Assembly: GCA_949299755.1 (NCBI GenBank)
Contig: CASGBA010000008.1
Span: forward strand, 1-64,000
Source: an uncultured Treponema sp.
GTDB lineage: Bacteria; Spirochaetota; Spirochaetia; Treponematales; Treponemataceae
DNA length: 64,000 nucleotides
Reading direction: 5' to 3'
Positions 1 to 64,000 of the stretch are shown one piece after another. Below the pieces are notes generated by a model. That model was given only the letters and a program-made list of their open reading frames with translations, made no database searches and was not told the DNA's origin. Numbering within the stretch: the first letter of the stretch is position 1; the number at the start of each line of letters is the position of its first letter. The translations under genes were made by a program, and so were the position numbers.

Positions 1-169
1 AACTTTTCCGCTTTTTTTCCACCGTGACCCCGCCTTCCCGGCGGCTCGGTGTCATCCTTTTTACCACACTTCCGCCTCCCTGTCAACTACCAAAATTCAT
101 TTTTTCAGTTTTTTATTGTTTTCAAAAGATTGGCAGGAGCGTCAAAGCGGGGCTAGACGGGGATAAGAC
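1..169. other. Left-edge non-coding stretch
   Basis: I see no supported gene before the terminator of the LysM gene. A short plus-strand open frame here has low-complexity, arginine- and proline-rich content and no family signature, so I leave it out. Confidence 0.5.
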
Positions 170-202
170 AAAAAAACTGCCGGCCCAGAATGGAACCGGC
201 AG
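170..202 (-). terminator. Rho-independent terminator of the LysM/lipoprotein operon
   Basis: Read on the minus strand, a 7-bp stem (CTGCCGG / CCGGCAG, positions 196-202 and 177-183) with a 12-nt loop is followed directly by seven T residues (170-176). It lies about 70 bases after the stop codon of the LysM gene, which is where that operon should end. Confidence 0.85.
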
Positions 203-274
203 CCTCTGTTTTGTTTATCAGGAAGACAACATCAACCGAAGGACATACCGCTACGACAGGCGGTATGCATCCTG

Positions 275-1039
275 TCAACGGTCTTTGATGCTGCCATAAT
301 CGGCATTGGGATTGTAGAGCCCTTCACGCTGTTCCCCGCTCAGGCTGGGAATTTCAAGAACAGTGTTCGGGAGAATCAAATCCGGATTGGAAGGATCAGG
401 AAGCAAATCTTTATTGGCGTTATACAATTTCTTCCATTTAAAAGAATCCCCGTACACAGCCTCGTTACCGGCTATGTTCCAGAAACAATCCCTGTCAGGG
501 TTCCATGTTCCGACCTTATACTGGGCTGGAAGAGGAACCTTGCCACCGTCTCCGGTGATAGGTGACGGCTCAGTTTCCGCCACAACAGTTCCGCCGGCGC
601 CGCCTTCCCCGATTCCCTCAAGGCATTCAAGGGCAAGCCCTGCATAGCGCTTGGCGCTTTCATAATCCTCATTATTAAATGCCCTGGAACCGCTGTCCAC
701 ATTTTTAGCGGCGGCGGTAAATTCCGAAGGATAATTAACATCGGCCTTTATTTCCCGGGCCCAGGTAAGGCGTGTGCGCGCCCTGTTCATCTCAGTTTCA
801 GCTTCGGATCTGAGAAGCATTTTCTTGATGTATTCCTCGGACAAACGGGCGTTTTTTTCCGCTTCGTTGGCGTATTCAACCGCCATATCATAGTCGCCTT
901 CTTCGTAGGAGCTTGAAGCGAGGGCAGAATATTCACGGCTTTTCCGTTGGAAAGAATTATCATCGTAAGATACCGCAAAAATTTGCAGTGAAGCCGCCAT
1001 AAAACATAAAACGGCAATTGTTAAAACAATCTTTCTCAT
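275..1039 (-). CDS. Secreted LysM-domain protein with helical repeats
   Basis: This 254-residue protein has an N-terminal signal peptide (about residues 1-22, ending near IFAVS). A helical, TPR-like region (about 25-145) rich in Ala, Glu and Tyr follows, then a short Gly/Pro linker and a C-terminal LysM-like domain (about 172-240, from YKVG through the WNIAG and LPNTVLEIP stretches). LysM domains bind peptidoglycan, so it probably sits in the periplasm against the cell wall. Its ATG overlaps the TGA of the upstream lipoprotein gene (ATGA) and is preceded by GGAGG, so the two are translationally coupled. A terminator follows at 170-202. The exact role is unknown. It could be a structural envelope protein or an adaptor for the partner lipoprotein. 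Confidence 0.8.
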   Translation of the reverse strand: MRKIVLTIAVLCFMAASLQIFAVSYDDNSFQRKSREYSALASSSYEEGDYDMAVEYANEAEKNARLSEEYIKKMLLRSEAETEMNRARTRLTWAREIKADVNYPSEFTAAAKNVDSGSRAFNNEDYESAKRYAGLALECLEGIGEGGAGGTVVAETEPSPITGDGGKVPLPAQYKVGTWNPDRDCFWNIAGNEAVYGDSFKWKKLYNANKDLLPDPSNPDLILPNTVLEIPSLSGEQREGLYNPNADYGSIKDR

Positions 1040-2586
1040 TCCGTTACCTCCGCATTTTCAGTTGAATTTTCCCCAACGGAATATTCTCTACCGCTTTCCG
1101 CACCGGTTTCTTCGGCGGGGCTTTCGTTGGAATCCTCAGTTACAATGAATTCTTCTCCTTCATAAACTGAAATTTCACCGCTTTCGATTTCTCCGTCTTC
1201 TTCAGCCGGTGTATCCAATTCATTGTATTCCATGTCCTCCGACCAAGAGGAATCCGTCTCGGATTCATAGCCGGCTTCGTCATAATCGGTCACCGACTCT
1301 TCGTCCGAATCCACATATTCCATTTCGTCCGTATAATCCCCGGTTTCAAGATCCTCGTAAACCTCAAAATCCATGACTTCGGCATTTTCACCGGATTCCC
1401 CGGCTTCCACAGCACCGTCTTCGCCCTCCACATAATCTTCGGGGAGGGGAGCTATTCTGTCAGCCTCCAGGGCAAGGGCTGTGCTGGCATCCTGCCTTTC
1501 CTTGGCTGCATTCATGGCTTCATCTGCCACGTTCTTTTTATACAACACGCTCTGGTAAATTTCAGCGAAAAAAAGACCCGCATCCCTGTAGGTTTTGTAG
1601 GACTGTTCCCATTCACCGGAGGCTCCCATCTCTTCGGCGGAAGCGTAAAGGCCAGAGGCTTCTTTATATTCGGATGACATTGACCTGGAAGCTTTTATTG
1701 AATCGCAAAGCCCCTTCATTTCATCGGAGCGGGCTTTTTCTTCCATGGCCATGCGCTCAAAACCTAAGGAGCACACTTCCTCATAAGCCGCCAGGGCTTC
1801 GGAGGATGTTTTCCTGGCTGTGTCATTGTCTATCCCGAAAGCGGCCACCGCTTTGCCGTACAGTTCCTCGGCATAAGCGTATTTTTCAGGATATTCGGAA
1901 TCAAAGTTGTTTTCGATTATTTTCTGGCGTAAATCCCGTATGTTCATACCGGACAAAAGCATGGTGTAATAAGATTCAGCGGTCGTCCCCTTGTCAAAGG
2001 CATTGTTAAAGTCCTCAGGGCTTCCGGTTTCATTGTAGGCATTGTAAGAAGCCAAAGCCTCTGCCTCCAGGTTTTCCGCCATGGAGAACTGCTCGGGATA
2101 ATATCCCCGGGCACCGGCATCTTCCGCGGCTTGTTTTATTTCTTTAATATACTGGACACCTGCTTCCCATGCCTCTTTAGCGACATCAAAGAATTCAGCC
2201 TCTATTTCCTTATATTTACCGATTGCCTCAAGGAAAGCGGCTTCGGATTCCTCATAGGATTTTCCGTAAGCTTCAACACCTCTGTTATAGGCATCCTCAG
2301 CTTCATCCCAGTCATCAGGCAAATACTCAGGAATCCTATATGCCAAACATTTTTCCCGTAAAGCATCGGCTTCAGCTTTCAACGCATCAAGATCACCGCA
2401 TTCTTCTTCCGGCTCCCCCTGATCATATTGGGCTGCCTCAGCCGCATCATCTGTTTCAGTGGAAACCTCGGCAGGAGCTTCAGATGGCATTTCCTCGGAT
2501 TTCTCTTGGGTACTTGCACATCCAACCGCCATAAGCACAAAAAATGCCAGGCAGACGGCGGAAAGCAAATATAGTATTTTTTTCAT
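1036..2586 (-). CDS. Acidic, coiled-coil/TPR-like lipoprotein
   Basis: A 516-residue lipoprotein. I start it at the ATG at 2586 because GGGAGG lies just upstream; the open frame continues 15 codons further. A signal peptide ends in a lipobox-like LMAVGC. The central part (about 60-370) is made of Ala/Glu/Tyr-rich helices resembling degenerate TPR or coiled-coil repeats. The last 120 or so residues are extremely rich in Asp, Glu, Ser and Tyr and probably disordered. No enzyme motif is visible. It overlaps the downstream LysM gene by four bases. Paired lipoprotein and LysM genes suggest an envelope-spanning or wall-anchoring complex, by inference. Spirochaete treponemal membrane proteins of the TmpB sort are a plausible comparison, which I could not test. 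Confidence 0.75.
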   Translation of the reverse strand: MKKILYLLSAVCLAFFVLMAVGCASTQEKSEEMPSEAPAEVSTETDDAAEAAQYDQGEPEEECGDLDALKAEADALREKCLAYRIPEYLPDDWDEAEDAYNRGVEAYGKSYEESEAAFLEAIGKYKEIEAEFFDVAKEAWEAGVQYIKEIKQAAEDAGARGYYPEQFSMAENLEAEALASYNAYNETGSPEDFNNAFDKGTTAESYYTMLLSGMNIRDLRQKIIENNFDSEYPEKYAYAEELYGKAVAAFGIDNDTARKTSSEALAAYEEVCSLGFERMAMEEKARSDEMKGLCDSIKASRSMSSEYKEASGLYASAEEMGASGEWEQSYKTYRDAGLFFAEIYQSVLYKKNVADEAMNAAKERQDASTALALEADRIAPLPEDYVEGEDGAVEAGESGENAEVMDFEVYEDLETGDYTDEMEYVDSDEESVTDYDEAGYESETDSSWSEDMEYNELDTPAEEDGEIESGEISVYEGEEFIVTEDSNESPAEETGAESGREYSVGENSTENAEVTE

Positions 2587-2745
2587 TATAGACCTCCCGT
2601 CAATATAACCATTCCTTGTAAGGATACACATTTTTACACTATATTACAAGAAATTTAAATTTTTTAATTGTTTTCCAGGATTTTAAAGGGAACACCGCAA
2701 AAAAACGGTATATAATTGCATGGAATATTCATTCAGGAGGACAAA

Positions 2746-2973
2746 ATGGCAGATGATTTCAGTTTTTCCATAAAAGACTATTTCGGAGTATTGTCCGAGG
2801 CAAAAACAGGATGGAAGCTGGAGCTGAACATGGTTTCCTGGGGTGACCGTCCGGCAAAATACGACCTTAGAAGCTGGTCTCCGGATCATACAAAAATGGG
2901 GAAAGGGGTCACCCTTACAAAAGAGGAGCTTTCCGCTTTGAAAAACCTGCTGGCAGGCATGGATTTGGGTTAA
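2746..2973 (+). CDS. PC4/YdbC-like ssDNA-binding protein
   Basis: A 75-residue protein beginning MADDFSFSIKDYFGVL, with the core WKLELNMVSWGDRPAKYDLRSWS and a C-terminal helix after MGKGVTLTKEE. This matches the small bacterial YdbC family related to the eukaryotic coactivator PC4, which binds single-stranded nucleic acid as a dimer. The ATG at 2746 is chosen because AGGAGG lies 5 bases upstream; a longer TTG-initiated frame would include that ribosome-binding site. A TATAAT box at 2711-2716 could be its -10 element, though I see no good -35. Its physiological role in bacteria is not well settled. Confidence 0.8.
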   Translation: MADDFSFSIKDYFGVLSEAKTGWKLELNMVSWGDRPAKYDLRSWSPDHTKMGKGVTLTKEELSALKNLLAGMDLG

Positions 2974-3012
2974 AACCCTTTCAAAACGAACCAGGGATGC
3001 GCCGGGGAAACA

Positions 3013-3513
3013 TTAAAGCGAAGCGATGGCGTCCTGGGTCATACTGTCACAGATTTCATTATATTTGTTCCCTGCATGGCCCTTGACCCAGAACCATTCC
3101 GGGGAAATTCTCATATTGAGGCTGTCCAGTTTTTCCCATAAGTCGCGGTTTTTTACCGGCTGGCGGGCTGAATTTATCCAGTTCTTTCGTTTCCATACAG
3201 GAATCCATTCAGTTATCCCTTTCTGAACATACTGGGAATCCGTATAAACACCGACCGGCATCCCGGGGGTTATAAGCTTGTTTTCTTCAATAAAAGTCAG
3301 GGCTTTTATAACCGCCGTCAGTTCCATCCGGTTGTTTGTCGTGTCCTTTTCCGCCCCGGAACCGGATATGTCACCCTCGGCCAAACCTCCCTGTCCGCCT
3401 GTTTCCGGCGGTTCACCGGCTTTCATCCGGCTTATGACAAAGGCCCAGCCGCCGGGGCCGGGATTGCCGGAACAGCCGCCGTCTGTGTAAACGGCTATCA
3501 TTTCTTCGCTCAA
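3013..3513 (-). CDS. rnhA: Ribonuclease HI
   Basis: This enzyme cuts the RNA strand of RNA-DNA hybrids using two metal ions. The family motif YTDGGCSGNPGPGG lies at the N-terminus. It is followed by the Glu of NNRMELTAVI, the Asp of YTDSQYV, and WVKGHAG near the C-terminus with Asp in NEICDSMTQ, giving the D-E-D-D active site. The length is normal for the family. The chosen TTG start at 3513 overlaps the TGA of the upstream DAHP synthase and has AGGGGA 6 bases before it. An ATG at 3501 (MIAVYTDGG) is an alternative without a good ribosome-binding site. The overlap suggests co-translation with the aromatic-pathway gene. Confidence 0.93.
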   Translation of the reverse strand: MSEEMIAVYTDGGCSGNPGPGGWAFVISRMKAGEPPETGGQGGLAEGDISGSGAEKDTTNNRMELTAVIKALTFIEENKLITPGMPVGVYTDSQYVQKGITEWIPVWKRKNWINSARQPVKNRDLWEKLDSLNMRISPEWFWVKGHAGNKYNEICDSMTQDAIASL

Positions 3514-4577
3514 TGTTTTTCCCCTAAAAGCTTGTAAGCTTCCGCAATGGCGCTGGCTGTTAAATCCCATCCCAGGCAGGGATCTGTTATGGACATACCG
3601 TATTTTAAATCCGCCGGATCCGCCGTTATGGGCTGGGAGCCGGTTTCGATATTGCTTTCGAGCATACATCCGCAAAGGGGGCGCAGGGGCATATCCACAT
3701 TATTCCGCAGACGGATTGTCTCATGCAAAACCCCGATTTGATTTTCAGGCATCTTCCGGGAATTCCCGTGGGAACAGTCAACTATAATTGAAGGCCTGAT
3801 ACCGGCGTTTTTAAGCAGGGATATGGCATCGCATACGGACTCGGAATCGTAATTAGGGCCGTTTTTCCCGCCCCGGAGAATCAAGTGGCCGTCGGGATTG
3901 CCCAGGGTTTTCATAATGCAGGCTTCACCACGGCGGGTGATTCCTATAAAAGCGTGGGGCTGCCGGGCTGAAACAATGGCGTTAACGGCTATCTGGACAT
4001 CCCCGTCAGTGGCGTTTTTAAAGCCCACAGGCATTGAAAGGCCGGAAGCCATTTCCCGGTGGGTTTGGCTTTCGGTTGTGCGTGCCCCGATGGAAGCCCA
4101 GCTTATTAAATCCGCCGTATACTGGGGCACAATGGGATCCAGCATTTCCGAGCCGGCAGGCAAACCGGCGGCATTCACCTTTATGAGAATTTCCCGGGCA
4201 AGCTTTAATCCCCGGGCTATATCCGCCGTACCGTCCAAACCGGGATCCAGAATAAGTCCACGCCATCCGACAGTTGTACGCGGTTTTTCAAAATAAACCC
4301 GCATGATTATGCACATTCTGTCTGCGTATTTATGGCGCAACTCCGCCAGCCGGGAGGCATAATCATAGGCCGCCTCGGGATCATGGATTGAACATGGACC
4401 GGCCACAACCAGAAAGCGGTCATCCTCCCGGCGCAGGATATTCTGGATTTCCTGCCGCCCGGTCTTGACAGTTACAGCCGCAGCCTCGGGAATGGGAAGC
4501 TCTTCTTCCATCTCTTCCGGGGAAAGCAGCTGACTGGAAGCTAAAATACGTACATCTCTGATTTGTGAGTCTTTCAT
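3510..4577 (-). CDS. aroG: 3-deoxy-7-phosphoheptulonate (DAHP) synthase, type I
   Basis: This enzyme joins phosphoenolpyruvate and erythrose 4-phosphate in the first step of the shikimate pathway. The 355-residue protein shows the AroF/G/H motifs in order: VVAGPCSIHD, MRVYFEKPRTTVGW, SWASIGARTTESQTHREMASG, GFKNATDG, RGGKNGPNY and VDCSHGNS. The metal ligands (Cys of GPCSIHD, His of CSHGNS, and Glu and Asp near the C-terminus) are present. I start it at the ATG at 4577 because the sequence upstream is not family-like and would overlap the Nudix gene. Which isozyme (Phe-, Tyr- or Trp-sensitive) cannot be told by eye. The gene lies between a Nudix hydrolase and rnhA in one minus-strand run. Confidence 0.93.
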   Translation of the reverse strand: MKDSQIRDVRILASSQLLSPEEMEEELPIPEAAAVTVKTGRQEIQNILRREDDRFLVVAGPCSIHDPEAAYDYASRLAELRHKYADRMCIIMRVYFEKPRTTVGWRGLILDPGLDGTADIARGLKLAREILIKVNAAGLPAGSEMLDPIVPQYTADLISWASIGARTTESQTHREMASGLSMPVGFKNATDGDVQIAVNAIVSARQPHAFIGITRRGEACIMKTLGNPDGHLILRGGKNGPNYDSESVCDAISLLKNAGIRPSIIVDCSHGNSRKMPENQIGVLHETIRLRNNVDMPLRPLCGCMLESNIETGSQPITADPADLKYGMSITDPCLGWDLTASAIAEAYKLLGEKH

Positions 4578-4611
4578 TTCAGGATTAAGATATAAAATAC
4601 GGGAATATTTA

Positions 4612-5175
4612 TCAATGAGTTTTCCGGTTCCGCAGATGGAAAAACAAAGCCGCGGAGGTGAGGGCGTGGGAAAATTCCCCGGTTCCGATATCCTCCATGA
4701 GCCTTTCCACCGGCACAAGGGTATGCTCAATGTATTCGTCTTCGTCGGGAAGGACTGAACCGGTGTCTGTGAGATTTTCCGCCGTAAAAATATGGCAGGT
4801 GTTATACATTATCGCAGGATTTTGGTAAATTTTCCCCAGGGAGGTTAAATTTCCGGCGGAAAATCCCGTTTCCTCCTGAAGCTCCCGGGATGCGGCCACG
4901 GCCGGATCCTCCCCCTCTTCTATTATTCCGCTGGGGAATTCCGTGGTGACGGTTTCATTGCCGTGGCGCCACTGCCGCACCATGACGAAAAAGTCACCGC
5001 CGTCTTTTTTAAGGACTGGAACAATGATGACGCCGTCTTTCGGTTTTATCCTGTAATAAGTTCCACATTGTTTCCCGTCCGGGGAAAGGCTTTCAACCCT
5101 GTACACATCCACGATGGGGACTGAAAAAACAAGTTCCGGTTTTCCCGGCTTCCATATCAAATCAGAATCGCTCAT
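4612..5175 (-). CDS. Nudix hydrolase (ADP-ribose pyrophosphatase-like)
   Basis: A 187-residue protein with a perfect Nudix box: G, five residues, E, seven residues, then RELQEETGF. Nudix enzymes hydrolyse nucleoside diphosphates linked to another moiety. The box followed about 16 residues later by a Pro (YQNPAIMYN), and the VRQWRHGNE segment, resemble ADP-ribose and sugar-nucleotide pyrophosphatases. The ATG at 5175 starts MSDSDLIW. The open frame runs 77 codons further upstream, but through the divergent promoter region, so it is rejected. The gene is divergent from the cytidylate-kinase-like gene. Substrate is inferred only. Confidence 0.85.
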   Translation of the reverse strand: MSDSDLIWKPGKPELVFSVPIVDVYRVESLSPDGKQCGTYYRIKPKDGVIIVPVLKKDGGDFFVMVRQWRHGNETVTTEFPSGIIEEGEDPAVAASRELQEETGFSAGNLTSLGKIYQNPAIMYNTCHIFTAENLTDTGSVLPDEDEYIEHTLVPVERLMEDIGTGEFSHALTSAALFFHLRNRKTH

Positions 5176-5196
5176 AATACCGCCTGTGTTTTTCTT

Positions 5197-5225
5197 TTGA
5201 CATAAGTAGATTATCGATATATGCT
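5197..5225 (+). promoter_or_regulatory. Sigma70-like promoter for the cytidylate-kinase-like gene
   Basis: A perfect TTGACA (5197-5202) is separated by 17 bases from TATGCT (5220-5225). The downstream gene has GGGAGG 7 bases before its ATG at 5257. It is probably also the promoter for ilvB. Confidence 0.6.
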
Positions 5226-5256
5226 TATAGTATATCATGGTGCAGGGAGGTTTTGT

Positions 5257-6078
5257 ATGCCTATTATCACTATTTCCAGACAAATTGCTTCCTATGGGGA
5301 TGAAATCGCTCAGGAACTTTCCAAGCAGTTCGGATATACTTTCTTCGACAGGAAAATGCTTGAAGCTGATCTTCTTGCCCATGGAATCACCGAAGAGAAT
5401 CTTCACAAATATGATGAAAGGAAACCGGGATTTATCGCGTCCCTTGCCCGGGAACGGGATGAATATTTTGACTACCTGCGGGAAGCTGTATACGAGAGGG
5501 CCAAAGACGGAAACTGTGTATTCATAGGCCGGGGCGGTTTTGCGATTCTGAAAGACATCCCCTCCTGCTATTCCGTCAGGCTGGTGGCTCCGGAAGAAGT
5601 ACGCGTAAAACGGTTGATGAATGAGTTTAATTCAACAGAAAAAGCGGCCAGGGCTCTCATGCAGGAAAGCGATACCAACAGACGTGGATATCACAAATGT
5701 TTTTTCAACATCGAAAATGATGATTCTGTACAATACAGAATGGTTCTCAATACGGAAAACATAACACCAGCACAGGGAGCAAAAATCATTCAGGAAGGCT
5801 GTGCCATATCCATAACACAAGAAACAGCCGCACAGGGAATAAGCATGATACGCAAACTTCTGGAAGCCCAGAAAATCGTGAATCACATTTCCTTCGACCT
5901 GAAGATTCCGGTTCATTTCCTTGAGGCGGTGCCATCCGATGAGTCGATTGTGCTCCACGGGGTTGCGGATTCCGCGACGGTTATAGACAATGCCCTGTCT
6001 GTGGCCCGTTCCCTGGCTCCTGACAGGAAAATTGAATCCGCAATTTCGATTGTACACGATTATAAAACATATCCGTAA
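5257..6078 (+). CDS. Cytidylate kinase-like family protein
   Basis: A 273-residue protein beginning MPIITISRQIASYGDEIA, the signature of the cytidylate-kinase-like (Cytidylate_kin2) family. It also has FFDRKMLE, FIGRGGFAIL and the RVKRLM segments of a P-loop nucleotide kinase fold. The N-terminal loop lacks the usual GxxGxGK sequence, so nucleotide binding is not certain. The last 70-80 residues have no motif I recognise. ATG 5257 is chosen for GGGAGG at 5245-5250. ilvB follows 30 bases later on the same strand. A signalling or metabolic kinase role is possible, but the substrate is unknown. Confidence 0.75.
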   Translation: MPIITISRQIASYGDEIAQELSKQFGYTFFDRKMLEADLLAHGITEENLHKYDERKPGFIASLARERDEYFDYLREAVYERAKDGNCVFIGRGGFAILKDIPSCYSVRLVAPEEVRVKRLMNEFNSTEKAARALMQESDTNRRGYHKCFFNIENDDSVQYRMVLNTENITPAQGAKIIQEGCAISITQETAAQGISMIRKLLEAQKIVNHISFDLKIPVHFLEAVPSDESIVLHGVADSATVIDNALSVARSLAPDRKIESAISIVHDYKTYP

Positions 6079-6108
6079 AAAAAATACGTGGATGACGGTA
6101 TAAACCTT

Positions 6109-7821
6109 ATGGCCTCAACAATAGAAGCTTCCGGTGCTGAGATTATCATAAAATTATTGGAACGGCAGAATGTTCCTATGGTTGCCGGTATCCCGGGCGG
6201 CTCAATATTACCCCTGTATGATGCTTTGGTCTATACCAAATCTCCGTTAAAACATATTCTCGTGCGACAGGAACAAGCCGCCGGCTTTTTTGCCCAGGGT
6301 ATTGCCCGCAGCACAGGGAAACCGGGTGTATGTTTTGCCACAAGTGGTCCCGGCGCCATGAATCTTTTAACAGCGGTGGCGGATGCAAGGGCTGATTCCG
6401 TACCCCTCGTAATCATAACGGGTCAGGTTAATACGGAATGTATCGGGACTGATGCATTCCAGGAAGTGGACACCTTCGGCCTTTCATTTCCGATAACAAA
6501 ACACAGTATCATGGTAAAATCACCGGAAGAGCTTTTAACGGCAATTCCGGAAGCCTTTTCACTGGCATCTTCGGGAAGACCGGGACCGGTTCTTATTGAT
6601 GTACCAAGGAACATACAACTGGAGAAGGCATCCTTTCCAAGATGGCCGGAACCGGGGGAGACCAGCCGGAATGCGGCTTGGTTCCGTACCCCGGCACCTC
6701 TTTACGGGGAAATTCTGGATCGGGCGGCAGACCTTCTGGCAGGGGCGGAAAGACCCGTTATTCTGGCAGGAGGAGGTTGTAATTCTCCGGAAGGGGTTTC
6801 AAGCCTTGCCAAACTGCTGGAAGCTTTCCCGGTTCCGGTGGCGGTAACATTGATGGGACTAGGGTGCATCCCGGCAGAAAATCCGCTTTTTATGGGGATG
6901 GTAGGCATGCACGGTTCCCTCACCGCAAATAAAGCTGTACACAGATGTGACGTACTCCTTGCACTGGGAACCAGGTTTGATGACAGGGCGGCAGGGTTGA
7001 CTGAAGATTTTTGCCCAAAGGCTAAAATCATACAAATAGATATAGATGCGGCGGAAATAGACAAATTACTGCCGGTGGAATTGTCAATTGTGGGAGATCT
7101 CGAGTCAGCCCTGCCCGTCCTTGCCCATATGTTGAGGAAAAACAAAACCGGAAACGGAAAACTTTCATCCTGGATAGAAGCGAACCGGAAAGCATTTACC
7201 TGCGAAAGGAAAAGATTCCCTTCCTCCGTAAAAGACTTTATTTCCTCAATGCCGGAACAAGCGGAAAAAGAAGGCCTTAATCCGGAAAACTTACTCATAA
7301 CCACGGATGTGGGGCAACACCAAATGTGGGCGGCACAAAGTTACCCGGTTTTAAAACCAAGGCAGTTTTTAACCTCCGGATCCCTTGGAACCATGGGTTT
7401 CGGACTTCCCGCCGCCATGGGAGCGGCAGCAGTTAATCCGGGGAAACGGATTATATGTCTTTCCGGAGACGGCTCAATCCAAATGAATATACAGGAACTG
7501 GCGACCCTGGCGGAAAATAATTTTAATGTAACGGTAATTGTTTTTGACAATGGCATACTGGGTATGATAAGGCAACAGCAGGATTTTTCTTTTGGAGGAA
7601 GACATTCCGCCTGTATTTACAAAAAGGCTCCGGATTTACTGAAAATAGCGGAAGCTTACGGAATTTCTACAGCGGATGCAAACAGCCCTGGATGGGAAAA
7701 AACAGCCTTCGAGGGTTCGGGACCCCGTTTTATACGCTTTAAGGTCCCGCCGGAAGAGGATGTTTTTCCCTTTGTGGTTCCAGGAACCGCAAACATAAAG
7801 GCAGTTAAGCAAAAAACTTAA
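6109..7821 (+). CDS. ilvB: Acetolactate synthase large subunit-like ThDP enzyme
   Basis: A 570-residue thiamine-diphosphate enzyme that condenses two 2-oxoacids (pyruvate with pyruvate or 2-oxobutyrate) at the head of branched-chain amino acid synthesis. The N-terminal domain has GIPGGSILPLYDAL and the catalytic-Glu segment VRQEQAAGF. The middle FAD/cofactor-like domain follows. The C-terminal domain has GSLGTMGFGLPAAMGA and the ThDP motif from GDGSIQMN to an Asn about 30 residues on (VFDNGILGMIRQQQ). I chose ATG 6109; a GTG at 6088 is the upstream limit. No small regulatory subunit (ilvN) is next to it, so either that gene is elsewhere or this is a stand-alone enzyme. Confidence 0.88.
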   Translation: MASTIEASGAEIIIKLLERQNVPMVAGIPGGSILPLYDALVYTKSPLKHILVRQEQAAGFFAQGIARSTGKPGVCFATSGPGAMNLLTAVADARADSVPLVIITGQVNTECIGTDAFQEVDTFGLSFPITKHSIMVKSPEELLTAIPEAFSLASSGRPGPVLIDVPRNIQLEKASFPRWPEPGETSRNAAWFRTPAPLYGEILDRAADLLAGAERPVILAGGGCNSPEGVSSLAKLLEAFPVPVAVTLMGLGCIPAENPLFMGMVGMHGSLTANKAVHRCDVLLALGTRFDDRAAGLTEDFCPKAKIIQIDIDAAEIDKLLPVELSIVGDLESALPVLAHMLRKNKTGNGKLSSWIEANRKAFTCERKRFPSSVKDFISSMPEQAEKEGLNPENLLITTDVGQHQMWAAQSYPVLKPRQFLTSGSLGTMGFGLPAAMGAAAVNPGKRIICLSGDGSIQMNIQELATLAENNFNVTVIVFDNGILGMIRQQQDFSFGGRHSACIYKKAPDLLKIAEAYGISTADANSPGWEKTAFEGSGPRFIRFKVPPEEDVFPFVVPGTANIKAVKQKT

Positions 7822-7870
7822 AAATCCCAGGGTGAAATGATGTCGTACATACACCTCAGGATAATTGGTG

Positions 7871-9559
7871 TCATTTTCCCCTTATGCCAAAAAGTTTTTT
7901 AAAGAAATTCTTGATTCCCTTTCCGACAGTTTTTTTCGCTCCGGCTGCCCGGTTAACGGTGGAGGCAGTCTTTCCGCTGTGCTTTTGCTTGTCACTGTTA
8001 AACTTGGAATTTCCTGTCTTTTTCCTATTTGCACCGTGATCCTTTCCTTTCGCTCCTGATTTTCCACGGAATGCGGAATTATCCTTCCCCCGGTGCTTTT
8101 TATCTTTGCTGTGACGGGTTGTTCCGGATGTCTCCTGTCCCTGGGTTCCACTGCCTGAAGCATATTTTTGCTGGTAATATTGCATCCTTTCTTCAAAGGA
8201 AAGACGGGACAAATCCTTTTCTCCGGAAGCTGAATGCTTTCCGTGGCGGTCTTCCTGCTTGCGGCTTCCCCTGCCTTTTCCGCCGGAAAAATTCTTTGGC
8301 CCACGGACCATTGAGCGGGCACCTTTTCCACCGTCCCTGCCGCCGCTCCTGGATTTGCGCTCCGGGCCGTCGTCATAATCATTCTCATAACGGGCAATTT
8401 TTATGTACATTCCGGCGCTTTTATCATCCGCAAAGGAATTATCCGAAAGGGTACCCACAGGGATTTTTATTCCGATATACCGTTCTATTGAAGGCAGGTT
8501 GTACACATCCTGTTCAGAGCAAAAACTGTAGGCTTTTCCTGATTTCCCGGCCCGGGCGGTACGGCCTATACGGTGGACATAATTCTCCGCTTCTTCAGGC
8601 AGGTCAAAATTGATAACCATGGCCAAATCATCCACATCAAGCCCTCTGGCAGCCACGTCGGTGGCCACAAGGCAGCGCAGGGAACCGGATTTAAACGAAT
8701 CTATAACCTGAAGCCGTTTAGTTTGCGGCAAATCCCCTATTATAAAATCAGTTTCAAAACCGTTAATACGCATTCTTTTCGCCACAACTTCGCTCATGCG
8801 TTTTGTATTGCAGAACACAATGAGGCTTTCCGGCTTTTCGTCACGGATAATCCCGCAAAGGAGACGCATTTTTTCATCACTGGAAACATGGAAAAGCTGC
8901 TGGTCGATTTCATCCACAGTAATATTTTCAGCTTCAATAGTAACCTCAACCGCATTGGAGGTGTATTCCCAAGCAAGGTTTTTAACCCAGGAATTCAGGG
9001 TTGCACTGAAAAGCATTGTCTGCCGGGCAGATGAAGGGGGCAAAACCTTTATGAGCTTCCTCAAGTCCGGATAAAAACCCATATCGAACATACGGTCGGC
9101 CTCGTCTATCACAAGGAACGCCACAGTCCTTAAATCCATGCTTCCACTCTGCTGTAGATCTATCACACGGCCTGGAGTACCTATGATAATGTCTACCCCC
9201 TGTTTGAGGAGGGCGATCTGCCTATTATAGCCTACCCCGCCGTAAAAACTTGCGGATTTAATATCCGTATGGGCGCTTAAAATCTTCGCTTCTTCCTCAA
9301 CCTGAACAGCAAGTTCACGGGTTGGAGTCATGATAAGGGCTTTTTTCCCTTTTAACTCCGGATTCGAAAGCAGCCTCTGAAGCACGGTTATCAGATAAGC
9401 GGCCGTTTTTCCGGAACCAGTCTGTGACTGGACATACAGGTCGGATCCCTGCAGCCCTGCCTTAAGAACTTCTTCCTGAACAGGCATGCAGGTAACATAT
9501 CCGGCATCGGATATACCCTGTTCAAGGGTTGTATCAAGTGTTAAATCTGTAAATTTCAT
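7871..9559 (-). CDS. DEAD-box ATP-dependent RNA helicase with basic tail
   Basis: A 562-residue RNA helicase. Motifs appear in order: Q motif region (CMPVQEEV), I (SQTGSGKT), Ia (PTRELAVQ), GG (YGGVGY), II (VIDEADRMFDMGF), III (SATL), IV (IVFCNTK), V (ATDVAARGLDVDDL) and VI (YVHRIGRTARAG). From about residue 405 the tail is a low-complexity run of Lys, Arg, Gly and Ser typical of RNA-binding extensions in RhlE/RhlB/DeaD-type enzymes involved in ribosome assembly and RNA decay. The ATG has no Shine-Dalgarno, and a promoter places +1 within one base of it. The gene is divergent from a metallophosphoesterase with the same property. Confidence 0.92.
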   Translation of the reverse strand: MKFTDLTLDTTLEQGISDAGYVTCMPVQEEVLKAGLQGSDLYVQSQTGSGKTAAYLITVLQRLLSNPELKGKKALIMTPTRELAVQVEEEAKILSAHTDIKSASFYGGVGYNRQIALLKQGVDIIIGTPGRVIDLQQSGSMDLRTVAFLVIDEADRMFDMGFYPDLRKLIKVLPPSSARQTMLFSATLNSWVKNLAWEYTSNAVEVTIEAENITVDEIDQQLFHVSSDEKMRLLCGIIRDEKPESLIVFCNTKRMSEVVAKRMRINGFETDFIIGDLPQTKRLQVIDSFKSGSLRCLVATDVAARGLDVDDLAMVINFDLPEEAENYVHRIGRTARAGKSGKAYSFCSEQDVYNLPSIERYIGIKIPVGTLSDNSFADDKSAGMYIKIARYENDYDDGPERKSRSGGRDGGKGARSMVRGPKNFSGGKGRGSRKQEDRHGKHSASGEKDLSRLSFEERMQYYQQKYASGSGTQGQETSGTTRHSKDKKHRGKDNSAFRGKSGAKGKDHGANRKKTGNSKFNSDKQKHSGKTASTVNRAAGAKKTVGKGIKNFFKKLFGIRGK

Positions 9560-9566
9560 TGTTCAC

Positions 9567-9594
9567 AGAATATCACAAAGAAAAAATTTGAAAA
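9567..9594 (-). promoter_or_regulatory. Promoter giving a leaderless helicase mRNA
   Basis: On the minus strand TTTTCA (9589-9594) and TATTCT (9567-9572) are 16 bases apart. Counting 7 bases from the -10 end puts +1 at 9560, one base before the ATG at 9559. Confidence 0.45.
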
Positions 9595-9669
9595 AGATGT
9601 ATTTTTGTTTCCGCGGCTTATTTCCCGGAAAGACACATGGAATAAAGTAAAAATGATTACTGCCTTTCA

Positions 9670-9698
9670 TTGATTTTTCACCAAAATCAAGATATAAT
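9670..9698 (+). promoter_or_regulatory. Promoter giving a near-leaderless phosphoesterase mRNA
   Basis: TTGATT (9670-9675), 17 bases, then a perfect TATAAT (9693-9698). The predicted +1 is near 9705, three bases before the ATG at 9708, which has no Shine-Dalgarno sequence. Confidence 0.6.
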
Positions 9699-9707
9699 TC
9701 TTTTGCA

Positions 9708-10466
9708 ATGCGTTTTATTGTTGCTTCTGATATACATGCTAATTTACCAGCTCTGGAAGCTTTTTACTCCCTCCTGGATTCAAAGGGGTTTTCGGGGACG
9801 CCCGTCTATTTTTTGGGGGATTATGTGAATTTGGGAGCATTCCCGGATGAAACAGTTTCGCTCCTCCGGACAAAACAAGCTGAAATTTTTCTTATGGGCA
9901 ACCATGACAGATATATTGTCAACATCCAGTCTTTAATGGACAATCCCTATATCGATGACCAGGAGGGTATCCAGCACTGTGTCTGGACGAAAGAATGCCT
10001 GTCTGTGGAAAACCTGGAATGGCTCACCAACTTAAAAACAGAATTCACTTTTGAAGCTGAAGGCTGGACGGTGGATTTAATCCACGGACGTTATGGCTCC
10101 GATGAGGAAACAATAGACGAGGAAAAGCTGCCTGCGTTTTCAGGAAACACGGTTTTTATTTGCGGCCACACACATATTCCCCGTGACAGCAGCGGTTCTA
10201 CGGCTTCCGGGAAATACCGCGTTTTGAATCCAGGCAGCCTGGGGAAACCCTTGGACGGAGATAACCGGGGGGCTTTTGGAATTGTGGATATTTCCGCCGG
10301 AACAAAAGAAAACCCGGGCAACCTGTCCTTTGAAATTGTACGCTTTGAATATGACATTGAAAAAAATGTTGCAGCCCTTAAAAAACAAAAAGTTCCATGG
10401 CGAAACGGTATCATAAACAGCCTAAGAAGCGCCGTATATATCAACGGGAATCCTGAAAAAACATGA
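9708..10466 (+). CDS. Metallophosphoesterase (YfcE/ApaH-like)
   Basis: A 252-residue calcineurin-like phosphoesterase with the metal-site motifs in order: DIHANLPAL, GDYVNLG, GNHDRY, HGRYG and GHTHIPR, and the PGSLGKP segment that follows the last motif in this family. Such enzymes hydrolyse phosphodiesters or phosphoproteins at a di-metal centre, and the substrate cannot be told here. The ATG at 9708 directly follows a strong promoter and lacks a ribosome-binding site. Its TGA overlaps the ATG of the next gene (ATGA at 10463-10466), so the two phosphoesterases are coupled. Confidence 0.87.
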   Translation: MRFIVASDIHANLPALEAFYSLLDSKGFSGTPVYFLGDYVNLGAFPDETVSLLRTKQAEIFLMGNHDRYIVNIQSLMDNPYIDDQEGIQHCVWTKECLSVENLEWLTNLKTEFTFEAEGWTVDLIHGRYGSDEETIDEEKLPAFSGNTVFICGHTHIPRDSSGSTASGKYRVLNPGSLGKPLDGDNRGAFGIVDISAGTKENPGNLSFEIVRFEYDIEKNVAALKKQKVPWRNGIINSLRSAVYINGNPEKT

Positions 10467-11347
10467 TAGCCCCTGAAAAACCAAAAGGTGCCGTACGGGT
10501 TTTTTCCGGAGGGGATCTCTTTGGAGAAAGCGGCATGAGGTGTGTTTTAAGCCTGCTTCCTTCCCTGCTTAAAACTGAAAAAATTGACTTTTGTATTATC
10601 AACGGCGAAAACACAGACGGAGGTTCAGGGATCACGGAGGAACAGGTTGAAAAACTATTCAGTAGCGGTGTGGATGTCATAACCGGCGGGAACCACTCCT
10701 TTGAAAAAAAATCCCTGTGGCCTGTGCTGGACAAATATACCAATATTATCCGGCCCGGGAATTTCCCCATTTTAGACAATGATACGATACAGAGAAATCA
10801 AAAACTTTTCCCGGATCAGGCTGCAAGTTTACCCGGGAAAGGATATACAATAGTGGAAAAAGATGCCGGAGGCTCACCGGCAAGACTTTGTGTAGTCAAC
10901 ATACAGGGAAGGGAATTTATGAAAGCCTTGGACTGTCCCTTCCGGTATATGGAAAATATTCTGGAAATTATGAAAACGGAGTATCCGGGGGTTCCTGTGG
11001 TTGTGGATTTCCACGGTGAATCAAACAACGAAAAGGAAGCTTTTTGCCTTTATTTCGATGGAAAAATTTCAGCGGTAACCGGAACCCATACCCATGTCCA
11101 AACGGCGGACGCAAGAATTCTGGAAGGCGGTACCGCCTGCATTTCCGATCTGGGCATGTGCGGGCCGGTCCGTTCTGTAATCGGATCCGATCCGGAAGAT
11201 TCAATCCAAAAAGCCTTATACCAAACCGTCCGGCAAATGAAGGAAGCGCCGGGACCGGCGGCGCTGCGTGGTTGTATCACCGATATTGACAGGACCACCT
11301 TAAAAGCCCTTTCAATCACAACGGTTGATGAAAAAGAGTCCCTGTAA
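10463..11347 (+). CDS. YmdB-family metallophosphoesterase
   Basis: A 294-residue protein of the YmdB (TIGR00282-type) family, which in Bacillus acts as a cyclic-nucleotide phosphodiesterase influencing biofilm and motility genes. Visible metal-site motifs are GGDLFGESG, INGENTDGGSGI, TGGNHSFEKK, VDFHGESNNEKEA and TGTHTHVQTADARI. These match the family order (GD, N, GNH, H, GTHTHVQ). Normal length is about 260-280 residues; this one has a slightly longer N-terminus. It overlaps the preceding phosphoesterase by four bases. The next gene, a LacI regulator, is convergent. Confidence 0.9.
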   Translation: MIAPEKPKGAVRVFSGGDLFGESGMRCVLSLLPSLLKTEKIDFCIINGENTDGGSGITEEQVEKLFSSGVDVITGGNHSFEKKSLWPVLDKYTNIIRPGNFPILDNDTIQRNQKLFPDQAASLPGKGYTIVEKDAGGSPARLCVVNIQGREFMKALDCPFRYMENILEIMKTEYPGVPVVVDFHGESNNEKEAFCLYFDGKISAVTGTHTHVQTADARILEGGTACISDLGMCGPVRSVIGSDPEDSIQKALYQTVRQMKEAPGPAALRGCITDIDRTTLKALSITTVDEKESL

Positions 11348-11357
11348 TAGTTCCAAA

Positions 11358-12380
11358 TTACCTTTTGGAAGAAGCTCTTTCATGGACCATACACGGAAGC
11401 ATAATCGTCCCGTTTTCGCCGGATGCACCTGTGTCCAGAACAATCTCAATCGCGCGGCGGCCAATACCCAGAAGGGGGATCTCTACGGTTGATATCTGGG
11501 GATTATAAAACCGGCTGACCTCCCTGTTATCAAAACCGAATATGGATACATCAACGCCAGGGCGAAAGCCATGATCACGGCACCAATCCACAACACCACC
11601 CGCCATCAAGTCATTGAAAGCAAACACAGCGGTAACTCCGGACTTCAAAAGAACCGGCGCCAATTCATATCCTGAACCCTTTTCCCAGTCACCGAAAACT
11701 ACATTTTTATCATTATACTGTATATTATGATTTAAAAGAGCTTCCCTGTAACCGGCCAGCCTTTGTTGGGTGGAATAACTTGACAAAGGGCCGCATATAA
11801 CACCTATGTTGCGGTGATTTTGCTGTATCAGCAGAGCGGTCACATCATAGCCTGCTTTCCTGTCATCCATTAAAACCGATGGAAGCAAGCGGTTGCCGGA
11901 ATAACAATAAGCATAAACAAATGGCACCGGCAGGGAACGGGGTATATACGAAATATCATGGCAATGATATCCTACGTATACAATACCTTCAACCTGCTTT
12001 TCCAACAGGTTTTTTACGGTCTTTCCGATAAGTCCGTGATGGGCGGGAGAATCTATAAAATTACTGCCGAATTTTTTATACAAACGCATATTTTCCAGAA
12101 TGGCTTCATATCCTTTTTCGGAACAATATTCATAAATACCATCCACAATGTCAGGTGTGTTAAAAACAGTGAGGTCTTCAGTTATAATCCCTATGGTATT
12201 TGACTTTCCTTTTTGAAGCCGCCGGGCAAACACATTAACCGTATAATTAAGTTTTTTCGCCAATCCAAGAATCTCGTTCCTTTTTTCAGGACTGGCTGCT
12301 CCGGGTTTACCATTCAGTACATTTGAGACAGTGGCAGCGGAAACCCCTGCAAGTCTGGCGATTTCTTTTATCGTAGTCAT
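11358..12380 (-). CDS. LacI-family transcriptional regulator, probable GH127 repressor
   Basis: A 340-residue LacI/GalR regulator. The N-terminal helix-turn-helix (TIKEIARLAGVSAATVSNVLN) is followed by the hinge and a periplasmic-binding-protein-like sensor domain (IGIITEDL, FNDLMAGGVVDW, IFGFDNREVSRFYNP). It is divergent from the GH127 gene, whose promoter carries a CG-centred palindrome of LacI-family type, so it probably represses that gene and responds to an arabinose-containing sugar (inference). ATG 12380 has no ribosome-binding site. A TTG at 12395 would be the only upstream start. The promoter places +1 exactly on the ATG. Confidence 0.87.
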   Translation of the reverse strand: MTTIKEIARLAGVSAATVSNVLNGKPGAASPEKRNEILGLAKKLNYTVNVFARRLQKGKSNTIGIITEDLTVFNTPDIVDGIYEYCSEKGYEAILENMRLYKKFGSNFIDSPAHHGLIGKTVKNLLEKQVEGIVYVGYHCHDISYIPRSLPVPFVYAYCYSGNRLLPSVLMDDRKAGYDVTALLIQQNHRNIGVICGPLSSYSTQQRLAGYREALLNHNIQYNDKNVVFGDWEKGSGYELAPVLLKSGVTAVFAFNDLMAGGVVDWCRDHGFRPGVDVSIFGFDNREVSRFYNPQISTVEIPLLGIGRRAIEIVLDTGASGENGTIMLPCMVHERASSKR

Positions 12381-12386
12381 AACAAT

Positions 12387-12415
12387 ATTGTACAATACTA
12401 TCCTGTGAAAGTGAA
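12387..12415 (-). promoter_or_regulatory. Promoter giving a leaderless lacI-type mRNA
   Basis: Minus strand: TTCACT (12410-12415), 17 bases, TACAAT (12387-12392). The predicted +1 coincides with the A of the ATG at 12380. The -10 sits inside the palindrome ATTGTACAAT (12387-12396), which could also bind a regulator. Confidence 0.5.
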
Positions 12416-12433
12416 TAAAAAGGAAACGGACGC

Positions 12434-12462
12434 TTGCTTTTTCAGTAAGCTTGTTATATGTT
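12434..12462 (+). promoter_or_regulatory. GH127 promoter
   Basis: TTGCTT (12434-12439), 17 bases, TATGTT (12457-12462). The start region immediately downstream carries the operator-like palindrome. Confidence 0.5.
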
Positions 12463-12481
12463 TAATAAAACGTTTAAGTAA
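12462..12481 (+). promoter_or_regulatory. LacI-family operator candidate
   Basis: A 20-base imperfect palindrome centred on CG (12471-12472) with the core AAACGTTT. Eight of ten position pairs match. It begins at the end of the -10 box and covers the expected transcription start, an ideal place for repression by the divergent LacI regulator. This is read by eye; no motif search was possible. Confidence 0.5.
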
Positions 12482-12499
12482 ATCACAGGGAGAACCCAA

Positions 12500-14341
12500 T
12501 TGCCGGAAGCAAGGGGCTATGCGCCTTTAAAGAACATCAAGATAAATGATAAATACTGGAACAGATACACAGGTTTAGTCGCTTCAAAAATTTTACCATA
12601 TCAATGGGAAATACTAAATGACAATGTAAAAGACGCCCCTCCCAGCAGATGTCTATATAATTTCAAGCTGGTCGCGGGAGATATCAAAGGAGAACGGAAA
12701 GGAATGGTTTTCCAGGATTCGGATGCCGCAAAATGGCTGGAAGCGGTGGCATACAGCCTGGCCAGCCACCCTGATCCGGATTTGGAAAAAAAAGCTGACA
12801 GCGTTATTGATTTAATATGCAGGGCACAACAAAAAGACGGCTACTTGAATACCTACTACACCCTTGTTGAACCTGAAAACCGGTGGCAAAATTTGTGCGA
12901 GGGTCATGAACTTTATTGCGCCGGTCATTTTATCGAAGCGGCGGTTGCCTATTACCAAAGCACCGGAAAAAGAAAACTGCTTGACTGTCTTTGCCGATTT
13001 GCCGATTTGATTGCGGAAATTTTCGGGCCGGAAGAAAACCAAATACATGGTTATCCTGGGCATCCGGAAATAGAACTGGCTCTGGTAAAACTATATCGCA
13101 TCACAGGCAAAAAAAATTACCTCAATCTCGCTGAGTATTTTATCAACACCAGAGGCTCATCTCCCAACTATTTTCTTGAAGAAATGAAAAAACCCGGTTT
13201 CAAGCATATTTTTAACGAATTCATTAATTACGATCCGGTTTATTCCCAATCCCATATACCGCTAAGGGAACAAAAAACAGCGGAAGGGCATGCAGTCAGG
13301 GCTGTTTATCTTTATTGCGCAATGGCTGATATAGCAGAAATGAATGACGATAAACAGCTTCTGGAACAGTGTAAAATTCTTTGGCAGAATATTACCGGAA
13401 AAAGAATGTTCATAACAGGCAGCATCGGTTCCTCCGGAATGTGGGAACGGTTCACGACGGATTATGATCTTCCCAACGACAGCAATTATTCCGAAACCTG
13501 TGCATCCATAGGGTTGTTTTTTTTCGGTTTCAGGATGGCGGAAATAACCCACGAGTCTTCATATATAGATGTTTGCGAAAGAGCTTTATACAATACAATC
13601 CGGGCCGGAATTTCCATGCGGGGAGACAGATACTTTTACGTAAACCCGTTGGAGGTATGGCCGGCGATATGCATGGATAAAACCTCCAGAGCCCATGTAA
13701 AAGCTGTCCGGCAAAAATGGTTTGACGTGGCATGCTGTCCTACAAATATCGCCAGAACACTTGCATCCTTAGGAAGATATATTTATACACTTGTGGATTC
13801 CGGCCTTTTTGTAAACCTATTCATCCAAAATGAAGCGGAAATTCCAATTAACGGGGATAAAGTAAAAATAAAACTGGAAACCGATTATCCTAAAACCGGC
13901 AAAATAAAGTTGCGAATATCCGGGATACATAAACCATTGAATCTTCACTTGAGAATACCGATATTCGCCAAAAATACAAGGATTCTGTTTAACGGTAAAA
14001 TTTCCGAAAAAGCTGTCCCTGGTAAATATTTCAGTCTGTGTTGTGAAGAACCGGAAAACAATGTCGAAATGAATTTCAACATTGTGCCGGAATTCGTATA
14101 TGCGAATCCTTTGGTAAGGGCAAACTGCGGAAAATCAGCTTTAATCAGAGGACCTGAAGTATACTGCCTTGAAGAATGCGATAACGGCGAAAACCTGGCG
14201 TCCGTGTACATTGATACTTCAAAAAACGTGGAAGTCGAATGGAAAGAAAACTTGATGGAAGGAACATCTGTTCTTCATTGCCGTGGATTCAAGCTTAACA
14301 GTGACACTGACAATTCAGTGTGTATAGAACCGCCGGAATGA
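12500..14341 (+). CDS. GH127 beta-L-arabinofuranosidase, cut short by an in-frame TGA
   Basis: A 613-residue cytoplasmic-type protein of the GH127 (DUF1680) family, which releases L-arabinofuranose with retention through a zinc-bound Cys nucleophile. Expected active-site residues line up with the Bifidobacterium HypBA1 pattern: Glu316 (MWERF), Glu332 and Cys334 (SETCAS), and Cys412-Cys413 (ACCPTN). The spacings match the family. Translation starts at TTG 12500 with CAGGGAG upstream. The frame stops at TGA 14339-14341. The same frame then continues for 30 sense codons to TAA 14432-14434, encoding ITAIPYGSWGNRKEGEMIVW, the usual family C-terminus. The stop is either a recent nonsense mutation, a sequencing error or recoding. 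The catalytic part is intact. Confidence 0.88.
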   Translation: MPEARGYAPLKNIKINDKYWNRYTGLVASKILPYQWEILNDNVKDAPPSRCLYNFKLVAGDIKGERKGMVFQDSDAAKWLEAVAYSLASHPDPDLEKKADSVIDLICRAQQKDGYLNTYYTLVEPENRWQNLCEGHELYCAGHFIEAAVAYYQSTGKRKLLDCLCRFADLIAEIFGPEENQIHGYPGHPEIELALVKLYRITGKKNYLNLAEYFINTRGSSPNYFLEEMKKPGFKHIFNEFINYDPVYSQSHIPLREQKTAEGHAVRAVYLYCAMADIAEMNDDKQLLEQCKILWQNITGKRMFITGSIGSSGMWERFTTDYDLPNDSNYSETCASIGLFFFGFRMAEITHESSYIDVCERALYNTIRAGISMRGDRYFYVNPLEVWPAICMDKTSRAHVKAVRQKWFDVACCPTNIARTLASLGRYIYTLVDSGLFVNLFIQNEAEIPINGDKVKIKLETDYPKTGKIKLRISGIHKPLNLHLRIPIFAKNTRILFNGKISEKAVPGKYFSLCCEEPENNVEMNFNIVPEFVYANPLVRANCGKSALIRGPEVYCLEECDNGENLASVYIDTSKNVEVEWKENLMEGTSVLHCRGFKLNSDTDNSVCIEPPE

Positions 14342-14434
14342 AAGGAACAATCCATTACAGCAATTCCATATGGTTCCTGGGGTAACAGAAAAGAAGGCGA
14401 AATGATTGTATGGATGCATGTAAAGGATTTGTAA
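14342..14434 (+). pseudogene. GH127 C-terminal remnant beyond the in-frame TGA
   Basis: Thirty codons in the same frame as the GH127 gene, directly after its TGA, encode the AIPYGSWGNRKEGEM segment that closes most GH127 proteins, and end at TAA. No start codon or ribosome-binding site suits a separate gene. This is the missing C-terminus of the enzyme. Confidence 0.75.
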
Positions 14435-14495
14435 ATAAACACACCTACGTCCAATATTCATTGACAGCATAGAAACCAGCGGATAGGATGGAGTT

Positions 14496-14750
14496 ATGAT
14501 TAAGACAGCTTTATTTATAATATCCTCCGCGATGACTGTTTTAATGGCTTCATGTTCAAGAAAATTTTATGGCGGAATACATGAACCGCCTGCGCCTCCT
14601 CATGGAGGAAGAGGTGCGGATTTGAATTTTATTTTCGGACCGGGAGCGGGATCTGACAGAATATTGAATGTGGCAATAAAAATCCTGATAATTGTGGCTC
14701 TGGTGTTGCTTATAAAAATCCTATATGACAAACACAATAAAAAGAAATAG
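14496..14750 (+). CDS. Small lipoprotein with C-terminal membrane helix
   Basis: An 84-residue protein with a signal peptide and lipobox-like LMASC (Cys20), a Pro/Gly-rich middle and a strongly hydrophobic segment near residues 58-77, ending in a Lys-rich tail. GGAG lies upstream of the ATG. No family is recognised. It may be an exported lipoprotein, or a two-helix membrane peptide whose N-terminal segment only resembles a signal. Confidence 0.6.
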   Translation: MIKTALFIISSAMTVLMASCSRKFYGGIHEPPAPPHGGRGADLNFIFGPGAGSDRILNVAIKILIIVALVLLIKILYDKHNKKK

Positions 14751-14861
14751 AATCGGTTCGATATCGGTAACATATTAACTTCACTTGCTTGTTTTATTAT
14801 TTACATATATTATTGAGGCGGAAACGTTAAACGGAAAAAAAACTCTTATCAGGAGAATAAC

Positions 14862-15059
14862 ATGGAAGCTTGCTTAAACAAACGCCCCTGTCCTTGCACC
14901 TTTAATTGTCCACGGCATGGGAAATGCTGCGACTGTGTTGCCTACCACCGGGATCATGACGAAGGTGTTCCGGGGTGCTTTTTCAGCAAAAAAGCCGAAG
15001 CCACTTACGACAGAAGTATCGAAGCCCTCTACCGTGACTACAAGGCGAGGAACGCCTGA
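14862..15059 (+). CDS. Cysteine-rich small protein (DUF6485-like)
   Basis: A 65-residue protein with seven Cys and three His in its first 40 residues (KRPCPCTFNCPRHGKCCDCV then HRDHDEGVPGCFF). It is likely to bind zinc or another metal. The remaining part is a charged helix. AGGAG lies 7 bases before the ATG. The pattern fits the small DUF6485-type family seen in anaerobes; the function is unknown. It stands alone on the plus strand between the small lipoprotein and rlmI. Confidence 0.72.
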   Translation: MEACLNKRPCPCTFNCPRHGKCCDCVAYHRDHDEGVPGCFFSKKAEATYDRSIEALYRDYKARNA

Positions 15060-15086
15060 AAAACCGTTACCATAGTTTTCCCTATT

Positions 15087-15114
15087 TTGACTTACCTTTT
15101 ATTCTTGATACAAT
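15087..15114 (+). promoter_or_regulatory. rlmI promoter
   Basis: TTGACT (15087-15092), 16 bases, TACAAT (15109-15114). The predicted +1 is about 15121, four bases before a six-codon mini-frame whose stop overlaps the rlmI start. Confidence 0.6.
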
Positions 15115-15124
15115 GTACTGAAAC

Positions 15125-15145
15125 ATGGACAATAATCAAATATGA
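15125..15145 (+). CDS. Possible six-codon leader ORF coupled to rlmI
   Basis: ATG at 15125 opens MDNNQI and stops at TGA 15143-15145, which overlaps the rlmI ATG (15142-15144) as ATGA. rlmI itself has no Shine-Dalgarno, so coupling from this leader could supply ribosomes. Very short, so it may be chance. Confidence 0.3.
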   Translation: MDNNQI

Positions 15146-16431
15146 ATTTCCCCCGTATTTTCCTGAAAACAAAAGAAGAGACAGACATACAGCAGGGTTC
15201 CCCCTGGGTCTTTGACAACGAAATAGCCTTTGTAAAATACCAGTCAGACGGAAAGACAGTCCAGCAGGAACTGAAGGACTGCGCTGTCGCTCCGGGAACA
15301 GCGGTGGAGGTGTTTTCAAAGGGCGGCTTGTTTTTGGGAACCGGGATTTTCAACCCCCGGTCAAAGATAACCGTGCGCCTCCTGACGGAAAGCCGGGCGG
15401 AACACCTCTTCGGTGCCGGGGCGGACGGCAGCGTTCCCGGCTCCCTCCACGGGGAAAAGGTCCGCGGTTTCTTTCTGGAAAAAGTGAAATCAGCCTTGGA
15501 AGCCCGGTTCTATTACTACGGCAAAAACGAATCCTACCGGCTGGTGTTCGCGGAGGCGGATTTCATCCCCGGATTCACGGCCGACCGCTACGTGGATGAA
15601 GCGGGACGGGTTTTCCTGTCCGTGCAGTTCCTCTCGCTCGCCGCGGAGGTGTTCCGGGAAGAGCTGCTTGACTGCCTGCGGACGGTATGCCGCCCGGCCG
15701 GCATATATGAGCGAAGCGACGCGGCTGTACGGGAACTGGAGGGGCTTCCCCTGAAAAAAGGCTGGATCGGGGCGGAACACAATCCGGTTATCACAATCCG
15801 GGAAAACGGAATCCTGCTGGCGGTGGATTTGGAGAACGGACAGAAAACCGGATATTTCCTTGACCAGAAAGACAACCGGAAGATTGTCGCTTCCCTCGCG
15901 AAGGGCCGACGGGTGCTCGATACGTTCACCCACACCGGCGCATTCGGATTGAACGCCGTCGCGGGCGGCGCACGGGAAGTGGTTTCCGTGGACATCTCCC
16001 CGGAAGCGGTCGCCGGCGTGGAGCGGAATATCGCCCTGAATAAAGCCGGTTCCGTGATGAGCGCAGTCTGCGCCGATGTCTTTGATGTGCTGCGCCAGTA
16101 TGAAGAAGCGGGGGAACGGTTTGACATGATTATCCTTGACCCGCCGGCCTTTGCCAAAAGCGCCGCCAAGGTGGAAAAAGCCTACGGCGGCTACAAGGAG
16201 ATAAACCTGCGGGCGATGCGGCTGCTGGTGCCGGGCGGCATACTCGTTTCCTGCTCCTGTTCCCATTTTATGAGCCCGGATTTGTTCTACGACATGCTGG
16301 TTCACGCAGCCGCGGATGCCAGGCGCCGGATTCAGATTTTCGAAAAGCGGGGCGCCGGGCCGGATCATCCGGTGCGGGCAGGGTACGCAAAGTCAGAATA
16401 CCTGAAATGCGCCGTCATGCGGGTGATGTGA
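15142..16431 (+). CDS. rlmI: 23S rRNA (cytosine-C5)-methyltransferase, RlmI-like
   Basis: A 429-residue SAM-dependent RNA methyltransferase. An N-terminal PUA-like domain (about 1-100, with GSPWVFDNEI) is followed by a Rossmann methyltransferase domain. That domain has motif I VLDTFTHTGAFGLNA, an acidic VSVDISPEAV, the catalytic-loop motif LDPPAFAKS and the Cys-containing VSCSCSHFM. This is the RlmI/RlmK class that modifies C1962 of 23S rRNA in E. coli. The length is slightly above the E. coli enzyme. The next gene is convergent, with an 84-base gap lacking a clear terminator. Confidence 0.88.
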   Translation: MNFPRIFLKTKEETDIQQGSPWVFDNEIAFVKYQSDGKTVQQELKDCAVAPGTAVEVFSKGGLFLGTGIFNPRSKITVRLLTESRAEHLFGAGADGSVPGSLHGEKVRGFFLEKVKSALEARFYYYGKNESYRLVFAEADFIPGFTADRYVDEAGRVFLSVQFLSLAAEVFREELLDCLRTVCRPAGIYERSDAAVRELEGLPLKKGWIGAEHNPVITIRENGILLAVDLENGQKTGYFLDQKDNRKIVASLAKGRRVLDTFTHTGAFGLNAVAGGAREVVSVDISPEAVAGVERNIALNKAGSVMSAVCADVFDVLRQYEEAGERFDMIILDPPAFAKSAAKVEKAYGGYKEINLRAMRLLVPGGILVSCSCSHFMSPDLFYDMLVHAAADARRRIQIFEKRGAGPDHPVRAGYAKSEYLKCAVMRVM

Positions 16432-16515
16432 GTAATACAGCAAACAAGCTATGGCATTTTTGCTTTAAGAGGGAATTTGTTTTGCGAAGTCCTTCGGAAT
16501 GCCGGGCTTGCCTTG

Positions 16516-17745
16516 TCACGCCTCCGGTACACGGCGGAAAACAAGCGATGTGTTTATGCCGCCGAAAGCGAAATTGTTGGACATAACGTACTCCGCGTCA
16601 ATTTCACGGCCGGTTCCCGTGATAAAATCAAGGGGAGCGATTTCCTCATCCCGATCAACCAGATTGAGATTGGGGCAAAACCATTTCTTTTTCTGCATAA
16701 GGATTGAGCACCAGGCTTCAATGGCGCCGCAGGCACCCAGAGTATGCCCGGTGTAATTTTTCAGGGTTGACACGGGAACCTTTCCGCCGAACACATTATA
16801 AACCGCATTCGATTCCACAATGTCACCGGAAACAGTGGCCGTGCCGTGCATATTGATGTAACCGATATCCTCCGGCTCAAGGCCGGCGGCCTTCAGCGCC
16901 ATCCTCATCACAGCTTCAATCGTGCTCTGGTTCGGATGCGTGATATGCGTTCCGTCAGTGTTTGTGGCGAAGCCTGCGACCTCGGCGTATATTTTCGCCC
17001 CGCGGCGGACGGCGTGCTCATATTCCTCCAGAATGAGGGTTCCGGCCCCTTCCCCGACCACAAGCCCGTCACGGGTTTTGTCATAGGCGCGGGGTGTCCG
17101 CGAAGGATGCGCGTTATCGGTTGAGGCGGAAAAGAGGGCGTCAAAAACACCGGCATCCGCCGGAGTAAGTTCCTCCGCGCCGCCGGCTATCATGATGTCC
17201 TGAATCCCGTTGGCCACAGCCTCATAGGCGTAGCCTACCGCCATGCTGCCGGATGTACAGGCGGTGTTCGTGGTTATAAGCCGTCCGGTAAGCCCGTAGT
17301 GCACCGACAGATTCGCCGCACAGGTTTGCGGCATCGCTTTGATGTAGGTGGATGCTGAAAGGGAGCTGGAATCCTTGTCTATGAGGAGACGGTAAAAATC
17401 AACAAGGGCGTCCACATCTCCGGCGGAAGACCCGTAGGAAATCCCGGTGGAACCGGACGTGAGTTCCGGCGAACCGAGAAGCCCTGCCTTCTCCAGTGCG
17501 TTTTCCGTGGCATTTAACGCCAGAATCGCAACACGCCCCATACCCCTGGTCTCCTTCCTCGAAAAAGCCCTGAGCTCCGCCGTCACAGGAGCCGCAAGAT
17601 GCGGCCGAAGACCCTCGTATACCTCCCATTCAGGCATGGCGGCAACCTTGTTTTCAAGGGCTTTAAGGCTTCGCCACACTTCGTCATCCGCTATCCCGAG
17701 GGAAGAGACAATACCTCCGCCTGTAACCACAACCCTGCGTTTCAC
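16516..17745 (-). CDS. apeR: Aryl polyene ketosynthase II (FabF-like), ApeR type
   Basis: A 409-residue beta-ketoacyl-ACP synthase. The nucleophile is Cys163 in NTACTSGSM, the FabF position. The two active-site His lie in MHGTATVSGD and NYTGHTLGACG. In APE loci this KS works beside ApeO/ApeC in chain extension. GTG start: GTGA overlaps the TGA of the ketoreductase gene, with GGAGG 7 bases upstream. It is the last gene of the minus-strand APE block. The assignment to ApeR rests on context, since FabF paralogues look alike. Confidence 0.88.
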   Translation of the reverse strand: MKRRVVVTGGGIVSSLGIADDEVWRSLKALENKVAAMPEWEVYEGLRPHLAAPVTAELRAFSRKETRGMGRVAILALNATENALEKAGLLGSPELTSGSTGISYGSSAGDVDALVDFYRLLIDKDSSSLSASTYIKAMPQTCAANLSVHYGLTGRLITTNTACTSGSMAVGYAYEAVANGIQDIMIAGGAEELTPADAGVFDALFSASTDNAHPSRTPRAYDKTRDGLVVGEGAGTLILEEYEHAVRRGAKIYAEVAGFATNTDGTHITHPNQSTIEAVMRMALKAAGLEPEDIGYINMHGTATVSGDIVESNAVYNVFGGKVPVSTLKNYTGHTLGACGAIEAWCSILMQKKKWFCPNLNLVDRDEEIAPLDFITGTGREIDAEYVMSNNFAFGGINTSLVFRRVPEA

Positions 17746-18476
17746 TGCAAACCTCCGTTAACGGATATCACCTGCCGGGTAATATATCCTGCGTTTTCAG
17801 ACAAAAGAAAAGAAACAGCGGCGGCGATATCTTCGGGCTTGCCGAGTCTTTTCATAGGAATCATTTTCTGAACCTCTTCAAGGGGAAGTCCTTCTATCAT
17901 ATCCGTCTCAATTACCCCCGGAGCGACTGCATTCACGGTGATGTTTCTTGAAGCGACTTCGAGGGCGAGGGCTTTCGCCGCCCCGATAAGACCGGCTTTT
18001 GAGGCGCTGTAATTCACCTGTCCACGGTTTCCCATCACACCGGAAACTGAAGAAAGCACGACCACCCTGCCCTTCCTCTGTTTGCACATCGCCATCATGA
18101 CAGGATGAAGGACATTGTAAAATCCGTCGAGGTTTGTGCGGAGGACGGAATCCCAGTCATCATCATCCATAGCGACAAAAACGTTGTCACGGCATATTCC
18201 GGCGTTAAGGACAACGCCCCAAAAAGAACCGTTGGCTTCCAAATAAGCTTCCAATGCCTGCCGGCATTCTTCACGGTTTGAAATATCGAACTTAATAAGA
18301 GAAGCGCTTCCGCCAATGCTTTCAATTTCCTTTTTCAGGGTTTCAGCTTTCCCTACATTTGCACCGCGGTAATTAATGACAACTTCAAATCCGTCCTGCG
18401 CAAGCTGGATGCAGCATTCACGGCCTATTCCGCGCAGGGCACCTGTTACAAGGACAGTTCGTTTATCTGACATCAT
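17742..18476 (-). CDS. apeQ: 3-oxoacyl-ACP reductase (FabG-like), ApeQ type
   Basis: A 244-residue short-chain dehydrogenase that reduces the beta-keto group on the ACP-bound polyene chain with NADPH. Visible are the cofactor loop VTGALRGIGRE, NAGICRD, the catalytic Ser (VLSSVSGVMG), the YSASK motif and the C-terminal ITRQVISVNGG typical of FabG. The ATG overlaps the TGA of the dehydratase gene, with GGAGG just upstream. Confidence 0.9.
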   Translation of the reverse strand: MMSDKRTVLVTGALRGIGRECCIQLAQDGFEVVINYRGANVGKAETLKKEIESIGGSASLIKFDISNREECRQALEAYLEANGSFWGVVLNAGICRDNVFVAMDDDDWDSVLRTNLDGFYNVLHPVMMAMCKQRKGRVVVLSSVSGVMGNRGQVNYSASKAGLIGAAKALALEVASRNITVNAVAPGVIETDMIEGLPLEEVQKMIPMKRLGKPEDIAAAVSFLLSENAGYITRQVISVNGGLQ

Positions 18477-18946
18477 TCCTCCCTATTGATAAAACGGTCA
18501 ACATCATCAACACTCATAACCAGAAGCCTTCCCTGGGAAACAGGCCCGTCGTCATTGAACACCTTTCCGGTGAAAGAAAACAACCCGTTGAAAAGATCCG
18601 TTTCCTGTTCGATTTCTACAAGCACCGTTTCATTTTCTTTGAGGAAGGGGCGGGAAATCACAAAATCAGTGACCCGCAGAATAAAACCGATGGAAGGTCC
18701 TTCTTTTCCCGCATATTCCATTATATGTGAATAAGCGCTGATTGACTGGGCAATCAACTCAAAGGTGGCATACCCCGGTGTGCACCCACCGAAAAACAAC
18801 GGGGATGTATTGTCAAGGGTCGCATGGGCGGTTAAACCGGAGTCATTCACGGAGATGATTCCGTCTATCAAAAGCATATTACCCCTATGTGGTATAATAG
18901 AAAAAAGATTTTCTTTTCCCTCAAGGGGAAGATTAAGTTTCTTCAC
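18473..18946 (-). CDS. apeP: Hot-dog dehydratase subunit, ApeP type
   Basis: A 157-residue hot-dog protein with IPHRGNMLLIDGI and, further on, TPGYATFELIAQSISAY, the pattern of the COG4706-type dehydratases found in aryl polyene loci. The usual FabZ GHFP segment reads GGCTPG here, so the classic His is not at that place. APE dehydration is reported to use a paired ApeI:ApeP dimer, and ApeI carries the His. The GTG start at 18946 is chosen because GGAGAAG precedes it and it follows the KS stop by one base. The longer frame would overlap the KS. Confidence 0.82.
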   Translation of the reverse strand: MKKLNLPLEGKENLFSIIPHRGNMLLIDGIISVNDSGLTAHATLDNTSPLFFGGCTPGYATFELIAQSISAYSHIMEYAGKEGPSIGFILRVTDFVISRPFLKENETVLVEIEQETDLFNGLFSFTGKVFNDDGPVSQGRLLVMSVDDVDRFINREE

Positions 18947-18947
18947 C

Positions 18948-20084
18948 TTAAATCTTCTCCATAAGCAGCACTGCGTTTGCCCCGCCAAAAGCGAAGGCGG
19001 AATTCATCACCGCTTTTAAGTTCCTGGATTCCCCCGGTCTCGCAAAATCTAGTGCAGCCAAATCAGGATCCAGGACACCATCGTTTACATGGGGAGGCAG
19101 CATTTGCGGCGGTTCCGAAGCCAGGGTAAGGGCGCAGATTGAAGCGCCGATGGAGCCGGCGGAACCGAGGGTGTGCCCCGTCATCGCCTTGGTACTTGAA
19201 ACTTTCACGGAGGAACCGAAAACAGCGTCTACAGCCTTTGCTTCCATGGCGTCATTCACGTCGGTTCCTGTACCGTGAAGATTTATGTAGCCGATGTCCT
19301 CCGGCTTTTTCCCTGCCATTGCCAAAGCTTCCTTCATAATAGTGATGACGGCGGTTGCCTCCGGATCAGGACTGGTCATGTTGTAGCCGTCGCTGGATTC
19401 GGCGAAGCCGGTGATTGCCACAGGGAAGGGCACAACCTGCTCCCTCGTCACAAAGAAAAGCCCGGCCCCGTCCCCCAGGGTAATGCCGCTGCGGTTCACG
19501 CTGAAAGGGTTTGTGGGGACCGGACTGACAGCCGACAGGGCCATGAAACCAGCCGATATGAGGTCGCTGGATAAATCCACACCGCCCACCAGCATGGCAT
19601 CCGCCACACCGGATTCAATTAAATCTATGCCCCTGATTATTGTGGATATGCCGGAAGCGCAGGCGGATGCGACACTGAAAACAGGTCCCTTCAAGCCAAG
19701 AAGTCCGGCAAGCTTCCCCGCCGGAACATAGGGATTCTGCAAATCCACATTGTACGAACCGAAAGTCCCTTCTTCCAGGTATTTTTTATGTTCCGGTGAC
19801 GCCATCTGACTGTGATAATCGCAGCCGCCCAAGGCCACACCGACCCGGGAGACATCGTATTTTTCCAGGATACGCCTGGCATCGGCTTCCAGCTGTCCGG
19901 CAGCGTTTTCCAGTATCCTGTTGAACAAATCATCACCTTCAAGGCGTACCCTTCCCACAAGGGCACCGACACGGTTCCGGGAAAAATATTTCTGCTCCCC
20001 TTTGAGGATATTCCTCATGGTTTCATCAGCGGTATTGCCCAGGGCGGTAATCATAACAGGCTTTGTCATGAAATATCTTTTCAT
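18948..20084 (-). CDS. apeO: Aryl polyene ketosynthase I, ApeO type
   Basis: A 378-residue ketosynthase with nucleophile Cys142 in ASACASGIS and His residues in LHGTGTDVNDAME and MTGHTLGSAGS. In characterised APE systems the active ApeO pairs with the chain-length factor ApeC, which sits at the other end of this block. ATG 20084 (MKRYFMTKP) is chosen for GGAAGGAAGGG just upstream; the longer frame runs into the lipoprotein gene. The dehydratase gene follows immediately. Confidence 0.87.
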   Translation of the reverse strand: MKRYFMTKPVMITALGNTADETMRNILKGEQKYFSRNRVGALVGRVRLEGDDLFNRILENAAGQLEADARRILEKYDVSRVGVALGGCDYHSQMASPEHKKYLEEGTFGSYNVDLQNPYVPAGKLAGLLGLKGPVFSVASACASGISTIIRGIDLIESGVADAMLVGGVDLSSDLISAGFMALSAVSPVPTNPFSVNRSGITLGDGAGLFFVTREQVVPFPVAITGFAESSDGYNMTSPDPEATAVITIMKEALAMAGKKPEDIGYINLHGTGTDVNDAMEAKAVDAVFGSSVKVSSTKAMTGHTLGSAGSIGASICALTLASEPPQMLPPHVNDGVLDPDLAALDFARPGESRNLKAVMNSAFAFGGANAVLLMEKI

Positions 20085-20158
20085 TAAAACCCTTCCTTCC
20101 GGGCGGATGGGATATCTTTCTTTCCTGGTTTCAGAATCACCTGTGCCTCCCTGTATTT

Positions 20159-20731
20159 TCACTGAAGGATTTCAATATCATACCTATACCCCCGCAGATG
20201 GTTCACAACGCTTATGCTGTTTCCATCCCGCTCCATGCTCCATACAAGGGACGTCCCCTGGTAAACCGACCGGTTCTGTTTGTCGCCGTCTGCCTTGTAC
20301 CGGAACAAAAGCCTGGCTGAACTGATGAGCTTCCCGACTTCAGCATAGTCATAAAAAGCCATCTGCATATCCGCCACAATATATTCAGCCTTGATTTTTG
20401 ATGCCGCCACAAAAGACGATGAAAAAGAAAGCGCCTTCCCGTCCCAGAGGATGGAGCATATTGTTTGCCCTGAAGGCGATATCATGGTGATATCCAGTTT
20501 TTCCTCATCGGCAACAAGGAAGGCTTCGGCCACAAATCCATCGTGACTGCCGAAACTTCCTGTAAGCAGCTGGTGGGATTCCATAGGGACTCCGATAGCG
20601 GAAGGAGGCAAAAGCCCGATTGTGTTTTCATCGGTTATATACACAACCCCGGCGCCGCGGATTGATTTACAGGAAGAGAAAAACACAATAATTAAAATAA
20701 AAACCGGAAAAAAAAGTCTGTACTTAAACAT
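20159..20731 (-). CDS. DUF3261-like lipoprotein of the APE locus
   Basis: A 190-residue lipoprotein with lipobox FFSSC after a hydrophobic signal. The body is beta-rich, with GSFGSHDGFVAEAFLVADEE and a C-terminal GYRYDIEIL, resembling the DUF3261 lipoproteins in gammaproteobacterial APE clusters next to the exporter. It probably helps place the polyene lipid in the outer membrane (inference). The start could be ATG 20731 or GTG 20740. The low sequence conservation of this family makes the name tentative. Confidence 0.68.
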   Translation of the reverse strand: MFKYRLFFPVFILIIVFFSSCKSIRGAGVVYITDENTIGLLPPSAIGVPMESHQLLTGSFGSHDGFVAEAFLVADEEKLDITMISPSGQTICSILWDGKALSFSSSFVAASKIKAEYIVADMQMAFYDYAEVGKLISSARLLFRYKADGDKQNRSVYQGTSLVWSMERDGNSISVVNHLRGYRYDIEILQ

Positions 20732-20847
20732 CTTTCCCACAGGTAAGTTTACTTTTTAGAACCGCTATTAGTCAACTCCGGAATAACGGTCCATATAAAA
20801 TACCATATTCCATTGTATACGAACTATGCTTCAGAAGAAAGGGAAAT

Positions 20848-23142
20848 TTACTTTTTCCCGGTATTTTTTGAACAAAGGGCGGTTATGAAGGCGGCGGTTA
20901 TGCCTATGAATACAGTCAACCCGAACGTATGCACCGGCCGGAAAGAGCTGAACACAAGGCTTCCGAAACTCAATGCGGTAGTCAAATATGAAAGGGTGAT
21001 TGCGAGCATAGGTTTTTGACCGGAATTCCCCGCAAAAACCATGTAATCCAAACCCAAGCCAATTACAAGGAGGAGTCCAACGGCAAAAAAGAAATCGACA
21101 GGAAGACCGGCAAATCCGATAGAAGATAAAACCGACAGGATAATAATAACCGGAGAAACAGCCATCTGCAATCCTTTCTTTTTGAATACAAGAATTAAAA
21201 GCAGGATGATTACAATAAAAGCAGCGGTAAGCATTTTCAATATGATTTCCGTAAGCTCATCAAGCTGGAGATTCACATCCCTGCTTTTCTGGAAGTATGT
21301 AACACCTTCACACTTTTCCGCCGCATTTTCCACTTTTCCTGAACCAACACCTCCGAAAACAAGAACCGCCAGATAATATTTTTCTCCAAGACTGCCAATT
21401 ATAATACGATTCATCATATTTGAAAGGCTTGCTGGAATCCCGGAAAAATTGAGTGCAACGAAATCATCTTCCCAGGCAGAACGGGCTTTGTCTGGATTTA
21501 TTCCCAAAACATCGCATTGTTCATACAAAAAAGGAATGAGGGCTTTTGAAATTTCAAAATTCGTTTGTTGGACAGAAGGAGGAGGAATAAACGCTGAAAC
21601 AGAAAGATAGTTGTCTATGACTCCTGCACACCGCAGTTTCTCCAGTTCCAGGGAAAACAGGTATTCTTTCTCCCTGGCATCCTGCTCATTGTTTCCTTCG
21701 ACAATTGCATAGGTTGAGCTCATGAATCCGAGAACCCTTCCGGCGGTTTTTTCGCTTTCCAGAAGTCTGTCACTCATCTGGTATAAATCAAGCACGTTGT
21801 TATGGACTTTAAGATTTCCTGCGGCAAAAATAAAAAAAACAGCTGAAACTACAAAAAGAGGGAAAAGAAAAGACCCGTGTTTTTTTGTTTCCGGAAGCCG
21901 CCATGCAAGCGCCTTTTTTGAAATCATAGACGGTCTTGAAACAAGAGGGAACAACCCCATGACAGTGAGGAAAGAACTTATCAAACCGGCGCAGGAAAAA
22001 AGAGCCACCTGTTTGAGTATTCCATAAGGACTGAAGAGAATCAGAAAATAACAGAGAACCGTGGAAACAAAACTGACAGAAAGATTCTTTGAAAGCTTTT
22101 CCGCCACACAACGACCGTTTTCGCATTCATCCCTTTTTGCGTAAGCCAGATAAAAATGAATGGCATAATCAATGCTGGTTCCTATAAGAGAAGTACCGAA
22201 AATCATAGTGAGAATATGAACATCCGGAAAAAAAATAACGACGGCGGACAAGGCGGACAAAATAGAAAAAAAAGTGCTAAGCAAAAACAATCCGATCACA
22301 TGGATGTTCCTTAGCATCACAAGAAACAAAATGATTATGATAACTATTGACACTGTTGTAATCAAAGTTATTTCTTTCTGGGCACCGGAAGCGCTTTCGT
22401 AACTGTGGAAAGGGAAACCTGAATAACTTATATCCAGGTTCTCCGTCTCTTTTTCCAGGCTGTCTCCGACAGCATATATTTGAGAGACACCTCCCGATGT
22501 ATTTGATATATTCAAAGCCGCTTCCGACAGGGTTCCCTGCAAAAGAATATACCATACGCCGTCATTTTCCACAGCGAGCACGCCTTCCTTAGGCATTACC
22601 GGAGTAATACCGCTGACCTTTTGCAAAAAGTCAGTGAAAATAATATTGTCAACGAAAAAAGGATCATTGTCCAGATTTTCGATGGAATTGAATGTCAGTG
22701 GTGAAAAAATAGAGGCAAGGCTATTCATCTGGAAATCGCCGGGATTTTCCTGAATTTCCTTCACGGCATATTCCGGGAGCATCTGATATCTGTATTTTGA
22801 AAGTATGCCGGAAAATGAATCCATATCCATGGGGATGCTTTCAAGACGCAGGTCCGCAAAAATATTTCCGTCGGACAGCCCTGAATACATTTTTTCGGCG
22901 CATGATTTTGCAGTATTAAAATCCGGGTGCCCGATAAGGATATTCACATCCGCATTTTGTTTGGCAGCGAATTTTTTCTCCGCGGCGCTGACTCCTTCGG
23001 ATATACCGTAGGTAGGAAGCAGCGACATAAAATCCGTAATGACAGATAATCTCCCGGACAACAGTACAATTATAAAACCGGCCGCAAGAATTCCATGGTA
23101 TAATATGAACAATAAGCTAAAAGGAAAATTCTTTTTCTTCAT
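20848..23142 (-). CDS. MMPL/RND-type exporter of the APE locus
   Basis: A 764-residue polytopic membrane protein with the RND/MMPL layout: one N-terminal helix, a large periplasmic loop, five to six helices (about 260-425), a second periplasmic loop, then a final helix group (from about 650). The GTSLIGTSIDYAIHFYLAY segment and the VIGLGLDYMVF segment are the two matching helix-4-like motifs carrying the conserved Asp. MMPL proteins move lipids across the inner membrane. Here the cargo is probably the aryl polyene lipid (ApeM role). It overlaps the end of the LolA-like gene by 26 bases. Confidence 0.85.
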   Translation of the reverse strand: MKKKNFPFSLLFILYHGILAAGFIIVLLSGRLSVITDFMSLLPTYGISEGVSAAEKKFAAKQNADVNILIGHPDFNTAKSCAEKMYSGLSDGNIFADLRLESIPMDMDSFSGILSKYRYQMLPEYAVKEIQENPGDFQMNSLASIFSPLTFNSIENLDNDPFFVDNIIFTDFLQKVSGITPVMPKEGVLAVENDGVWYILLQGTLSEAALNISNTSGGVSQIYAVGDSLEKETENLDISYSGFPFHSYESASGAQKEITLITTVSIVIIIILFLVMLRNIHVIGLFLLSTFFSILSALSAVVIFFPDVHILTMIFGTSLIGTSIDYAIHFYLAYAKRDECENGRCVAEKLSKNLSVSFVSTVLCYFLILFSPYGILKQVALFSCAGLISSFLTVMGLFPLVSRPSMISKKALAWRLPETKKHGSFLFPLFVVSAVFFIFAAGNLKVHNNVLDLYQMSDRLLESEKTAGRVLGFMSSTYAIVEGNNEQDAREKEYLFSLELEKLRCAGVIDNYLSVSAFIPPPSVQQTNFEISKALIPFLYEQCDVLGINPDKARSAWEDDFVALNFSGIPASLSNMMNRIIIGSLGEKYYLAVLVFGGVGSGKVENAAEKCEGVTYFQKSRDVNLQLDELTEIILKMLTAAFIVIILLLILVFKKKGLQMAVSPVIIILSVLSSIGFAGLPVDFFFAVGLLLVIGLGLDYMVFAGNSGQKPMLAITLSYLTTALSFGSLVFSSFRPVHTFGLTVFIGITAAFITALCSKNTGKK

Positions 23143-23764
23143 CCGCCGTTAATTTTCTCTGCTCTACATTTTTAAGTTTATATAAAATACTGTCCCCGGA
23201 ATTTTCCCTCATCAACACAGTGTCAATTGAGACTGAACCTCCGATAGTTATAGAATGGACAAAACTTTTTACGTTACTATCCTTTGGGACAAGACCTAAA
23301 AACCATCCTCCACCGCTGGAAACAAAATATAAGTCAAAAACATCCTCAAGCCGGGAAAAATCACCGGCAAATATGCTTTCCAAAGCTTCCGCAATTGAAA
23401 GATAAATTCCGTTGCCGGATACATCCATTGTAATAATCCTGGAACCAACCTGTTGCTTCATGCTGTTTCGTCCCACAATCATTTTTGATGCGTATGGTTT
23501 TTCCGTAATCCAGGCGATACCGGTACCCGGCAACAAAATCATTCTGCCGGAAGACTCCAGTTTTTTGTCCAGGCTTTTTATGGTTTTTATCTGAATATAA
23601 TCAGCGGTCATGGATGAGGTGGAAAAGGAGTTTTTAACGGTTTCAAAACCGCTGTCATCCGCCTGCAACGGATGGCTGTATATACTTTCATCATAAATAT
23701 CAGCGGAAAAAACGGTGGCGGCAAAACAACAAAAAAATAAAACAACCGGAAATATTCTACTCAT
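23117..23764 (-). CDS. LolA-like outer-membrane carrier of the APE locus
   Basis: A 215-residue protein with a cleavable signal peptide (about residues 1-20, ending VFSA), then a LolA-like half-barrel: SSMTADYIQIKTIKSLDKKL followed by GRMILLPGTGIAWITEKPY, and late VDTVLMRENSGDSI. Such carriers ferry lipids through the periplasm, and APE loci encode their own copy (ApeL role). The ATG overlaps the thioesterase TGA as ATGA. Confidence 0.85.
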   Translation of the reverse strand: MSRIFPVVLFFCCFAATVFSADIYDESIYSHPLQADDSGFETVKNSFSTSSMTADYIQIKTIKSLDKKLESSGRMILLPGTGIAWITEKPYASKMIVGRNSMKQQVGSRIITMDVSGNGIYLSIAEALESIFAGDFSRLEDVFDLYFVSSGGGWFLGLVPKDSNVKSFVHSITIGGSVSIDTVLMRENSGDSILYKLKNVEQRKLTADEEKEFSF

Positions 23765-24174
23765 AGGCTTCCGATATACTCCTTAAATGCCTCAGTAATA
23801 AAGTCAGGCACAAAACCGGTTGACTTGCCTTCCAAGTCAGTAACCATCTGGCTGCTTTCCCCCTTTGTTGTAATTACACCGGTTCCTTTGTCCATGATTT
23901 CATATTTGAATTTCAAAAGATATTCGTACTCAACCACGGTTATTCTGATAACAGCCCTTTGCCCCGGACTTAAAGGCCGTATATATTTTATTTTGTTCCG
24001 GGTAAGCGGAAGCATATAACCTTTTTTGAAGATGGAATTATAACTTAAATGCATCTTTTCCAAAAGTTCTGACCGAGCCATTTCAAAATAATCAAAATAT
24101 TTTCCGTTCCAGACAACACCCATGGGATCACAGTCGTTAAATTCAACCTTGAATTCTTTTTCCAGACAGAACAT
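23761..24174 (-). CDS. 4HBT-type thioesterase, ApeK type
   Basis: A 137-residue hot-dog thioesterase with the 4-hydroxybenzoyl-CoA thioesterase active-site pattern FNDCDPMGVVWNGKYFDYFE; Asp16 is the expected catalytic Asp. It probably cleaves thioesters on the APE assembly line, either for release or for editing. ATG 24174 has GGAG 8 bases upstream and lies directly after the acyltransferase stop. The frame continues 47 codons further upstream inside that gene, which I reject. Confidence 0.87.
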   Translation of the reverse strand: MFCLEKEFKVEFNDCDPMGVVWNGKYFDYFEMARSELLEKMHLSYNSIFKKGYMLPLTRNKIKYIRPLSPGQRAVIRITVVEYEYLLKFKYEIMDKGTGVITTKGESSQMVTDLEGKSTGFVPDFITEAFKEYIGSL

Positions 24175-24175
24175 A

Positions 24176-25102
24176 TCATTTACTCCAGAAATCATAAAAA
24201 TTATACCACTGATACGGATATTTCTGTACGTGCTTTTCCAAAAAAACGGCATATTTTTTGCAAGAGGATTCTGCGAACGCTTTTCTTGCGGATTTTCCCG
24301 GTTTTTCAAAACCATTCATATTTAGTTCGACATATATTTCATAGCTTTTTTTCAAAGATATATCTCTGGTCCTGACACACACACAAAAAAATGAAGGTGA
24401 CTCAAAAAGCAACGGAAGATAAAATGCCCCGAATGGGAACTGGGCCGGCTCTCCCAGAAAATCCACTTCAATATTCCTGTCTCCTGAACGGTCTCCGGCA
24501 ATAATGACGATGCCTCCATCGTCAAGGGTTGTCTGTATTCTCTCAATACCGTCAATTGACAAATCCCTTACGCTGAGCAAATTCAGCATGGAATCCGGAT
24601 TCAATTTTTTCAGCATGGAATTGAATTTATCCGTCACTTCAAAATCCACAAGACTAAGAACAGGGATTTTCATACCCAGCTTGTTTTTTGAAAGCTCTTC
24701 CGACAATGCACGCATTTCTTCCGCAGAACCAATATGGGAAACAATCAAAAAAACGCCTTTCCCGGATTTAAGGGTGTTGTTCAATTCATCCACACTGTCA
24801 TCACGGAAATGAAGATGACTGTAATTAACCTTGCCAACCCAGCCTTCGCATTTTTCAATCAATGTTATTGAAAAGGCAACAAAACTTTTCCACACGGAAA
24901 GCTTCTTTCCCGTCAGTGACTCAACTTTATCTAAATATTTTCTGATAGCTTTCCGTGCGGTTCCTGCAACAAAAAAATAAATGGCACTTACCGGGAAGGC
25001 AATAAGTATCAAAAGAGCATGGGGGAGAATTTTTATGAGAAAGAGCATTATGCTGAAACCGATATTATTTCCAATATCTCCCGTCTGCTGCCATTTTTTC
25101 AT
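24176..25102 (-). CDS. LpxL/COG4261-like acyltransferase of the APE locus
   Basis: A 308-residue membrane-associated acyltransferase of the lipid A late-acyltransferase fold. It has an N-terminal hydrophobic stretch (about 15-50), the catalytic H-X4-E motif in VSHIGSAEE, GDRSGDRNIEVDFLGEPAQF and the C-terminal YPYQWYNFYDFW. It probably attaches the polyene or a fatty acid to a lipid head group. In many proteobacterial APE clusters this domain is fused to the glycosyltransferase; here they are two genes overlapping as ATGA at 25099-25102. Confidence 0.82.
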   Translation of the reverse strand: MKKWQQTGDIGNNIGFSIMLFLIKILPHALLILIAFPVSAIYFFVAGTARKAIRKYLDKVESLTGKKLSVWKSFVAFSITLIEKCEGWVGKVNYSHLHFRDDSVDELNNTLKSGKGVFLIVSHIGSAEEMRALSEELSKNKLGMKIPVLSLVDFEVTDKFNSMLKKLNPDSMLNLLSVRDLSIDGIERIQTTLDDGGIVIIAGDRSGDRNIEVDFLGEPAQFPFGAFYLPLLFESPSFFCVCVRTRDISLKKSYEIYVELNMNGFEKPGKSARKAFAESSCKKYAVFLEKHVQKYPYQWYNFYDFWSK

Positions 25103-25839
25103 CTGTATTTTTTCCTCATCTTTATAAGTGAGGGGATGTGAAAAAGCATTCCGAAACACAACCGGAAAAAAACAAATGTTATACGCACATTATCCCTAAC
25201 CATACGGAAGTTGGAGCTGCCTCCTTCAGGATATGTAACCCGGACACTTTCGGAAACGATGGGAACACGGTTCCAGTACATCTTCACAAGGATTTCAATG
25301 TCGAATCCCATACGGTAATCCCACAACCCGCCGGAAGTAAGCCGGCAGGATTCTCCGACAGGATAAACCCTGAAGCCGCACATAGAATCCTTTATTGCTT
25401 TTTTATTGAATGTCACCAAATGGGTGAAGAAGTTAGCTACACGTCTTCCTTTTACACGGCTTGCAGGAACAGATGCGTCATACTCGGGATAGCCTGCGAC
25501 AAGAAAATCCGGCCTTTCCTTGGAAAGTTCCAGAAACCGCGGAACCCGGCTGATATCGTGCTGTCCGTCAGCATCTAGTTGCAGGACGTGGGTTAACCCG
25601 ATTTCTCCGGCCTTTCTGAATCCGGCGACAACAGCGCCTCCCTTTCCTGTGTTTTTTTCAAGGGTTACCAGGTGGACGAGTTCCGATAACAATGTACAAT
25701 CCCGCAACCACTTTTTATTTTCTCTGTCGCTTGCATCATCCACAAGTATAACAGGCACTCCATAATGCAAAAGTTCTTTTACTTCTTCATATGCCGAGAA
25801 ACCATGGTTGTATACTGGAATCAGGAAACCGTAATTCAT
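25099..25839 (-). CDS. Family 2 glycosyltransferase of the APE locus
   Basis: A 246-residue GT-A glycosyltransferase. FLIPVYNHG starts the fold, followed by VILVDDASD, NTGKGGAV, the metal-binding LQLDADGQHD and the DSMCGFRVYP segment of dolichyl-phosphate-mannose-synthase-like enzymes. A C-terminal amphipathic region is present. It probably adds a sugar to the polyene lipid or to its carrier. Its ATG overlaps the TGA of the ApeI-type dehydratase. Confidence 0.87.
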   Translation of the reverse strand: MNYGFLIPVYNHGFSAYEEVKELLHYGVPVILVDDASDRENKKWLRDCTLLSELVHLVTLEKNTGKGGAVVAGFRKAGEIGLTHVLQLDADGQHDISRVPRFLELSKERPDFLVAGYPEYDASVPASRVKGRRVANFFTHLVTFNKKAIKDSMCGFRVYPVGESCRLTSGGLWDYRMGFDIEILVKMYWNRVPIVSESVRVTYPEGGSSNFRMVRDNVRITFVFFRLCFGMLFHIPSLIKMRKKYR

Positions 25840-26195
25840 ATGCTATAATATATAACACCAAAGGAAGCCTTGTCTCCCTTTTTACTTAAAAATGTAAAAC
25901 CAATAACTCCGGACACTGTAAAATCCAGCATTAAATCCATTTCCGTATCCGGCAACACCGGATTCACAAATTTTGTTTTCTTGATTGCCGTAACACTTAC
26001 AGGTTTGGACAGGATTTCTGAGGCGCAACGGGCAACAATATCAATTTCCCCCACTGCCGGTAAAAGGCGGAAGGATTCAAAATGTTCCTTGAAATAAGAA
26101 GAGAAAGCAGGCACGATGAAAGAGAGAATCCATTTTCCACCGGAAGTTTTTTCCCTGCGTAAAAATTTTACAGACTCAAATCCGTTACCGTCCAC
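25836..26195 (-). CDS. apeI: Hot-dog dehydratase subunit, ApeI type
   Basis: A 119-residue FabZ/ApeI-like hot-dog protein with SSYFKEHFESFRLLPAVGEID, which corresponds to the FabZ GHFPxxPxLPGVxQ segment; His38 is the expected catalytic His. It should pair with the ApeP-type subunit. The GTG start at 26195 overlaps the end of the AMP-ligase gene and has AAGGAG 8 bases upstream. The longer frame would lie inside the ligase gene. Confidence 0.8.
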   Translation of the reverse strand: MDGNGFESVKFLRREKTSGGKWILSFIVPAFSSYFKEHFESFRLLPAVGEIDIVARCASEILSKPVSVTAIKKTKFVNPVLPDTEMDLMLDFTVSGVIGFTFLSKKGDKASFGVIYYSI

Positions 26196-28137
26196 CCTCA
26201 ATCTCCTTGTCAAACAGAGCCAGGACTTCCTGCTTTTGAAGCTTGCCCATACTGTTATAAGGTATTTCCTGAACAAAACGCCAGCGTTTGGGGATTGTCA
26301 CAGGTTCAAGGTATTCAAAAAGCCTTGACCGGAAAACTTTCATCCGCCCTGCATGGTTTTCGGCACCCAGCAATTCTTCTCCTTTTTTGGATAAAACCAC
26401 TACAGCCGCAAGATACTGTCTTTTTTCTGACGACATGGCAAAAACAACCGTATCCTTCGCAAGTCCAGTTTGTATAATCCTGTTTTCAACCTCTATGAGC
26501 GAAACCCGTTTTTCCGCTATTTTGACAACGGAATCTTTACGGCCTATGAGCTTGAATTTCCCGTCTTCCCGCAAATCAGCTAAATCCGAAGAGTGGAATA
26601 TTCCTCCATGTATGGCGCTACAGTAAAACACCAGGCATCCGTCATCACCTGATTCCACAACCACGTCCTTTGTGGGTGTCCACCATTCAGACTCATCGTC
26701 CTTGTTTATCCTCCAGCCCACAGCTCCCGTTTCCGTACTTCCGTATATTTCCAAAGGATGGGAACCGTATGCCCGGTTGACTTCCAAGGCTTCATTCCTG
26801 CGCAAAACACCCCCTGCCGTAACAATACTGATATCCCGGATTATTTTCATTGATTCACCGATTGCCGGATCTTTAACACTCATTTTTAAGAATGAAGGGG
26901 TTGTAATAAAGGCGTATTTTTCATTTCCCAGATGAAGAAAATCATCAGGCTGGGAAATTTTTTCCCGGCGGAAAGGAACACCATAAACGAAAGGTTTTAT
27001 GGCGGCAAACACAATGCCGAAGGCGTGGTGGGGGTTAACGCTGGAAACAAGAAGACGCTTCTGGAAATCACCCCGCCACTTATCACCGATGGAATCATTG
27101 TCCCATTCAAGTTCCCTTATTTCGTGCAGAACCCCTTTCGGCTCCCCAGTAGATCCGGAAGTAAACAAATAAACCCTGGAATCCTCGGGTACAGGAGGAA
27201 GGGAAACATCAGTTATATCATTCACATCTCCGATTATTTCCGGAATGCAATCGGAATAGGAAAATTTATCTGCGGAAAGACACAATGTTTTACTGTCTAT
27301 AAGAGGCTTTATGAATTCAAATGAGTAATTTGAGGATACATAAGCTTCTTTGCCGCATTGCAAAACCGCGGTAAGCCCCACAATGAAATACCAGAAATCA
27401 TCGGAATGGAGGATGACTTTTTCAATGTCTTTACTGGAAATAAACTTCCTCAAAGCGGCGGTTTCATTTAAATAATCCTTCCAAAGTTTAAAATCTCCCT
27501 GGGAAAATTTCCCGGAATAACATACTATGGCATCCTTATCCCTGGAATTAACCGACATGGAAGAAAGTGAAAATCCCCTGCTGATTCTTTTTTGCATTCT
27601 ACCCCTTACGATGAATTCCGCTGCAAAAAGGCATCCTATCAATATGTAAGACACCAACCCGTTGTACAACGCCCATATTCCGGTACTTTGCTGAAAAACA
27701 GTAAACGCCGCTATTGAACCATTAACCACAAAAAACACGCACCATACGCAGGTTACACGCCGGCAATATCTTTGCACCGTTTTTATGTTTCCGTTCCATT
27801 TTATGTTTTTGTCTCCCAAACAGGCAAAGGTAAAAATGACGGTTTCATCATGCCTGAGAGACATCCCGAAGGTGAACAAAAAAACAAGATTCACAGCTAC
27901 GGGATAAAACCTTAAAACAATTTCACTGTCTGTCAAAATGACGGTGAAGGCAACAATCCCCATGATAAGAGGCGCAACCGGTACTTTGCCCTTTTTAAGC
28001 AGAAGAAGAGAGGCGGCAAGTACAATTATAACAAAACCAACCAGACGGACAGGAAAATGGAAAACAGAAACAGATAAAAAAACGGCTGCCGGATACAATA
28101 CAGCCAGAATGTATCCGGTTATTTTTGACAGTGACAT
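26185..28137 (-). CDS. apeH: Fused membrane protein and aryl-AMP ligase (ApeG-ApeH)
   Basis: A 650-residue two-part protein. Residues 1 to about 178 are five or six membrane helices resembling the COG4648-type membrane protein of APE loci. From about residue 195 an ANL-family adenylating domain follows. It has the phosphate loop LFTSGSTGEPKG (about 324-335), YGSTETGAVGW, SSDLADL, the hinge LIGRKDSVVKI and a C-terminal PYNSMGKLQKQEV with the catalytic Lys. ApeH activates 4-hydroxybenzoate-type acids and loads them on an ACP, so this should start the polyene. I see no stop or start between the parts, so a true fusion is likely. Confidence 0.87.
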   Translation of the reverse strand: MSLSKITGYILAVLYPAAVFLSVSVFHFPVRLVGFVIIVLAASLLLLKKGKVPVAPLIMGIVAFTVILTDSEIVLRFYPVAVNLVFLFTFGMSLRHDETVIFTFACLGDKNIKWNGNIKTVQRYCRRVTCVWCVFFVVNGSIAAFTVFQQSTGIWALYNGLVSYILIGCLFAAEFIVRGRMQKRISRGFSLSSMSVNSRDKDAIVCYSGKFSQGDFKLWKDYLNETAALRKFISSKDIEKVILHSDDFWYFIVGLTAVLQCGKEAYVSSNYSFEFIKPLIDSKTLCLSADKFSYSDCIPEIIGDVNDITDVSLPPVPEDSRVYLFTSGSTGEPKGVLHEIRELEWDNDSIGDKWRGDFQKRLLVSSVNPHHAFGIVFAAIKPFVYGVPFRREKISQPDDFLHLGNEKYAFITTPSFLKMSVKDPAIGESMKIIRDISIVTAGGVLRRNEALEVNRAYGSHPLEIYGSTETGAVGWRINKDDESEWWTPTKDVVVESGDDGCLVFYCSAIHGGIFHSSDLADLREDGKFKLIGRKDSVVKIAEKRVSLIEVENRIIQTGLAKDTVVFAMSSEKRQYLAAVVVLSKKGEELLGAENHAGRMKVFRSRLFEYLEPVTIPKRWRFVQEIPYNSMGKLQKQEVLALFDKEIEGGR

Positions 28138-28139
28138 CC

Positions 28140-28385
28140 TTACTTGCTGTTTTTTGAAAGCAACTCAATCAAATCCCTGATTGTTCTGATCTCCCTGAAC
28201 ATATTTGCATCAACCTTGGGCGGCAGATAATCCTTGAATTTAACAATAAGTTCCGCCGCATCAATGGAATCCAAATCAAAATCTTCCACCAGATTCGAAT
28301 CCAGCGTGATATCATCCCGGTTAATGTCAAACTCATCCGCCAGGATATTCCTGATACGTTCAAATAAATCTTCTTCCAATGCCAT
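28140..28385 (-). CDS. apeF: Acyl carrier protein, ApeF type
   Basis: An 81-residue ACP. Ser40 in the DLDSIDAAEL motif is the phosphopantetheine site. The protein is acidic with four predicted helices, as usual. AAGGAG precedes the ATG and lies within the end of the upstream ACP gene. Tandem ACPs before the ligase are the standard APE arrangement; which one carries the aryl starter cannot be told by sequence alone. Confidence 0.88.
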   Translation of the reverse strand: MALEEDLFERIRNILADEFDINRDDITLDSNLVEDFDLDSIDAAELIVKFKDYLPPKVDANMFREIRTIRDLIELLSKNSK

Positions 28386-28391
28386 TCCGGG

Positions 28392-28649
28392 TCACTCCTT
28401 ATGTGCCGAGATATATTCCGCAAGCGTATTTACCGAACGGAAATACTTCTTGTTGTCCCCGTTCTCCTTGGAAAAAGAAACTCCGTATTTTTTTTTGAGG
28501 GCAATCCCCAGTTCCAGCGCGTCAACACTATCCAAGCCAAGACCTTCACCAAAAAGAACCTCATCATCGCCGATATCATCGGGAGAAACCCCTTCCAGCT
28601 CCAAACTGGAAATAATCAAACCTTTGATTTCCTGCTTTAATTCTTCCAT
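28392..28649 (-). CDS. apeE: Acyl carrier protein, ApeE type
   Basis: An 85-residue ACP with Ser41 in LGLDSVDALEL as the phosphopantetheine attachment site. GGGCGG lies upstream of the ATG. It is the first gene after a 130-base gap that holds a promoter-like sequence, so the ACP-to-ApeR part could be transcribed separately from the first three genes of the block. Confidence 0.88.
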   Translation of the reverse strand: MEELKQEIKGLIISSLELEGVSPDDIGDDEVLFGEGLGLDSVDALELGIALKKKYGVSFSKENGDNKKYFRSVNTLAEYISAHKE

Positions 28650-28693
28650 AAAATACCGCCCTAATAAAACCGATGGGAATCTTCAATTCTTTT

Positions 28694-28723
28694 ATTTTAC
28701 TTCAGAATAATTCTAAAAATCAA
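28694..28723 (-). promoter_or_regulatory. Possible internal APE promoter
   Basis: Minus strand: TTGATT (28718-28723), 18 bases, TAAAAT (28694-28699), in the only sizeable gap of the APE block. It would start transcripts about 40 bases before the first ACP. Confidence 0.4.
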
Positions 28724-28779
28724 TACTTTTCAGCAGCCAGGATATTTGAGCGCCTCTGGGATTCCCGGTAAAAATTCCG

Positions 28780-29538
28780 TCAATTCACATTGCGGCGGTA
28801 CATTTTTTCCAGAAATTCAGTCATTTTTATGGATTTTTCCCTGTCGTTTTTACCTTCAAACATACTGGGATAGAGTTCTTCCCCTCTGGTGAAAGAATAG
28901 GAATAACAGCCGGCGTCATTTATCTGCCAGAAGGGGTCCTGTTTCCTCAAACCTTCTTTGTCATTCCCGCCAATATACAGCGGGACAACGGGGGCATCCG
29001 CGAAAAGAGACACACAGGCAAAACCCCGCTTTATAGTAACCGGCATCCCCTGTTTTGTCCTGGTACCTTCGGGAAATATAATCAGGGTTTCATTTTTGGC
29101 AAGGGAATCGGCGCAAGCGCGCTTAAGCTCATCAATATCCTCATTGTTTGCGATATACAATACCCTTACTATGGAGCCTACTACAGTATGAAGCAATCCG
29201 CCCCTCACGATGCAGTTGGCACCGGGAATAAGGGAAAAAAGGATCACCACGTCCAGCAGGGAGGGATGGTTCGGGGCTATGATTTTTCCGCCTGTATCGG
29301 AAAAATCCGGGATGGGGCCTTCAAACCTTAAAAGCCCCAAAAGCATGCACATCCGTACAATCAGCCTGTGGGACAGGGTGACGGAACGGCGGCCCGTTTC
29401 CCGGAATTTGTCATTGGAACGGATGAAGAGCTTCTCCAATGGGAGGACAATCAGTCCCAGAACAAAGCTTCCTATCCCGAAAAAAAGGTAAATCAGGGAT
29501 TTCCGTATGCTTATCCTGGTTTTCCCTATTCTAACCAT
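28780..29538 (-). CDS. PlsC-like acyltransferase, ApeD type
   Basis: A 252-residue 1-acylglycerol-3-phosphate-type acyltransferase. It has an N-terminal membrane helix (about 12-35), the catalytic NHPSLLD (H-X4-D), and FPEGTRTK as the phosphate/acceptor-binding motif. APE clusters carry such an enzyme beside the ACPs, presumably to link the polyene to a glycerol or similar lipid. AAAGGAG precedes the ATG. It overlaps the end of the chain-length-factor gene by 13 bases. Confidence 0.88.
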   Translation of the reverse strand: MVRIGKTRISIRKSLIYLFFGIGSFVLGLIVLPLEKLFIRSNDKFRETGRRSVTLSHRLIVRMCMLLGLLRFEGPIPDFSDTGGKIIAPNHPSLLDVVILFSLIPGANCIVRGGLLHTVVGSIVRVLYIANNEDIDELKRACADSLAKNETLIIFPEGTRTKQGMPVTIKRGFACVSLFADAPVVPLYIGGNDKEGLRKQDPFWQINDAGCYSYSFTRGEELYPSMFEGKNDREKSIKMTEFLEKMYRRNVN

Positions 29539-30176
29539 ACATCTCCTTTATTTTGAATGAGATACCTGACAAAACTCCTCTGATCGCACAAAGATTGGCC
29601 GGGGAAATCATCCATAGCACCAGGGCCGGAGACTTTCACTCCGATACACATTGGGGGAAGAATCGGCGCCGTAATGTTGTTGCGGTATTCGTCCGGAACT
29701 CGCTCCTCCGCATAAATAAGCATCGCGGACTTCATCCTGCCGGTTTTTAAGGGGGCACATCCCACGGTGACAAGGTTCCTGATCACATTGTCAAAGCCGG
29801 AATAAACCGGGCTGTAAGGAACCTTGGAGCCGAGAAGGATTGTGGCTTCAGCCGGCGCCGTATTGAAAACGGAAAGGGTAAACAAAGCGGGCATTACTCC
29901 GTTGTCTTTTGCAAAAGCACTGTTGATTTTATACTGAACATCGATTTCACCCCGGACTGAAGTGAAGAACAAAATATCCGTGTCCAGTTTGAGGTGCTCT
30001 ACCATCCAGCAGGTCATTTTTGTAAGCTGGCTGAATCTCCTTGTGGCGATGGGAGAAGCGAAGGTGATTTTGGGCGATTCGGGGGAATCGGCGATTTCCT
30101 GTCTGCCCTCTACCCATCCAAACCAGTCATCCTTTGATTCCAATCCGGGAGCCCACAGGGAGAATGAGTCCACCAT
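29526..30176 (-). CDS. apeC: Beta-ketoacyl synthase-like chain-length factor, ApeC type
   Basis: A 216-residue protein matching the short ketoacyl-synthase N-terminal family (PF13723-type). WAPGLESKDDWFGW opens it, and FTLSVFNTAPAEATILLG occupies the region where a true KS has its nucleophile; no Cys is present there. In characterised APE systems ApeC lacks activity and pairs with ApeO to set chain length. Its ATG shares a base with the methyltransferase TAA. About half a KS in length, which is normal for this family. Confidence 0.82.
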   Translation of the reverse strand: MVDSFSLWAPGLESKDDWFGWVEGRQEIADSPESPKITFASPIATRRFSQLTKMTCWMVEHLKLDTDILFFTSVRGEIDVQYKINSAFAKDNGVMPALFTLSVFNTAPAEATILLGSKVPYSPVYSGFDNVIRNLVTVGCAPLKTGRMKSAMLIYAEERVPDEYRNNITAPILPPMCIGVKVSGPGAMDDFPGQSLCDQRSFVRYLIQNKGDVWLE

Positions 30177-31258
30177 TACGAGGCTCTCCTGAAAACAAGA
30201 AGCGTATAGCTGAAAACACCCAGATTGTGGTGGGCTGTTTCCAGCTTCAGTCCGCCACGCTCTATGGCAGGCACAATGTCATCATAGGTGTACATACGGC
30301 TGTTCCCGTTGGCGATGCAGGTAAAATATAAGCTTGTCTCCTGAAGGCAGAAGGAAGAAGCCCGGAACCGCTGTTTGTCAATCAATGGCTCAAGCACATA
30401 CACCTTCGCATCCTTTGTGACGGCGGCTGAAACCTTTCCGCAAATTCTGGTTATTTCTTCCGGAGAGAAGCAATCCAGAAACTGACTCATCCACACCACA
30501 TCAGCACCAGGTGGAACGGCGGTTTCATCCGCAAGAATATCCGCCGGGAAGGTCTTGATTCTGCCGGAAAATCCTTCCGCGGCGGCGTTTTTTTCCGCTA
30601 CGGCGGTCTGGCCGGGCAAATCTATTATGGTGACTTCCACATCAGGATCATGCTTCACGCAGGTAAGGGCCCACCTTGCGGTATTGCCGCCGATATCGTA
30701 CAGTTTCCGGGGTTTACCGGCAAACACAATGTCAAGGGTTTCCGGAAAGATGTTGTCGGAATAATTATGGTCGAAGGCGAACCAGCTGTTTCTGGCTTTT
30801 TCAGGAAGGGAAGACAGGGCTTCGTATACGGTTTTCCATTTTTCCCCGAAGGTTTTTAATCCGGCGGGTTTTCCCGTCCGTATACTCTCCTCCAGGTATT
30901 TAGCGCCGTCGTAGCAGACATCCTGCATAAAATCCATATTCACTTTTGTCAGGTAATCATCCGCCAGGAAACACCCTGTCTTGCCGAGCACAAAACGGTT
31001 ATCTCCATTGATTTTCAAAATACCCAATCCGAGACCTATCTGGATAAGAACAGAAACCCCGTAGGCTGACACAGAGCACTTCTCCGAAATTTCCCCTTCT
31101 GTAAGTCCCCTCTCCCCACTTTTGAGAAGCTCCGCCAGCATCCCCAGCCGGATCATTGAATAGGCGGCCTGGAAACTGAATGGGGCAAAGGCTATTTTCT
31201 GAGCCTCAAACCGTGCGTCCACAGCACTTATGTTATCTTCCTGGTAATAATTATCCAT
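30176..31258 (-). CDS. SAM methyltransferase of the APE locus (ApeB type)
   Basis: A 360-residue O-methyltransferase-like protein. An N-terminal winged-helix dimerisation region (about 15-100) is followed by a class I SAM domain with KLYDIGGNTARWAL as the glycine-rich motif I, VTIIDLPGQ as motif II and VVWMSQFLDCFSPEE further on. It may methylate the aryl head group, as seen for APE pigments with ring substituents. First gene of the minus-strand block. ATG 31258 (MDNYYQED) is chosen because an upstream ATG lies inside the promoter -10 box. Confidence 0.83.
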   Translation of the reverse strand: MDNYYQEDNISAVDARFEAQKIAFAPFSFQAAYSMIRLGMLAELLKSGERGLTEGEISEKCSVSAYGVSVLIQIGLGLGILKINGDNRFVLGKTGCFLADDYLTKVNMDFMQDVCYDGAKYLEESIRTGKPAGLKTFGEKWKTVYEALSSLPEKARNSWFAFDHNYSDNIFPETLDIVFAGKPRKLYDIGGNTARWALTCVKHDPDVEVTIIDLPGQTAVAEKNAAAEGFSGRIKTFPADILADETAVPPGADVVWMSQFLDCFSPEEITRICGKVSAAVTKDAKVYVLEPLIDKQRFRASSFCLQETSLYFTCIANGNSRMYTYDDIVPAIERGGLKLETAHHNLGVFSYTLLVFRRAS

Positions 31259-31286
31259 TTTTGTTCCGAATCTTCCTTCCTGTATC

Positions 31287-31314
31287 ATTATACCATAAAA
31301 CGGCATTTAGTAAA
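31287..31314 (-). promoter_or_regulatory. Main APE operon promoter
   Basis: Minus strand: TTTACT (31309-31314), 16 bases, a perfect TATAAT (31287-31292). The predicted +1 is near 31280, leaving about 20 bases of leader with GGAAGGAAG before the ATG at 31258. Confidence 0.6.
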
Positions 31315-31326
31315 CAGATTTGTAAA

Positions 31327-31355
31327 TTGACACTGTAAAGTTATCATGTTAATAT
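31327..31355 (+). promoter_or_regulatory. Promoter giving a leaderless mRNA for the secreted protein gene
   Basis: A perfect TTGACA (31327-31332), 17 bases, TAATAT (31350-31355). The predicted +1 is exactly the A of the ATG at 31362. No Shine-Dalgarno is present. The -35 is only 12 bases from that of the divergent APE promoter. Confidence 0.6.
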
Positions 31356-31361
31356 TCTTGC

Positions 31362-31895
31362 ATGAAAAAGTTGTTACCTGTCTTTATTATTATTCTTATG
31401 GTTTGCCCGGTCTTTTCGGCTACAATAATCACCAAATCCGGACAGACACTCAAAGGTGAAGTCATCAATAAAAATGATGACAGTATTTCGGTTTTATTAA
31501 AGATCGATATGGAAGACATACAATCGATAGATGAAACTTCAGACTTTGTTTGCCCTGAAAAGAAGGTACCTGTTAAACCGGGTAATTTTGAAATAATCCA
31601 AGGGAATGCGGTGCCTTTCCCGGCCAATATTTCCAGTCTGAAAAGAGCTGTCTTCAAGGCCCTGAAAAGCCACGGGTATACGATTCTGTCCGATGAACCC
31701 GGTATAATAACATATATGCTGAAAAAAGACGATTATGACTGTACCGTAAGATTCTGTTACTGTCCGAACGAGTATTGGTATGAATATGTGGACTCCACTA
31801 ATTTGGATGCCAATCCTGCGAAGAATAAAATCCACAGAAGTTACTACCGCTGGATTAATATACTGGAAGAGGATATATCGGATTTGTATTGGTGA
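31362..31895 (+). CDS. Secreted protein of unknown function, divergent from the APE locus
   Basis: A 177-residue protein with a clear signal peptide (cleavage near VFSA, about residue 20). The next segment, ITKSGQTLKGEVINKND, resembles a small beta-barrel start. Four Cys are present in the mature part, three of them close together (DCTVRFCYC). I do not recognise a family. It shares the intergenic region with the APE promoter, so it may be co-regulated with pigment synthesis, but this is only positional. Confidence 0.65.
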   Translation: MKKLLPVFIIILMVCPVFSATIITKSGQTLKGEVINKNDDSISVLLKIDMEDIQSIDETSDFVCPEKKVPVKPGNFEIIQGNAVPFPANISSLKRAVFKALKSHGYTILSDEPGIITYMLKKDDYDCTVRFCYCPNEYWYEYVDSTNLDANPAKNKIHRSYYRWINILEEDISDLYW

Positions 31896-32355
31896 GGAAA
31901 GGACGCCAGAGAAACCCGGCACAGGCAAAGTGAGGAGAGTGGATCAAAAGCGAAATCAGCGGAAGCCAGGTGTACCGGAATACCATACTCCGGTACTCGA
32001 ATTTTATTACACGGTTTTTAAAATGTGCATTATCTGGTTTTCACACAAAAACTTGGAAAAACATCAAAAAAACCAAGTATTTCCGTACAAATGCTTTCCG
32101 CTAGTCTTAAATAAATAGATTCCATACTCAACACCTGAAAACACTTTCCAGAAAATTTTAATCAGCCTAATTTTCGGTAACCATCAAATATTTTACCAGG
32201 CATAGGATAAAGTCACAATTTCAATGGTTGTACCGTAAGACACTTAAACACGCTATCGGGATTTTCAGACAGGAGGCAAGATTTCAGAAACAAAATGATC
32301 CCGGTATATATGGATGTGCACCAGCTGACAGAAAAACCAGGCACTCTAAACGTTT
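31896..32355. other. 460-base gap between APE region and glycan locus
   Basis: AT-leaning sequence with scattered stops in all frames. I see no gene, repeat or strong terminator. It separates convergent units (the secreted-protein gene and the last glycosyltransferase gene). Confidence 0.5.
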
Positions 32356-33435
32356 TCAGTTCTGCCATAAACGATTATACTGTTCTGCAATATGGCGCCA
32401 GCTGTACAGCCGCAGTCCAATATCGTGCATAGTTTCGCCAACAGTTGCAAAACTACTCTGCTTTTCTTTCAGTAATCGGACAATATCAGACGCAGTATGC
32501 CAATATAAACACTGTTCTTCGGTAGTAGCCCGATTATACACGCAGTCATAAGCAAGAATGGGCAGTCCCAGACACATCGCTTCTACTAGAGACGGATTAG
32601 TTCCTCCCGCACTGTGTCCGTGAATGTACACAGCAGCATGTGCACGTATCCAGTTTATTGCACGGGAATCATATATTGAATCAAGGAGATGAAGGTTAGA
32701 AAAACCGTTGTATTTACGGCGAAGCGTTCTTCCCCATTCAGATTTTTCCCAATTACCGACAAGGACAAGATTCTCCTGCGGCATACCGGAAAACGCTTCC
32801 AGTATCAGGTGAATATTATTTTCAGGCTCTATGCGGCAAACGGCGGTTGCATAAGGTTCCGTGCAAAACGGATATTTTCCGTATAAAGAATCATCCTCAA
32901 CTTTTGACACATGATCACCTCCGTAGGCAATCAAAACCGCCTCCTTACCATACTCGGATTTAATATAATCCGTGATTCCATTGTTGTCACCGATTACAAT
33001 ATTTGAATAACGGACCGCCATCCTCTCACTGTATTTTAAGAGTGACCTTGCATACCATTTCCATTTTTCTCGTTTCCATTCCAATCCGTCTATGTTGGTT
33101 ATGATTTTGCCTTTAAATGTACGGCGGATGAAAGGCAGAAACATACAGCCGGAGACACCAAGTATCAGCATGACATCACAGTCTAAAGACCTCTTCATAC
33201 TCTCATAGTCATACAGAATACTGCTTATCCCGTTCGCGTCCCGGTCAAGATATACCAGCTGCGCTCCTTTATACGATGTCAGCCGTTCGCTGTATTTTTT
33301 TGCGGAACAAAATACCCGATACTGAATTCCGTCCGGAGTATAATCCAGCAGATTATCAACAAGGGATTCAAAACCGCCGTAGCAGGCAGGCACTCCAACG
33401 GTACCGATGATAGAGATGAGAAATTTACTATCCAT
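32356..33435 (-). CDS. DUF1972/GT4 glycosyltransferase
   Basis: A 359-residue GT-B glycosyltransferase. The N-terminal FLISIIGTVGVPACYGGFESLV is the hallmark of the DUF1972 rhamnosyltransferase-like group. The C-terminal GT4 signature is HGHSAGGTNPSLVEAMCLGLP, with the E-X7-E-like acidic pair. It probably adds a deoxyhexose or hexose to the surface-glycan repeat unit on the cytoplasmic face. It is the last gene in the minus-strand glycan block. GC content is higher than its upstream neighbour. Confidence 0.85.
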   Translation of the reverse strand: MDSKFLISIIGTVGVPACYGGFESLVDNLLDYTPDGIQYRVFCSAKKYSERLTSYKGAQLVYLDRDANGISSILYDYESMKRSLDCDVMLILGVSGCMFLPFIRRTFKGKIITNIDGLEWKREKWKWYARSLLKYSERMAVRYSNIVIGDNNGITDYIKSEYGKEAVLIAYGGDHVSKVEDDSLYGKYPFCTEPYATAVCRIEPENNIHLILEAFSGMPQENLVLVGNWEKSEWGRTLRRKYNGFSNLHLLDSIYDSRAINWIRAHAAVYIHGHSAGGTNPSLVEAMCLGLPILAYDCVYNRATTEEQCLYWHTASDIVRLLKEKQSSFATVGETMHDIGLRLYSWRHIAEQYNRLWQN

Positions 33436-33467
33436 AATAAAACTTATAACATTAGGTTAAAGATAAA

Positions 33468-34562
33468 TTATTCATTGAGAATCTTTTCAATCGAAGCAAC
33501 CATATGCTGACAATCGTATTTCTTTGCCATCTGAATGGCACCGTGAGCCAGTTGTATATACAGTTCACGGTCAGAAAGTATCTTTTCTAATTGTTCAACA
33601 ATTTTATCTAACGATCTAACAGAAATTCTATATCCATTGATACCATCTTCTACTAATTCAGTAATTCCTCCTATTTCAGGAACAATTACTGGCAATCCAG
33701 CAGTCATGGCTTCCAAAACAGTTAGTCCAAATGTTTCAATAAAAACAGAACTATCAGATAAATTTAGTACAACACTTGCAGACTTATAAAATGAAACGAT
33801 ATCCGTTTGCTGAGAGTACACAGTAATATTTGCAGACGGAATAATTTTATTATCAGATAGAAAATTATTGATATTCTTAAACGTATCATTAACAACAAGC
33901 GTAAAATTAAAATCTGGCAATTTTTTGGCAAGCTCAAAGAATTTGATAACGCCTTTATAAACTTTTAACGACGAGAGCATTAACACAGTTTTTCGTTCAA
34001 AAGATTTTTCAGCAAAATCACTAAAGGAAGGCTCAAGTCTGAGAGAGGTCAATTTTTGAATCGTATTTGGAACAATAAATACATTCTTTTTTCGCTTTAA
34101 GAATGAGCGCTGATATGCAGAAACACAAACGATTTTATCAGCAATACACTGCATTACATTTGCTAATAATGTATATAGTTTACCTTTCACAAATGCGTTT
34201 TCATGATAATGATACACCACCTGTTTGTGCATTAACTTTGCAGCAAGTGCAGCGCCACACGGCATAATTGTATTTACATAAAAAACAATATCTTTACACC
34301 TAGCATACCGCAACGTAAAAAAGAAAAAATAAACTTGCACAGCCCCCCATCTTAATAATGTCAACAATTTATTGGGAGAGAAACAATATTTAAAAGTATA
34401 TTTTACCAATGTTTGTGCTTTAAGATTATCTAAAACACCTCCTTGTGTAGTGACAAGATCAATAACAAAGCCTTTATCGAGCAGCTCTTGCAGGACAACA
34501 AAAAGTGCTTTAGGACTTCCAGAATAATCATTAAGTAAATGAAAACAAACAATTTTTTTCAT
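33468..34562 (-). CDS. GT4 glycosyltransferase
   Basis: A 364-residue GT-B enzyme. It opens with IVCFHLLNDYSGSPKALFVVL (acceptor-domain glycine loop), followed by VVYHYHEN, VPNTI, VLMLSSLKVYKG and the nucleotide-sugar binding segment ETFGLTVLEAMTAGLPVI. Sugar and linkage are unknown. The DNA is clearly AT-rich compared with flanking regions, suggesting horizontal acquisition of this stretch. No Shine-Dalgarno is obvious. Confidence 0.85.
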   Translation of the reverse strand: MKKIVCFHLLNDYSGSPKALFVVLQELLDKGFVIDLVTTQGGVLDNLKAQTLVKYTFKYCFSPNKLLTLLRWGAVQVYFFFFTLRYARCKDIVFYVNTIMPCGAALAAKLMHKQVVYHYHENAFVKGKLYTLLANVMQCIADKIVCVSAYQRSFLKRKKNVFIVPNTIQKLTSLRLEPSFSDFAEKSFERKTVLMLSSLKVYKGVIKFFELAKKLPDFNFTLVVNDTFKNINNFLSDNKIIPSANITVYSQQTDIVSFYKSASVVLNLSDSSVFIETFGLTVLEAMTAGLPVIVPEIGGITELVEDGINGYRISVRSLDKIVEQLEKILSDRELYIQLAHGAIQMAKKYDCQHMVASIEKILNE

Positions 34563-34605
34563 GGCAATTCTATGAACAATTTATATTAAAACAAATGCAT
34601 TCACA

Positions 34606-35583
34606 TTACTCTATAATGCTTTGGTAAAGCTTTCTTAGTTCTGAAGTGACAGAAAGGACATCGTATTTTTTCGCATTAGCGATGCCATTATCAATTAATT
34701 TTTCCCTATACTTTTCGTCATTTATTATTTTAACAAAACCATCCCTCAATGACTGCACACTGTTTTCATCAACCTGACAATAACATTCCGGAGCGATTTC
34801 CTTAAAAATATCTATCGAACTACCCAATACAGGTCTTCCAACTTTATTCGCTTCGATCAATGGCATTCCGAAGCCTTCTTTTGATGAAGGGAAACTTACG
34901 ATGTCGCAGCTGGAATACAAGGAAATAACATCCTGAAAAGGAATATCAACATAATTTTCATACTCTATCTTGTTTTCTGCCAGCAACTCTTTTTCTTCTT
35001 GATTTAAAATGCCGACAATAATTATTTTACACTCAATGCCTTTTAATGCCCTAAGAACATTTGGCAAGTTTTTCCTAGGCGCAGTCCCAATATGAAGTAT
35101 CACAGGTTTTTTTGTATCAAATTCCTTATAAGAGAATCCTATATTTTCATTCAAAGGATTGGGGATAACAACAATCTTCTTTCTATATTTCCTGCAATAT
35201 CCTACCATATCATTAGCCGTCACGGAAGATATGCAAATCAATTTTTTTATAAACAAATACGGCATATCCATATTAAAAAACTTAAACATAATTGTCTTAA
35301 TCCGGCTTCGCCTCAATTTCAGCGTAAAAACATCATGACAGGTGATGACAGCATTCCTAACAAATGGAGCTATATAGGCATCGCTCATTGTAAAAATATG
35401 GAACAAGTCTGCCTTTATTTTCCTGACATACTTTATATTTTTAACCATATCGAATGGATCCGATGAATAGCATGGCAATTCATATACCGTTAATTCCGGC
35501 ATATTCCGCTCCAAAGAACGGGCCAGTTCTTCCATGGAGTTTTCACCTGGGAATTTTTTCCTTAATATGAGGGCAATTTTCAT
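34606..35583 (-). CDS. GT4 glycosyltransferase
   Basis: A 325-residue GT-B glycosyltransferase. MKIALILRKKFPGENSMEEL opens it, with ITCHDVFTL, VIPNPLN, ILHIGTAPRKNLPNVL and SKEGFGMPLIEANKVGRPVL as family landmarks. ATG 35583 has AAGGA 5 bases upstream. A second ATG at 35589 overlaps the TGA of the upstream GT2 gene. Substrate unknown. Confidence 0.85.
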   Translation of the reverse strand: MKIALILRKKFPGENSMEELARSLERNMPELTVYELPCYSSDPFDMVKNIKYVRKIKADLFHIFTMSDAYIAPFVRNAVITCHDVFTLKLRRSRIKTIMFKFFNMDMPYLFIKKLICISSVTANDMVGYCRKYRKKIVVIPNPLNENIGFSYKEFDTKKPVILHIGTAPRKNLPNVLRALKGIECKIIIVGILNQEEKELLAENKIEYENYVDIPFQDVISLYSSCDIVSFPSSKEGFGMPLIEANKVGRPVLGSSIDIFKEIAPECYCQVDENSVQSLRDGFVKIINDEKYREKLIDNGIANAKKYDVLSVTSELRKLYQSIIE

Positions 35584-35585
35584 GT

Positions 35586-36482
35586 TCATCCTTTTAAGTG
35601 AGTAATACTTATTCTTACGAACGGATTCAGCCTGTCAAGAAAAATCAAGAACCGCAACAACCTGGCTTTCATGTGAAGGTTTTTTCTAGAATAATATACG
35701 GCAGAATCCTGCATGAAAACATCAGCGGCATTAACCACGGAGAACTTTTTATCCAGCTTTCTTGTCAGATGCTGTATTTTTGGCCCGGAGATTATAATAC
35801 GTTTCAGCCCCTTTTCCTTTAACCTCAATTCCAAATCAGTCTCTTCATAATACATAAAGAAATTTTCATCAAAAGCCGCACATGAGTCATTGCGCAAAAA
35901 CAAATCTGCGCCGGTGACATACCCATCTTGTTCTCCGACCTTTACGGTAACGCTGGATGATTTTTTCTTCCTGAGTTTTTGGTATACATTCCCCAAGCGC
36001 AGCAGGCAAACAACTGTTTTTATAAAATGGAATTTTATTTGGTGCAGTACTCCCGAACATAAAAACTTATAATCAGGAAAATCGCCTCCGGAGTGCATTG
36101 TCTGCATTTTTTCATCAAGGAGCACTCCTCCCAGCGCTCCGATCCTCTCTTTCTCAGGGGATTCTTCCCAATAGTCAAAAAACATCTTTACCGCATTGTT
36201 CAAAAGCACAGTATCGCTGTTGAGATAAAACACATACTTCCCTTTCGCAATCTTCAAACCCCGGTTATTTGCCACACCGAATCCAAGATTGGCGTTGTTT
36301 TCAATTAGAATAACTTGGGGGAACACAGATTTTATCATTTCTATTGAGCCGTCACTGCTGCCGTTATCAGAGACAATCACTTCAAAATCGATTTCTTTTG
36401 TCTGCTCGAACACAGACCCGAGGCAATTACGGGTAAGCTGACATGTGTTGTAACTTACGATTATTATTGAGACATCCATCAT
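35586..36482 (-). CDS. GT2 glycosyltransferase (rhamnosyltransferase-like)
   Basis: A 298-residue GT-A enzyme: VSIIIVSYNT, VIVSDNGSSDGS, NNANLGFGVANNRG and YVFYLNSDTVL (metal-binding DxD-like) appear in order, then GGVLLDE and YYEETDLELRL. This pattern is typical of WbbL/RfbF-like transferases for O-antigen or capsule. The last 60 residues are basic, consistent with membrane association. It overlaps the next gene's possible upstream start. Confidence 0.87.
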   Translation of the reverse strand: MMDVSIIIVSYNTCQLTRNCLGSVFEQTKEIDFEVIVSDNGSSDGSIEMIKSVFPQVILIENNANLGFGVANNRGLKIAKGKYVFYLNSDTVLLNNAVKMFFDYWEESPEKERIGALGGVLLDEKMQTMHSGGDFPDYKFLCSGVLHQIKFHFIKTVVCLLRLGNVYQKLRKKKSSSVTVKVGEQDGYVTGADLFLRNDSCAAFDENFFMYYEETDLELRLKEKGLKRIIISGPKIQHLTRKLDKKFSVVNAADVFMQDSAVYYSRKNLHMKARLLRFLIFLDRLNPFVRISITHLKG

Positions 36483-36513
36483 TTGAACCTGACTAACAAT
36501 TCAAAACATTGTT

Positions 36514-37434
36514 TTAATTGCCGGCAATGATGCATTGATAACGCTTTGAAGAAAACGGTATCGGACTACGGAGCATGAAAAAAGACAAAGAATTATGCAA
36601 TGCATGGATAAAATTTTTTACAGGTGCATTCTTGTTTCCGCAGAATTCATATATATTCAAAAACTTTATGTCACTTTCATTATAATCCAACCAAACATTG
36701 AATAAACGTTCCGCCATATAACCGAATACACGCATTTGGATCTGATTATAGCTGGATATGTTTACCTGTTTTTCCACCTGGGAAAGTATTCTGAAAAGCC
36801 ATTCACAATAACTTTCAAATTTACCGATATCCATGACAGTCATATTATACGGAGAGAGCTTATTCCCATTTAATATTATATTATAAAAACTTCTGTCATA
36901 TTCCGGACAAACACCATGTATAACTCTCTGCAAAATCCGCATATCATCACTTATATGGCATATACAATAATCCACAAAGAGAGACCACGGATAATTTTTC
37001 TTTCTTGAAACAACGACTCCATTCTTCCTCAAGATATGCATCATCTTATTTTTGTTTAAACTGTAATTTTTAATCTCGCATTCATTTTTTCTTATAGCGC
37101 TGTCAAAATAATTTTTTTTGTCAAAGCTGAAATACCTTCTGTAATGGTTTATCCCTATGTATTTCAAATCTGGATATAGTTTTTTTATATTCTTCCAAGC
37201 CCAATACACAGCCGTCAACTCACAAAAACTTTTATTTTTTGCACTGATATTGTCACAAGGCTGTCCATTGACTTGATCATCCCTTTGTATTTTCAAATCC
37301 ACATCAGAAATGGCAGCGCCAACCTGTATAGGCAAAAAAAATCCATCAGGGTCAAAAGGCAACTCACATGGCTTATGGCAACATATTAAGATTTTTAATT
37401 TTGAGTTGTTGATTTCTTCACTTAATTTTTTCAC
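36514..37434 (-). CDS. DUF4422-family glycosyltransferase
   Basis: A 306-residue protein with KILICCHKP at the start, the long VGAAISDVD region, FCELTAVYWAWKNI, YIGINHYRRYFSF and the later Trp-rich SYCEWLFRILSQVE. This fits the DUF4422 family found in capsule and exopolysaccharide loci and presumed to be glycosyltransferases. It overlaps the UDP-galactopyranose mutase gene by 17 bases. Confidence 0.8.
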   Translation of the reverse strand: MKKLSEEINNSKLKILICCHKPCELPFDPDGFFLPIQVGAAISDVDLKIQRDDQVNGQPCDNISAKNKSFCELTAVYWAWKNIKKLYPDLKYIGINHYRRYFSFDKKNYFDSAIRKNECEIKNYSLNKNKMMHILRKNGVVVSRKKNYPWSLFVDYCICHISDDMRILQRVIHGVCPEYDRSFYNIILNGNKLSPYNMTVMDIGKFESYCEWLFRILSQVEKQVNISSYNQIQMRVFGYMAERLFNVWLDYNESDIKFLNIYEFCGNKNAPVKNFIHALHNSLSFFMLRSPIPFSSKRYQCIIAGN

Positions 37435-38530
37435 TATCTTTTAACGCCTTTTCAATTACATCATCCATATCATAATACCGGTACTCTGCAAGACGCCCGC
37501 CAAACATTACGTTTGTCTCTTGATTCGCCATTTCTTTATATTTTTGATACAAACTTGTATTTTTTTTATCATTCACCGGATAAAAGGGTTCACTTCCTTC
37601 ATGCCACTCTGCAGAATATTCTTTCGATATTACGGTTTTATTACTTTCCCATGCCGGATTCTCAGGTTCAAAATGCTTGTGCTCGATTACTCTTGTATAT
37701 GGCTCTGTGTGAGATGTATAATTGACAACAGCATTGCCCTGATAATTTTGACATTCAAGCACTTCTGTTTCAAATCGTACCGTTCTATATTCAAGTTTAC
37801 CAAGACAATAACTATAAAATTCATCAATTTTGCCTGTAAAGACTATATTATCTGCAACAGAATTCCAGTAATCTCTGTTTTCAGAAAAATCAACATTTGT
37901 TTTTACTTCAATATTATCCAACAAGCCTTTTATCAATTTATTATATCCACCAATGGGTATTCCCTGATAAGAATCATTAAAATAATTATTATCAAAGGTG
38001 AATCGTACCGGTAATCGTTGTATGATAAAAGCAGGTAACTCTGAACATTTCCTTCCCCACTGTTTTTCTGTATAATCTTTTATCAGAATTTCATAAATAT
38101 CTTTCCCAACCAGAGAAATTGCCTGTTCTTCCAAGTTTGACGGATTTTTAATTCCGGATTCTTCCCGTTGTTTTGCTATAACAGCCATGGCTTCTGTCGG
38201 AGTTTTTACCCCCCATAACTGATAAAAAGTATTCATGTTAAAGGGCAGATTAAATAGCTTTCCCTTGTAGTTAGCTACAGGGCAATTGGTATACCGATTA
38301 AACTCTACAAACTTATGTACAAAATCCCACACTTCTTTATTTGAAGTATGAAAAATATGAGCACCGTAAGTATGGACATGTATTCCGTCTATATCGGTAC
38401 AATAAATGTTTCCTCCAATATGCTCTCTTTTCTCCAGTACTAAAACTCTTTTTTGAGCTTTATGAGCTTTATAGGCAAAAACACTACCGTATAAACCGGA
38501 ACCTACCACTAGGTAATCGTATGGTTTCAT
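37418..38530 (-). CDS. glf: UDP-galactopyranose mutase
   Basis: A 370-residue flavoenzyme converting UDP-galactopyranose to UDP-galactofuranose. It has the dinucleotide motif VVGSGLYGSVFAYKA and LEKREHIGGNIY. Next are THGAHIFHT-like GAHIFHTSNKEVW, FNLPFNMNTFYQLWG, KDYTEKQWG, IPIGGYNKLI and the C-terminal GRLAEYRYYDMDDVIE with active-site Arg and Tyr residues. The length matches the bacterial family. It predicts galactofuranose in the surface glycan. ATG 38530 is chosen as the family start; no strong ribosome-binding site is visible. Confidence 0.95.
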   Translation of the reverse strand: MKPYDYLVVGSGLYGSVFAYKAHKAQKRVLVLEKREHIGGNIYCTDIDGIHVHTYGAHIFHTSNKEVWDFVHKFVEFNRYTNCPVANYKGKLFNLPFNMNTFYQLWGVKTPTEAMAVIAKQREESGIKNPSNLEEQAISLVGKDIYEILIKDYTEKQWGRKCSELPAFIIQRLPVRFTFDNNYFNDSYQGIPIGGYNKLIKGLLDNIEVKTNVDFSENRDYWNSVADNIVFTGKIDEFYSYCLGKLEYRTVRFETEVLECQNYQGNAVVNYTSHTEPYTRVIEHKHFEPENPAWESNKTVISKEYSAEWHEGSEPFYPVNDKKNTSLYQKYKEMANQETNVMFGGRLAEYRYYDMDDVIEKALKDSEKIK

Positions 38531-38840
38531 CTTAACACTCGAATACAAACAATTTTTTTTTCATTTGTTGATTAGGTTATTGATAAGTTAAAAATAGCAC
38601 TAACTCCAATTACTATCCCACATATAATACGTTTATAAAAAATGTAAAATCTATCACTTTGTATTAAATATAAGCCCTGTGAATAAAGATAACTTCCCAA
38701 CTATTAAAATATTTTCATTAAGACATTTTAGATTTGAACTCAAAACCGTACCTAAATACTAGAAACACACAAATACACTTTTCAGCTATCTAGATGAAAT
38801 TAACGACTCCTGATATTTTCAATTCACTATAAAGTTTCTG
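38531..38840. other. AT-rich gap inside the glycan locus
   Basis: About 310 very AT-rich bases with stops in all frames. I see no gene remnant or clear promoter. It probably marks a boundary between separately acquired gene groups and may hold the promoter for glf. Confidence 0.4.
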
Positions 38841-39974
38841 CTATGATTTGATGCTACACGCCTTTATATATTTTATAAATTCTGAATTATTTAAATTATC
38901 CTCTAAAATATTTTTAATTCTTTCATAATCTATCTTCTGCTTAACAACATTAAAATCATCTTTTAATTGTCGCTCTTGTAAGTTTAAGTAGTTTAATAAT
39001 TCTATAAGTCTTGTATTTTGGCCAGCAAAGTTTCCGCTTTGATTAATATAGCAAAATTTTTTTCCATATATGATTGAAAATATTGTCCCATGGTATGAAT
39101 TTGTAAAAATATAAGTTGCTTTATTTATAAGTTCTAGAAATTGTGGAACTGTGGCATAAATCGAGCGATAAAATGTCTTTTTTTTCATCCAACTATTTCC
39201 ACGAACATATTTTACTGCTAAGTTATTTTGTCTTCCCCATGTTTTTAATTTATAAATAGAAAAATCTGTTGTATTATCCAATAAATATAACAATATAAAC
39301 GGCCTAGTGTCTTCTATTTCATTTTGTTGTAGACGTTGATAATCTGATTTACTCAAAAAAAATGTAGGATCCCTTTGAAGTACAGCATCGTCATATCCAA
39401 GCGATTTACATAAATCTACGCCAAACTTTTCCCTTACTGATACAAAATTAAATTTTTTAAGTAATTTTTGCATCGTTTCCCTATGGACTGGGTCTATTTT
39501 AGGAAAACCAAAAGACACCGCACATGAAATTCTCTTAATATCTTTACTTCCAAAATCTAAGAAGTAATAATACATCCGATTTTTTATTCTAGCTAGATCT
39601 TGTCCATAAAAATTCCATGGCTGATCTGACCCAACCACATATACATCCGCTAGAGGAGGTGTTTGATAAATTTGTTGATATGAGTGATACACATGATCAC
39701 TAAAATAAAAATACTTGTTACGAAAATCTTCAAAATGTCTTTTGTCGTTTATTTTTTTTCCCCATATTCTCCTAATTCCTTTTTTTAACAATAAAAATAA
39801 CTCACCTCTCCTTAATAACCTGCTAACTTCACTCTTCACAGCCCCCCGAAAATCATCCCGGATAAGATATGGTTCATGTCCCATTTTTTGTAAATATGTC
39901 TGCAAGGCATAGTATTGCAAAACAGTTCCATAATTATCATAAGTCTTCCAATATGTTACAATACCAATTCTCAT
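38841..39974 (-). CDS. Polysaccharide pyruvyl transferase family protein
   Basis: A 377-residue protein of the CsaB/WcaK-like pyruvyl transferase family (PF04230): RIGIVTYWKTYDNYGTVLQ at the start, VVGSDQPWNF in the middle, YLLDNT, and FTNSYHGTIFSIIYGKKFCYI near the end. These enzymes transfer a pyruvyl ketal from phosphoenolpyruvate to a sugar, although many family members act differently. AGGGA lies upstream of the ATG. It follows the MenD-like gene by 2 bases. AT-rich. Confidence 0.85.
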   Translation of the reverse strand: MRIGIVTYWKTYDNYGTVLQYYALQTYLQKMGHEPYLIRDDFRGAVKSEVSRLLRRGELFLLLKKGIRRIWGKKINDKRHFEDFRNKYFYFSDHVYHSYQQIYQTPPLADVYVVGSDQPWNFYGQDLARIKNRMYYYFLDFGSKDIKRISCAVSFGFPKIDPVHRETMQKLLKKFNFVSVREKFGVDLCKSLGYDDAVLQRDPTFFLSKSDYQRLQQNEIEDTRPFILLYLLDNTTDFSIYKLKTWGRQNNLAVKYVRGNSWMKKKTFYRSIYATVPQFLELINKATYIFTNSYHGTIFSIIYGKKFCYINQSGNFAGQNTRLIELLNYLNLQERQLKDDFNVVKQKIDYERIKNILEDNLNNSEFIKYIKACSIKS

Positions 39975-39976
39975 AT

Positions 39977-41722
39977 TTATTTCCCTATCACTTTTTTTAC
40001 TATTGTAGTACCTTTTGCTCCAAGGATTTCCTTTCCAGCTCGCTTTATTTTATCTTTGATAGTATCATTTAATCTTGTCATTGATAGAAGAGCCTCTTCA
40101 TCATCTTGTGAAAGAGTGAATACTTCAAGGAAAACAGGTTTTTCTGTCGGCTCTAATTGTAAAAAATAGTTGATAATGGTCTCAAAATCTTGCTTGGACG
40201 TTGCTCTCAAATATTCAAATCCACACGCTTCAACATAATTTTTGACCAAATCTTTATTCTTTTTAGAATAATGACCTTTTGCTGTATTAAAAGATCGAGG
40301 ATCGGGAAGATGTGATGCAATCGGAAACGACATTGGATATCCCATTTCCAATCCTTCATTATTATTAATCAATAATATCCTAAGATTGTTGCCTATATGT
40401 CTATTTCCCAAGCAATTCATATCATAAAAAAAAGCCAAATCACCTAAAAAACAAAAATGTAATTTTTGTTGATCAACAAGTGAAGATCCGATACAAGTTG
40501 AAAGACAGCCATCTATGCCAAATCCTCCGACATTCGATATACATTCTATACCGTCCGGAACCTCAAAAAAATTCCATGCGCGAAGACTGCTTAATATACC
40601 AAAATGAACACAAGAGGGACTTGGTAATAGTGGAGCAATACGAGATGCAAGCCAAATATATGAAAGAGGAATTTCAGACACATTATGTCTCAATTCCGCA
40701 AGTTCTTGTTTTATTTCCTCTAACAGTAAATTATGTTCTTTTGAACAAATTTTCAGCTTCATATCTCTAAAAAAATCTATCTCTTCCATTTCAAAAACTG
40801 CGGTTAATTTTCCAAAGCGGTCTTGTAATTCACCATCTGGAGAAACTCTCCAAACACAATCCGGTTTTAGACCTGCCAATGTACCATAGTCACCAGATAT
40901 TCCTCCAATATCAATCAACAAAGAGCAACTGAGCTTTTTCCCAGAAAATCCTGCTATAGAATAATTAACTTCATATTTACCTGTATAACAACTTGTTTTA
41001 TCACATAAAACGAAAGCATTACTGTTAGAACAAAACTCGTCTATAGCATCTATAAGTTTCGTTGACATTTTTGCATGTGAACCAATAAAAACTACAACAA
41101 GTCCTTCAAAAGTTATTAAATTCTGCGGGATATTATCATAGCTATAATACTTAATGCTTCTTACTTTGGGTAATTCTTTTACACTGAAATCAGGACAATA
41201 AATTTGCTGTAAATTAATATGAACAGGACCGCCTCCATGTCTTTTTAGAACAATCATCGCCTTGTTAACTAACTGTTCGCAATATTCAAAGTCTGTATCT
41301 GATTCAACGACTGGTAAATTTACACTCAAGTTTGCTACATCAACCGGAGGATTTCTTCGATCCGTAACCTGGGCTATTAAATTACCAATTTTATAATCTC
41401 TTTGAGAAGAAGTTATTGCAAGAATAGGAATTTTTCTATAATAAGCTTCTGTTAATGCAGGCATATAGTTTCTAGATGCTGTCGCACCGGTACAACTGAG
41501 TACAACAGGTTCACCTGTTTGCCATGACATTCCACAAGCCATATAAGCGGCAGAACGTTCGTCAACGCAAGAGTATATTTCAAAAAAGTCATCACTTTGG
41601 CAACTTGCTACAAAAGTCACATTCGTGTTTCCTGGGGAAGCAATAATCCGTTTTATTCCATTTTCTTTTAATAAAGCTATGATAATTTGAATATTTTTTT
41701 CTGCTGAATAATATTTGTTCAT
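39977..41722 (-). CDS. MenD-like ThDP-dependent enzyme of the glycan locus
   Basis: A 581-residue ThDP enzyme. The N-terminal PYR domain has IIASPGNTNVTFVA and the catalytic-Glu segment SCVDERSAAYMACGM. Next are LSCTGATASRNYMPALTEAYY and, in the PP domain, FLGDLAFFYDMNCLGNRHIGNNLRI, the GD...N ThDP motif. The closest family by motifs is MenD/2-succinyl-enolpyruvyl synthase, but no menaquinone genes are near. Its tight pairing with a pyruvyl transferase and an SDR suggests a role in making an unusual branched or acidic sugar substituent. AGAGGAGG precedes the ATG. Confidence 0.82.
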   Translation of the reverse strand: MNKYYSAEKNIQIIIALLKENGIKRIIASPGNTNVTFVASCQSDDFFEIYSCVDERSAAYMACGMSWQTGEPVVLSCTGATASRNYMPALTEAYYRKIPILAITSSQRDYKIGNLIAQVTDRRNPPVDVANLSVNLPVVESDTDFEYCEQLVNKAMIVLKRHGGGPVHINLQQIYCPDFSVKELPKVRSIKYYSYDNIPQNLITFEGLVVVFIGSHAKMSTKLIDAIDEFCSNSNAFVLCDKTSCYTGKYEVNYSIAGFSGKKLSCSLLIDIGGISGDYGTLAGLKPDCVWRVSPDGELQDRFGKLTAVFEMEEIDFFRDMKLKICSKEHNLLLEEIKQELAELRHNVSEIPLSYIWLASRIAPLLPSPSCVHFGILSSLRAWNFFEVPDGIECISNVGGFGIDGCLSTCIGSSLVDQQKLHFCFLGDLAFFYDMNCLGNRHIGNNLRILLINNNEGLEMGYPMSFPIASHLPDPRSFNTAKGHYSKKNKDLVKNYVEACGFEYLRATSKQDFETIINYFLQLEPTEKPVFLEVFTLSQDDEEALLSMTRLNDTIKDKIKRAGKEILGAKGTTIVKKVIGK

Positions 41723-41813
41723 GAAAACCTCCTCTAAATTTTCGTTTTAAAATCCATATGTAAAACATCTCAATAGCAGATGGCGGAAATATCTTATATT
41801 CCTGTTCGTTGGT

Positions 41814-42677
41814 CTAAAAAACAAAATCATATGACATATCATCATATGTCGTTAGTCCGGCACCACCGGTGACATACACGATATCGCCAACTACCATTCG
41901 CCCCAAGTTACTCACAAGTACAACTGCCATATTTGCAATCTCTTCTGCTGTGGCATACCTTCCTGCGGGATTGTTTTTCAACTCTAAGCCGTCATAATCA
42001 TCATGAATAAGCATTTCTGTCGCCGTCGGCCCAGGTGCCAGACCATTTACTACAATATTATATGGAATTAGTGTCTTTGCCATGCCAAGTGTTAAACCTC
42101 TAAGCCCCCATTTTGATAAGGTATACGGAGATACTGCCGGACGCAAACTTGACGAAGAACAAATATTTAATATATTGCCCGCAATATTCTGCTTAATCAT
42201 ATATTTTGCCACGATTTCAGAAAGTAATGCCGGCGCTTTGAGATTTGTTTCAAGAGTCTTATCAAAGCCTTCATTTTCAAAATTACCAAAATTTCCCCCT
42301 GCAATCACCCCGGCATTATTAATCAAAATATCTACCTGTCCGCAAAGACTAACTGCTTCTGCAAATTGTTTCTCAAACGATGCTGTATCAGTATTATCCA
42401 ACACAACGCCAAAAGCTTTTCCTGACTCTGTTTGAATACTATTCAATTTTTCAACAGCTTTTTTTACTCCATTTGCAGACCTGCCAGTAATGACGACACG
42501 AGCGCCATTTTTCAAGAAAGTTGTCGCAATAGCATATCCAATACCACGTGTACCGCCTGTAATTAATGCATTTCTTCCCTTTAACAACTCAGAATGCAAC
42601 ACTGGTATGTATACAGCTTCTTTCTTTTTCATAGAACGAATGAGTTTTGTTTTAAGGCTTCTAATTTTACGATACAT
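41814..42677 (-). CDS. Short-chain dehydrogenase/reductase of the glycan locus
   Basis: A 287-residue SDR. After a basic N-terminal extension of about 35 residues comes ALITGGTRGIGYAIA (cofactor loop), then INNAGVIAGGNF, ICSSSSLRP (catalytic Ser), YTLSK (catalytic Tyr and Lys), NGLAPGPTATEM and VGDIVYVTGGAG. It is probably an NAD(P)-linked reductase acting on a sugar or on the product of the MenD-like enzyme. ATG 42677 is preferred to a GTG at 42689 right after the flippase stop. Confidence 0.83.
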   Translation of the reverse strand: MYRKIRSLKTKLIRSMKKKEAVYIPVLHSELLKGRNALITGGTRGIGYAIATTFLKNGARVVITGRSANGVKKAVEKLNSIQTESGKAFGVVLDNTDTASFEKQFAEAVSLCGQVDILINNAGVIAGGNFGNFENEGFDKTLETNLKAPALLSEIVAKYMIKQNIAGNILNICSSSSLRPAVSPYTLSKWGLRGLTLGMAKTLIPYNIVVNGLAPGPTATEMLIHDDYDGLELKNNPAGRYATAEEIANMAVVLVSNLGRMVVGDIVYVTGGAGLTTYDDMSYDFVF

Positions 42678-42689
42678 AAATCTAAGCAC

Positions 42690-44261
42690 TTATTTTTTCC
42701 TTACTTTTAATCTTGCTAAGAGTTTTATTTTTATTTCCCGACTAATACCAACCGCAAACATACATATCGATGACAGTAATACAGATACCACACATACAGC
42801 ACACAAAGAAATAAAATTTTGCGGCAGTATCTGATTAATCAATACCGTCGGTACAGCGGAACAAATTGATATAATACCAACAGGTATTATTACCTTGAAC
42901 GCGAACGCCCGCAGCGGAAGTCCTGTCTGTCTATTTACAATCATAAGCCGCGCAAAAAACATCAGTATCACCAACACAATTGCCGCTGTAAATACCGATT
43001 CCGGCCCCCCGTTAAAAAACTTCAGCCAGATATACGAGCCCGCAAACATACACAGTTGCAGACTTCCAAGAACCAGCTCGTATACTTTCACCTTGCCGCT
43101 TGCCCGTGCAGCTGTCATAAGTGGTAAACTTACTGAAGTAATCAACACTTCTACTACAGACAGCTGTGTAAACAGCACCACATATTTAGGAAGATTTTTT
43201 AGCCACAGCGTCAGAACATATTCCATTCGCAGATACAGCGGCAACGCAAAAATCCACATCAAAAAAAAGGTAATCTTGCACCCACTGAAAATCAACGCAT
43301 ATACCGCTTCTTTTTTTCCCCCAGCGTATTCTTTTACTATAGGCGCATACAGACTTGTATTAAAATTACTTGAAAATACATTCAGCGCATTTGTCACTTG
43401 AGTAGAAACACTTCTGGCTGCGACAACAGCAGGGGTAAAAAACTGATTTACCAGAATTGTTATTGCCTGTGTCCGCACCATAGAAGTAAAGGTGCCAAAC
43501 AGAGACCAGCCGGTAAATCCGCAAATTTCCCAAAGTTTGTCTTTATCCCACACTAAGCGGAAGCGACACTCTGAATAATGTTTTTTACAGTATCCTCTAT
43601 ACAACCCTGTATTTATACAGGCTACGATCAGTAACAGTCCACCATACACAATCAACTTGTCGTAGGGCAAAGCCTGTAACACAAAAACTATCCCCAATTT
43701 TAGAGCTGTCTCAACGATACTCACATAGGCATACACGTTCATATTTTCATGAGCGATAATCGATGCCATGTAAGGTGTGGTCAGCAGAGTTACCATAAAA
43801 GACAGTATGGCAAATTGATATATCCATCGGGCTGCCATCATACGCGCTGTAGGTATGACCAGCTTTGTGTTTACAAACCATAAGCCCACTGTCTCAGCGA
43901 GCACCACAATAATCAGCGCAAGAAGCACATAGATAGTCATGGTCACGCTGAATACTTTCTGTAAACCTTCTTCGTTTCCCCGCCCCATCTCAAAGGCAAA
44001 GTATCGCTGGCTCGCGGTAGCCATGGCTCCGGAAAGAAAGCTGAACATGGTGACAACACCCGCCACCACGTTGTAAATGCCGTAATCCTCCGCGCCCAAT
44101 GTGTTCAGTACCACCCGCACTGTATACAGACTTACCAGCAGTATCAGAATCTGCCTGAAGTACAGCATGAGGGTGTTTTTCGCGATGCGCTTTGTGCTAC
44201 TCTGATATGTTGTGTCCTGTCCCGAATTATCAGACCCGGAATGACTTGGTTCCTGATTCAT
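42690..44261 (-). CDS. Wzx-type polysaccharide flippase
   Basis: A 523-residue polytopic protein of the MOP/polysaccharide-transporter family with 12 or so membrane helices. NTLMLYFRQILILLVSLYTV and LGAEDYGIYNVVAGVVTMFSF are typical of the N-terminal helices, with RYFAFEMGRGN in the following loop. It should flip lipid-linked repeat units across the inner membrane. I start it at ATG 44261 (MNQEPSHSG); the open frame continues to a GTG at 44363 through sequence that looks degenerate. No Wzy polymerase is obvious in the window. Confidence 0.87.
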   Translation of the reverse strand: MNQEPSHSGSDNSGQDTTYQSSTKRIAKNTLMLYFRQILILLVSLYTVRVVLNTLGAEDYGIYNVVAGVVTMFSFLSGAMATASQRYFAFEMGRGNEEGLQKVFSVTMTIYVLLALIIVVLAETVGLWFVNTKLVIPTARMMAARWIYQFAILSFMVTLLTTPYMASIIAHENMNVYAYVSIVETALKLGIVFVLQALPYDKLIVYGGLLLIVACINTGLYRGYCKKHYSECRFRLVWDKDKLWEICGFTGWSLFGTFTSMVRTQAITILVNQFFTPAVVAARSVSTQVTNALNVFSSNFNTSLYAPIVKEYAGGKKEAVYALIFSGCKITFFLMWIFALPLYLRMEYVLTLWLKNLPKYVVLFTQLSVVEVLITSVSLPLMTAARASGKVKVYELVLGSLQLCMFAGSYIWLKFFNGGPESVFTAAIVLVILMFFARLMIVNRQTGLPLRAFAFKVIIPVGIISICSAVPTVLINQILPQNFISLCAVCVVSVLLSSICMFAVGISREIKIKLLARLKVRKK

Positions 44262-44401
44262 AGCAATAGCGATAGCAATAAAAGCAGAGGTTAAAGGAAT
44301 GAAAATAAATGGGGACGTGTATTCCAGATTATCTACGGGGAAGCACCACAGCTTCCATTCCACATTCTTGCGGACTTGGGAAGTCCGATATCGGGAAAAC
44401 A

Positions 44402-44426
44402 GTCTCCGCCGTGTCCCGTCGGCACA
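44402..44426 (+). repeat. Imperfect 25-base repeat, copy 1
   Basis: Begins GTCTCCGCCGTGTCCCG. Matches 21 of 25 positions with the copy at 44926-44950 in the same orientation. Flanks differ. Confidence 0.45.
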
Positions 44427-44925
44427 AACTCCACACCGAGGGTTTCACCGTATCATTGGCTTGACAGTGAAAAAACATAGATTGTTCCAAACCGACGGAC
44501 GGATTAAAGTCATAAACAAACGGTCATATCCCGTATATAATGTCGCTCCGTCCAAAAGAAGCGACGCTTATGCTATTATCCACCGGTCTTTCCCCCGATC
44601 CGCCCACACAAAAAATCTGGTTGCAAACCGCAGCGTTCCGCTTTGAAGACAAAACACGGGGGTTTATCCTGTTCCAGCATCTCGTACCCCGGAATTATCC
44701 CGTCTTTTGAAAGCGGCGCTTTATCCACAATCCCGATATTGGTCTTTTTTCAATTGCACAACGTTTTCCCCTTCCGCCCGGCGGCGGAGCAAACTGAACC
44801 TGGGAGGGAAACCTGGCGCTGTCTTTTGCCATGATATCATTTTGTTTTCAATAATTAAAAAGACCTGCGAACACACCTCTTCCGTAGGCAGAACTGGTTC
44901 AGTCTGCCCCGGAATGGAAATATTT

Positions 44926-44950
44926 GTCTCCGCTGTATCCCGCCGGAACA
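44926..44950 (+). repeat. Imperfect 25-base repeat, copy 2
   Basis: Begins GTCTCCGCTGTATCCCG. The mismatches with copy 1 are single substitutions at four positions. It lies 524 bases from copy 1. Confidence 0.45.
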
Positions 44951-45134
44951 GGTATACCGCAAAGGGCAGACACCGGAAACGGGCCATAACCGATAAGTAA
45001 GTATAGATGCCTTTATATGAACTGTCAATAAAATAGGAAATTCCGGCAATAGCTGTGAATTTCGGAGAAACCACCGGATTTTCGTCCGGGGACAGAAATA
45101 TTCCCCTCTCCCCGGACAATCCGGCTGTGTTACA

Positions 45135-46283
45135 TTACGGCCGGGGAGGAACCTCCAGCTCCATATCAGAGTCAGGATAAGAACAACAGGGATGGATATA
45201 GCCGAATTTTTTATCAGCAAGCCGCCGCTTGTCATTGCCGGCAATGGAAAAATCTCCGGAAACCAGCTTGCTGTGACAGAATCCGCAGCCTCCTGCCCTG
45301 CACCGGGAAGGAACCTTCAAGCCGGCCCGTTCCATGGCGACCAACAGGGTTTCCCCTGCGGCGGCGGGAACCGTCACAGTAGAATCACCGGTTGTAACCG
45401 TCAGGGAAAAAGTCTTGTCCGGCACATCACGTATACCGGCGCAATTCGCTTCTTTCTTTATCCGTTTGAGGGGCAGACCCAGCGGTTCCAGTTCTTTTTC
45501 CAGATGACGGTACATAGGTTCCGGCCCGCACATCATCACCGTAAAATCCCCCTGAACATTGCGGAGAATCAAATCTTTTGTGATAAAACCTGATTCATAA
45601 CCCTCTTTTGACTCATCACTGAGCACATAAACAACCCGTATCCGACTGTCCTGGAGGGCATCCAACTCCTTTTTGAAAATCAAGTCCTGTTCCGTCCTGG
45701 CTCCGTAAATAACCGTCAGGGAAAAATTTTCTGTACCGTCCCGGACAGCCTGCGCCATGGAATAAAAAGGTGTAATGCCGCTGCCGCCGGCCAAAGCCAC
45801 AACCTGCGGCGCATCCTTCAGCCCTTCATAATAAAACTCGCCGGAAGGATCACCAATGGTGAAAGAATCCCCGGTTTGTGCCCTGTCAAAAAGATAAGAG
45901 CTGAAAAAGCCGCATTTTTTTACGGTGACAGACAGCTCCCGTTCCAAACCCTGCAACGGCGCCGATGACACCGCATAAGGACGGGATACTTCACTGCCAT
46001 CCACAGGACAACCAACCGTAACATATTGTCCCGCCCGGAAAAACATCGGTTTTGACAAAGCGAACGTGAAAGTCTTTGTGTCAGATGTCCGGTTGTCAAT
46101 TTTTTTCAGTACAGCGGTCTGATACCCAGGATGTAAAACCGCAGCGGTTTCATTCACCCGGTAAGTTTTCCGCAACGGGGCGGCAGAACCGTTCTCAAAG
46201 ATTTTCCTCCGAACAGGAACCATTTTCTTAAAACGGAGTAAATCCATAAATCCGAAAATATTTCTTTTGAATGTATATGCCAT
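45135..46283 (-). CDS. NAD(P)H-dependent flavin/2Fe-2S ferredoxin reductase
   Basis: A 382-residue redox protein. After about 55 N-terminal residues comes an FNR-type FAD domain (SRPYAVSSAP binds FAD), then an NAD(P) domain (ALAGGSGITPFYSM and MMCGPEPMYRHL). A C-terminal plant-type 2Fe-2S domain follows with CRAGGCGFC and a distal Cys in HPCCSYP. It probably passes electrons from NAD(P)H to a partner. The partner is likely the CrtI-like flavoprotein whose stop lies 2 bases upstream. Confidence 0.88.
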   Translation of the reverse strand: MAYTFKRNIFGFMDLLRFKKMVPVRRKIFENGSAAPLRKTYRVNETAAVLHPGYQTAVLKKIDNRTSDTKTFTFALSKPMFFRAGQYVTVGCPVDGSEVSRPYAVSSAPLQGLERELSVTVKKCGFFSSYLFDRAQTGDSFTIGDPSGEFYYEGLKDAPQVVALAGGSGITPFYSMAQAVRDGTENFSLTVIYGARTEQDLIFKKELDALQDSRIRVVYVLSDESKEGYESGFITKDLILRNVQGDFTVMMCGPEPMYRHLEKELEPLGLPLKRIKKEANCAGIRDVPDKTFSLTVTTGDSTVTVPAAAGETLLVAMERAGLKVPSRCRAGGCGFCHSKLVSGDFSIAGNDKRRLADKKFGYIHPCCSYPDSDMELEVPPRP

Positions 46284-46285
46284 AA

Positions 46286-47812
46286 TCAGCCTTCCCTCTT
46301 AATATCGCCTACAGTTTGCCGCCCGGTAATATCACCGGAGAAATACGCACTGGAGAATCCCGACAACCGCATGGAATGACCGCCGGCGAACCGCAAGCCC
46401 CGCACACGGTGGTCTTCTGCCATCATTTGAAGCCTGGGCATCAATCCGTCCCAGTACTGGGATTCATAACCGTAAATAACCCCCTCCGGATGGCCGCAAT
46501 ACCGGGCGTAAGTCATGGGAGTTGCAATTGAAATTTCTTCAATTGCATCCCTGATTTTCGCCCCCGTATCCTGCTCAAAACGGTCAATCATCCGGGAAGC
46601 GACTTCCTCTTTTGTTCTCACGTATTCCTGAGGTGTAATCCTGCCCCAATCATCTTCCATATACAAGGTTGTAAAATACATCATGCAGGTTCCCTCCGGA
46701 GAACATTCAGGATAAGCCCGGTTCAAGCATACAGTTGCCTGAACATTATTTCCTGCGATGGTTTTCATCCGGTTATACTGCTCCACCGTATCCATGGTGT
46801 CATAAATAAAATAATTGTGGTTTTCTATACCAAGATCATCAGCCGATTTATTCAATCCCAAAAACAGGGAATATCCACGGCCGGCGAATTTCCGGGTGTT
46901 GGCCGCCTTAATTTCCGCTTCCGGAACCCGGTCCATCATCCGTCCATACACCACATGGGGCATACAGTTTGCAATAATATGGCGTACAGGAATCTCTGTC
47001 CCGTCATGCAATACAACACCGGTAACACCGCCGTCTTTCTCATCGGTAAGTATCCGGACGGCTTCTGTATTGAACCGGACGTCGCCGCCCAGCTCCCTGA
47101 TCCGTTCCACAAAGGCTAAAGATATTTCATGGGAACGGCACTTGGGCATGGATGCGCCCCGCCTGATATAACGGTTTACCATGGATGCATAATGCATAAA
47201 ACTTAAATCGTCGCAATGGGCTCCCAGATAGCACCAATATGCATTTATAATATCCACCGCTTTTTCCGGCATTTTCAAAGTTTTAAGCACTTCATTCACC
47301 GAATAAGAACCTGAGCGCACAAAATTACCGTATTGGTTGACCATGATTTTAGAATCGGTTTTCCCGTTAACGGAAGAACTGTATGCCTGCGCCAACCGGA
47401 TTTCTTCCGCCAAATCAAAAAAACGGTTTATAGAAGGACGGCAGCCGGGCACATAGGATTCCATTTTGTCAGTAAACGCTTCCACCCCGAAAGGTAACGT
47501 GGCGTCCAAATGTTCCTCCCGGGAAATAACCCGGTATGCGTCCGGAATCTGGATCCAGTCAATTTTATTTGTTATTCCCAGCTCATCAAAAAGAACCCGT
47601 AAATCACCCGCGTTGTCTGCAGTACCAAAATCATTCAATTCATGCAGGGATGCTTCAAATTCAAAGCGTCCCTGGCGGAAACTGGTGGCAAACCCTCCAG
47701 GTAAATTGTGTTTTTCGACAACCAGAACCCGGGCGCCGCCCTGCAACAGCCTGACCGCAGCCGCAAGGCCACCGTTTCCGGTACCGATAACCACCGCATC
47801 GTATGTTTTCAT
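46286..47812 (-). CDS. CrtI/RetSat-like NAD(P)/FAD oxidoreductase
   Basis: A 508-residue flavoprotein of the phytoene desaturase/retinol saturase superfamily. Visible are the dinucleotide motif VIGTGNGGLAAAVRLLQGG, the VEKHNLPGGFATSF continuation, and the C-terminal FAD-binding GLRFAGGHSMRLSGFSSAYFSG. GGAGG lies upstream of the ATG. These enzymes add or remove hydrogens across polyene or isoprenoid chains, but the substrate here is unknown. It forms an operon with a 2Fe-2S reductase, unusual for classical carotenoid desaturases, and no phytoene synthase is nearby. Confidence 0.83.
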   Translation of the reverse strand: MKTYDAVVIGTGNGGLAAAVRLLQGGARVLVVEKHNLPGGFATSFRQGRFEFEASLHELNDFGTADNAGDLRVLFDELGITNKIDWIQIPDAYRVISREEHLDATLPFGVEAFTDKMESYVPGCRPSINRFFDLAEEIRLAQAYSSSVNGKTDSKIMVNQYGNFVRSGSYSVNEVLKTLKMPEKAVDIINAYWCYLGAHCDDLSFMHYASMVNRYIRRGASMPKCRSHEISLAFVERIRELGGDVRFNTEAVRILTDEKDGGVTGVVLHDGTEIPVRHIIANCMPHVVYGRMMDRVPEAEIKAANTRKFAGRGYSLFLGLNKSADDLGIENHNYFIYDTMDTVEQYNRMKTIAGNNVQATVCLNRAYPECSPEGTCMMYFTTLYMEDDWGRITPQEYVRTKEEVASRMIDRFEQDTGAKIRDAIEEISIATPMTYARYCGHPEGVIYGYESQYWDGLMPRLQMMAEDHRVRGLRFAGGHSMRLSGFSSAYFSGDITGRQTVGDIKREG

Positions 47813-47878
47813 GCATACCTCCGGATAAAGTATACGCTATTTTCATGTTGTGTACCATAATTACTAAAAAAATAAATA

Positions 47879-47906
47879 TTTACTTATCGCTTGAAATCTT
47901 TATAAT
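47879..47906 (+). promoter_or_regulatory. csoR promoter
   Basis: TTTACT (47879-47884), 16 bases, a perfect TATAAT (47901-47906). AGGGGGTG precedes the ATG at 47934. No CsoR-type palindrome is seen here, so the repressor may not autoregulate at this promoter. Confidence 0.6.
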
Positions 47907-47933
47907 ATGTAAAAACCAGCCAGGGGGTGAAAA

Positions 47934-48209
47934 ATGAGGAAATGCATGGATTCTGAAAATCTGCACCGGAGACTGAAAAAAATCATAGGACAAATTCAAG
48001 CCATAGACCGGATGGTGGAAGAGGACATCCCCTGCGAAGATGTTTTATCCCAGGTTAACGCAGCGAAATCAGCTCTTCACAAGGTAGGACAGGTAATTCT
48101 TGAAGGCCACATAAACCACTGTGTCAAGGACGGAATAGAAAACGGGGACGCCGAAAAAACCATAGCAAGTTTCACAAAGGCTGTGGAACGGTTTGCCAAT
48201 ATGAATTGA
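47934..48209 (+). CDS. csoR: CsoR-family metal-sensing repressor
   Basis: A 91-residue all-helical repressor. The fingerprint is the copper-type Cys-His-Cys set: Cys in EDIPCEDV, then His and Cys in the H-X3-C of EGHINHC. RcnR (nickel/cobalt) and FrmR (formaldehyde) differ at these places. CsoR dissociates from DNA when it binds Cu(I). Promoter-proximal to a P-type ATPase whose promoter carries a matching operator, so that ATPase is the likely target. Confidence 0.87.
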   Translation: MRKCMDSENLHRRLKKIIGQIQAIDRMVEEDIPCEDVLSQVNAAKSALHKVGQVILEGHINHCVKDGIENGDAEKTIASFTKAVERFANMN

Positions 48210-48255
48210 CACCCGTTTCCGGCATCAATCACACGGAAAGACGGCAGAATTCCTT

Positions 48256-48284
48256 GACAAAAAGGGGATATCCTTTTAATATAC
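48256..48284 (+). promoter_or_regulatory. Promoter of the P1B ATPase
   Basis: A perfect TTGACA (48256-48261), 17 bases, TAATAT (48279-48284). TTTAAT at 48277-48282 with a 15-base spacer is an alternative -10. The CsoR-type palindrome overlaps the -10 and start. Confidence 0.6.
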
Positions 48285-48300
48285 CCATACGGGTATATGT
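48281..48300 (+). promoter_or_regulatory. CsoR-type operator
   Basis: The palindrome ATATACCC-ATAC-GGGTATAT has perfect 8-base arms, closely like known CsoR operators (TACCC...GGGTA). It covers the -10 box and transcription start of the ATPase promoter, which suits repression. Confidence 0.8.
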
Positions 48301-48329
48301 ATATAACCACAGATTTACAGGAGGCTTAT

Positions 48330-50201
48330 TTGAAATATCTTGAAGCTTTTTTGGACTGGGGAGGAATAAAAAAAGAAATCGCCCTGCTTGTCATCTCGGC
48401 TGTCGCCCTTATAGGCAGCCTTGCCGGATTCGACATTCTGCCTTTCAATCCTGCCTGGATTGCGGTTTTCCTGTGCGGCATTCCGATTGTTCTGTCTGCC
48501 TTTAACGGTCTAATAACGTCTTTCGACATTAAAGCGGATGTCCTTGTATCCATAGCCCTGGTAGCTTCAATATTCATAGGCGAAATTTTCGCTGCCGGAG
48601 AAGTGGCTTTCATAATGCAGCTCGGAGCCCTTCTGGAAGAACTGACGGTATCAAAGGCCAGGGCCGGAATTGAAAAACTGGTACACTTAACCCCTGAAAC
48701 CGGAAGAAGAATATCGGGGGGAAAGGAAGAAATCATCCCGGCGGACAAAATACAGGCAGGAGACATTCTGAGGGTTCTTCCCGGCGAAACAATACCTGTG
48801 GACGGAATAATTATCAGCGGCCAGACCTCAGTCAACCAGGCTGTAATGACAGGAGAATCCCTGCCGGTGGACAAGAATATCGGGGATGAGGTATCAAGCG
48901 GAACGGTGAATCAGTTCGGAGCCTTTGATATGAAAGCGGTAAAAGTCGGGGAGGACAGTTCCATCAGGCGCATGATAAGGCTGGTTCAGTCTGCGGATGC
49001 GGGCAAGGCGAAAATCGTGGGGATTGCTGACAGATGGGCCACATGGATTGTGGTGACCGCGCTTATCTCCGCTTTAAGCACATGGTTCATCACAAAAGAA
49101 ATCATAAGGGCGGTGACGATACTGGTTGTATTCTGCCCCTGCGCCCTTGTGCTGGCGACTCCGACCGCCATCATGGCGGCAATCGGAAACGCCACGAAAC
49201 ACGGCTTTTTGGTGCGGGAAGGGGACGCCCTGGAGCGCCTTTCTTCAGTCTCAAAAATCACATTCGACAAGACAGGGACGCTCACTTACGGGAAGCTCCG
49301 GGTTGAAGCCGCCTGTCCTTCCGCAGGAAATTCCCTGGAAGGGCTGTACAATGCAGCGGCCTCCATTGAAAGCCTTTCGGAGCATCCCCTGGCGAAAGCT
49401 GTCGCGGAAGGATACAGAAAGGATTTTGCGGCCCCGCTTTCCGCCGTGAATAATTTCAGGATGATTCCGGGCAGAGGGGTTGAAGGGGAAATCAATTCCA
49501 AAAAAGTTATCGCGGGCAATATTGATTTGATGAACGACAACAAAATAGAAATTCCCCCGGAAGACAGGGAGTCTTTTTCAGAATACCAGGAGAAGGGTTC
49601 AGCCCTGATTCTTGTGGCGGAAAACGGAGTTTTCTCAGGATTCTTCGCATTATCGGACACACTGAGGGAAAACGCGGCGGAAACGCTCAGCCGTGTAAAG
49701 CAGACAGGTGTTGAACCCGTCCTCCTTACAGGCGACCATAAAAACGCGGCGGAACAGACGGCGAAGAAACTCGGCATAACCGAAGTTTATTCAGACTGCC
49801 TCCCGGAGGACAAACTGGAAATCATCGGCTCATTTCAGGACGGAGGCAAAAAGGTCTGCATGATCGGGGACGGAATCAATGACGCGCCCGCCCTGAAGAA
49901 AGCCTTTGTCGGAATCGCCATGGGGGGAATCGGCAGCGACATCGCGGTGGAAGCGGCTGACATCGCGCTGGTCAACGATGATATAAAAGAAATCCCGCAT
50001 CTGCTTCTTCTGGCTAAAAGGACAATGGTGACAATAAAATGCAACCTTTCATTTTCAATGATACTGAACTTTGCGGCCATCATCCTTGCAATGACGGGAA
50101 TCCTTAATCCAGTCGCGGGGGCTCTTGTCCATAACGCCGGCTCCGTTGCGGTGATTGTCAATTCAGCCCTGCTCCTGCGCTGGAAAAAAAGAAAGCCGTA
50201 A
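48330..50201 (+). CDS. P1B-type heavy-metal-translocating ATPase
   Basis: A 623-residue metal pump. Motifs in order: TGES, VFCPCALVLATP (CPC in the transport helix), DKTGT, SEHPLAKAV (HP motif), and GDGINDAPAL. The last helix reads HNAGSVAVIVNSALLL. There is no N-terminal metal-binding domain. The TTG start at 48330 is chosen because AGGAGG lies 5 bases upstream; an ATG at 48297 would lie inside the operator. CsoR control suggests copper export, but the last helix is not the usual copper-type MxxSS, so the metal is uncertain (Cu, Zn/Cd or Co). Confidence 0.88.
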   Translation: MKYLEAFLDWGGIKKEIALLVISAVALIGSLAGFDILPFNPAWIAVFLCGIPIVLSAFNGLITSFDIKADVLVSIALVASIFIGEIFAAGEVAFIMQLGALLEELTVSKARAGIEKLVHLTPETGRRISGGKEEIIPADKIQAGDILRVLPGETIPVDGIIISGQTSVNQAVMTGESLPVDKNIGDEVSSGTVNQFGAFDMKAVKVGEDSSIRRMIRLVQSADAGKAKIVGIADRWATWIVVTALISALSTWFITKEIIRAVTILVVFCPCALVLATPTAIMAAIGNATKHGFLVREGDALERLSSVSKITFDKTGTLTYGKLRVEAACPSAGNSLEGLYNAAASIESLSEHPLAKAVAEGYRKDFAAPLSAVNNFRMIPGRGVEGEINSKKVIAGNIDLMNDNKIEIPPEDRESFSEYQEKGSALILVAENGVFSGFFALSDTLRENAAETLSRVKQTGVEPVLLTGDHKNAAEQTAKKLGITEVYSDCLPEDKLEIIGSFQDGGKKVCMIGDGINDAPALKKAFVGIAMGGIGSDIAVEAADIALVNDDIKEIPHLLLLAKRTMVTIKCNLSFSMILNFAAIILAMTGILNPVAGALVHNAGSVAVIVNSALLLRWKKRKP

Positions 50202-50207
50202 GGGCAT

Positions 50208-50231
50208 GTCCTCCGTGGAAAAGCGGAGGAC
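50208..50231. terminator. Stem-loop between convergent genes
   Basis: A perfect 8-bp inverted repeat (GTCCTCCG / CGGAGGAC) with an 8-base loop between the ATPase and FAD-oxidoreductase stops. There is no T-run on either side, so termination may be weak or Rho-assisted. Confidence 0.45.
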
Positions 50232-50245
50232 CGCCGGACAGACGG

Positions 50246-51490
50246 CTATTTCCATTCATCCGGGCAGGGTTTCCCCACAGCCTGCTGGAGTTTCGTAAGC
50301 CAGAACCTGCCAGTCCCTTCCGGACCGAAAACCAGAGCCCCGGATACAAGGCCGGTTTCCGCATCCTCCAGAACACGCAGGTACAAATCTCCTTCCAGGG
50401 ACGGGGTGCGGGATATCCATCCGCCCGACTTTTCCTGCTCAGGCGTAAGAACCGCGGTTCCCGCCGAAACGGCTTCCCTTGCACCGATTTTGAGCACCGT
50501 CCTCGGAACAGTCTGCACATACGGAGAAGGCCGCGCGTCATCCGGGAAAAGTCTCCCTGCGGCGAACTGGGCGGCTTTTTTCCCCTGCTCCATGGCGGCG
50601 GGAACAATCCCCCAAGAGACGCCTTCAAACTCGGCGCAGTCGCCGGCGGCGAAAATATCAGGATCCCCGGTGGCTGTCTCATTGTTTATGGTGATTCCCT
50701 TGCCGCAGGGGATTCCGGCTTCTTCTGCCAGAGCCTTGTCGCTGCGTACACCCATGGAGTATAGGGCTGTCTGGACACCAGGCCCGCAAACTGACTCCAG
50801 AACCTGGGAAACGGTTCCTGAGGCAAAGGCCCCGGTATCCACCGAAGCTCCGGTATGTATGGTAAGGCCTTCGGATTCCAGATAGGATTTGAGGAGGCCG
50901 GAAGCGGTGGCATCAAGCTGCCTGGGCAAAAGCCATCCTGCCGTTTCAAGGACGTGAACGGTTTTTATCCCTGACTTTTTCAGTGCCCTGGCAGCTTCCA
51001 AGCCTAAAAGACCCCCGCCCAAAACCGCCGCGCTTTCCTTACAGGATTCTGTGTGCCCCAGTATCTTTTCAGCATCCGAAATAGTCCTGAGGGCAAAAAC
51101 GCTTCCATAAGAAGGGCTGCCTTCAACCGGCATTCCCGGCGTGAAGGGGAACGAGCCTGAAGCCAGGATGAGCGCATCATATTTCAATTCCCGGCTTTCA
51201 CCGTCTATTTTAACTAAAAGGGTTTTTGACTCTCTGTTTATGCGCTCCGCTTCCGCAGGGGCATACATGGTGATTCCGTTTGTCTGGAACCACTGGGAAT
51301 TATGTATCACAAGCTGCTCTTTCGTGATTTCCCCGGCAAGGAATTCAGGAAGCCTTATCCGGGAATAATCCGGCGGAACTTCCCTTGTTATTACAGTGAC
51401 GGCAAGCTCATCGGCAGAATGAAGCTTCCTCAGCTCCCCGGCGGCGGTAATTCCAGCGGTCCCCGCACCGACAATAAGAATCTCTTTCAT
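50246..51490 (-). CDS. NAD(P)/FAD-dependent pyridine nucleotide-disulfide oxidoreductase
   Basis: A 414-residue flavoprotein with two dinucleotide folds: ILIVGAGTAGITAAGEL (FAD) and AAVLGGGLLGLEAARALKKSG (NAD(P)H), plus IFAAGDCAEFEG near the C-terminus. It resembles rubredoxin reductases and the N-terminal part of NirB. No redox-active CxxxxC is apparent. Anaerobes use such enzymes for NADH-driven reduction of rubredoxin or similar acceptors (inference). GCAGGAGG precedes ATG 51490. Convergent to the metal ATPase gene. Confidence 0.85.
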   Translation of the reverse strand: MKEILIVGAGTAGITAAGELRKLHSADELAVTVITREVPPDYSRIRLPEFLAGEITKEQLVIHNSQWFQTNGITMYAPAEAERINRESKTLLVKIDGESRELKYDALILASGSFPFTPGMPVEGSPSYGSVFALRTISDAEKILGHTESCKESAAVLGGGLLGLEAARALKKSGIKTVHVLETAGWLLPRQLDATASGLLKSYLESEGLTIHTGASVDTGAFASGTVSQVLESVCGPGVQTALYSMGVRSDKALAEEAGIPCGKGITINNETATGDPDIFAAGDCAEFEGVSWGIVPAAMEQGKKAAQFAAGRLFPDDARPSPYVQTVPRTVLKIGAREAVSAGTAVLTPEQEKSGGWISRTPSLEGDLYLRVLEDAETGLVSGALVFGPEGTGRFWLTKLQQAVGKPCPDEWK

Positions 51491-51623
51491 ATAAGGCCTC
51501 CTGCTGCCGTACCCGAAGGTCAAACCGGCAGGCTTCTATATATTATTACAATACATTCATTTCAGCAACTCATAGCATAAAAACCCCTGCCCAGGACAGT
51601 AACTTTTCATTGCATAATTCATT

Positions 51624-51761
51624 ATGACTATGAAAAAATCCAAGTATTATTGTAAACCTTTTTTTGAGGCTGTAAACATGAATAATCCTATAGGAGATTC
51701 GGATAGTAAAACCAAATTTTGGGGAATATCAGATTCCGGTGAAGCAGAGCTTGCAGAGTAA
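51624..51761 (+). CDS. Possible 45-residue small protein
   Basis: An open frame MTMKKSKYYCKPFFEAVNMN... to KFWGISDSGEAELAE in a 320-base gap. Composition looks protein-like (mixed charge, no shadow of a gene on the other strand). No Shine-Dalgarno is seen before the first ATG; GAGG precedes an internal ATG at 51678. It may be a real small protein or a remnant. Confidence 0.3.
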   Translation: MTMKKSKYYCKPFFEAVNMNNPIGDSDSKTKFWGISDSGEAELAE

Positions 51762-51811
51762 TCCTAAAATCCCTGTGACATTGCGTGATGTTGCGTGACG
51801 TGACGCCGCGG

Positions 51812-52174
51812 TCAGGAATTGCTTCCTTCTTTCTGGTAGGAAACCAGCAGGAAGAAAAGGGATACGGCGGCGGTGATAAACCCGATTCCGCAGCAGATAA
51901 CGGCGATTGCCTCGCCCAAGTCCTCCGCGAATCCATCCAGACAGCACATGGGGGCACACAGCCCTGCAAGCACAAAAAGGACAGCGGCGGGGGCAAAGGG
52001 TTTATGAAGCTGCATGAGCACAAGAACCGCCGCCGCAAAGGACAGGAAAGACAGGAACAAGGCGGGGAACAAATCATCCGCGGCTTCAAGGATAACAAGG
52101 GATAAAATACCGGCAGCCGCACCGAGAAAAACATACATTATACTGCGGGAAGACAACAGTTTCTCTAAATTCAT
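51812..52174 (-). CDS. Small integral membrane protein
   Basis: A 120-residue protein with four predicted membrane helices (about 10-30, 35-55, 60-80 and 88-110), the Cys-rich ending CAPMCCLDG in one loop and a C-terminal charged tail. GGAGG precedes the ATG. No family recognised. Stand-alone gene between the FAD oxidoreductase and glgA. Confidence 0.65.
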   Translation of the reverse strand: MNLEKLLSSRSIMYVFLGAAAGILSLVILEAADDLFPALFLSFLSFAAAVLVLMQLHKPFAPAAVLFVLAGLCAPMCCLDGFAEDLGEAIAVICCGIGFITAAVSLFFLLVSYQKEGSNS

Positions 52175-52302
52175 AAAACCTCCTGATGCCTGCGTTTCAC
52201 CGGGTTCACCGGAGAAGGCTTCATCAGTTTAAATTATCCCCGGGATAAAAACATTAAGGGAAGATTAGAGATTCATTAAAAGAGGGGCTTCCGCCTGTCC
52301 CG

Positions 52303-53760
52303 CTACATCCTGGAATAAAGGTCGATATAGATTTTGGAGGAATTATTCCATGACCAGTCTTCCTTCATCCCCCGCTCCTGCATTTGCTCCCACCTGTCCC
52401 GCTGGGTGATGTATAAATAGTAAGCGTGCTTTATGCGGTCCATCAGCTCCCAGGAAGAATAACCGGCGAAGGAGAATCCGGTGCCCGTGTTGTTGTCCTT
52501 GTTGTAGGGTTTCACCGTGTCCTTAAGTCCGCCGGTTTCGTGCACAATGGGGATGGCTCCGTAACGGAGGGAAATAAGCTGGGTCAAACCGCAGGGCTCA
52601 AAGGCGGAGGGAACGAGGAAGGCATCGGCGGCGGCGTAAATCTTGTGGGCCATTGCCTCCGAGTAACAGATATTGGCGGAAACCTTTCCCGGATATTTCC
52701 CCGCATAATAGCGGAACATATCCTCATAGCGGTGTTCGCCTGTCCCAAGCACAATCAGGTTGATGTCCATGGAACAAAGGTAATCCATTATCTGGTCTAT
52801 AAGATCCAGACCTTTCTGGTCGGTGAGCCTGGTCACAAGTCCTATGGTGAAGGCGTTTTCACTTTCAGGAAGCTTGAGCTCTTTTTGCAGGGTCTTTTTG
52901 TTTTCAAGCTTGCCTTTCACGTAGGTCTTTGCATTGTAGTTGGCGGGAATATTCTTATCCGTTTCCGGATCCCATTCCTTGTAGTCCAGGCCGTTGATAA
53001 TCCCCCAGAGCCTTTCGTGGCGGCAGTACAGGATGTCGTCGAGACCGTCGCCGAAAGACTGGGTTTGGATTTCCCCCGCATAGGTGTTGCTCACCGTCGT
53101 AATGTAATCGGAATAAACCAGGGCGCCGCGCATCATGGAGCAGTTCCAGCTGCTCTGGGGGATGGACGTATCCTGGAACGGGGAAACCAGCCTTGAGGGG
53201 GCGAAGCATTCATCCGGCAGTCCGGACACCCATTTTATGTGCCCCACATCCCAGGTGCCCTGGAAGCGTATGTTGTGGATGGTGAATACAGTCCTGATGC
53301 CCTGGAAGAAGGGGTCACCCTGGAAAACCGTGTTAAGGTAGACGGGGACAAGGGCTGACTGCCAGTCGTGGCAATGGATAATGTCGGGACGGAAATTTAT
53401 CAGGGGAAGGGCCGAAAGACAGGCTTTGGAAAAATAAGCGAACCTTTCCAAATCCTGGAACATATCGTAATACGGAACCAACCCCCCGAAATACTGCTCG
53501 TTGTCTATGAAATAAAAGGTGATGCCGTCAAATACCAGCCGTTTTACCCCCACATAAATACGGTTGTCCATCTGGAAATAGTAAATGGTCTCCATCTTAT
53601 CCCTGTACTTCAACGGGATGGCGTGGTAATTGGGAATCATGACCCGGATGTCATACTCATCGGAGGGCAAAGCTTTGGGGAGGGAACCGACCACATCGGC
53701 AAGCCCGCCGGTTTTTACAAAAGGAACACATTCAGAGGCGACAAACAATATTTTCTTCAT
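52303..53760 (-). CDS. glgA: Glycogen synthase (ADP-glucose)
   Basis: A 485-residue GT5 enzyme that extends alpha-1,4-glucan from ADP-glucose. It begins ILFVASECVPFVKTGGLADVVGSLP, the family signature with the KTGGL nucleotide-binding loop. Then come CHDWQSALVPVYL, TIHNIRFQG, GLVTRLTDQKGLDLI and the C-terminal PSAFEPCGLTQLISLRYG with the catalytic Glu. ATG 53760 is preceded by AGGAAGG, 9 bases away. TATAAT at 53797-53802 on the minus strand may be its own -10. Length is normal. It follows a LacI-type regulator gene. Confidence 0.95.
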   Translation of the reverse strand: MKKILFVASECVPFVKTGGLADVVGSLPKALPSDEYDIRVMIPNYHAIPLKYRDKMETIYYFQMDNRIYVGVKRLVFDGITFYFIDNEQYFGGLVPYYDMFQDLERFAYFSKACLSALPLINFRPDIIHCHDWQSALVPVYLNTVFQGDPFFQGIRTVFTIHNIRFQGTWDVGHIKWVSGLPDECFAPSRLVSPFQDTSIPQSSWNCSMMRGALVYSDYITTVSNTYAGEIQTQSFGDGLDDILYCRHERLWGIINGLDYKEWDPETDKNIPANYNAKTYVKGKLENKKTLQKELKLPESENAFTIGLVTRLTDQKGLDLIDQIMDYLCSMDINLIVLGTGEHRYEDMFRYYAGKYPGKVSANICYSEAMAHKIYAAADAFLVPSAFEPCGLTQLISLRYGAIPIVHETGGLKDTVKPYNKDNNTGTGFSFAGYSSWELMDRIKHAYYLYITQRDRWEQMQERGMKEDWSWNNSSKIYIDLYSRM

Positions 53761-53897
53761 AATAAAAGCACCTTCCTGTATTTTATGTTCCCGTCCATTA
53801 TACACCTGTAAATTCAGAAAAAAAAGAAAAAAGTTGAAAATAAGGATACCTCTTTCCGGGCAGCTTGAAATAAAAGATTTTATAACAAGCCGGTCAA

Positions 53898-54911
53898 TCA
53901 TTTGAAATTGGAAGTGGATTCCCTGATTATCAGCTCCGCGCCCAGATAAATGGCTTTCATTGCACGGGCATCGTTTTTCATCACTTTGAGAAGCATCTCA
54001 ACCGCTATAGTTCCTATTTGAGATGTCGGCTGGCATACAGTTGTAATGGAAGGATTCATAATCTGGCTTATCTGGATATTGTCAAACCCTACGACAGCTA
54101 TATCGCCGGGAACTTTCAGTCCCGACTCGAAGCTGGCTTTAATGGCGGCGCAGGCCAGCACATCGGAGCAGCAGAAAAAAGCATCGGGACGGTTTTCCAT
54201 GGAAAGCATCCGGAGTGCCTGTGCCCTTGCCACCTCGAAGTCCATGTCAGCCCCCACCGAACAAATGAGGGATGAATCCACCTCAATGCCGTAGGACGAA
54301 AGGGCAGTGCTGTACCCCTTGTAGCGGTCACGGGCGTACTTGAAGCTTTCCGGCCCGTTAATAAAAGCTATCCTTTTTTTCCCGAGGCTGATTAAGTACT
54401 TAACAGCATTTTCGCTGGCGGTTTCATCATCAATCGTGACGAAAGGAACACCGGAGGAAGCCACGGATTCACAGCAGGTCACTGTAGGTATTTCTTTTGC
54501 CAAAATCTGCAGCCTGCCCTTTTCCACGGGATTGGAACAAAGAAGCCCGCAAGCCCGTGTTTTGCGGATTAAATCCAGGAAACCCTCCAATGAGGCTTCT
54601 GAAATGGGGTCTTCGTTTACCAAAAGTTTATAACCGTTGGCGGCGGCGGTAACCCGGCTGGCTTCAATAATCGGTGAATAAAAGGGATTTTTCAAAGTAG
54701 GTACATTGAAAATAATCAGGTTATTGCGTGGAAGAGGATTTAAATCCAGGGAAGAAACATCAACGCCCAGGGCTTTCATTGCCTCAATGACACGGCTTCT
54801 GGTTTCTTTTGTTACAAGAGGGGATTTGTTCAGAACCCTTGAAATCGTAGAGATGGAGATGCCCGAAGAATCCGAAATTTCCTGATATGAAAACCGCCCT
54901 CTTTTTTTCAA
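53898..54911 (-). CDS. LacI-family regulator of the sugar ABC operon
   Basis: A 337-residue LacI/GalR regulator. The HTH reads YQEISDSSGISISTISRVLN, then the sensor domain with IIFNVPTLKNPFYSPII, FFCCSDVLACAAIKA and VVGFDNIQISQIMNPSITTV. TTG start at 54911 with GAGG 6 bases upstream. It is the last gene of the sugar ABC/catabolic operon on the minus strand and probably controls it in response to the transported sugar or a metabolite. Confidence 0.87.
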   Translation of the reverse strand: MKKRGRFSYQEISDSSGISISTISRVLNKSPLVTKETRSRVIEAMKALGVDVSSLDLNPLPRNNLIIFNVPTLKNPFYSPIIEASRVTAAANGYKLLVNEDPISEASLEGFLDLIRKTRACGLLCSNPVEKGRLQILAKEIPTVTCCESVASSGVPFVTIDDETASENAVKYLISLGKKRIAFINGPESFKYARDRYKGYSTALSSYGIEVDSSLICSVGADMDFEVARAQALRMLSMENRPDAFFCCSDVLACAAIKASFESGLKVPGDIAVVGFDNIQISQIMNPSITTVCQPTSQIGTIAVEMLLKVMKNDARAMKAIYLGAELIIRESTSNFK

Positions 54912-54924
54912 TAGATACCTCTTG

Positions 54925-55890
54925 TCACAATGTTTCCAGAATTTCCAATTCCTTTAAAACCTCACCTTCTTTTACAGGAGCCTCCTGTGAAGAGGATAAA
55001 ACATCCAGCAAAGTTTTAAGCTCCTGATAATACCATCCGGTGGGCGGAATGTTAATTCCTGTAGAAACAGTAACCTCATAACTGATATCCGGTGTTATGG
55101 TTTTACCGTCCCAAGTGAAAACTGAAATTTCATTTCCGTTATTCACCGCCACAGCTTTTTCAAAAACAACCCTCCAAACGGCGGTGAAAGGAATGGCGGC
55201 ATTCAGCCAACCGGCTTCCGCCTTTACGCTGAAGCCATTGTATTCATAAATAACATGAAGATATTCATCATACTCCCTGTCTTTTGACCGGCGGGCATAC
55301 GAAGAAACATTCACAGGATTGCCGAACAGTCCGATAATCATGTCCAGGTCGTGGATATGGAGATCAAAGGGAATGAGCCCGCTTTTCGATTTGTCGAAAA
55401 GCCATCCGCCCTGGGCCCAGGAAGGAACCTGGCTGAGTCTGGTGAATGACGCATCCAGGACACGTCCGTATTCCCCGCCCTTTACCAGCCGGTAAAGTAC
55501 ATTGTATTCGTTTGTGTAGCGTAATACATGGGCGGCCAAAAGTTTCAGTTTTTTTTCCCGTGCTGCAGAGAACATCATACGGGCATCGGAACTGTTCAAT
55601 GCCAACGGTTTTTCACAGATTACATCCCGGCCGTAAGAAAGGGCTTCCATCACATTATCCTTGTGCAGAAAACTCGGGGTGGTTATGTCCACAAGGTTTA
55701 TTTCCGGCATGTCCCGGAAAGCCTCCCCCATTGTTTCATAAAAGGGAAGGGCATAGGAACCGGCCGTTTCCCTGTCCGCCTGCCCCTTTCCTACGGCGGC
55801 TGCAACCACAGCCCTGTCCTTTAATTGCCGGAGGTTAAGGTAATGAACCTTTCCCATACCGCCAAGACCGACAAGAAGAATTTTCCTCAT
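54925..55890 (-). CDS. Gfo/Idh/MocA-family oxidoreductase
   Basis: A 321-residue NAD(P)-dependent sugar or inositol dehydrogenase-like protein. The N-terminal Rossmann motif is LLVGLGGMGKVHYLNL, with the family EKP motif (VICEKPLALNS) and the C-terminal substrate domain containing DLHIHDLDMIIGLFG. ATG overlaps the upstream isomerase TGA. The sugar substrate is unknown. Confidence 0.87.
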   Translation of the reverse strand: MRKILLVGLGGMGKVHYLNLRQLKDRAVVAAAVGKGQADRETAGSYALPFYETMGEAFRDMPEINLVDITTPSFLHKDNVMEALSYGRDVICEKPLALNSSDARMMFSAAREKKLKLLAAHVLRYTNEYNVLYRLVKGGEYGRVLDASFTRLSQVPSWAQGGWLFDKSKSGLIPFDLHIHDLDMIIGLFGNPVNVSSYARRSKDREYDEYLHVIYEYNGFSVKAEAGWLNAAIPFTAVWRVVFEKAVAVNNGNEISVFTWDGKTITPDISYEVTVSTGINIPPTGWYYQELKTLLDVLSSSQEAPVKEGEVLKELEILETL

Positions 55891-56702
55891 AAGGTATATC
55901 CGAGACTTTTCAGATACCGGCCGCTTTTAAACACAGCTTCATCCACCTCACAGGAAGAGGCGGCGCCGTCCTTGGTGAATTCGATTTCGATGGACAGGGG
56001 CGCCTCATTGCCGCTGTTGTCAAGGGCTTTCAATAAAGCGGGCAAATCAAGCCAGCCTTCTCCCAGGGCAGGAAAGTTCCATTCCGTCCTTCCGCCGGCT
56101 TTATCCTTGAGATGCACGTATTCAATTAAATCCGCGTTTGCCTCCACATCTTCCGTTCCATTCACATTCCCGTAAAAAACCGCATTAGCCGTATCGTAAC
56201 ATATGCGGACAGAGGGACTTCCCACCATGTCCACAATCTTCGCAAGCCGGGAAGCAGTCCCGTGTTCGCCATGGGTTTCAAGAACGAGGGTAATCCCCAA
56301 ATCCTTCAATAACGGAAGGAAGGAGAGGATGTTGTCCCGGAGCGCTTCATCCCCGGCGGAAGCCATGTCTTTCAGGTGGGCTTCACCTACGCTGGAAACA
56401 ATGTACCTGGCGCCGAAAAACCCCGCAAGATGTATGTTGTCAACAAAGTCAGGAAGCCGGGCCTTGTCCATCAAATTGCAATGACCGCTCACCGCCGGGA
56501 CAGCCAGACCGTAATTCTTCAGCATGGATTTCACATCCACAAGTCCGCGGAAAGACATGGTGGGGAACACGTGCTCCGTCCATCCCTTTGTGGCTGTAAG
56601 TTCCACATTATGGAAGCCAGCCTCCGCTATGCCGGCAAGGGCATCTTTCAAGGGAAATCCATGGTAACAGTTTGAATTCACGATAATCATGCGGTTTTTC
56701 AT
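55887..56702 (-). CDS. Sugar phosphate isomerase/epimerase (xylose isomerase-like TIM barrel)
   Basis: A 271-residue TIM-barrel protein with FHNVELTATKGW, LVLETHGEHG (metal-ligand Glu), ICYDTANAVFYGN (Asp) and EYVHLKDKAGG (His) and a late SIEIEFTKDG (Glu). These match the metal-binding set of the AP_endonuc_2/SPIE family. It may isomerise or epimerise the keto-sugar made by the adjacent dehydrogenase. Confidence 0.85.
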   Translation of the reverse strand: MKNRMIIVNSNCYHGFPLKDALAGIAEAGFHNVELTATKGWTEHVFPTMSFRGLVDVKSMLKNYGLAVPAVSGHCNLMDKARLPDFVDNIHLAGFFGARYIVSSVGEAHLKDMASAGDEALRDNILSFLPLLKDLGITLVLETHGEHGTASRLAKIVDMVGSPSVRICYDTANAVFYGNVNGTEDVEANADLIEYVHLKDKAGGRTEWNFPALGEGWLDLPALLKALDNSGNEAPLSIEIEFTKDGAASSCEVDEAVFKSGRYLKSLGYTL

Positions 56703-56711
56703 GGGCGGACT

Positions 56712-57626
56712 CTAGATAACATAATTCCGCAAATAACGGTAGGCAAGAACCAGGGATGCTTCTATCTTCTCCCGGCTGCCTTCAAAGGCACGGTCTTCCA
56801 TTTCAACGCAGGAATAGGAATCATACCCTATTTGTGTCAATGCGGAAATAAACCCGGGCCAGTTTACATCCCCCAGGCCCGGAAGTTTCGGTGACATATA
56901 ATCGAGGGGATAAGCCAGGGAACCGCACTCCGCCAGTTTGTCCTTGTGGAGTTTGATGTCCTTGTAATGGATATGGAAAATCTTATCCTTGAATTCATAA
57001 ATGGCTTTGATGTAATCCATCTGCTGCCATATAAAATGGCTGGGGTCAAAGTTTATGCCGAAATTGTCATAAGGAAGAAGTTTGAACATTTCCCTCCAAA
57101 TCACCGGAGAAAAGAAAATATTCTGCCCGCCCGGCCACTGGTCAGGGCCGAAAAGCATCGGGCAGTTTTCTATGGCGATTCTTACTCCCTTGCCTTTTGC
57201 ATAATCAAGAATCGGTTTCCAAACCTCCACCGCAAGCTTTATGTTGTCGCCGATATTCTTGTTCTGATCCCTTCCGATGAACGTGGTGACAAGATTCACC
57301 CCGAGCATGGCCGACGCATTGATAACCGAATACAGGTGGTCTATATTTGCCTTCCGTTTTTCCGGGTCGGGATCGAGCGTATTGGGGTAAAAAGCCAGGG
57401 ATGAAATTTCAATGTTGTGTTTCTTCACAAAAGAGAGGATGTAATCCCGTTTCTTTTCATCCAGATTTTCGGTGTCGATATGCGACACTCCCGCATACCG
57501 CCGTTCCGCTTTCCCGGCAGGCCAGCAGGCAACTTCCAGGCATTCATAACCGATGGACGAAGCTTTTTCCACCATCTCCTCAAAAGTATAACCGTCAAAA
57601 ATCGCACTGAGGACACCTAATTTCAT
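56712..57626 (-). CDS. Sugar phosphate isomerase/epimerase (second TIM barrel)
   Basis: A 304-residue TIM-barrel protein of the same family: YECLEVACWPAGKAERRY, VRIAIENCPMLFG (Glu), NFGINFDPSHFIWQ (Asp, His), IFHIHYKDIKLHKD (His) and SCVEMEDRAFEG (Glu). GGAGGGG precedes the ATG. It is longer than its neighbour and clearly not a recent duplicate. Such paired isomerases and dehydrogenases are common in inositol and rare-sugar catabolism. Confidence 0.87.
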   Translation of the reverse strand: MKLGVLSAIFDGYTFEEMVEKASSIGYECLEVACWPAGKAERRYAGVSHIDTENLDEKKRDYILSFVKKHNIEISSLAFYPNTLDPDPEKRKANIDHLYSVINASAMLGVNLVTTFIGRDQNKNIGDNIKLAVEVWKPILDYAKGKGVRIAIENCPMLFGPDQWPGGQNIFFSPVIWREMFKLLPYDNFGINFDPSHFIWQQMDYIKAIYEFKDKIFHIHYKDIKLHKDKLAECGSLAYPLDYMSPKLPGLGDVNWPGFISALTQIGYDSYSCVEMEDRAFEGSREKIEASLVLAYRYLRNYVI

Positions 57627-57638
57627 TTCACCCCTCCA

Positions 57639-58667
57639 TTATTTTATAATCACAGTTTTTCCCGTCTCCGCGCTTTCAAGTGCGGCGAAAACGGCTTTCA
57701 TCGCCGGTAAAACGGAAGCGGCAGGAACAGCTGACACCCCCTTTTCAATTGACGATATGAATTCATCGATGACGCCGCTGGAAGTCTGGTTGTCGTTTGT
57801 CTGGATGGCATCCACCTCATACAATTCCCGCGTGCCGTCAGGATGCTCAATGATTATGGAAGCGGAAGGATCGGCATATATTTTCATGATTCCCTCCGTC
57901 CCGTAAATAACAGTACTGTTGTCTTCATTCCCGTAGAAAGTCCAGCTCGCCGTCATTGTTCCCACAGCGCCGCTTTTCATCCGGTAAATACACACGGCAT
58001 TGTCATCCACAGGAATAAGGCCGCCGTCCGCCCCTTTTTTGTCAAGTGTTGTCACGATGGAAGAAACAGCCGATACCGTGTCATCCAGCAGAAACTGGAT
58101 TAAATCCGTTTTATGAATTCCGAGATCCGCCATCGCACCCATCGCGGCCTTTGATTTATCAAAAAACCAGGTGTTCTTACCGGGATCCACGGACCAGGTT
58201 TCGGGCCCCCCGTGGCCGAAGATTGTCCTGAAAGTCAAAGGACGGCCGACTGCCCCGCCGACTATCAGGGAACGGGCCTTCGCATGGGTTCTGGTGAACC
58301 GCTGGTTCTGTCCTATCATCAGGATACCGCTGCTTGATGAGGCGGCTTCCGTCATTTTAACGCAGTCCTCCAATGTCGTCGCCATCGGCTTTTCGCAGAG
58401 CACGTGTTTCCCGGCTTTGAGGGCCTTCAAGGTTATCTCCGCATGGGTATTATTGGCGGTGCACACGCTTACAGCGTCCACCCCGCTGTCCAGAAGGGCT
58501 TCCACGCTTTCATAAGCCTTCCCGCCGAAACGTTCCGCAAGACTTGCGGCGCGCCCGGCATTCAAATCATAGTAGCCGGTGATTTCACATTTACCGTTCC
58601 CGGCGTATTCCGGGATATGGCGTACCTGGGCGATTTTACCGCATCCTATTATTCCAATCTTGTACAT
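57639..58667 (-). CDS. Gfo/Idh/MocA-family oxidoreductase (second)
   Basis: A 342-residue NAD(P)-dependent oxidoreductase. It begins IGIIGCGKIAQVRHIPEY, then TANNTHAEITLKALKAGKHVLCEKPMATT, and GAMADLGIHKTDLIQFLL with the catalytic His/Asp pair. AAAGGAG precedes the ATG. It follows the permease gene and probably acts first on the imported sugar. Confidence 0.88.
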   Translation of the reverse strand: MYKIGIIGCGKIAQVRHIPEYAGNGKCEITGYYDLNAGRAASLAERFGGKAYESVEALLDSGVDAVSVCTANNTHAEITLKALKAGKHVLCEKPMATTLEDCVKMTEAASSSSGILMIGQNQRFTRTHAKARSLIVGGAVGRPLTFRTIFGHGGPETWSVDPGKNTWFFDKSKAAMGAMADLGIHKTDLIQFLLDDTVSAVSSIVTTLDKKGADGGLIPVDDNAVCIYRMKSGAVGTMTASWTFYGNEDNSTVIYGTEGIMKIYADPSASIIIEHPDGTRELYEVDAIQTNDNQTSSGVIDEFISSIEKGVSAVPAASVLPAMKAVFAALESAETGKTVIIK

Positions 58668-58688
58668 TCAAAACTCCTTTGCAAGACA

Positions 58689-59732
58689 TCACACCTTTTC
58701 TTTCTTCTGAAGAAGAACGGCGGCGATTACAATCACACCTTTGAAAGCTTCCCGGAGGAAGGGCGGAACCCCTATAAGGTTAAGAAGGTTGTTCATGACG
58801 GCGATTATCAACACTCCTATAACCGTACCTGCAATGGAACCACGTCCGCCTGCCATGCTGGTGCCGCCGACGATTACAGCCGCGATGGCGTCCATCTCAT
58901 AGCCTGAACCGGCGTTCGCATAGTCCATGGCGCCTATCCGGGAAACCTGGAGTATGGCGGCGACACCCACCAGCAGCCCCATGATTGTATAAACTATCCG
59001 CTTGACGCGCCGGACGTTTATACCGGAAAGCCTCGCGGCTTTTTCATTGGAACCTACGGCAAACACGTAGCGACCGAAAGCTGTATGCCGGGAAATGTAA
59101 TACATGATGAAAGCTATAACGAGCCAGTAAATGATGGGCATGAACATCTGCCCTCCTACAGTCACATTCGCCAGCTTGGTGAATCCACGTGGAACGGAAG
59201 GATTTATTGTCTGCATACACTGCTGCGTGACGGAACGGCAGATTTTCATCATGCCGAGTGTGGCGATGAACGGCGGAAGTTTTCCCACAGTGACGAGCAC
59301 TCCGGTGAATTCACCCAGAAGGATTCCGCACACCAACCCGGCGACTATACCGATAAGATATGCCGGAAAGCCGGAGACCCCCAGGGAGGTAAGCAGTCCG
59401 GAATCCGAGCCGTCTATAAAAATCATGACGACAGCACCGATGGCCACAAGTGTTGAGCCCACCGCCAAATCTATACCGCCGGTTATAATCACAAAAGTCA
59501 TGCCAAGGGCAATAATTCCGATTGTAGCGTTGTTACGGAGTATATTGAGCCAGTTTCTGCACCACAGGGACAACCAGGAGAAAAAAGAACCCTGATCAAA
59601 TCCGAGGGCAATAGTCTGCAACACAACCATTAAAAGCAAAGCGCACAAAGTGGAGAAAAGGGGATGCTCCCTCCACATCATCTGAAACCAGGCGGTGAAA
59701 CGCACCTTACCCAATTTTTCAATTTTGACCAC
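58689..59732 (-). CDS. ABC sugar permease (RbsC-like)
   Basis: A 347-residue membrane protein of the carbohydrate-uptake-2 (RbsC) type with about ten helices. ATIGIIALGMTFVIITGGIDLAVGS and GGTSMAGGRGSIAGTVIG are the conserved segments. The start GTG at 59732 lies 9 bases after AGGAG and overlaps the ATPase gene. It forms the channel of the importer with the ATPase upstream. Confidence 0.92.
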   Translation of the reverse strand: MVKIEKLGKVRFTAWFQMMWREHPLFSTLCALLLMVVLQTIALGFDQGSFFSWLSLWCRNWLNILRNNATIGIIALGMTFVIITGGIDLAVGSTLVAIGAVVMIFIDGSDSGLLTSLGVSGFPAYLIGIVAGLVCGILLGEFTGVLVTVGKLPPFIATLGMMKICRSVTQQCMQTINPSVPRGFTKLANVTVGGQMFMPIIYWLVIAFIMYYISRHTAFGRYVFAVGSNEKAARLSGINVRRVKRIVYTIMGLLVGVAAILQVSRIGAMDYANAGSGYEMDAIAAVIVGGTSMAGGRGSIAGTVIGVLIIAVMNNLLNLIGVPPFLREAFKGVIVIAAVLLQKKEKV

Positions 59733-61215
59733 TGTCTTCAACTCCTGTAGCTAATCTCATTATGGAATGCTCATCCATAGCATCCCCCACAAGTTCCCCC
59801 ATAATCCGTCCGTGATACATCACCATGGTACGGGAAGACACCCTGATAATTTCCTGGGCTTCCGAAGAAAGAACAACGACAGCCACCCCGCTTTCCGCAA
59901 GCCTTGTTATGATATCGTAAATATCTTCTTTTGCCCCAACGTCAACACCTTGGGTAGGATTATCAAGAATCAACACTTTCGGATTCAAAGAGAGCCATTT
60001 TGCCAGCACAACTTTCTGCTGGTTCCCTCCGGACAAACTGGTAATTAAATCATTTATATCCGCAAGTTTTATATGCAGGCTTTCTTTTTGGGAAAGGAAT
60101 TCTTTTTCAATCCGTTCCTCATCCAAAAACACACGGTATTTTTTTCTTGAGGATAACCCCGCCAAAGAGGCATTCTCAAGTATACTTAAATCCTTGACTA
60201 TACCGTTTTCCTTCCTGTTTCTGGGGACATAACCTATTCCCAGGGACACCGCCTGGGTTGTGCTTTTTATTTTTACTTCATGTCCGTCAATTATTATTTT
60301 CCCCTCATAGGAACCCAGGGCTCCGAAAACAGTCTGGAAAAGCTCGCTCCTTCCGTCACCGAGAAGACCTGTGAAACCCACAACCTCACCCTCATGGATG
60401 GAGAAGGAAATATCCTGGAAATACGGACTGCAGCTTAAATGCTCAACCTGAAGAACTGTTTTTCCGGTTTTGCCCTCCCGCCGGCTGCCGATGGTGACAT
60501 CATGGCCGACCATGTAAGAAGCCAGCCTGGATGTATCAACCTCTTCCTTTTTTCCTGAAGCCACCATGTTTCCGTCCCGGAGGACAGTAAAAGAGTCACA
60601 GATTTCCATAACTTCGTTGAGCTTATGGCTGATGAATATTATGCCAACCCCCTGCTCCTTCAAACGGCGCATAAGGGCAAAAACCCTTTCAATCTCCGGT
60701 TCCGTGAGGCTGGTGGTGGGCTCATCCATTATCACCAGTTTTGCGTCCATGAGCATTGCCCGGGAAATCTCCACAATCTGTTTATAGGAAGCGTCAAGAT
60801 TGCGGACCATCACTTTCGGATCGAGGTCCAGCCCCATCCGGGCAAAAACCTCTTCCGTCCGCCTTATCATTTCACCATGATCAAGGAACCCGTTTTTTTT
60901 CTTAAGCTCCCTTCCTATAAAAAGATTTTCATATACAGCCAGATCATTTACAAGATTTAATTCCTGATGAATAAAAGCAATCCCTTTATTCAATGAATCC
61001 CTCGGAGAAGAGAAAACCGCATCCTGTCCGTCAAGAAGAATTTTTCCTTCATCCGCTTCCAAAACACCGCCGAGGATATTCATCAGGGTACTTTTACCGG
61101 CTCCGTTCTCACCCAACAAAGCCTTGATGGAACCCGCTTCAAGTGAAAAATCAACTTTATCAAGCACAAGATTGGAGCCAAAGGATTTTGATATTCCGCA
61201 CATCCGCAGATTCAT
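59719..61215 (-). CDS. ABC sugar ATPase (RbsA-like, two ATP-binding domains)
   Basis: A 498-residue duplicated ATPase. The first domain has LLGENGAGKSTLMNILGG and the switch segment VIMDEPTTSLTE. The second has GFTGLLGDGRSELFQTVFG and LSGGNQQKVVLAKWL with ILDNPTQGVDVGAK. This is the RbsA/MglA arrangement. ATG 61215 is chosen because GGGAGG lies 5 bases upstream. It powers uptake of the sugar recognised by the binding protein encoded just upstream. Confidence 0.93.
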   Translation of the reverse strand: MNLRMCGISKSFGSNLVLDKVDFSLEAGSIKALLGENGAGKSTLMNILGGVLEADEGKILLDGQDAVFSSPRDSLNKGIAFIHQELNLVNDLAVYENLFIGRELKKKNGFLDHGEMIRRTEEVFARMGLDLDPKVMVRNLDASYKQIVEISRAMLMDAKLVIMDEPTTSLTEPEIERVFALMRRLKEQGVGIIFISHKLNEVMEICDSFTVLRDGNMVASGKKEEVDTSRLASYMVGHDVTIGSRREGKTGKTVLQVEHLSCSPYFQDISFSIHEGEVVGFTGLLGDGRSELFQTVFGALGSYEGKIIIDGHEVKIKSTTQAVSLGIGYVPRNRKENGIVKDLSILENASLAGLSSRKKYRVFLDEERIEKEFLSQKESLHIKLADINDLITSLSGGNQQKVVLAKWLSLNPKVLILDNPTQGVDVGAKEDIYDIITRLAESGVAVVVLSSEAQEIIRVSSRTMVMYHGRIMGELVGDAMDEHSIMRLATGVEDSGQN

Positions 61216-61331
61216 GAACACCTCCCTGACTGACTTTCTTTATTTCCGGTTTCAATTTACATTTTTACATTGTTCCAAAACACAACAGGCAAAACAGGGC
61301 GGAACGCACCGCCATAAACACCTTGCCAGGT

Positions 61332-61361
61332 AACCGGCCGCAGGACTGCGGCCGGCCGGTT
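61332..61361 (-). terminator. Stem-loop after the binding-protein gene
   Basis: A strong GC-rich inverted repeat (CCGGCCGCAG / CTGCGGCCGG, 2-base gap, 61334-61355) flanked by AACC/GGTT. There is no T-run. It lies between the binding-protein stop and the ATPase start, as in malE-type operons, so it probably stabilises the upstream mRNA or partly terminates. Confidence 0.6.
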
Positions 61362-61379
61362 AATTCAAACCGTTACAAA

Positions 61380-62333
61380 TCAGTAAGGTGAAGAAGGATC
61401 AAGGTAATCCTTAAAGTTTGTTTTATCAACAATTGATGTGGGGATAATCTTCACAGGATCAACAGTTTCGCCATCAAGGATGGCTACAGCCATATCAACG
61501 GCATCCTCAACCATGGTGGGGCTGTAAAGGGCACTCTGAATCCACAGGTCATCGTAGTCATCCATCATGTTGAAGTATTCCTGGCATCCGCCGCCACCGG
61601 TGATAACCTTAATGTCTTTCCGTCCGGACTCTTCAATGGCCTGGATGGCGCCAATGCTGGTTTCATCATCCATGCTGTAAACCGCATCGATTTTTGTGTT
61701 GGCTGTAAGGATGTCCGCCATGTCCGCCAAACCGGCTTCCCGTGTAAACTGGGTTGCATAAGTAAGGATATTGAAATTGGGGGCGATTTCGGCGACTGTA
61801 TCCAGGAAACCCGCTTTCCGCAACTCCGCAACAGAACCGGAGGTGGGGACATCAAGGATAACGACAGTCCCTTCTTTCCCGATTTTGTCCACAATGTATT
61901 TGGCGCCCTGGACACCCATGTCATAGTTGTCCCCGGAAACCCTGTAAACACCGTCAGCCGCAATTTCGATATCGAAATTGACGACAACAACGCCCTGGTC
62001 AATGGCATTCTGGATCGGAACTTCCATGCCGGTCCACTGGGGGAAAGCGACAATGGCTTCGGCTCCCCAAAGAAGCAGGTCGTCAAGCTGTGTTGTCATC
62101 TCATCGGCAGAATTGGATGTATAAAGCTTATACTCGATTGTATCGGCTTTTTCTATGCAGCGCTGTTCCGCATAGTATGCAACGCCTGCCACCCATCCGT
62201 GCGTTACAGCCGGAGCAAGAATTCCGACTTTGTGCATTTTACCGCCCGCAGCCGCGGAATCTTTGGAACCGCCGGCAAAAACGACGGACACTCCCATCAA
62301 AAGAACGAGAAGCACAATCAAGGCTTTTTTCAT
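61380..62333 (-). CDS. Periplasmic sugar-binding protein (RbsB/type 1 PBP)
   Basis: A 317-residue secreted binding protein. The signal peptide ends near VVFAGGSKDSAAA. The mature part has VGILAPAVTHGWVAG, VVVNFDIEIAADG, VSGDNYDMGVQGAKYIVD and YSMDDETSIGAIQAI. TIM-like paired lobes of the type 1 PBP fold are expected. No Cys follows the signal, so it is not a lipoprotein. AAGGAGGA lies before the ATG. The sugar is unknown; the downstream enzymes suggest an oxidisable sugar or cyclitol. Confidence 0.9.
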   Translation of the reverse strand: MKKALIVLLVLLMGVSVVFAGGSKDSAAAGGKMHKVGILAPAVTHGWVAGVAYYAEQRCIEKADTIEYKLYTSNSADEMTTQLDDLLLWGAEAIVAFPQWTGMEVPIQNAIDQGVVVVNFDIEIAADGVYRVSGDNYDMGVQGAKYIVDKIGKEGTVVILDVPTSGSVAELRKAGFLDTVAEIAPNFNILTYATQFTREAGLADMADILTANTKIDAVYSMDDETSIGAIQAIEESGRKDIKVITGGGGCQEYFNMMDDYDDLWIQSALYSPTMVEDAVDMAVAILDGETVDPVKIIPTSIVDKTNFKDYLDPSSPY

Positions 62334-62360
62334 AAGAAAAGTCCTCCTTAATTTTTATTG

Positions 62361-62394
62361 ATTATAGTATCAACCCGGTTTTTCAATTTGTCAA
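62361..62394 (-). promoter_or_regulatory. Probable promoter of the sugar ABC operon
   Basis: Minus strand: a perfect TTGACA (62389-62394). TACTAT (62364-62369) is 19 bases away and TATAAT (62361-62366) 22 bases away, so spacing is not ideal. A related stretch occurs upstream (62423-62438), possibly an operator. Confidence 0.4.
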
Positions 62395-62566
62395 ACATTT
62401 TTCTGAGAAATTCAATTTTTTTTTGAAACCCGTTGATTTTTCAAAACATTATTTTGTTATGTAGAAAACAATAAGGTGCTAACCGCATCGTACAATATTT
62501 TTCAAAAATCTTTGAAAAATTTTCATAAAAAACTTGAAACATATGCAAACCCGCTTGCCACGGTAC

Positions 62567-62595
62567 TTGCAAGGAAAAGCCTTATCCGTTATAAT
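62567..62595 (+). promoter_or_regulatory. Promoter giving a leaderless DUF368-gene mRNA
   Basis: TTGCAA (62567-62572), 17 bases, a perfect TATAAT (62590-62595). The predicted +1 is exactly the A of the ATG at 62602, and there is no Shine-Dalgarno. Confidence 0.6.
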
Positions 62596-62601
62596 CAACC
62601 G

Positions 62602-63468
62602 ATGAAAAATGCGCTGAAACTTATCGGTGTCGGGGTAATCCTCGGTGTCGCCAATGTGATTCCAGGGGTGTCCGGCGGAACACTGGCTGTGGTTTTCAAT
62701 GTCTACGACAGGCTCATTCAGGTCATTACATTAAACATAAAGAAGATACTGGCAGAATGGAAATTCCTGCTGCCGCTTATCGCGGGAATGGCTCTTGGGA
62801 TTCTCCTTTTCAGCAAACTGATTACATTCCTTTTTGCGCATTATCCCGTACAAACCAACTGGTTTTTTATCGGTATTATTCTTGGAAGCATTCCTATGAT
62901 TTATAAACGCTTCCTCTATTCCAGCCCCGGGGAAAAGAAAAACATACCCCCAGTTTCTTCCATTATATGTATTGCTGTGGCTTTGGCTATAATGGCGGTT
63001 ATGACCTTCATGGAGGTTTCGGACACAGGAAACGCCATACAGACTGAATTCAGCCTTTCCCTGGCGGCACGGCTTTTTATAAGCCTCGCTTTTGCGGCAA
63101 TCGCAATGATTATTCCCGGTATTTCCGGCTCATTCCTTATGCTGGTTGTCGGTGTATACAGTACCGTCATCGCCGCGGTGGCTGATTTGAATGTGCCTCT
63201 ATTGGTTCCCGCAGCCCTGGGAGCCATTGCCGGTCTTTTGGGAGGAGCCGGGCTTGTCAGGTTTCTCATGTCAAAGGTCCCTTCCCAAACCTACGGCGCC
63301 ATATTGGGGTTGGTGCTTGGATCAATCCTGGTGATTTTCCCGGGCTTCGGCAGCGGCATGACTCTGGCCGCATCCATGCTCTGTGCCGCGGGGGGCTTCC
63401 TTCTATCATTTTTCGCCTCACGCGAAAACCCTGAATCCCGGGAACAGGGACAAGCTTCAGAGGAATAG
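62602..63468 (+). CDS. DUF368 membrane protein (PopT-like polyprenyl-phosphate transporter)
   Basis: A 288-residue integral membrane protein with about eight helices. The family signature GVANVIPGVSGGTLAVVF is near the start and a matching internal IIPGISGSFLMLVVGVY lies at about 170-190, suggesting an inverted repeat structure. DUF368 proteins have been linked to recycling undecaprenyl phosphate across the membrane. That would serve both peptidoglycan and the lipid-linked glycan made by the locus at 32-44 kb. ATG 62602 is chosen because the longer frame runs through the promoter. Confidence 0.85.
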   Translation: MKNALKLIGVGVILGVANVIPGVSGGTLAVVFNVYDRLIQVITLNIKKILAEWKFLLPLIAGMALGILLFSKLITFLFAHYPVQTNWFFIGIILGSIPMIYKRFLYSSPGEKKNIPPVSSIICIAVALAIMAVMTFMEVSDTGNAIQTEFSLSLAARLFISLAFAAIAMIIPGISGSFLMLVVGVYSTVIAAVADLNVPLLVPAALGAIAGLLGGAGLVRFLMSKVPSQTYGAILGLVLGSILVIFPGFGSGMTLAASMLCAAGGFLLSFFASRENPESREQGQASEE

Positions 63469-63563
63469 CAGGCCGCAACGATATCCGGCGGTAGCAATAT
63501 GTGGAAAATATTTGCCGAAAGCTATACACAAAATCATAAAATAATATAGAATAACCTAAAAGG

Positions 63564-63626
63564 CGGGATGAACTTGCCCGTCACTGCCTGCGGGAAAACC
63601 AAGGCTGGGCTCCCGGTTTTATCCTG
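63564..63626 (+). ncRNA. Possible three-helix structured leader RNA
   Basis: Three helices abut one another: P1 CGGGAT/ATCCTG (63564-63569 with 63621-63626), P2 CCCG/CGGG (63577-63580 with 63591-63594) and P3 AAAACC/GGTTTT (63595-63600 with 63615-63620). It lies 30 bases before the ribosome-binding site of the GH51 gene. It matches no riboswitch class I know. It may be chance. Confidence 0.35.
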
Positions 63627-63638
63627 AATGGCGGTTAA

Positions 63639-64000
<362 letters not shown>

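Follow-up and report, generated by a model that had tools for sequence, protein, structure and literature searches.

A predicted complete aryl polyene gene set in the genome of a Treponema-family spirochaete

Aryl polyenes (APEs) are yellow membrane pigments, found for example in E. coli. Could a treponeme make one? The question is raised by a locus at positions 16516-31258 (minus strand) of a 64-kb stretch of spirochaete DNA, the window. The locus was confirmed, at the level of its sequence, as a complete and intact APE gene set. We put at about 90% the probability that it encodes the whole of a type II polyketide pathway leading to an aryl polyene lipid, with the E. coli/Moellerella architecture and native to a spirochaete of the Treponema family. 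The content and order of the genes, their active sites, the solved structures that they match best and several gene trees all support an APE locus in a spirochaete genome.

Seventeen open reading frames (ORFs), each without an internal stop, make up the locus; neighbours mostly overlap or abut, and only two gaps exceed 100 bp (Table 1). All 17 follow the order B C D E F [GH] I J(GT) J(AT) K L M N O P Q R, which is that of E. coli apeB-R, and their Pfam and NCBIfam assignments agree with those of an earlier note on this DNA, so its claim of 17 consecutive minus-strand genes with APE content and order was borne out. The 17 identities stand as that note assigned them, but its ligase is an apeG-apeH fusion, its glycosyltransferase and acyltransferase are the two halves of a split apeJ, and an apeA-like gene had been missed. 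With apeG fused, apeJ split and the apeA-like gene adjoining, all 18 predicted Ape functions are present, and the region should properly be given as 16516-31895. In tblastn searches against E. coli or Moellerella cluster proteins, 15 of the 17 matched at E <1e-9; ApeN (2e-6) and ApeP (7e-7) matched more weakly, and their assignments are backed by position in the cluster. Chance was rejected as the source of the cluster match. The window contained no Rfam family and no tRNA.

Table 1. Coordinates and assignments of the predicted APE genes and the adjoining intergenic region.
Feature	Position	Strand	Assignment
apeR	16516..17745	-	putative homodimeric FabB/F-like ketosynthase, chain initiation
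apeQ	17742..18476	-	3-ketoacyl-ACP reductase, FabG2 type
apeP	18473..18988	-	dehydratase partner subunit
apeO	18948..20084	-	elongating ketosynthase; ORF open to 20162, relatives start near residue 27
apeN	20159..20740	-	DUF3261, LolB-like lipoprotein; PF11659 5.5e-13
apeM	20848..23142	-	RND/MMPL exporter; PF03176 1e-8
apeL	23117..23764	-	LolA-like periplasmic carrier; NCBIfam LolA2_flexi 1.4e-19, under cut-off
apeK	23761..24174	-	hot-dog thioesterase; PF13279 1.3e-16; ORF open to 24315
apeJ C-terminal half	24176..25159	-	acyltransferase; PF03279
apeJ N-terminal half	25099..25839	-	GT2 glycosyltransferase; PF00535
apeI	25836..26276	-	dehydratase catalytic subunit
apeG-apeH fusion	26185..28137	-	membrane domain (~1-190) and aryl-ACP ligase (~215-650); PF00501
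apeF	28140..28385	-	acyl carrier protein 2; PRK05350 76 bits, above cut-off 65; S40 in LDS
apeE	28392..28649	-	acyl carrier protein 1; PRK09184 92.5 bits, above cut-off 70; S41 in LDS
apeD	28780..29538	-	lysophospholipid acyltransferase; PF01553; Moellerella ApeD 1e-25
apeC	29526..30176	-	chain-length factor; PF13723 2.2e-16
apeB	30176..31258	-	SAM methyltransferase; start 31258 kept in relatives, ORF open to 31306
candidate divergent promoter region	31259..31361	.	between apeB and apeA; consensus matches only
apeA-like	31362..31895	+	divergent; N-terminal LA_0442/LA_0875 domain and ApeA domain

Several features mark the cluster as a member of the APE class. The best solved matches of ApeO and ApeC were the two chains of one structure, 6qsp_A (Xenorhabdus ApeO, 3.7e-57) and 6qsp_B (Xenorhabdus ApeC, 2.7e-9, the sole PDB match). 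A second homodimeric ketosynthase, ApeR, best matched 7f27 (A. baumannii ApeR, 6e-134), scored 588 bits on NCBIfam PRK09116 (cut-off 470) and retained C163, H300, K329 and H334; its Y134/F201 corresponds to Y135/F202, the aryl-stacking Tyr/Phe pair described for ApeR (PMC8358021). Two adjacent carrier proteins, a ketoreductase, two dehydratases and an aryl-ACP ligase complete the biosynthetic set. ApeQ narrowly exceeded the FabG2 equivalog cut-off (339.4 v 338.9 bits) and was 56% identical to E. coli and Moellerella ApeQ. ApeI, with a catalytic-type His motif (HFESFRLLP), matched 6qsr_A and fell just short on the ApeI-like family PF22818 (3.4e-6, 27.8 bits v cut-off 28.5); the best PDB match of ApeP was the ApeP chain 6qsr_B (E 0.0036). 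The two parts of the fusion matched separate ApeG and ApeH proteins of Moellerella and Pseudoalteromonas, with the ApeH motif SGSTGxPKG intact. Motifs CASG, HGTGT and GHTLG were intact in ApeO. The residues that had been called intact are all present: ketosynthase Cys163 and Cys142 (C163 of ApeR; C168 of ApeO, which is C142 counted from the conserved start), carrier-protein Ser41 and Ser40, and thioesterase Asp16, in the DCDPMG motif of ApeK (also counted from the conserved start). APE enzymes of Xenorhabdus doucetiae and Acinetobacter baumannii (6qsp, 6qsr, 7f27; PMC8358021) are thus the nearest solved relatives of ApeO, ApeC, ApeI, ApeP and ApeR, close for ApeR and distant for ApeC, ApeI and ApeP, and they share active sites and aryl-stacking residues with the window.

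A putative dedicated export set, ApeG, ApeL, ApeM and ApeN (and ApeA), also argues for APE membership. ApeM matched Moellerella ApeM (8e-43) and had about 11 hydrophobic segments in a simple scan, ApeL matched Moellerella ApeL (6e-17) and had a hydrophobic segment at its N-terminus, and the hydrophobic N-terminus of ApeN ended in a lipobox-like SSC. The two apeJ ORFs matched the N-terminal (2e-59) and C-terminal (1e-28) halves of the fused Moellerella ApeJ. An ApeA profile built from E. coli, Moellerella and Cedecea matched a single one of the 566 frames in the window, the apeA-like ORF (E 6e-13); in genome G003 this gene is co-directional and lies between apeR and apeB. The region upstream of apeB and apeA held candidate promoters TTTACT-16-TATAAT (minus strand) and TTGACA-17-TAATAT (plus strand), with TG preceding the second hexamer in both.

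Genes, order, motifs, homology and phylogeny of the locus are observed; from them we infer chemistry, product, localisation and function. As part of the fusion with the membrane protein ApeG, ApeH would adenylate an aromatic acid and load it onto ApeE. The chain would be extended with malonyl units on ApeF, by ApeR and then by ApeO with the chain-length factor ApeC, each unit being reduced by ApeQ and dehydrated by ApeI:ApeP to give conjugated double bonds. ApeB would methylate the aryl head; freeing the chain and joining it to a lipid anchor may be the task of ApeK, ApeD and the split ApeJ, and ApeM, ApeL, ApeN and ApeA may carry the product to the outer membrane. The genome also encodes a phosphopantetheinyl transferase and chorismate synthase. 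For the putative aryl polyene of this locus, the most likely role in the outer membrane is that of an antioxidant pigment. Protection from oxidative stress by aryl polyenes is carried over from proteobacteria; we found no test of it in any spirochaete. The host is presumably an anaerobe, in which an antioxidant pigment would be of presumed value, and we counted this against our best explanation.

Among the nearest known clusters is apeA-R of E. coli CFT073 (gene order in Table 1 of PMC8253772). No E. coli gene lacks its equivalent here, and from B to R the order is the same, with overlapping genes in one orientation, the same methyltransferase and no ammonia-lyase within the cluster. Unlike in E. 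coli, apeG forms one gene with apeH, apeJ is in two pieces, apeA is divergent with an extra N-terminal domain, and the genome shows no UbiC. Protein identity to an E. coli cluster (L175) is ~23-56%; the accessory proteins ApeL, ApeM, ApeN and ApeP fall below 30% against their E. coli or Moellerella counterparts, which we counted against our best explanation.

The near-identity of gene order with enterobacteria would also suit proteobacterial contamination, or a gene transfer out of the proteobacteria in the very recent past, but the chance of this is practically negligible. A same-genus assembly (uncultured Treponema sp.) has the cluster with the same rlmI neighbour and with proteins 63-96% identical, and the cluster is intact there as well as in a second genus of this family. 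In the ApeR tree the window fell in a clade (support 100/97) that groups spirochaetes with Fibrobacter and two further gut MAGs, and joining its lineage to proteobacteria was rejected (AU test, p-AU 0.0015). ApeG and ApeH are fused in this spirochaete/Fibrobacter clade and separate in proteobacteria. The host is thus a Treponema-family member, and proteobacterial contamination, which the earlier note had named as a refuting outcome, is rejected, short of one contaminant common to the related assemblies. A flexirubin or other Bacteroidota-type pigment, in place of an E. coli-type APE, is very unlikely too. The methyltransferase, LolA and ketoreductase did match the NCBIfam models FlxJ, LolA2_flexi and FlxB, but all three fell below the curated cut-offs (446 v 560, 70 v 125 and 295 v 340 bits), and flexirubin membership was rejected on that measure. 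These matches do not separate flexirubin from APE, because ApeB and ApeQ of E. coli and Moellerella score about the same (E. coli ApeB, 472 bits on FlxJ; window ApeB is 47% identical to it). The FabG2 and PRK09116 cut-offs, by contrast, were reached, the gene order is that of E. coli and the cluster holds no ammonia-lyase. Trees of ketosynthase, chain-length factor, ligase and methyltransferase placed the window among APE clusters, in a sample without Bacteroidota and, for ketosynthase and chain-length factor, without true flexirubin clusters or those of Verrucomicrobiota/Lentisphaerota; for the first three, a position outside the APE clades had been named beforehand as telling against an APE locus.

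The aromatic starter is less settled, as a refinement of the APE reading and not as an alternative to the identity of the cluster. Searching the 99%-complete host genome one protein family at a time, we found no PF04345, PF01947 or PF00221, hence no UbiC, Rv2949c-like chorismate lyase or aromatic ammonia-lyase, so the expected starter, 4-hydroxybenzoate, is without a known internal source, although chorismate itself is made; we counted this too against our best explanation. UbiC was found in 0 of 39 spirochaete genomes searched (37 ApeR-positive), and an ammonia-lyase in none of the window's lineage (G000, G002, G003, G418), against at least seven other spirochaete genomes with one in or beside the cluster. 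The starter-source gene lies outside the cluster in E. coli and is not strictly defining for an APE cluster. It is possible, at somewhat short of even odds, that the polyene is built on an acid supplied by no known chorismate lyase or ammonia-lyase of the cell; such an acid would be a phenolic taken up in the gut, or would come from an enzyme that escapes recognition. Against this, the window has a conserved ApeB close to that of E. coli, where the enzyme methylates the aryl head, which suggests the same head group, and a chorismatase could be missed, as PF21168 (FkbO/Hyg5-like) matched neither the host genome nor any control genome and so had no positive control.

Within the phylum, ~11% of the 393 spirochaete genomes had an ApeR relative; for whole clusters this share is a maximum, since several loci (e.g. 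L153, L078) show only apeR nearby. Most clusters sit in one large gut genus, and by GTDB the window belongs to another. Of cultured species, T. bryantii and T. socranskii each carry ape loci. Treponeme clusters bearing a lyase (G049, G056, G168 and others) have the same core biosynthetic and export genes as the window; G168 has ApeG separate from ApeH, and G049 and G168 sit on other branches of the ApeR trees. In the literature searched we found no characterised spirochaete aryl polyene and nothing on such a pigment in spirochaetes, in keeping with the earlier note, whose author was aware of none. The novelty must nevertheless be toned down, as antiSMASH-type APE clusters are already known by genome mining: predictions exist for Treponema_D sp900541945, for Spirochaetota of the rumen and for oral Treponema (PMC8863827, PMC10904984, PMC9177762, PMC8549736), in the same phylum and with the same predicted product class. 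In the accessible text of these reports they are genome-mining labels, whereas the present analysis is at gene level.

If the starter is indeed of outside or unrecognised origin, the pigment would depend on diet or neighbouring microbes, or a new route to 4-hydroxybenzoate would be revealed; lyase-bearing and lyase-free treponeme clusters offer a natural comparison for aromatic starter supply. Treponemes lack LPS. A pigmented lipid exported to the treponeme outer membrane would therefore alter our view of this membrane and allow the export route through ApeM/L/N/A to be examined in the absence of LPS.

All 17 genes that the earlier note read as a complete aryl polyene (APE) pigment locus are present, intact and closely packed on the minus strand, and family scans of the 17 ORFs matched the names given there. 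The E. coli cluster comprises apeA (lipoprotein), B (methyltransferase), C (ketosynthase (KS)-like), D (acyltransferase), E and F (ACPs), G (membrane protein), H (ligase), I (dehydratase), J (glycosyltransferase/acyltransferase), K (thioesterase), L (LolA-like), M (RND transporter), N (DUF3261), O (KS), P (dehydratase), Q (ketoreductase) and R (KS) (PMC8253772), and the window follows this order exactly from B to R. The cluster's G+C is 0.455 versus 0.451 for the remainder of the window (individual genes, 0.38–0.56). The host genome, of 2.35 Mb, is 99.2% complete and 0.85% contaminated.

The gene set itself required amendment. The 650-residue "ligase" ORF is an apeG-apeH fusion: residues 1–190 resemble ApeG, a protein of its own in Moellerella and Pseudoalteromonas, and the remainder resembles ApeH. 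This fusion occurred in every main-clade locus with both parts testable and in no proteobacterial locus. At ~6.7–9.5 kb in loci L150 and L151 (genomes G375 and G234) it runs in frame into ApeI, giving a three-domain fusion; H-I fusions also recur in other treponemes and Fibrobacter. The glycosyltransferase and acyltransferase genes are two halves of ApeJ, which is one gene in enterobacteria and Vibrio but is split in Pseudoalteromonas, as here. An apeA-like ORF had been omitted: it was the sole match among 566 window reading frames to a profile of three enterobacterial proteins encoded immediately before apeB or apeC. Promoter-like sites pointing in both directions, as consensus matches only, occur in the 103-bp apeB–apeA intergenic stretch.

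Features of the window and of one related locus
Feature	Coordinates	Strand	Remarks
Aryl polyene cluster, apeB to apeR	16516–31258	-	17 genes
apeA-like ORF	31362–31895	+	profile match, E 6e-13
Glycan gene block	32356–44363	-	adjoins pigment cluster
Fer2 and flavoprotein genes	45135–47812		ferredoxin-type NAD/FAD reductase (Fer2) adjoins amine-oxidase-fold flavoprotein
341-residue ORF	L019 (G002 locus) 6622–7647		separates rlmI from apeR; only 84 bp there in the window

In G002, an uncultured Treponema sp. of the same genus, the cluster adjoins the same rlmI gene and its proteins are 63–96% identical to those of the window; no apeA-like homologue was seen adjoining apeB. In G003, from another genus of the family, the cluster is rearranged (E to R, then A-B-C-D), with an apeA-like homologue in line between apeR and apeB. 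The neighbouring glycan block encodes DUF1972 and GT4/GT2 glycosyltransferases, DUF4422, UDP-galactopyranose mutase, a polysaccharide pyruvyl transferase and a TPP enzyme. Its G+C falls to 0.33 at ~36–42 kb, and the block resembles a surface polysaccharide locus whose composition is foreign.

Of 393 spirochaete genomes, 56 contain an ApeR relative (E < 1e-90). In 45 of these, the window's own included, identity is ≥52%, and most of the 45 belong to a single large genus within the window's family. Some of the apeR genes had no visible cluster around them. The careful ApeR tree placed the window lineage inside a 37-row clade (support 100/97), separate from proteobacteria; besides spirochaetes, this clade includes four Fibrobacter and two further gut MAGs. 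Grouping with proteobacteria was rejected for ApeR (p-AU 0.0015), against the proteobacterial contamination that the earlier note named as a refutation of its reading. Quick trees of the KS and chain-length factor proteins (ApeR, ApeO and ApeC), and likewise of ApeH and ApeB, agree that the window groups with G002 and G003, and also with G418 of the same lineage in those trees that include it. These trees sample the best 80 loci among the matches listed; Bacteroidota, Verrucomicrobiota and Lentisphaerota clusters lie outside that sample. Because the clusters of G049/G056 and G168 fall on other branches (G049 on a long branch of unsure position), the trees suggest that the cluster was acquired more than once within the phylum. 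Ape genes also occur in MAGs labelled Desulfovibrionaceae, Cystobacterineae and Gastranaerophilales (L081, L098 and L123); the first two group within the spirochaete clade, through gut transfer or mis-binning.

Catalytic residues of the window's Ape enzymes are present. The best solved structure match of ApeR is A. baumannii ApeR (7f27), while ApeO and ApeC each match one of the two 6qsp chains, and ApeI and ApeP match chains of 6qsr. In A. baumannii ApeR, Tyr135 and Phe202 sandwich the aryl group by stacking (PMC8358021). The aligned Y134 and F201 of the window do not vary across eight ApeR proteins from spirochaetes, and conservation of this pair supports a predicted aryl, rather than ordinary fatty acid, substrate.

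The E. coli starter, 4-hydroxybenzoate, is supplied by UbiC (PMC8253772). No UbiC-family protein was found in the window genome or 38 other spirochaete genomes (the E. coli positive control matched), no Rv2949c-like lyase in the window's genome, and no aromatic ammonia-lyase there or in G002, G003 and G418. On these searches, the aromatic starter would have to come from outside the cell, or from an enzyme that the models used miss. Chorismate synthase is present in the window genome. Aromatic ammonia-lyase is present in 20 of 39 genomes, and lies inside the cluster or within ~4 kb of apeR in at least seven (G044, G231, G401, G421, G049, G056, G168).

Since genome-mining studies have already recorded aryl polyene clusters from Treponema_D sp900541945, camel rumen Spirochaetota and oral Treponema (PMC8863827, PMC10904984, PMC9177762, PMC8549736), the window cluster adds to a class already listed for Treponema; its own marks are small architectural differences and the starter question. 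In E. coli, APE expression makes cells better protected against oxidative stress and changes how they form biofilms (PMC8253772). By analogy, such protection would plausibly serve an anaerobe exposed to oxygen at the gut wall or during transfer.
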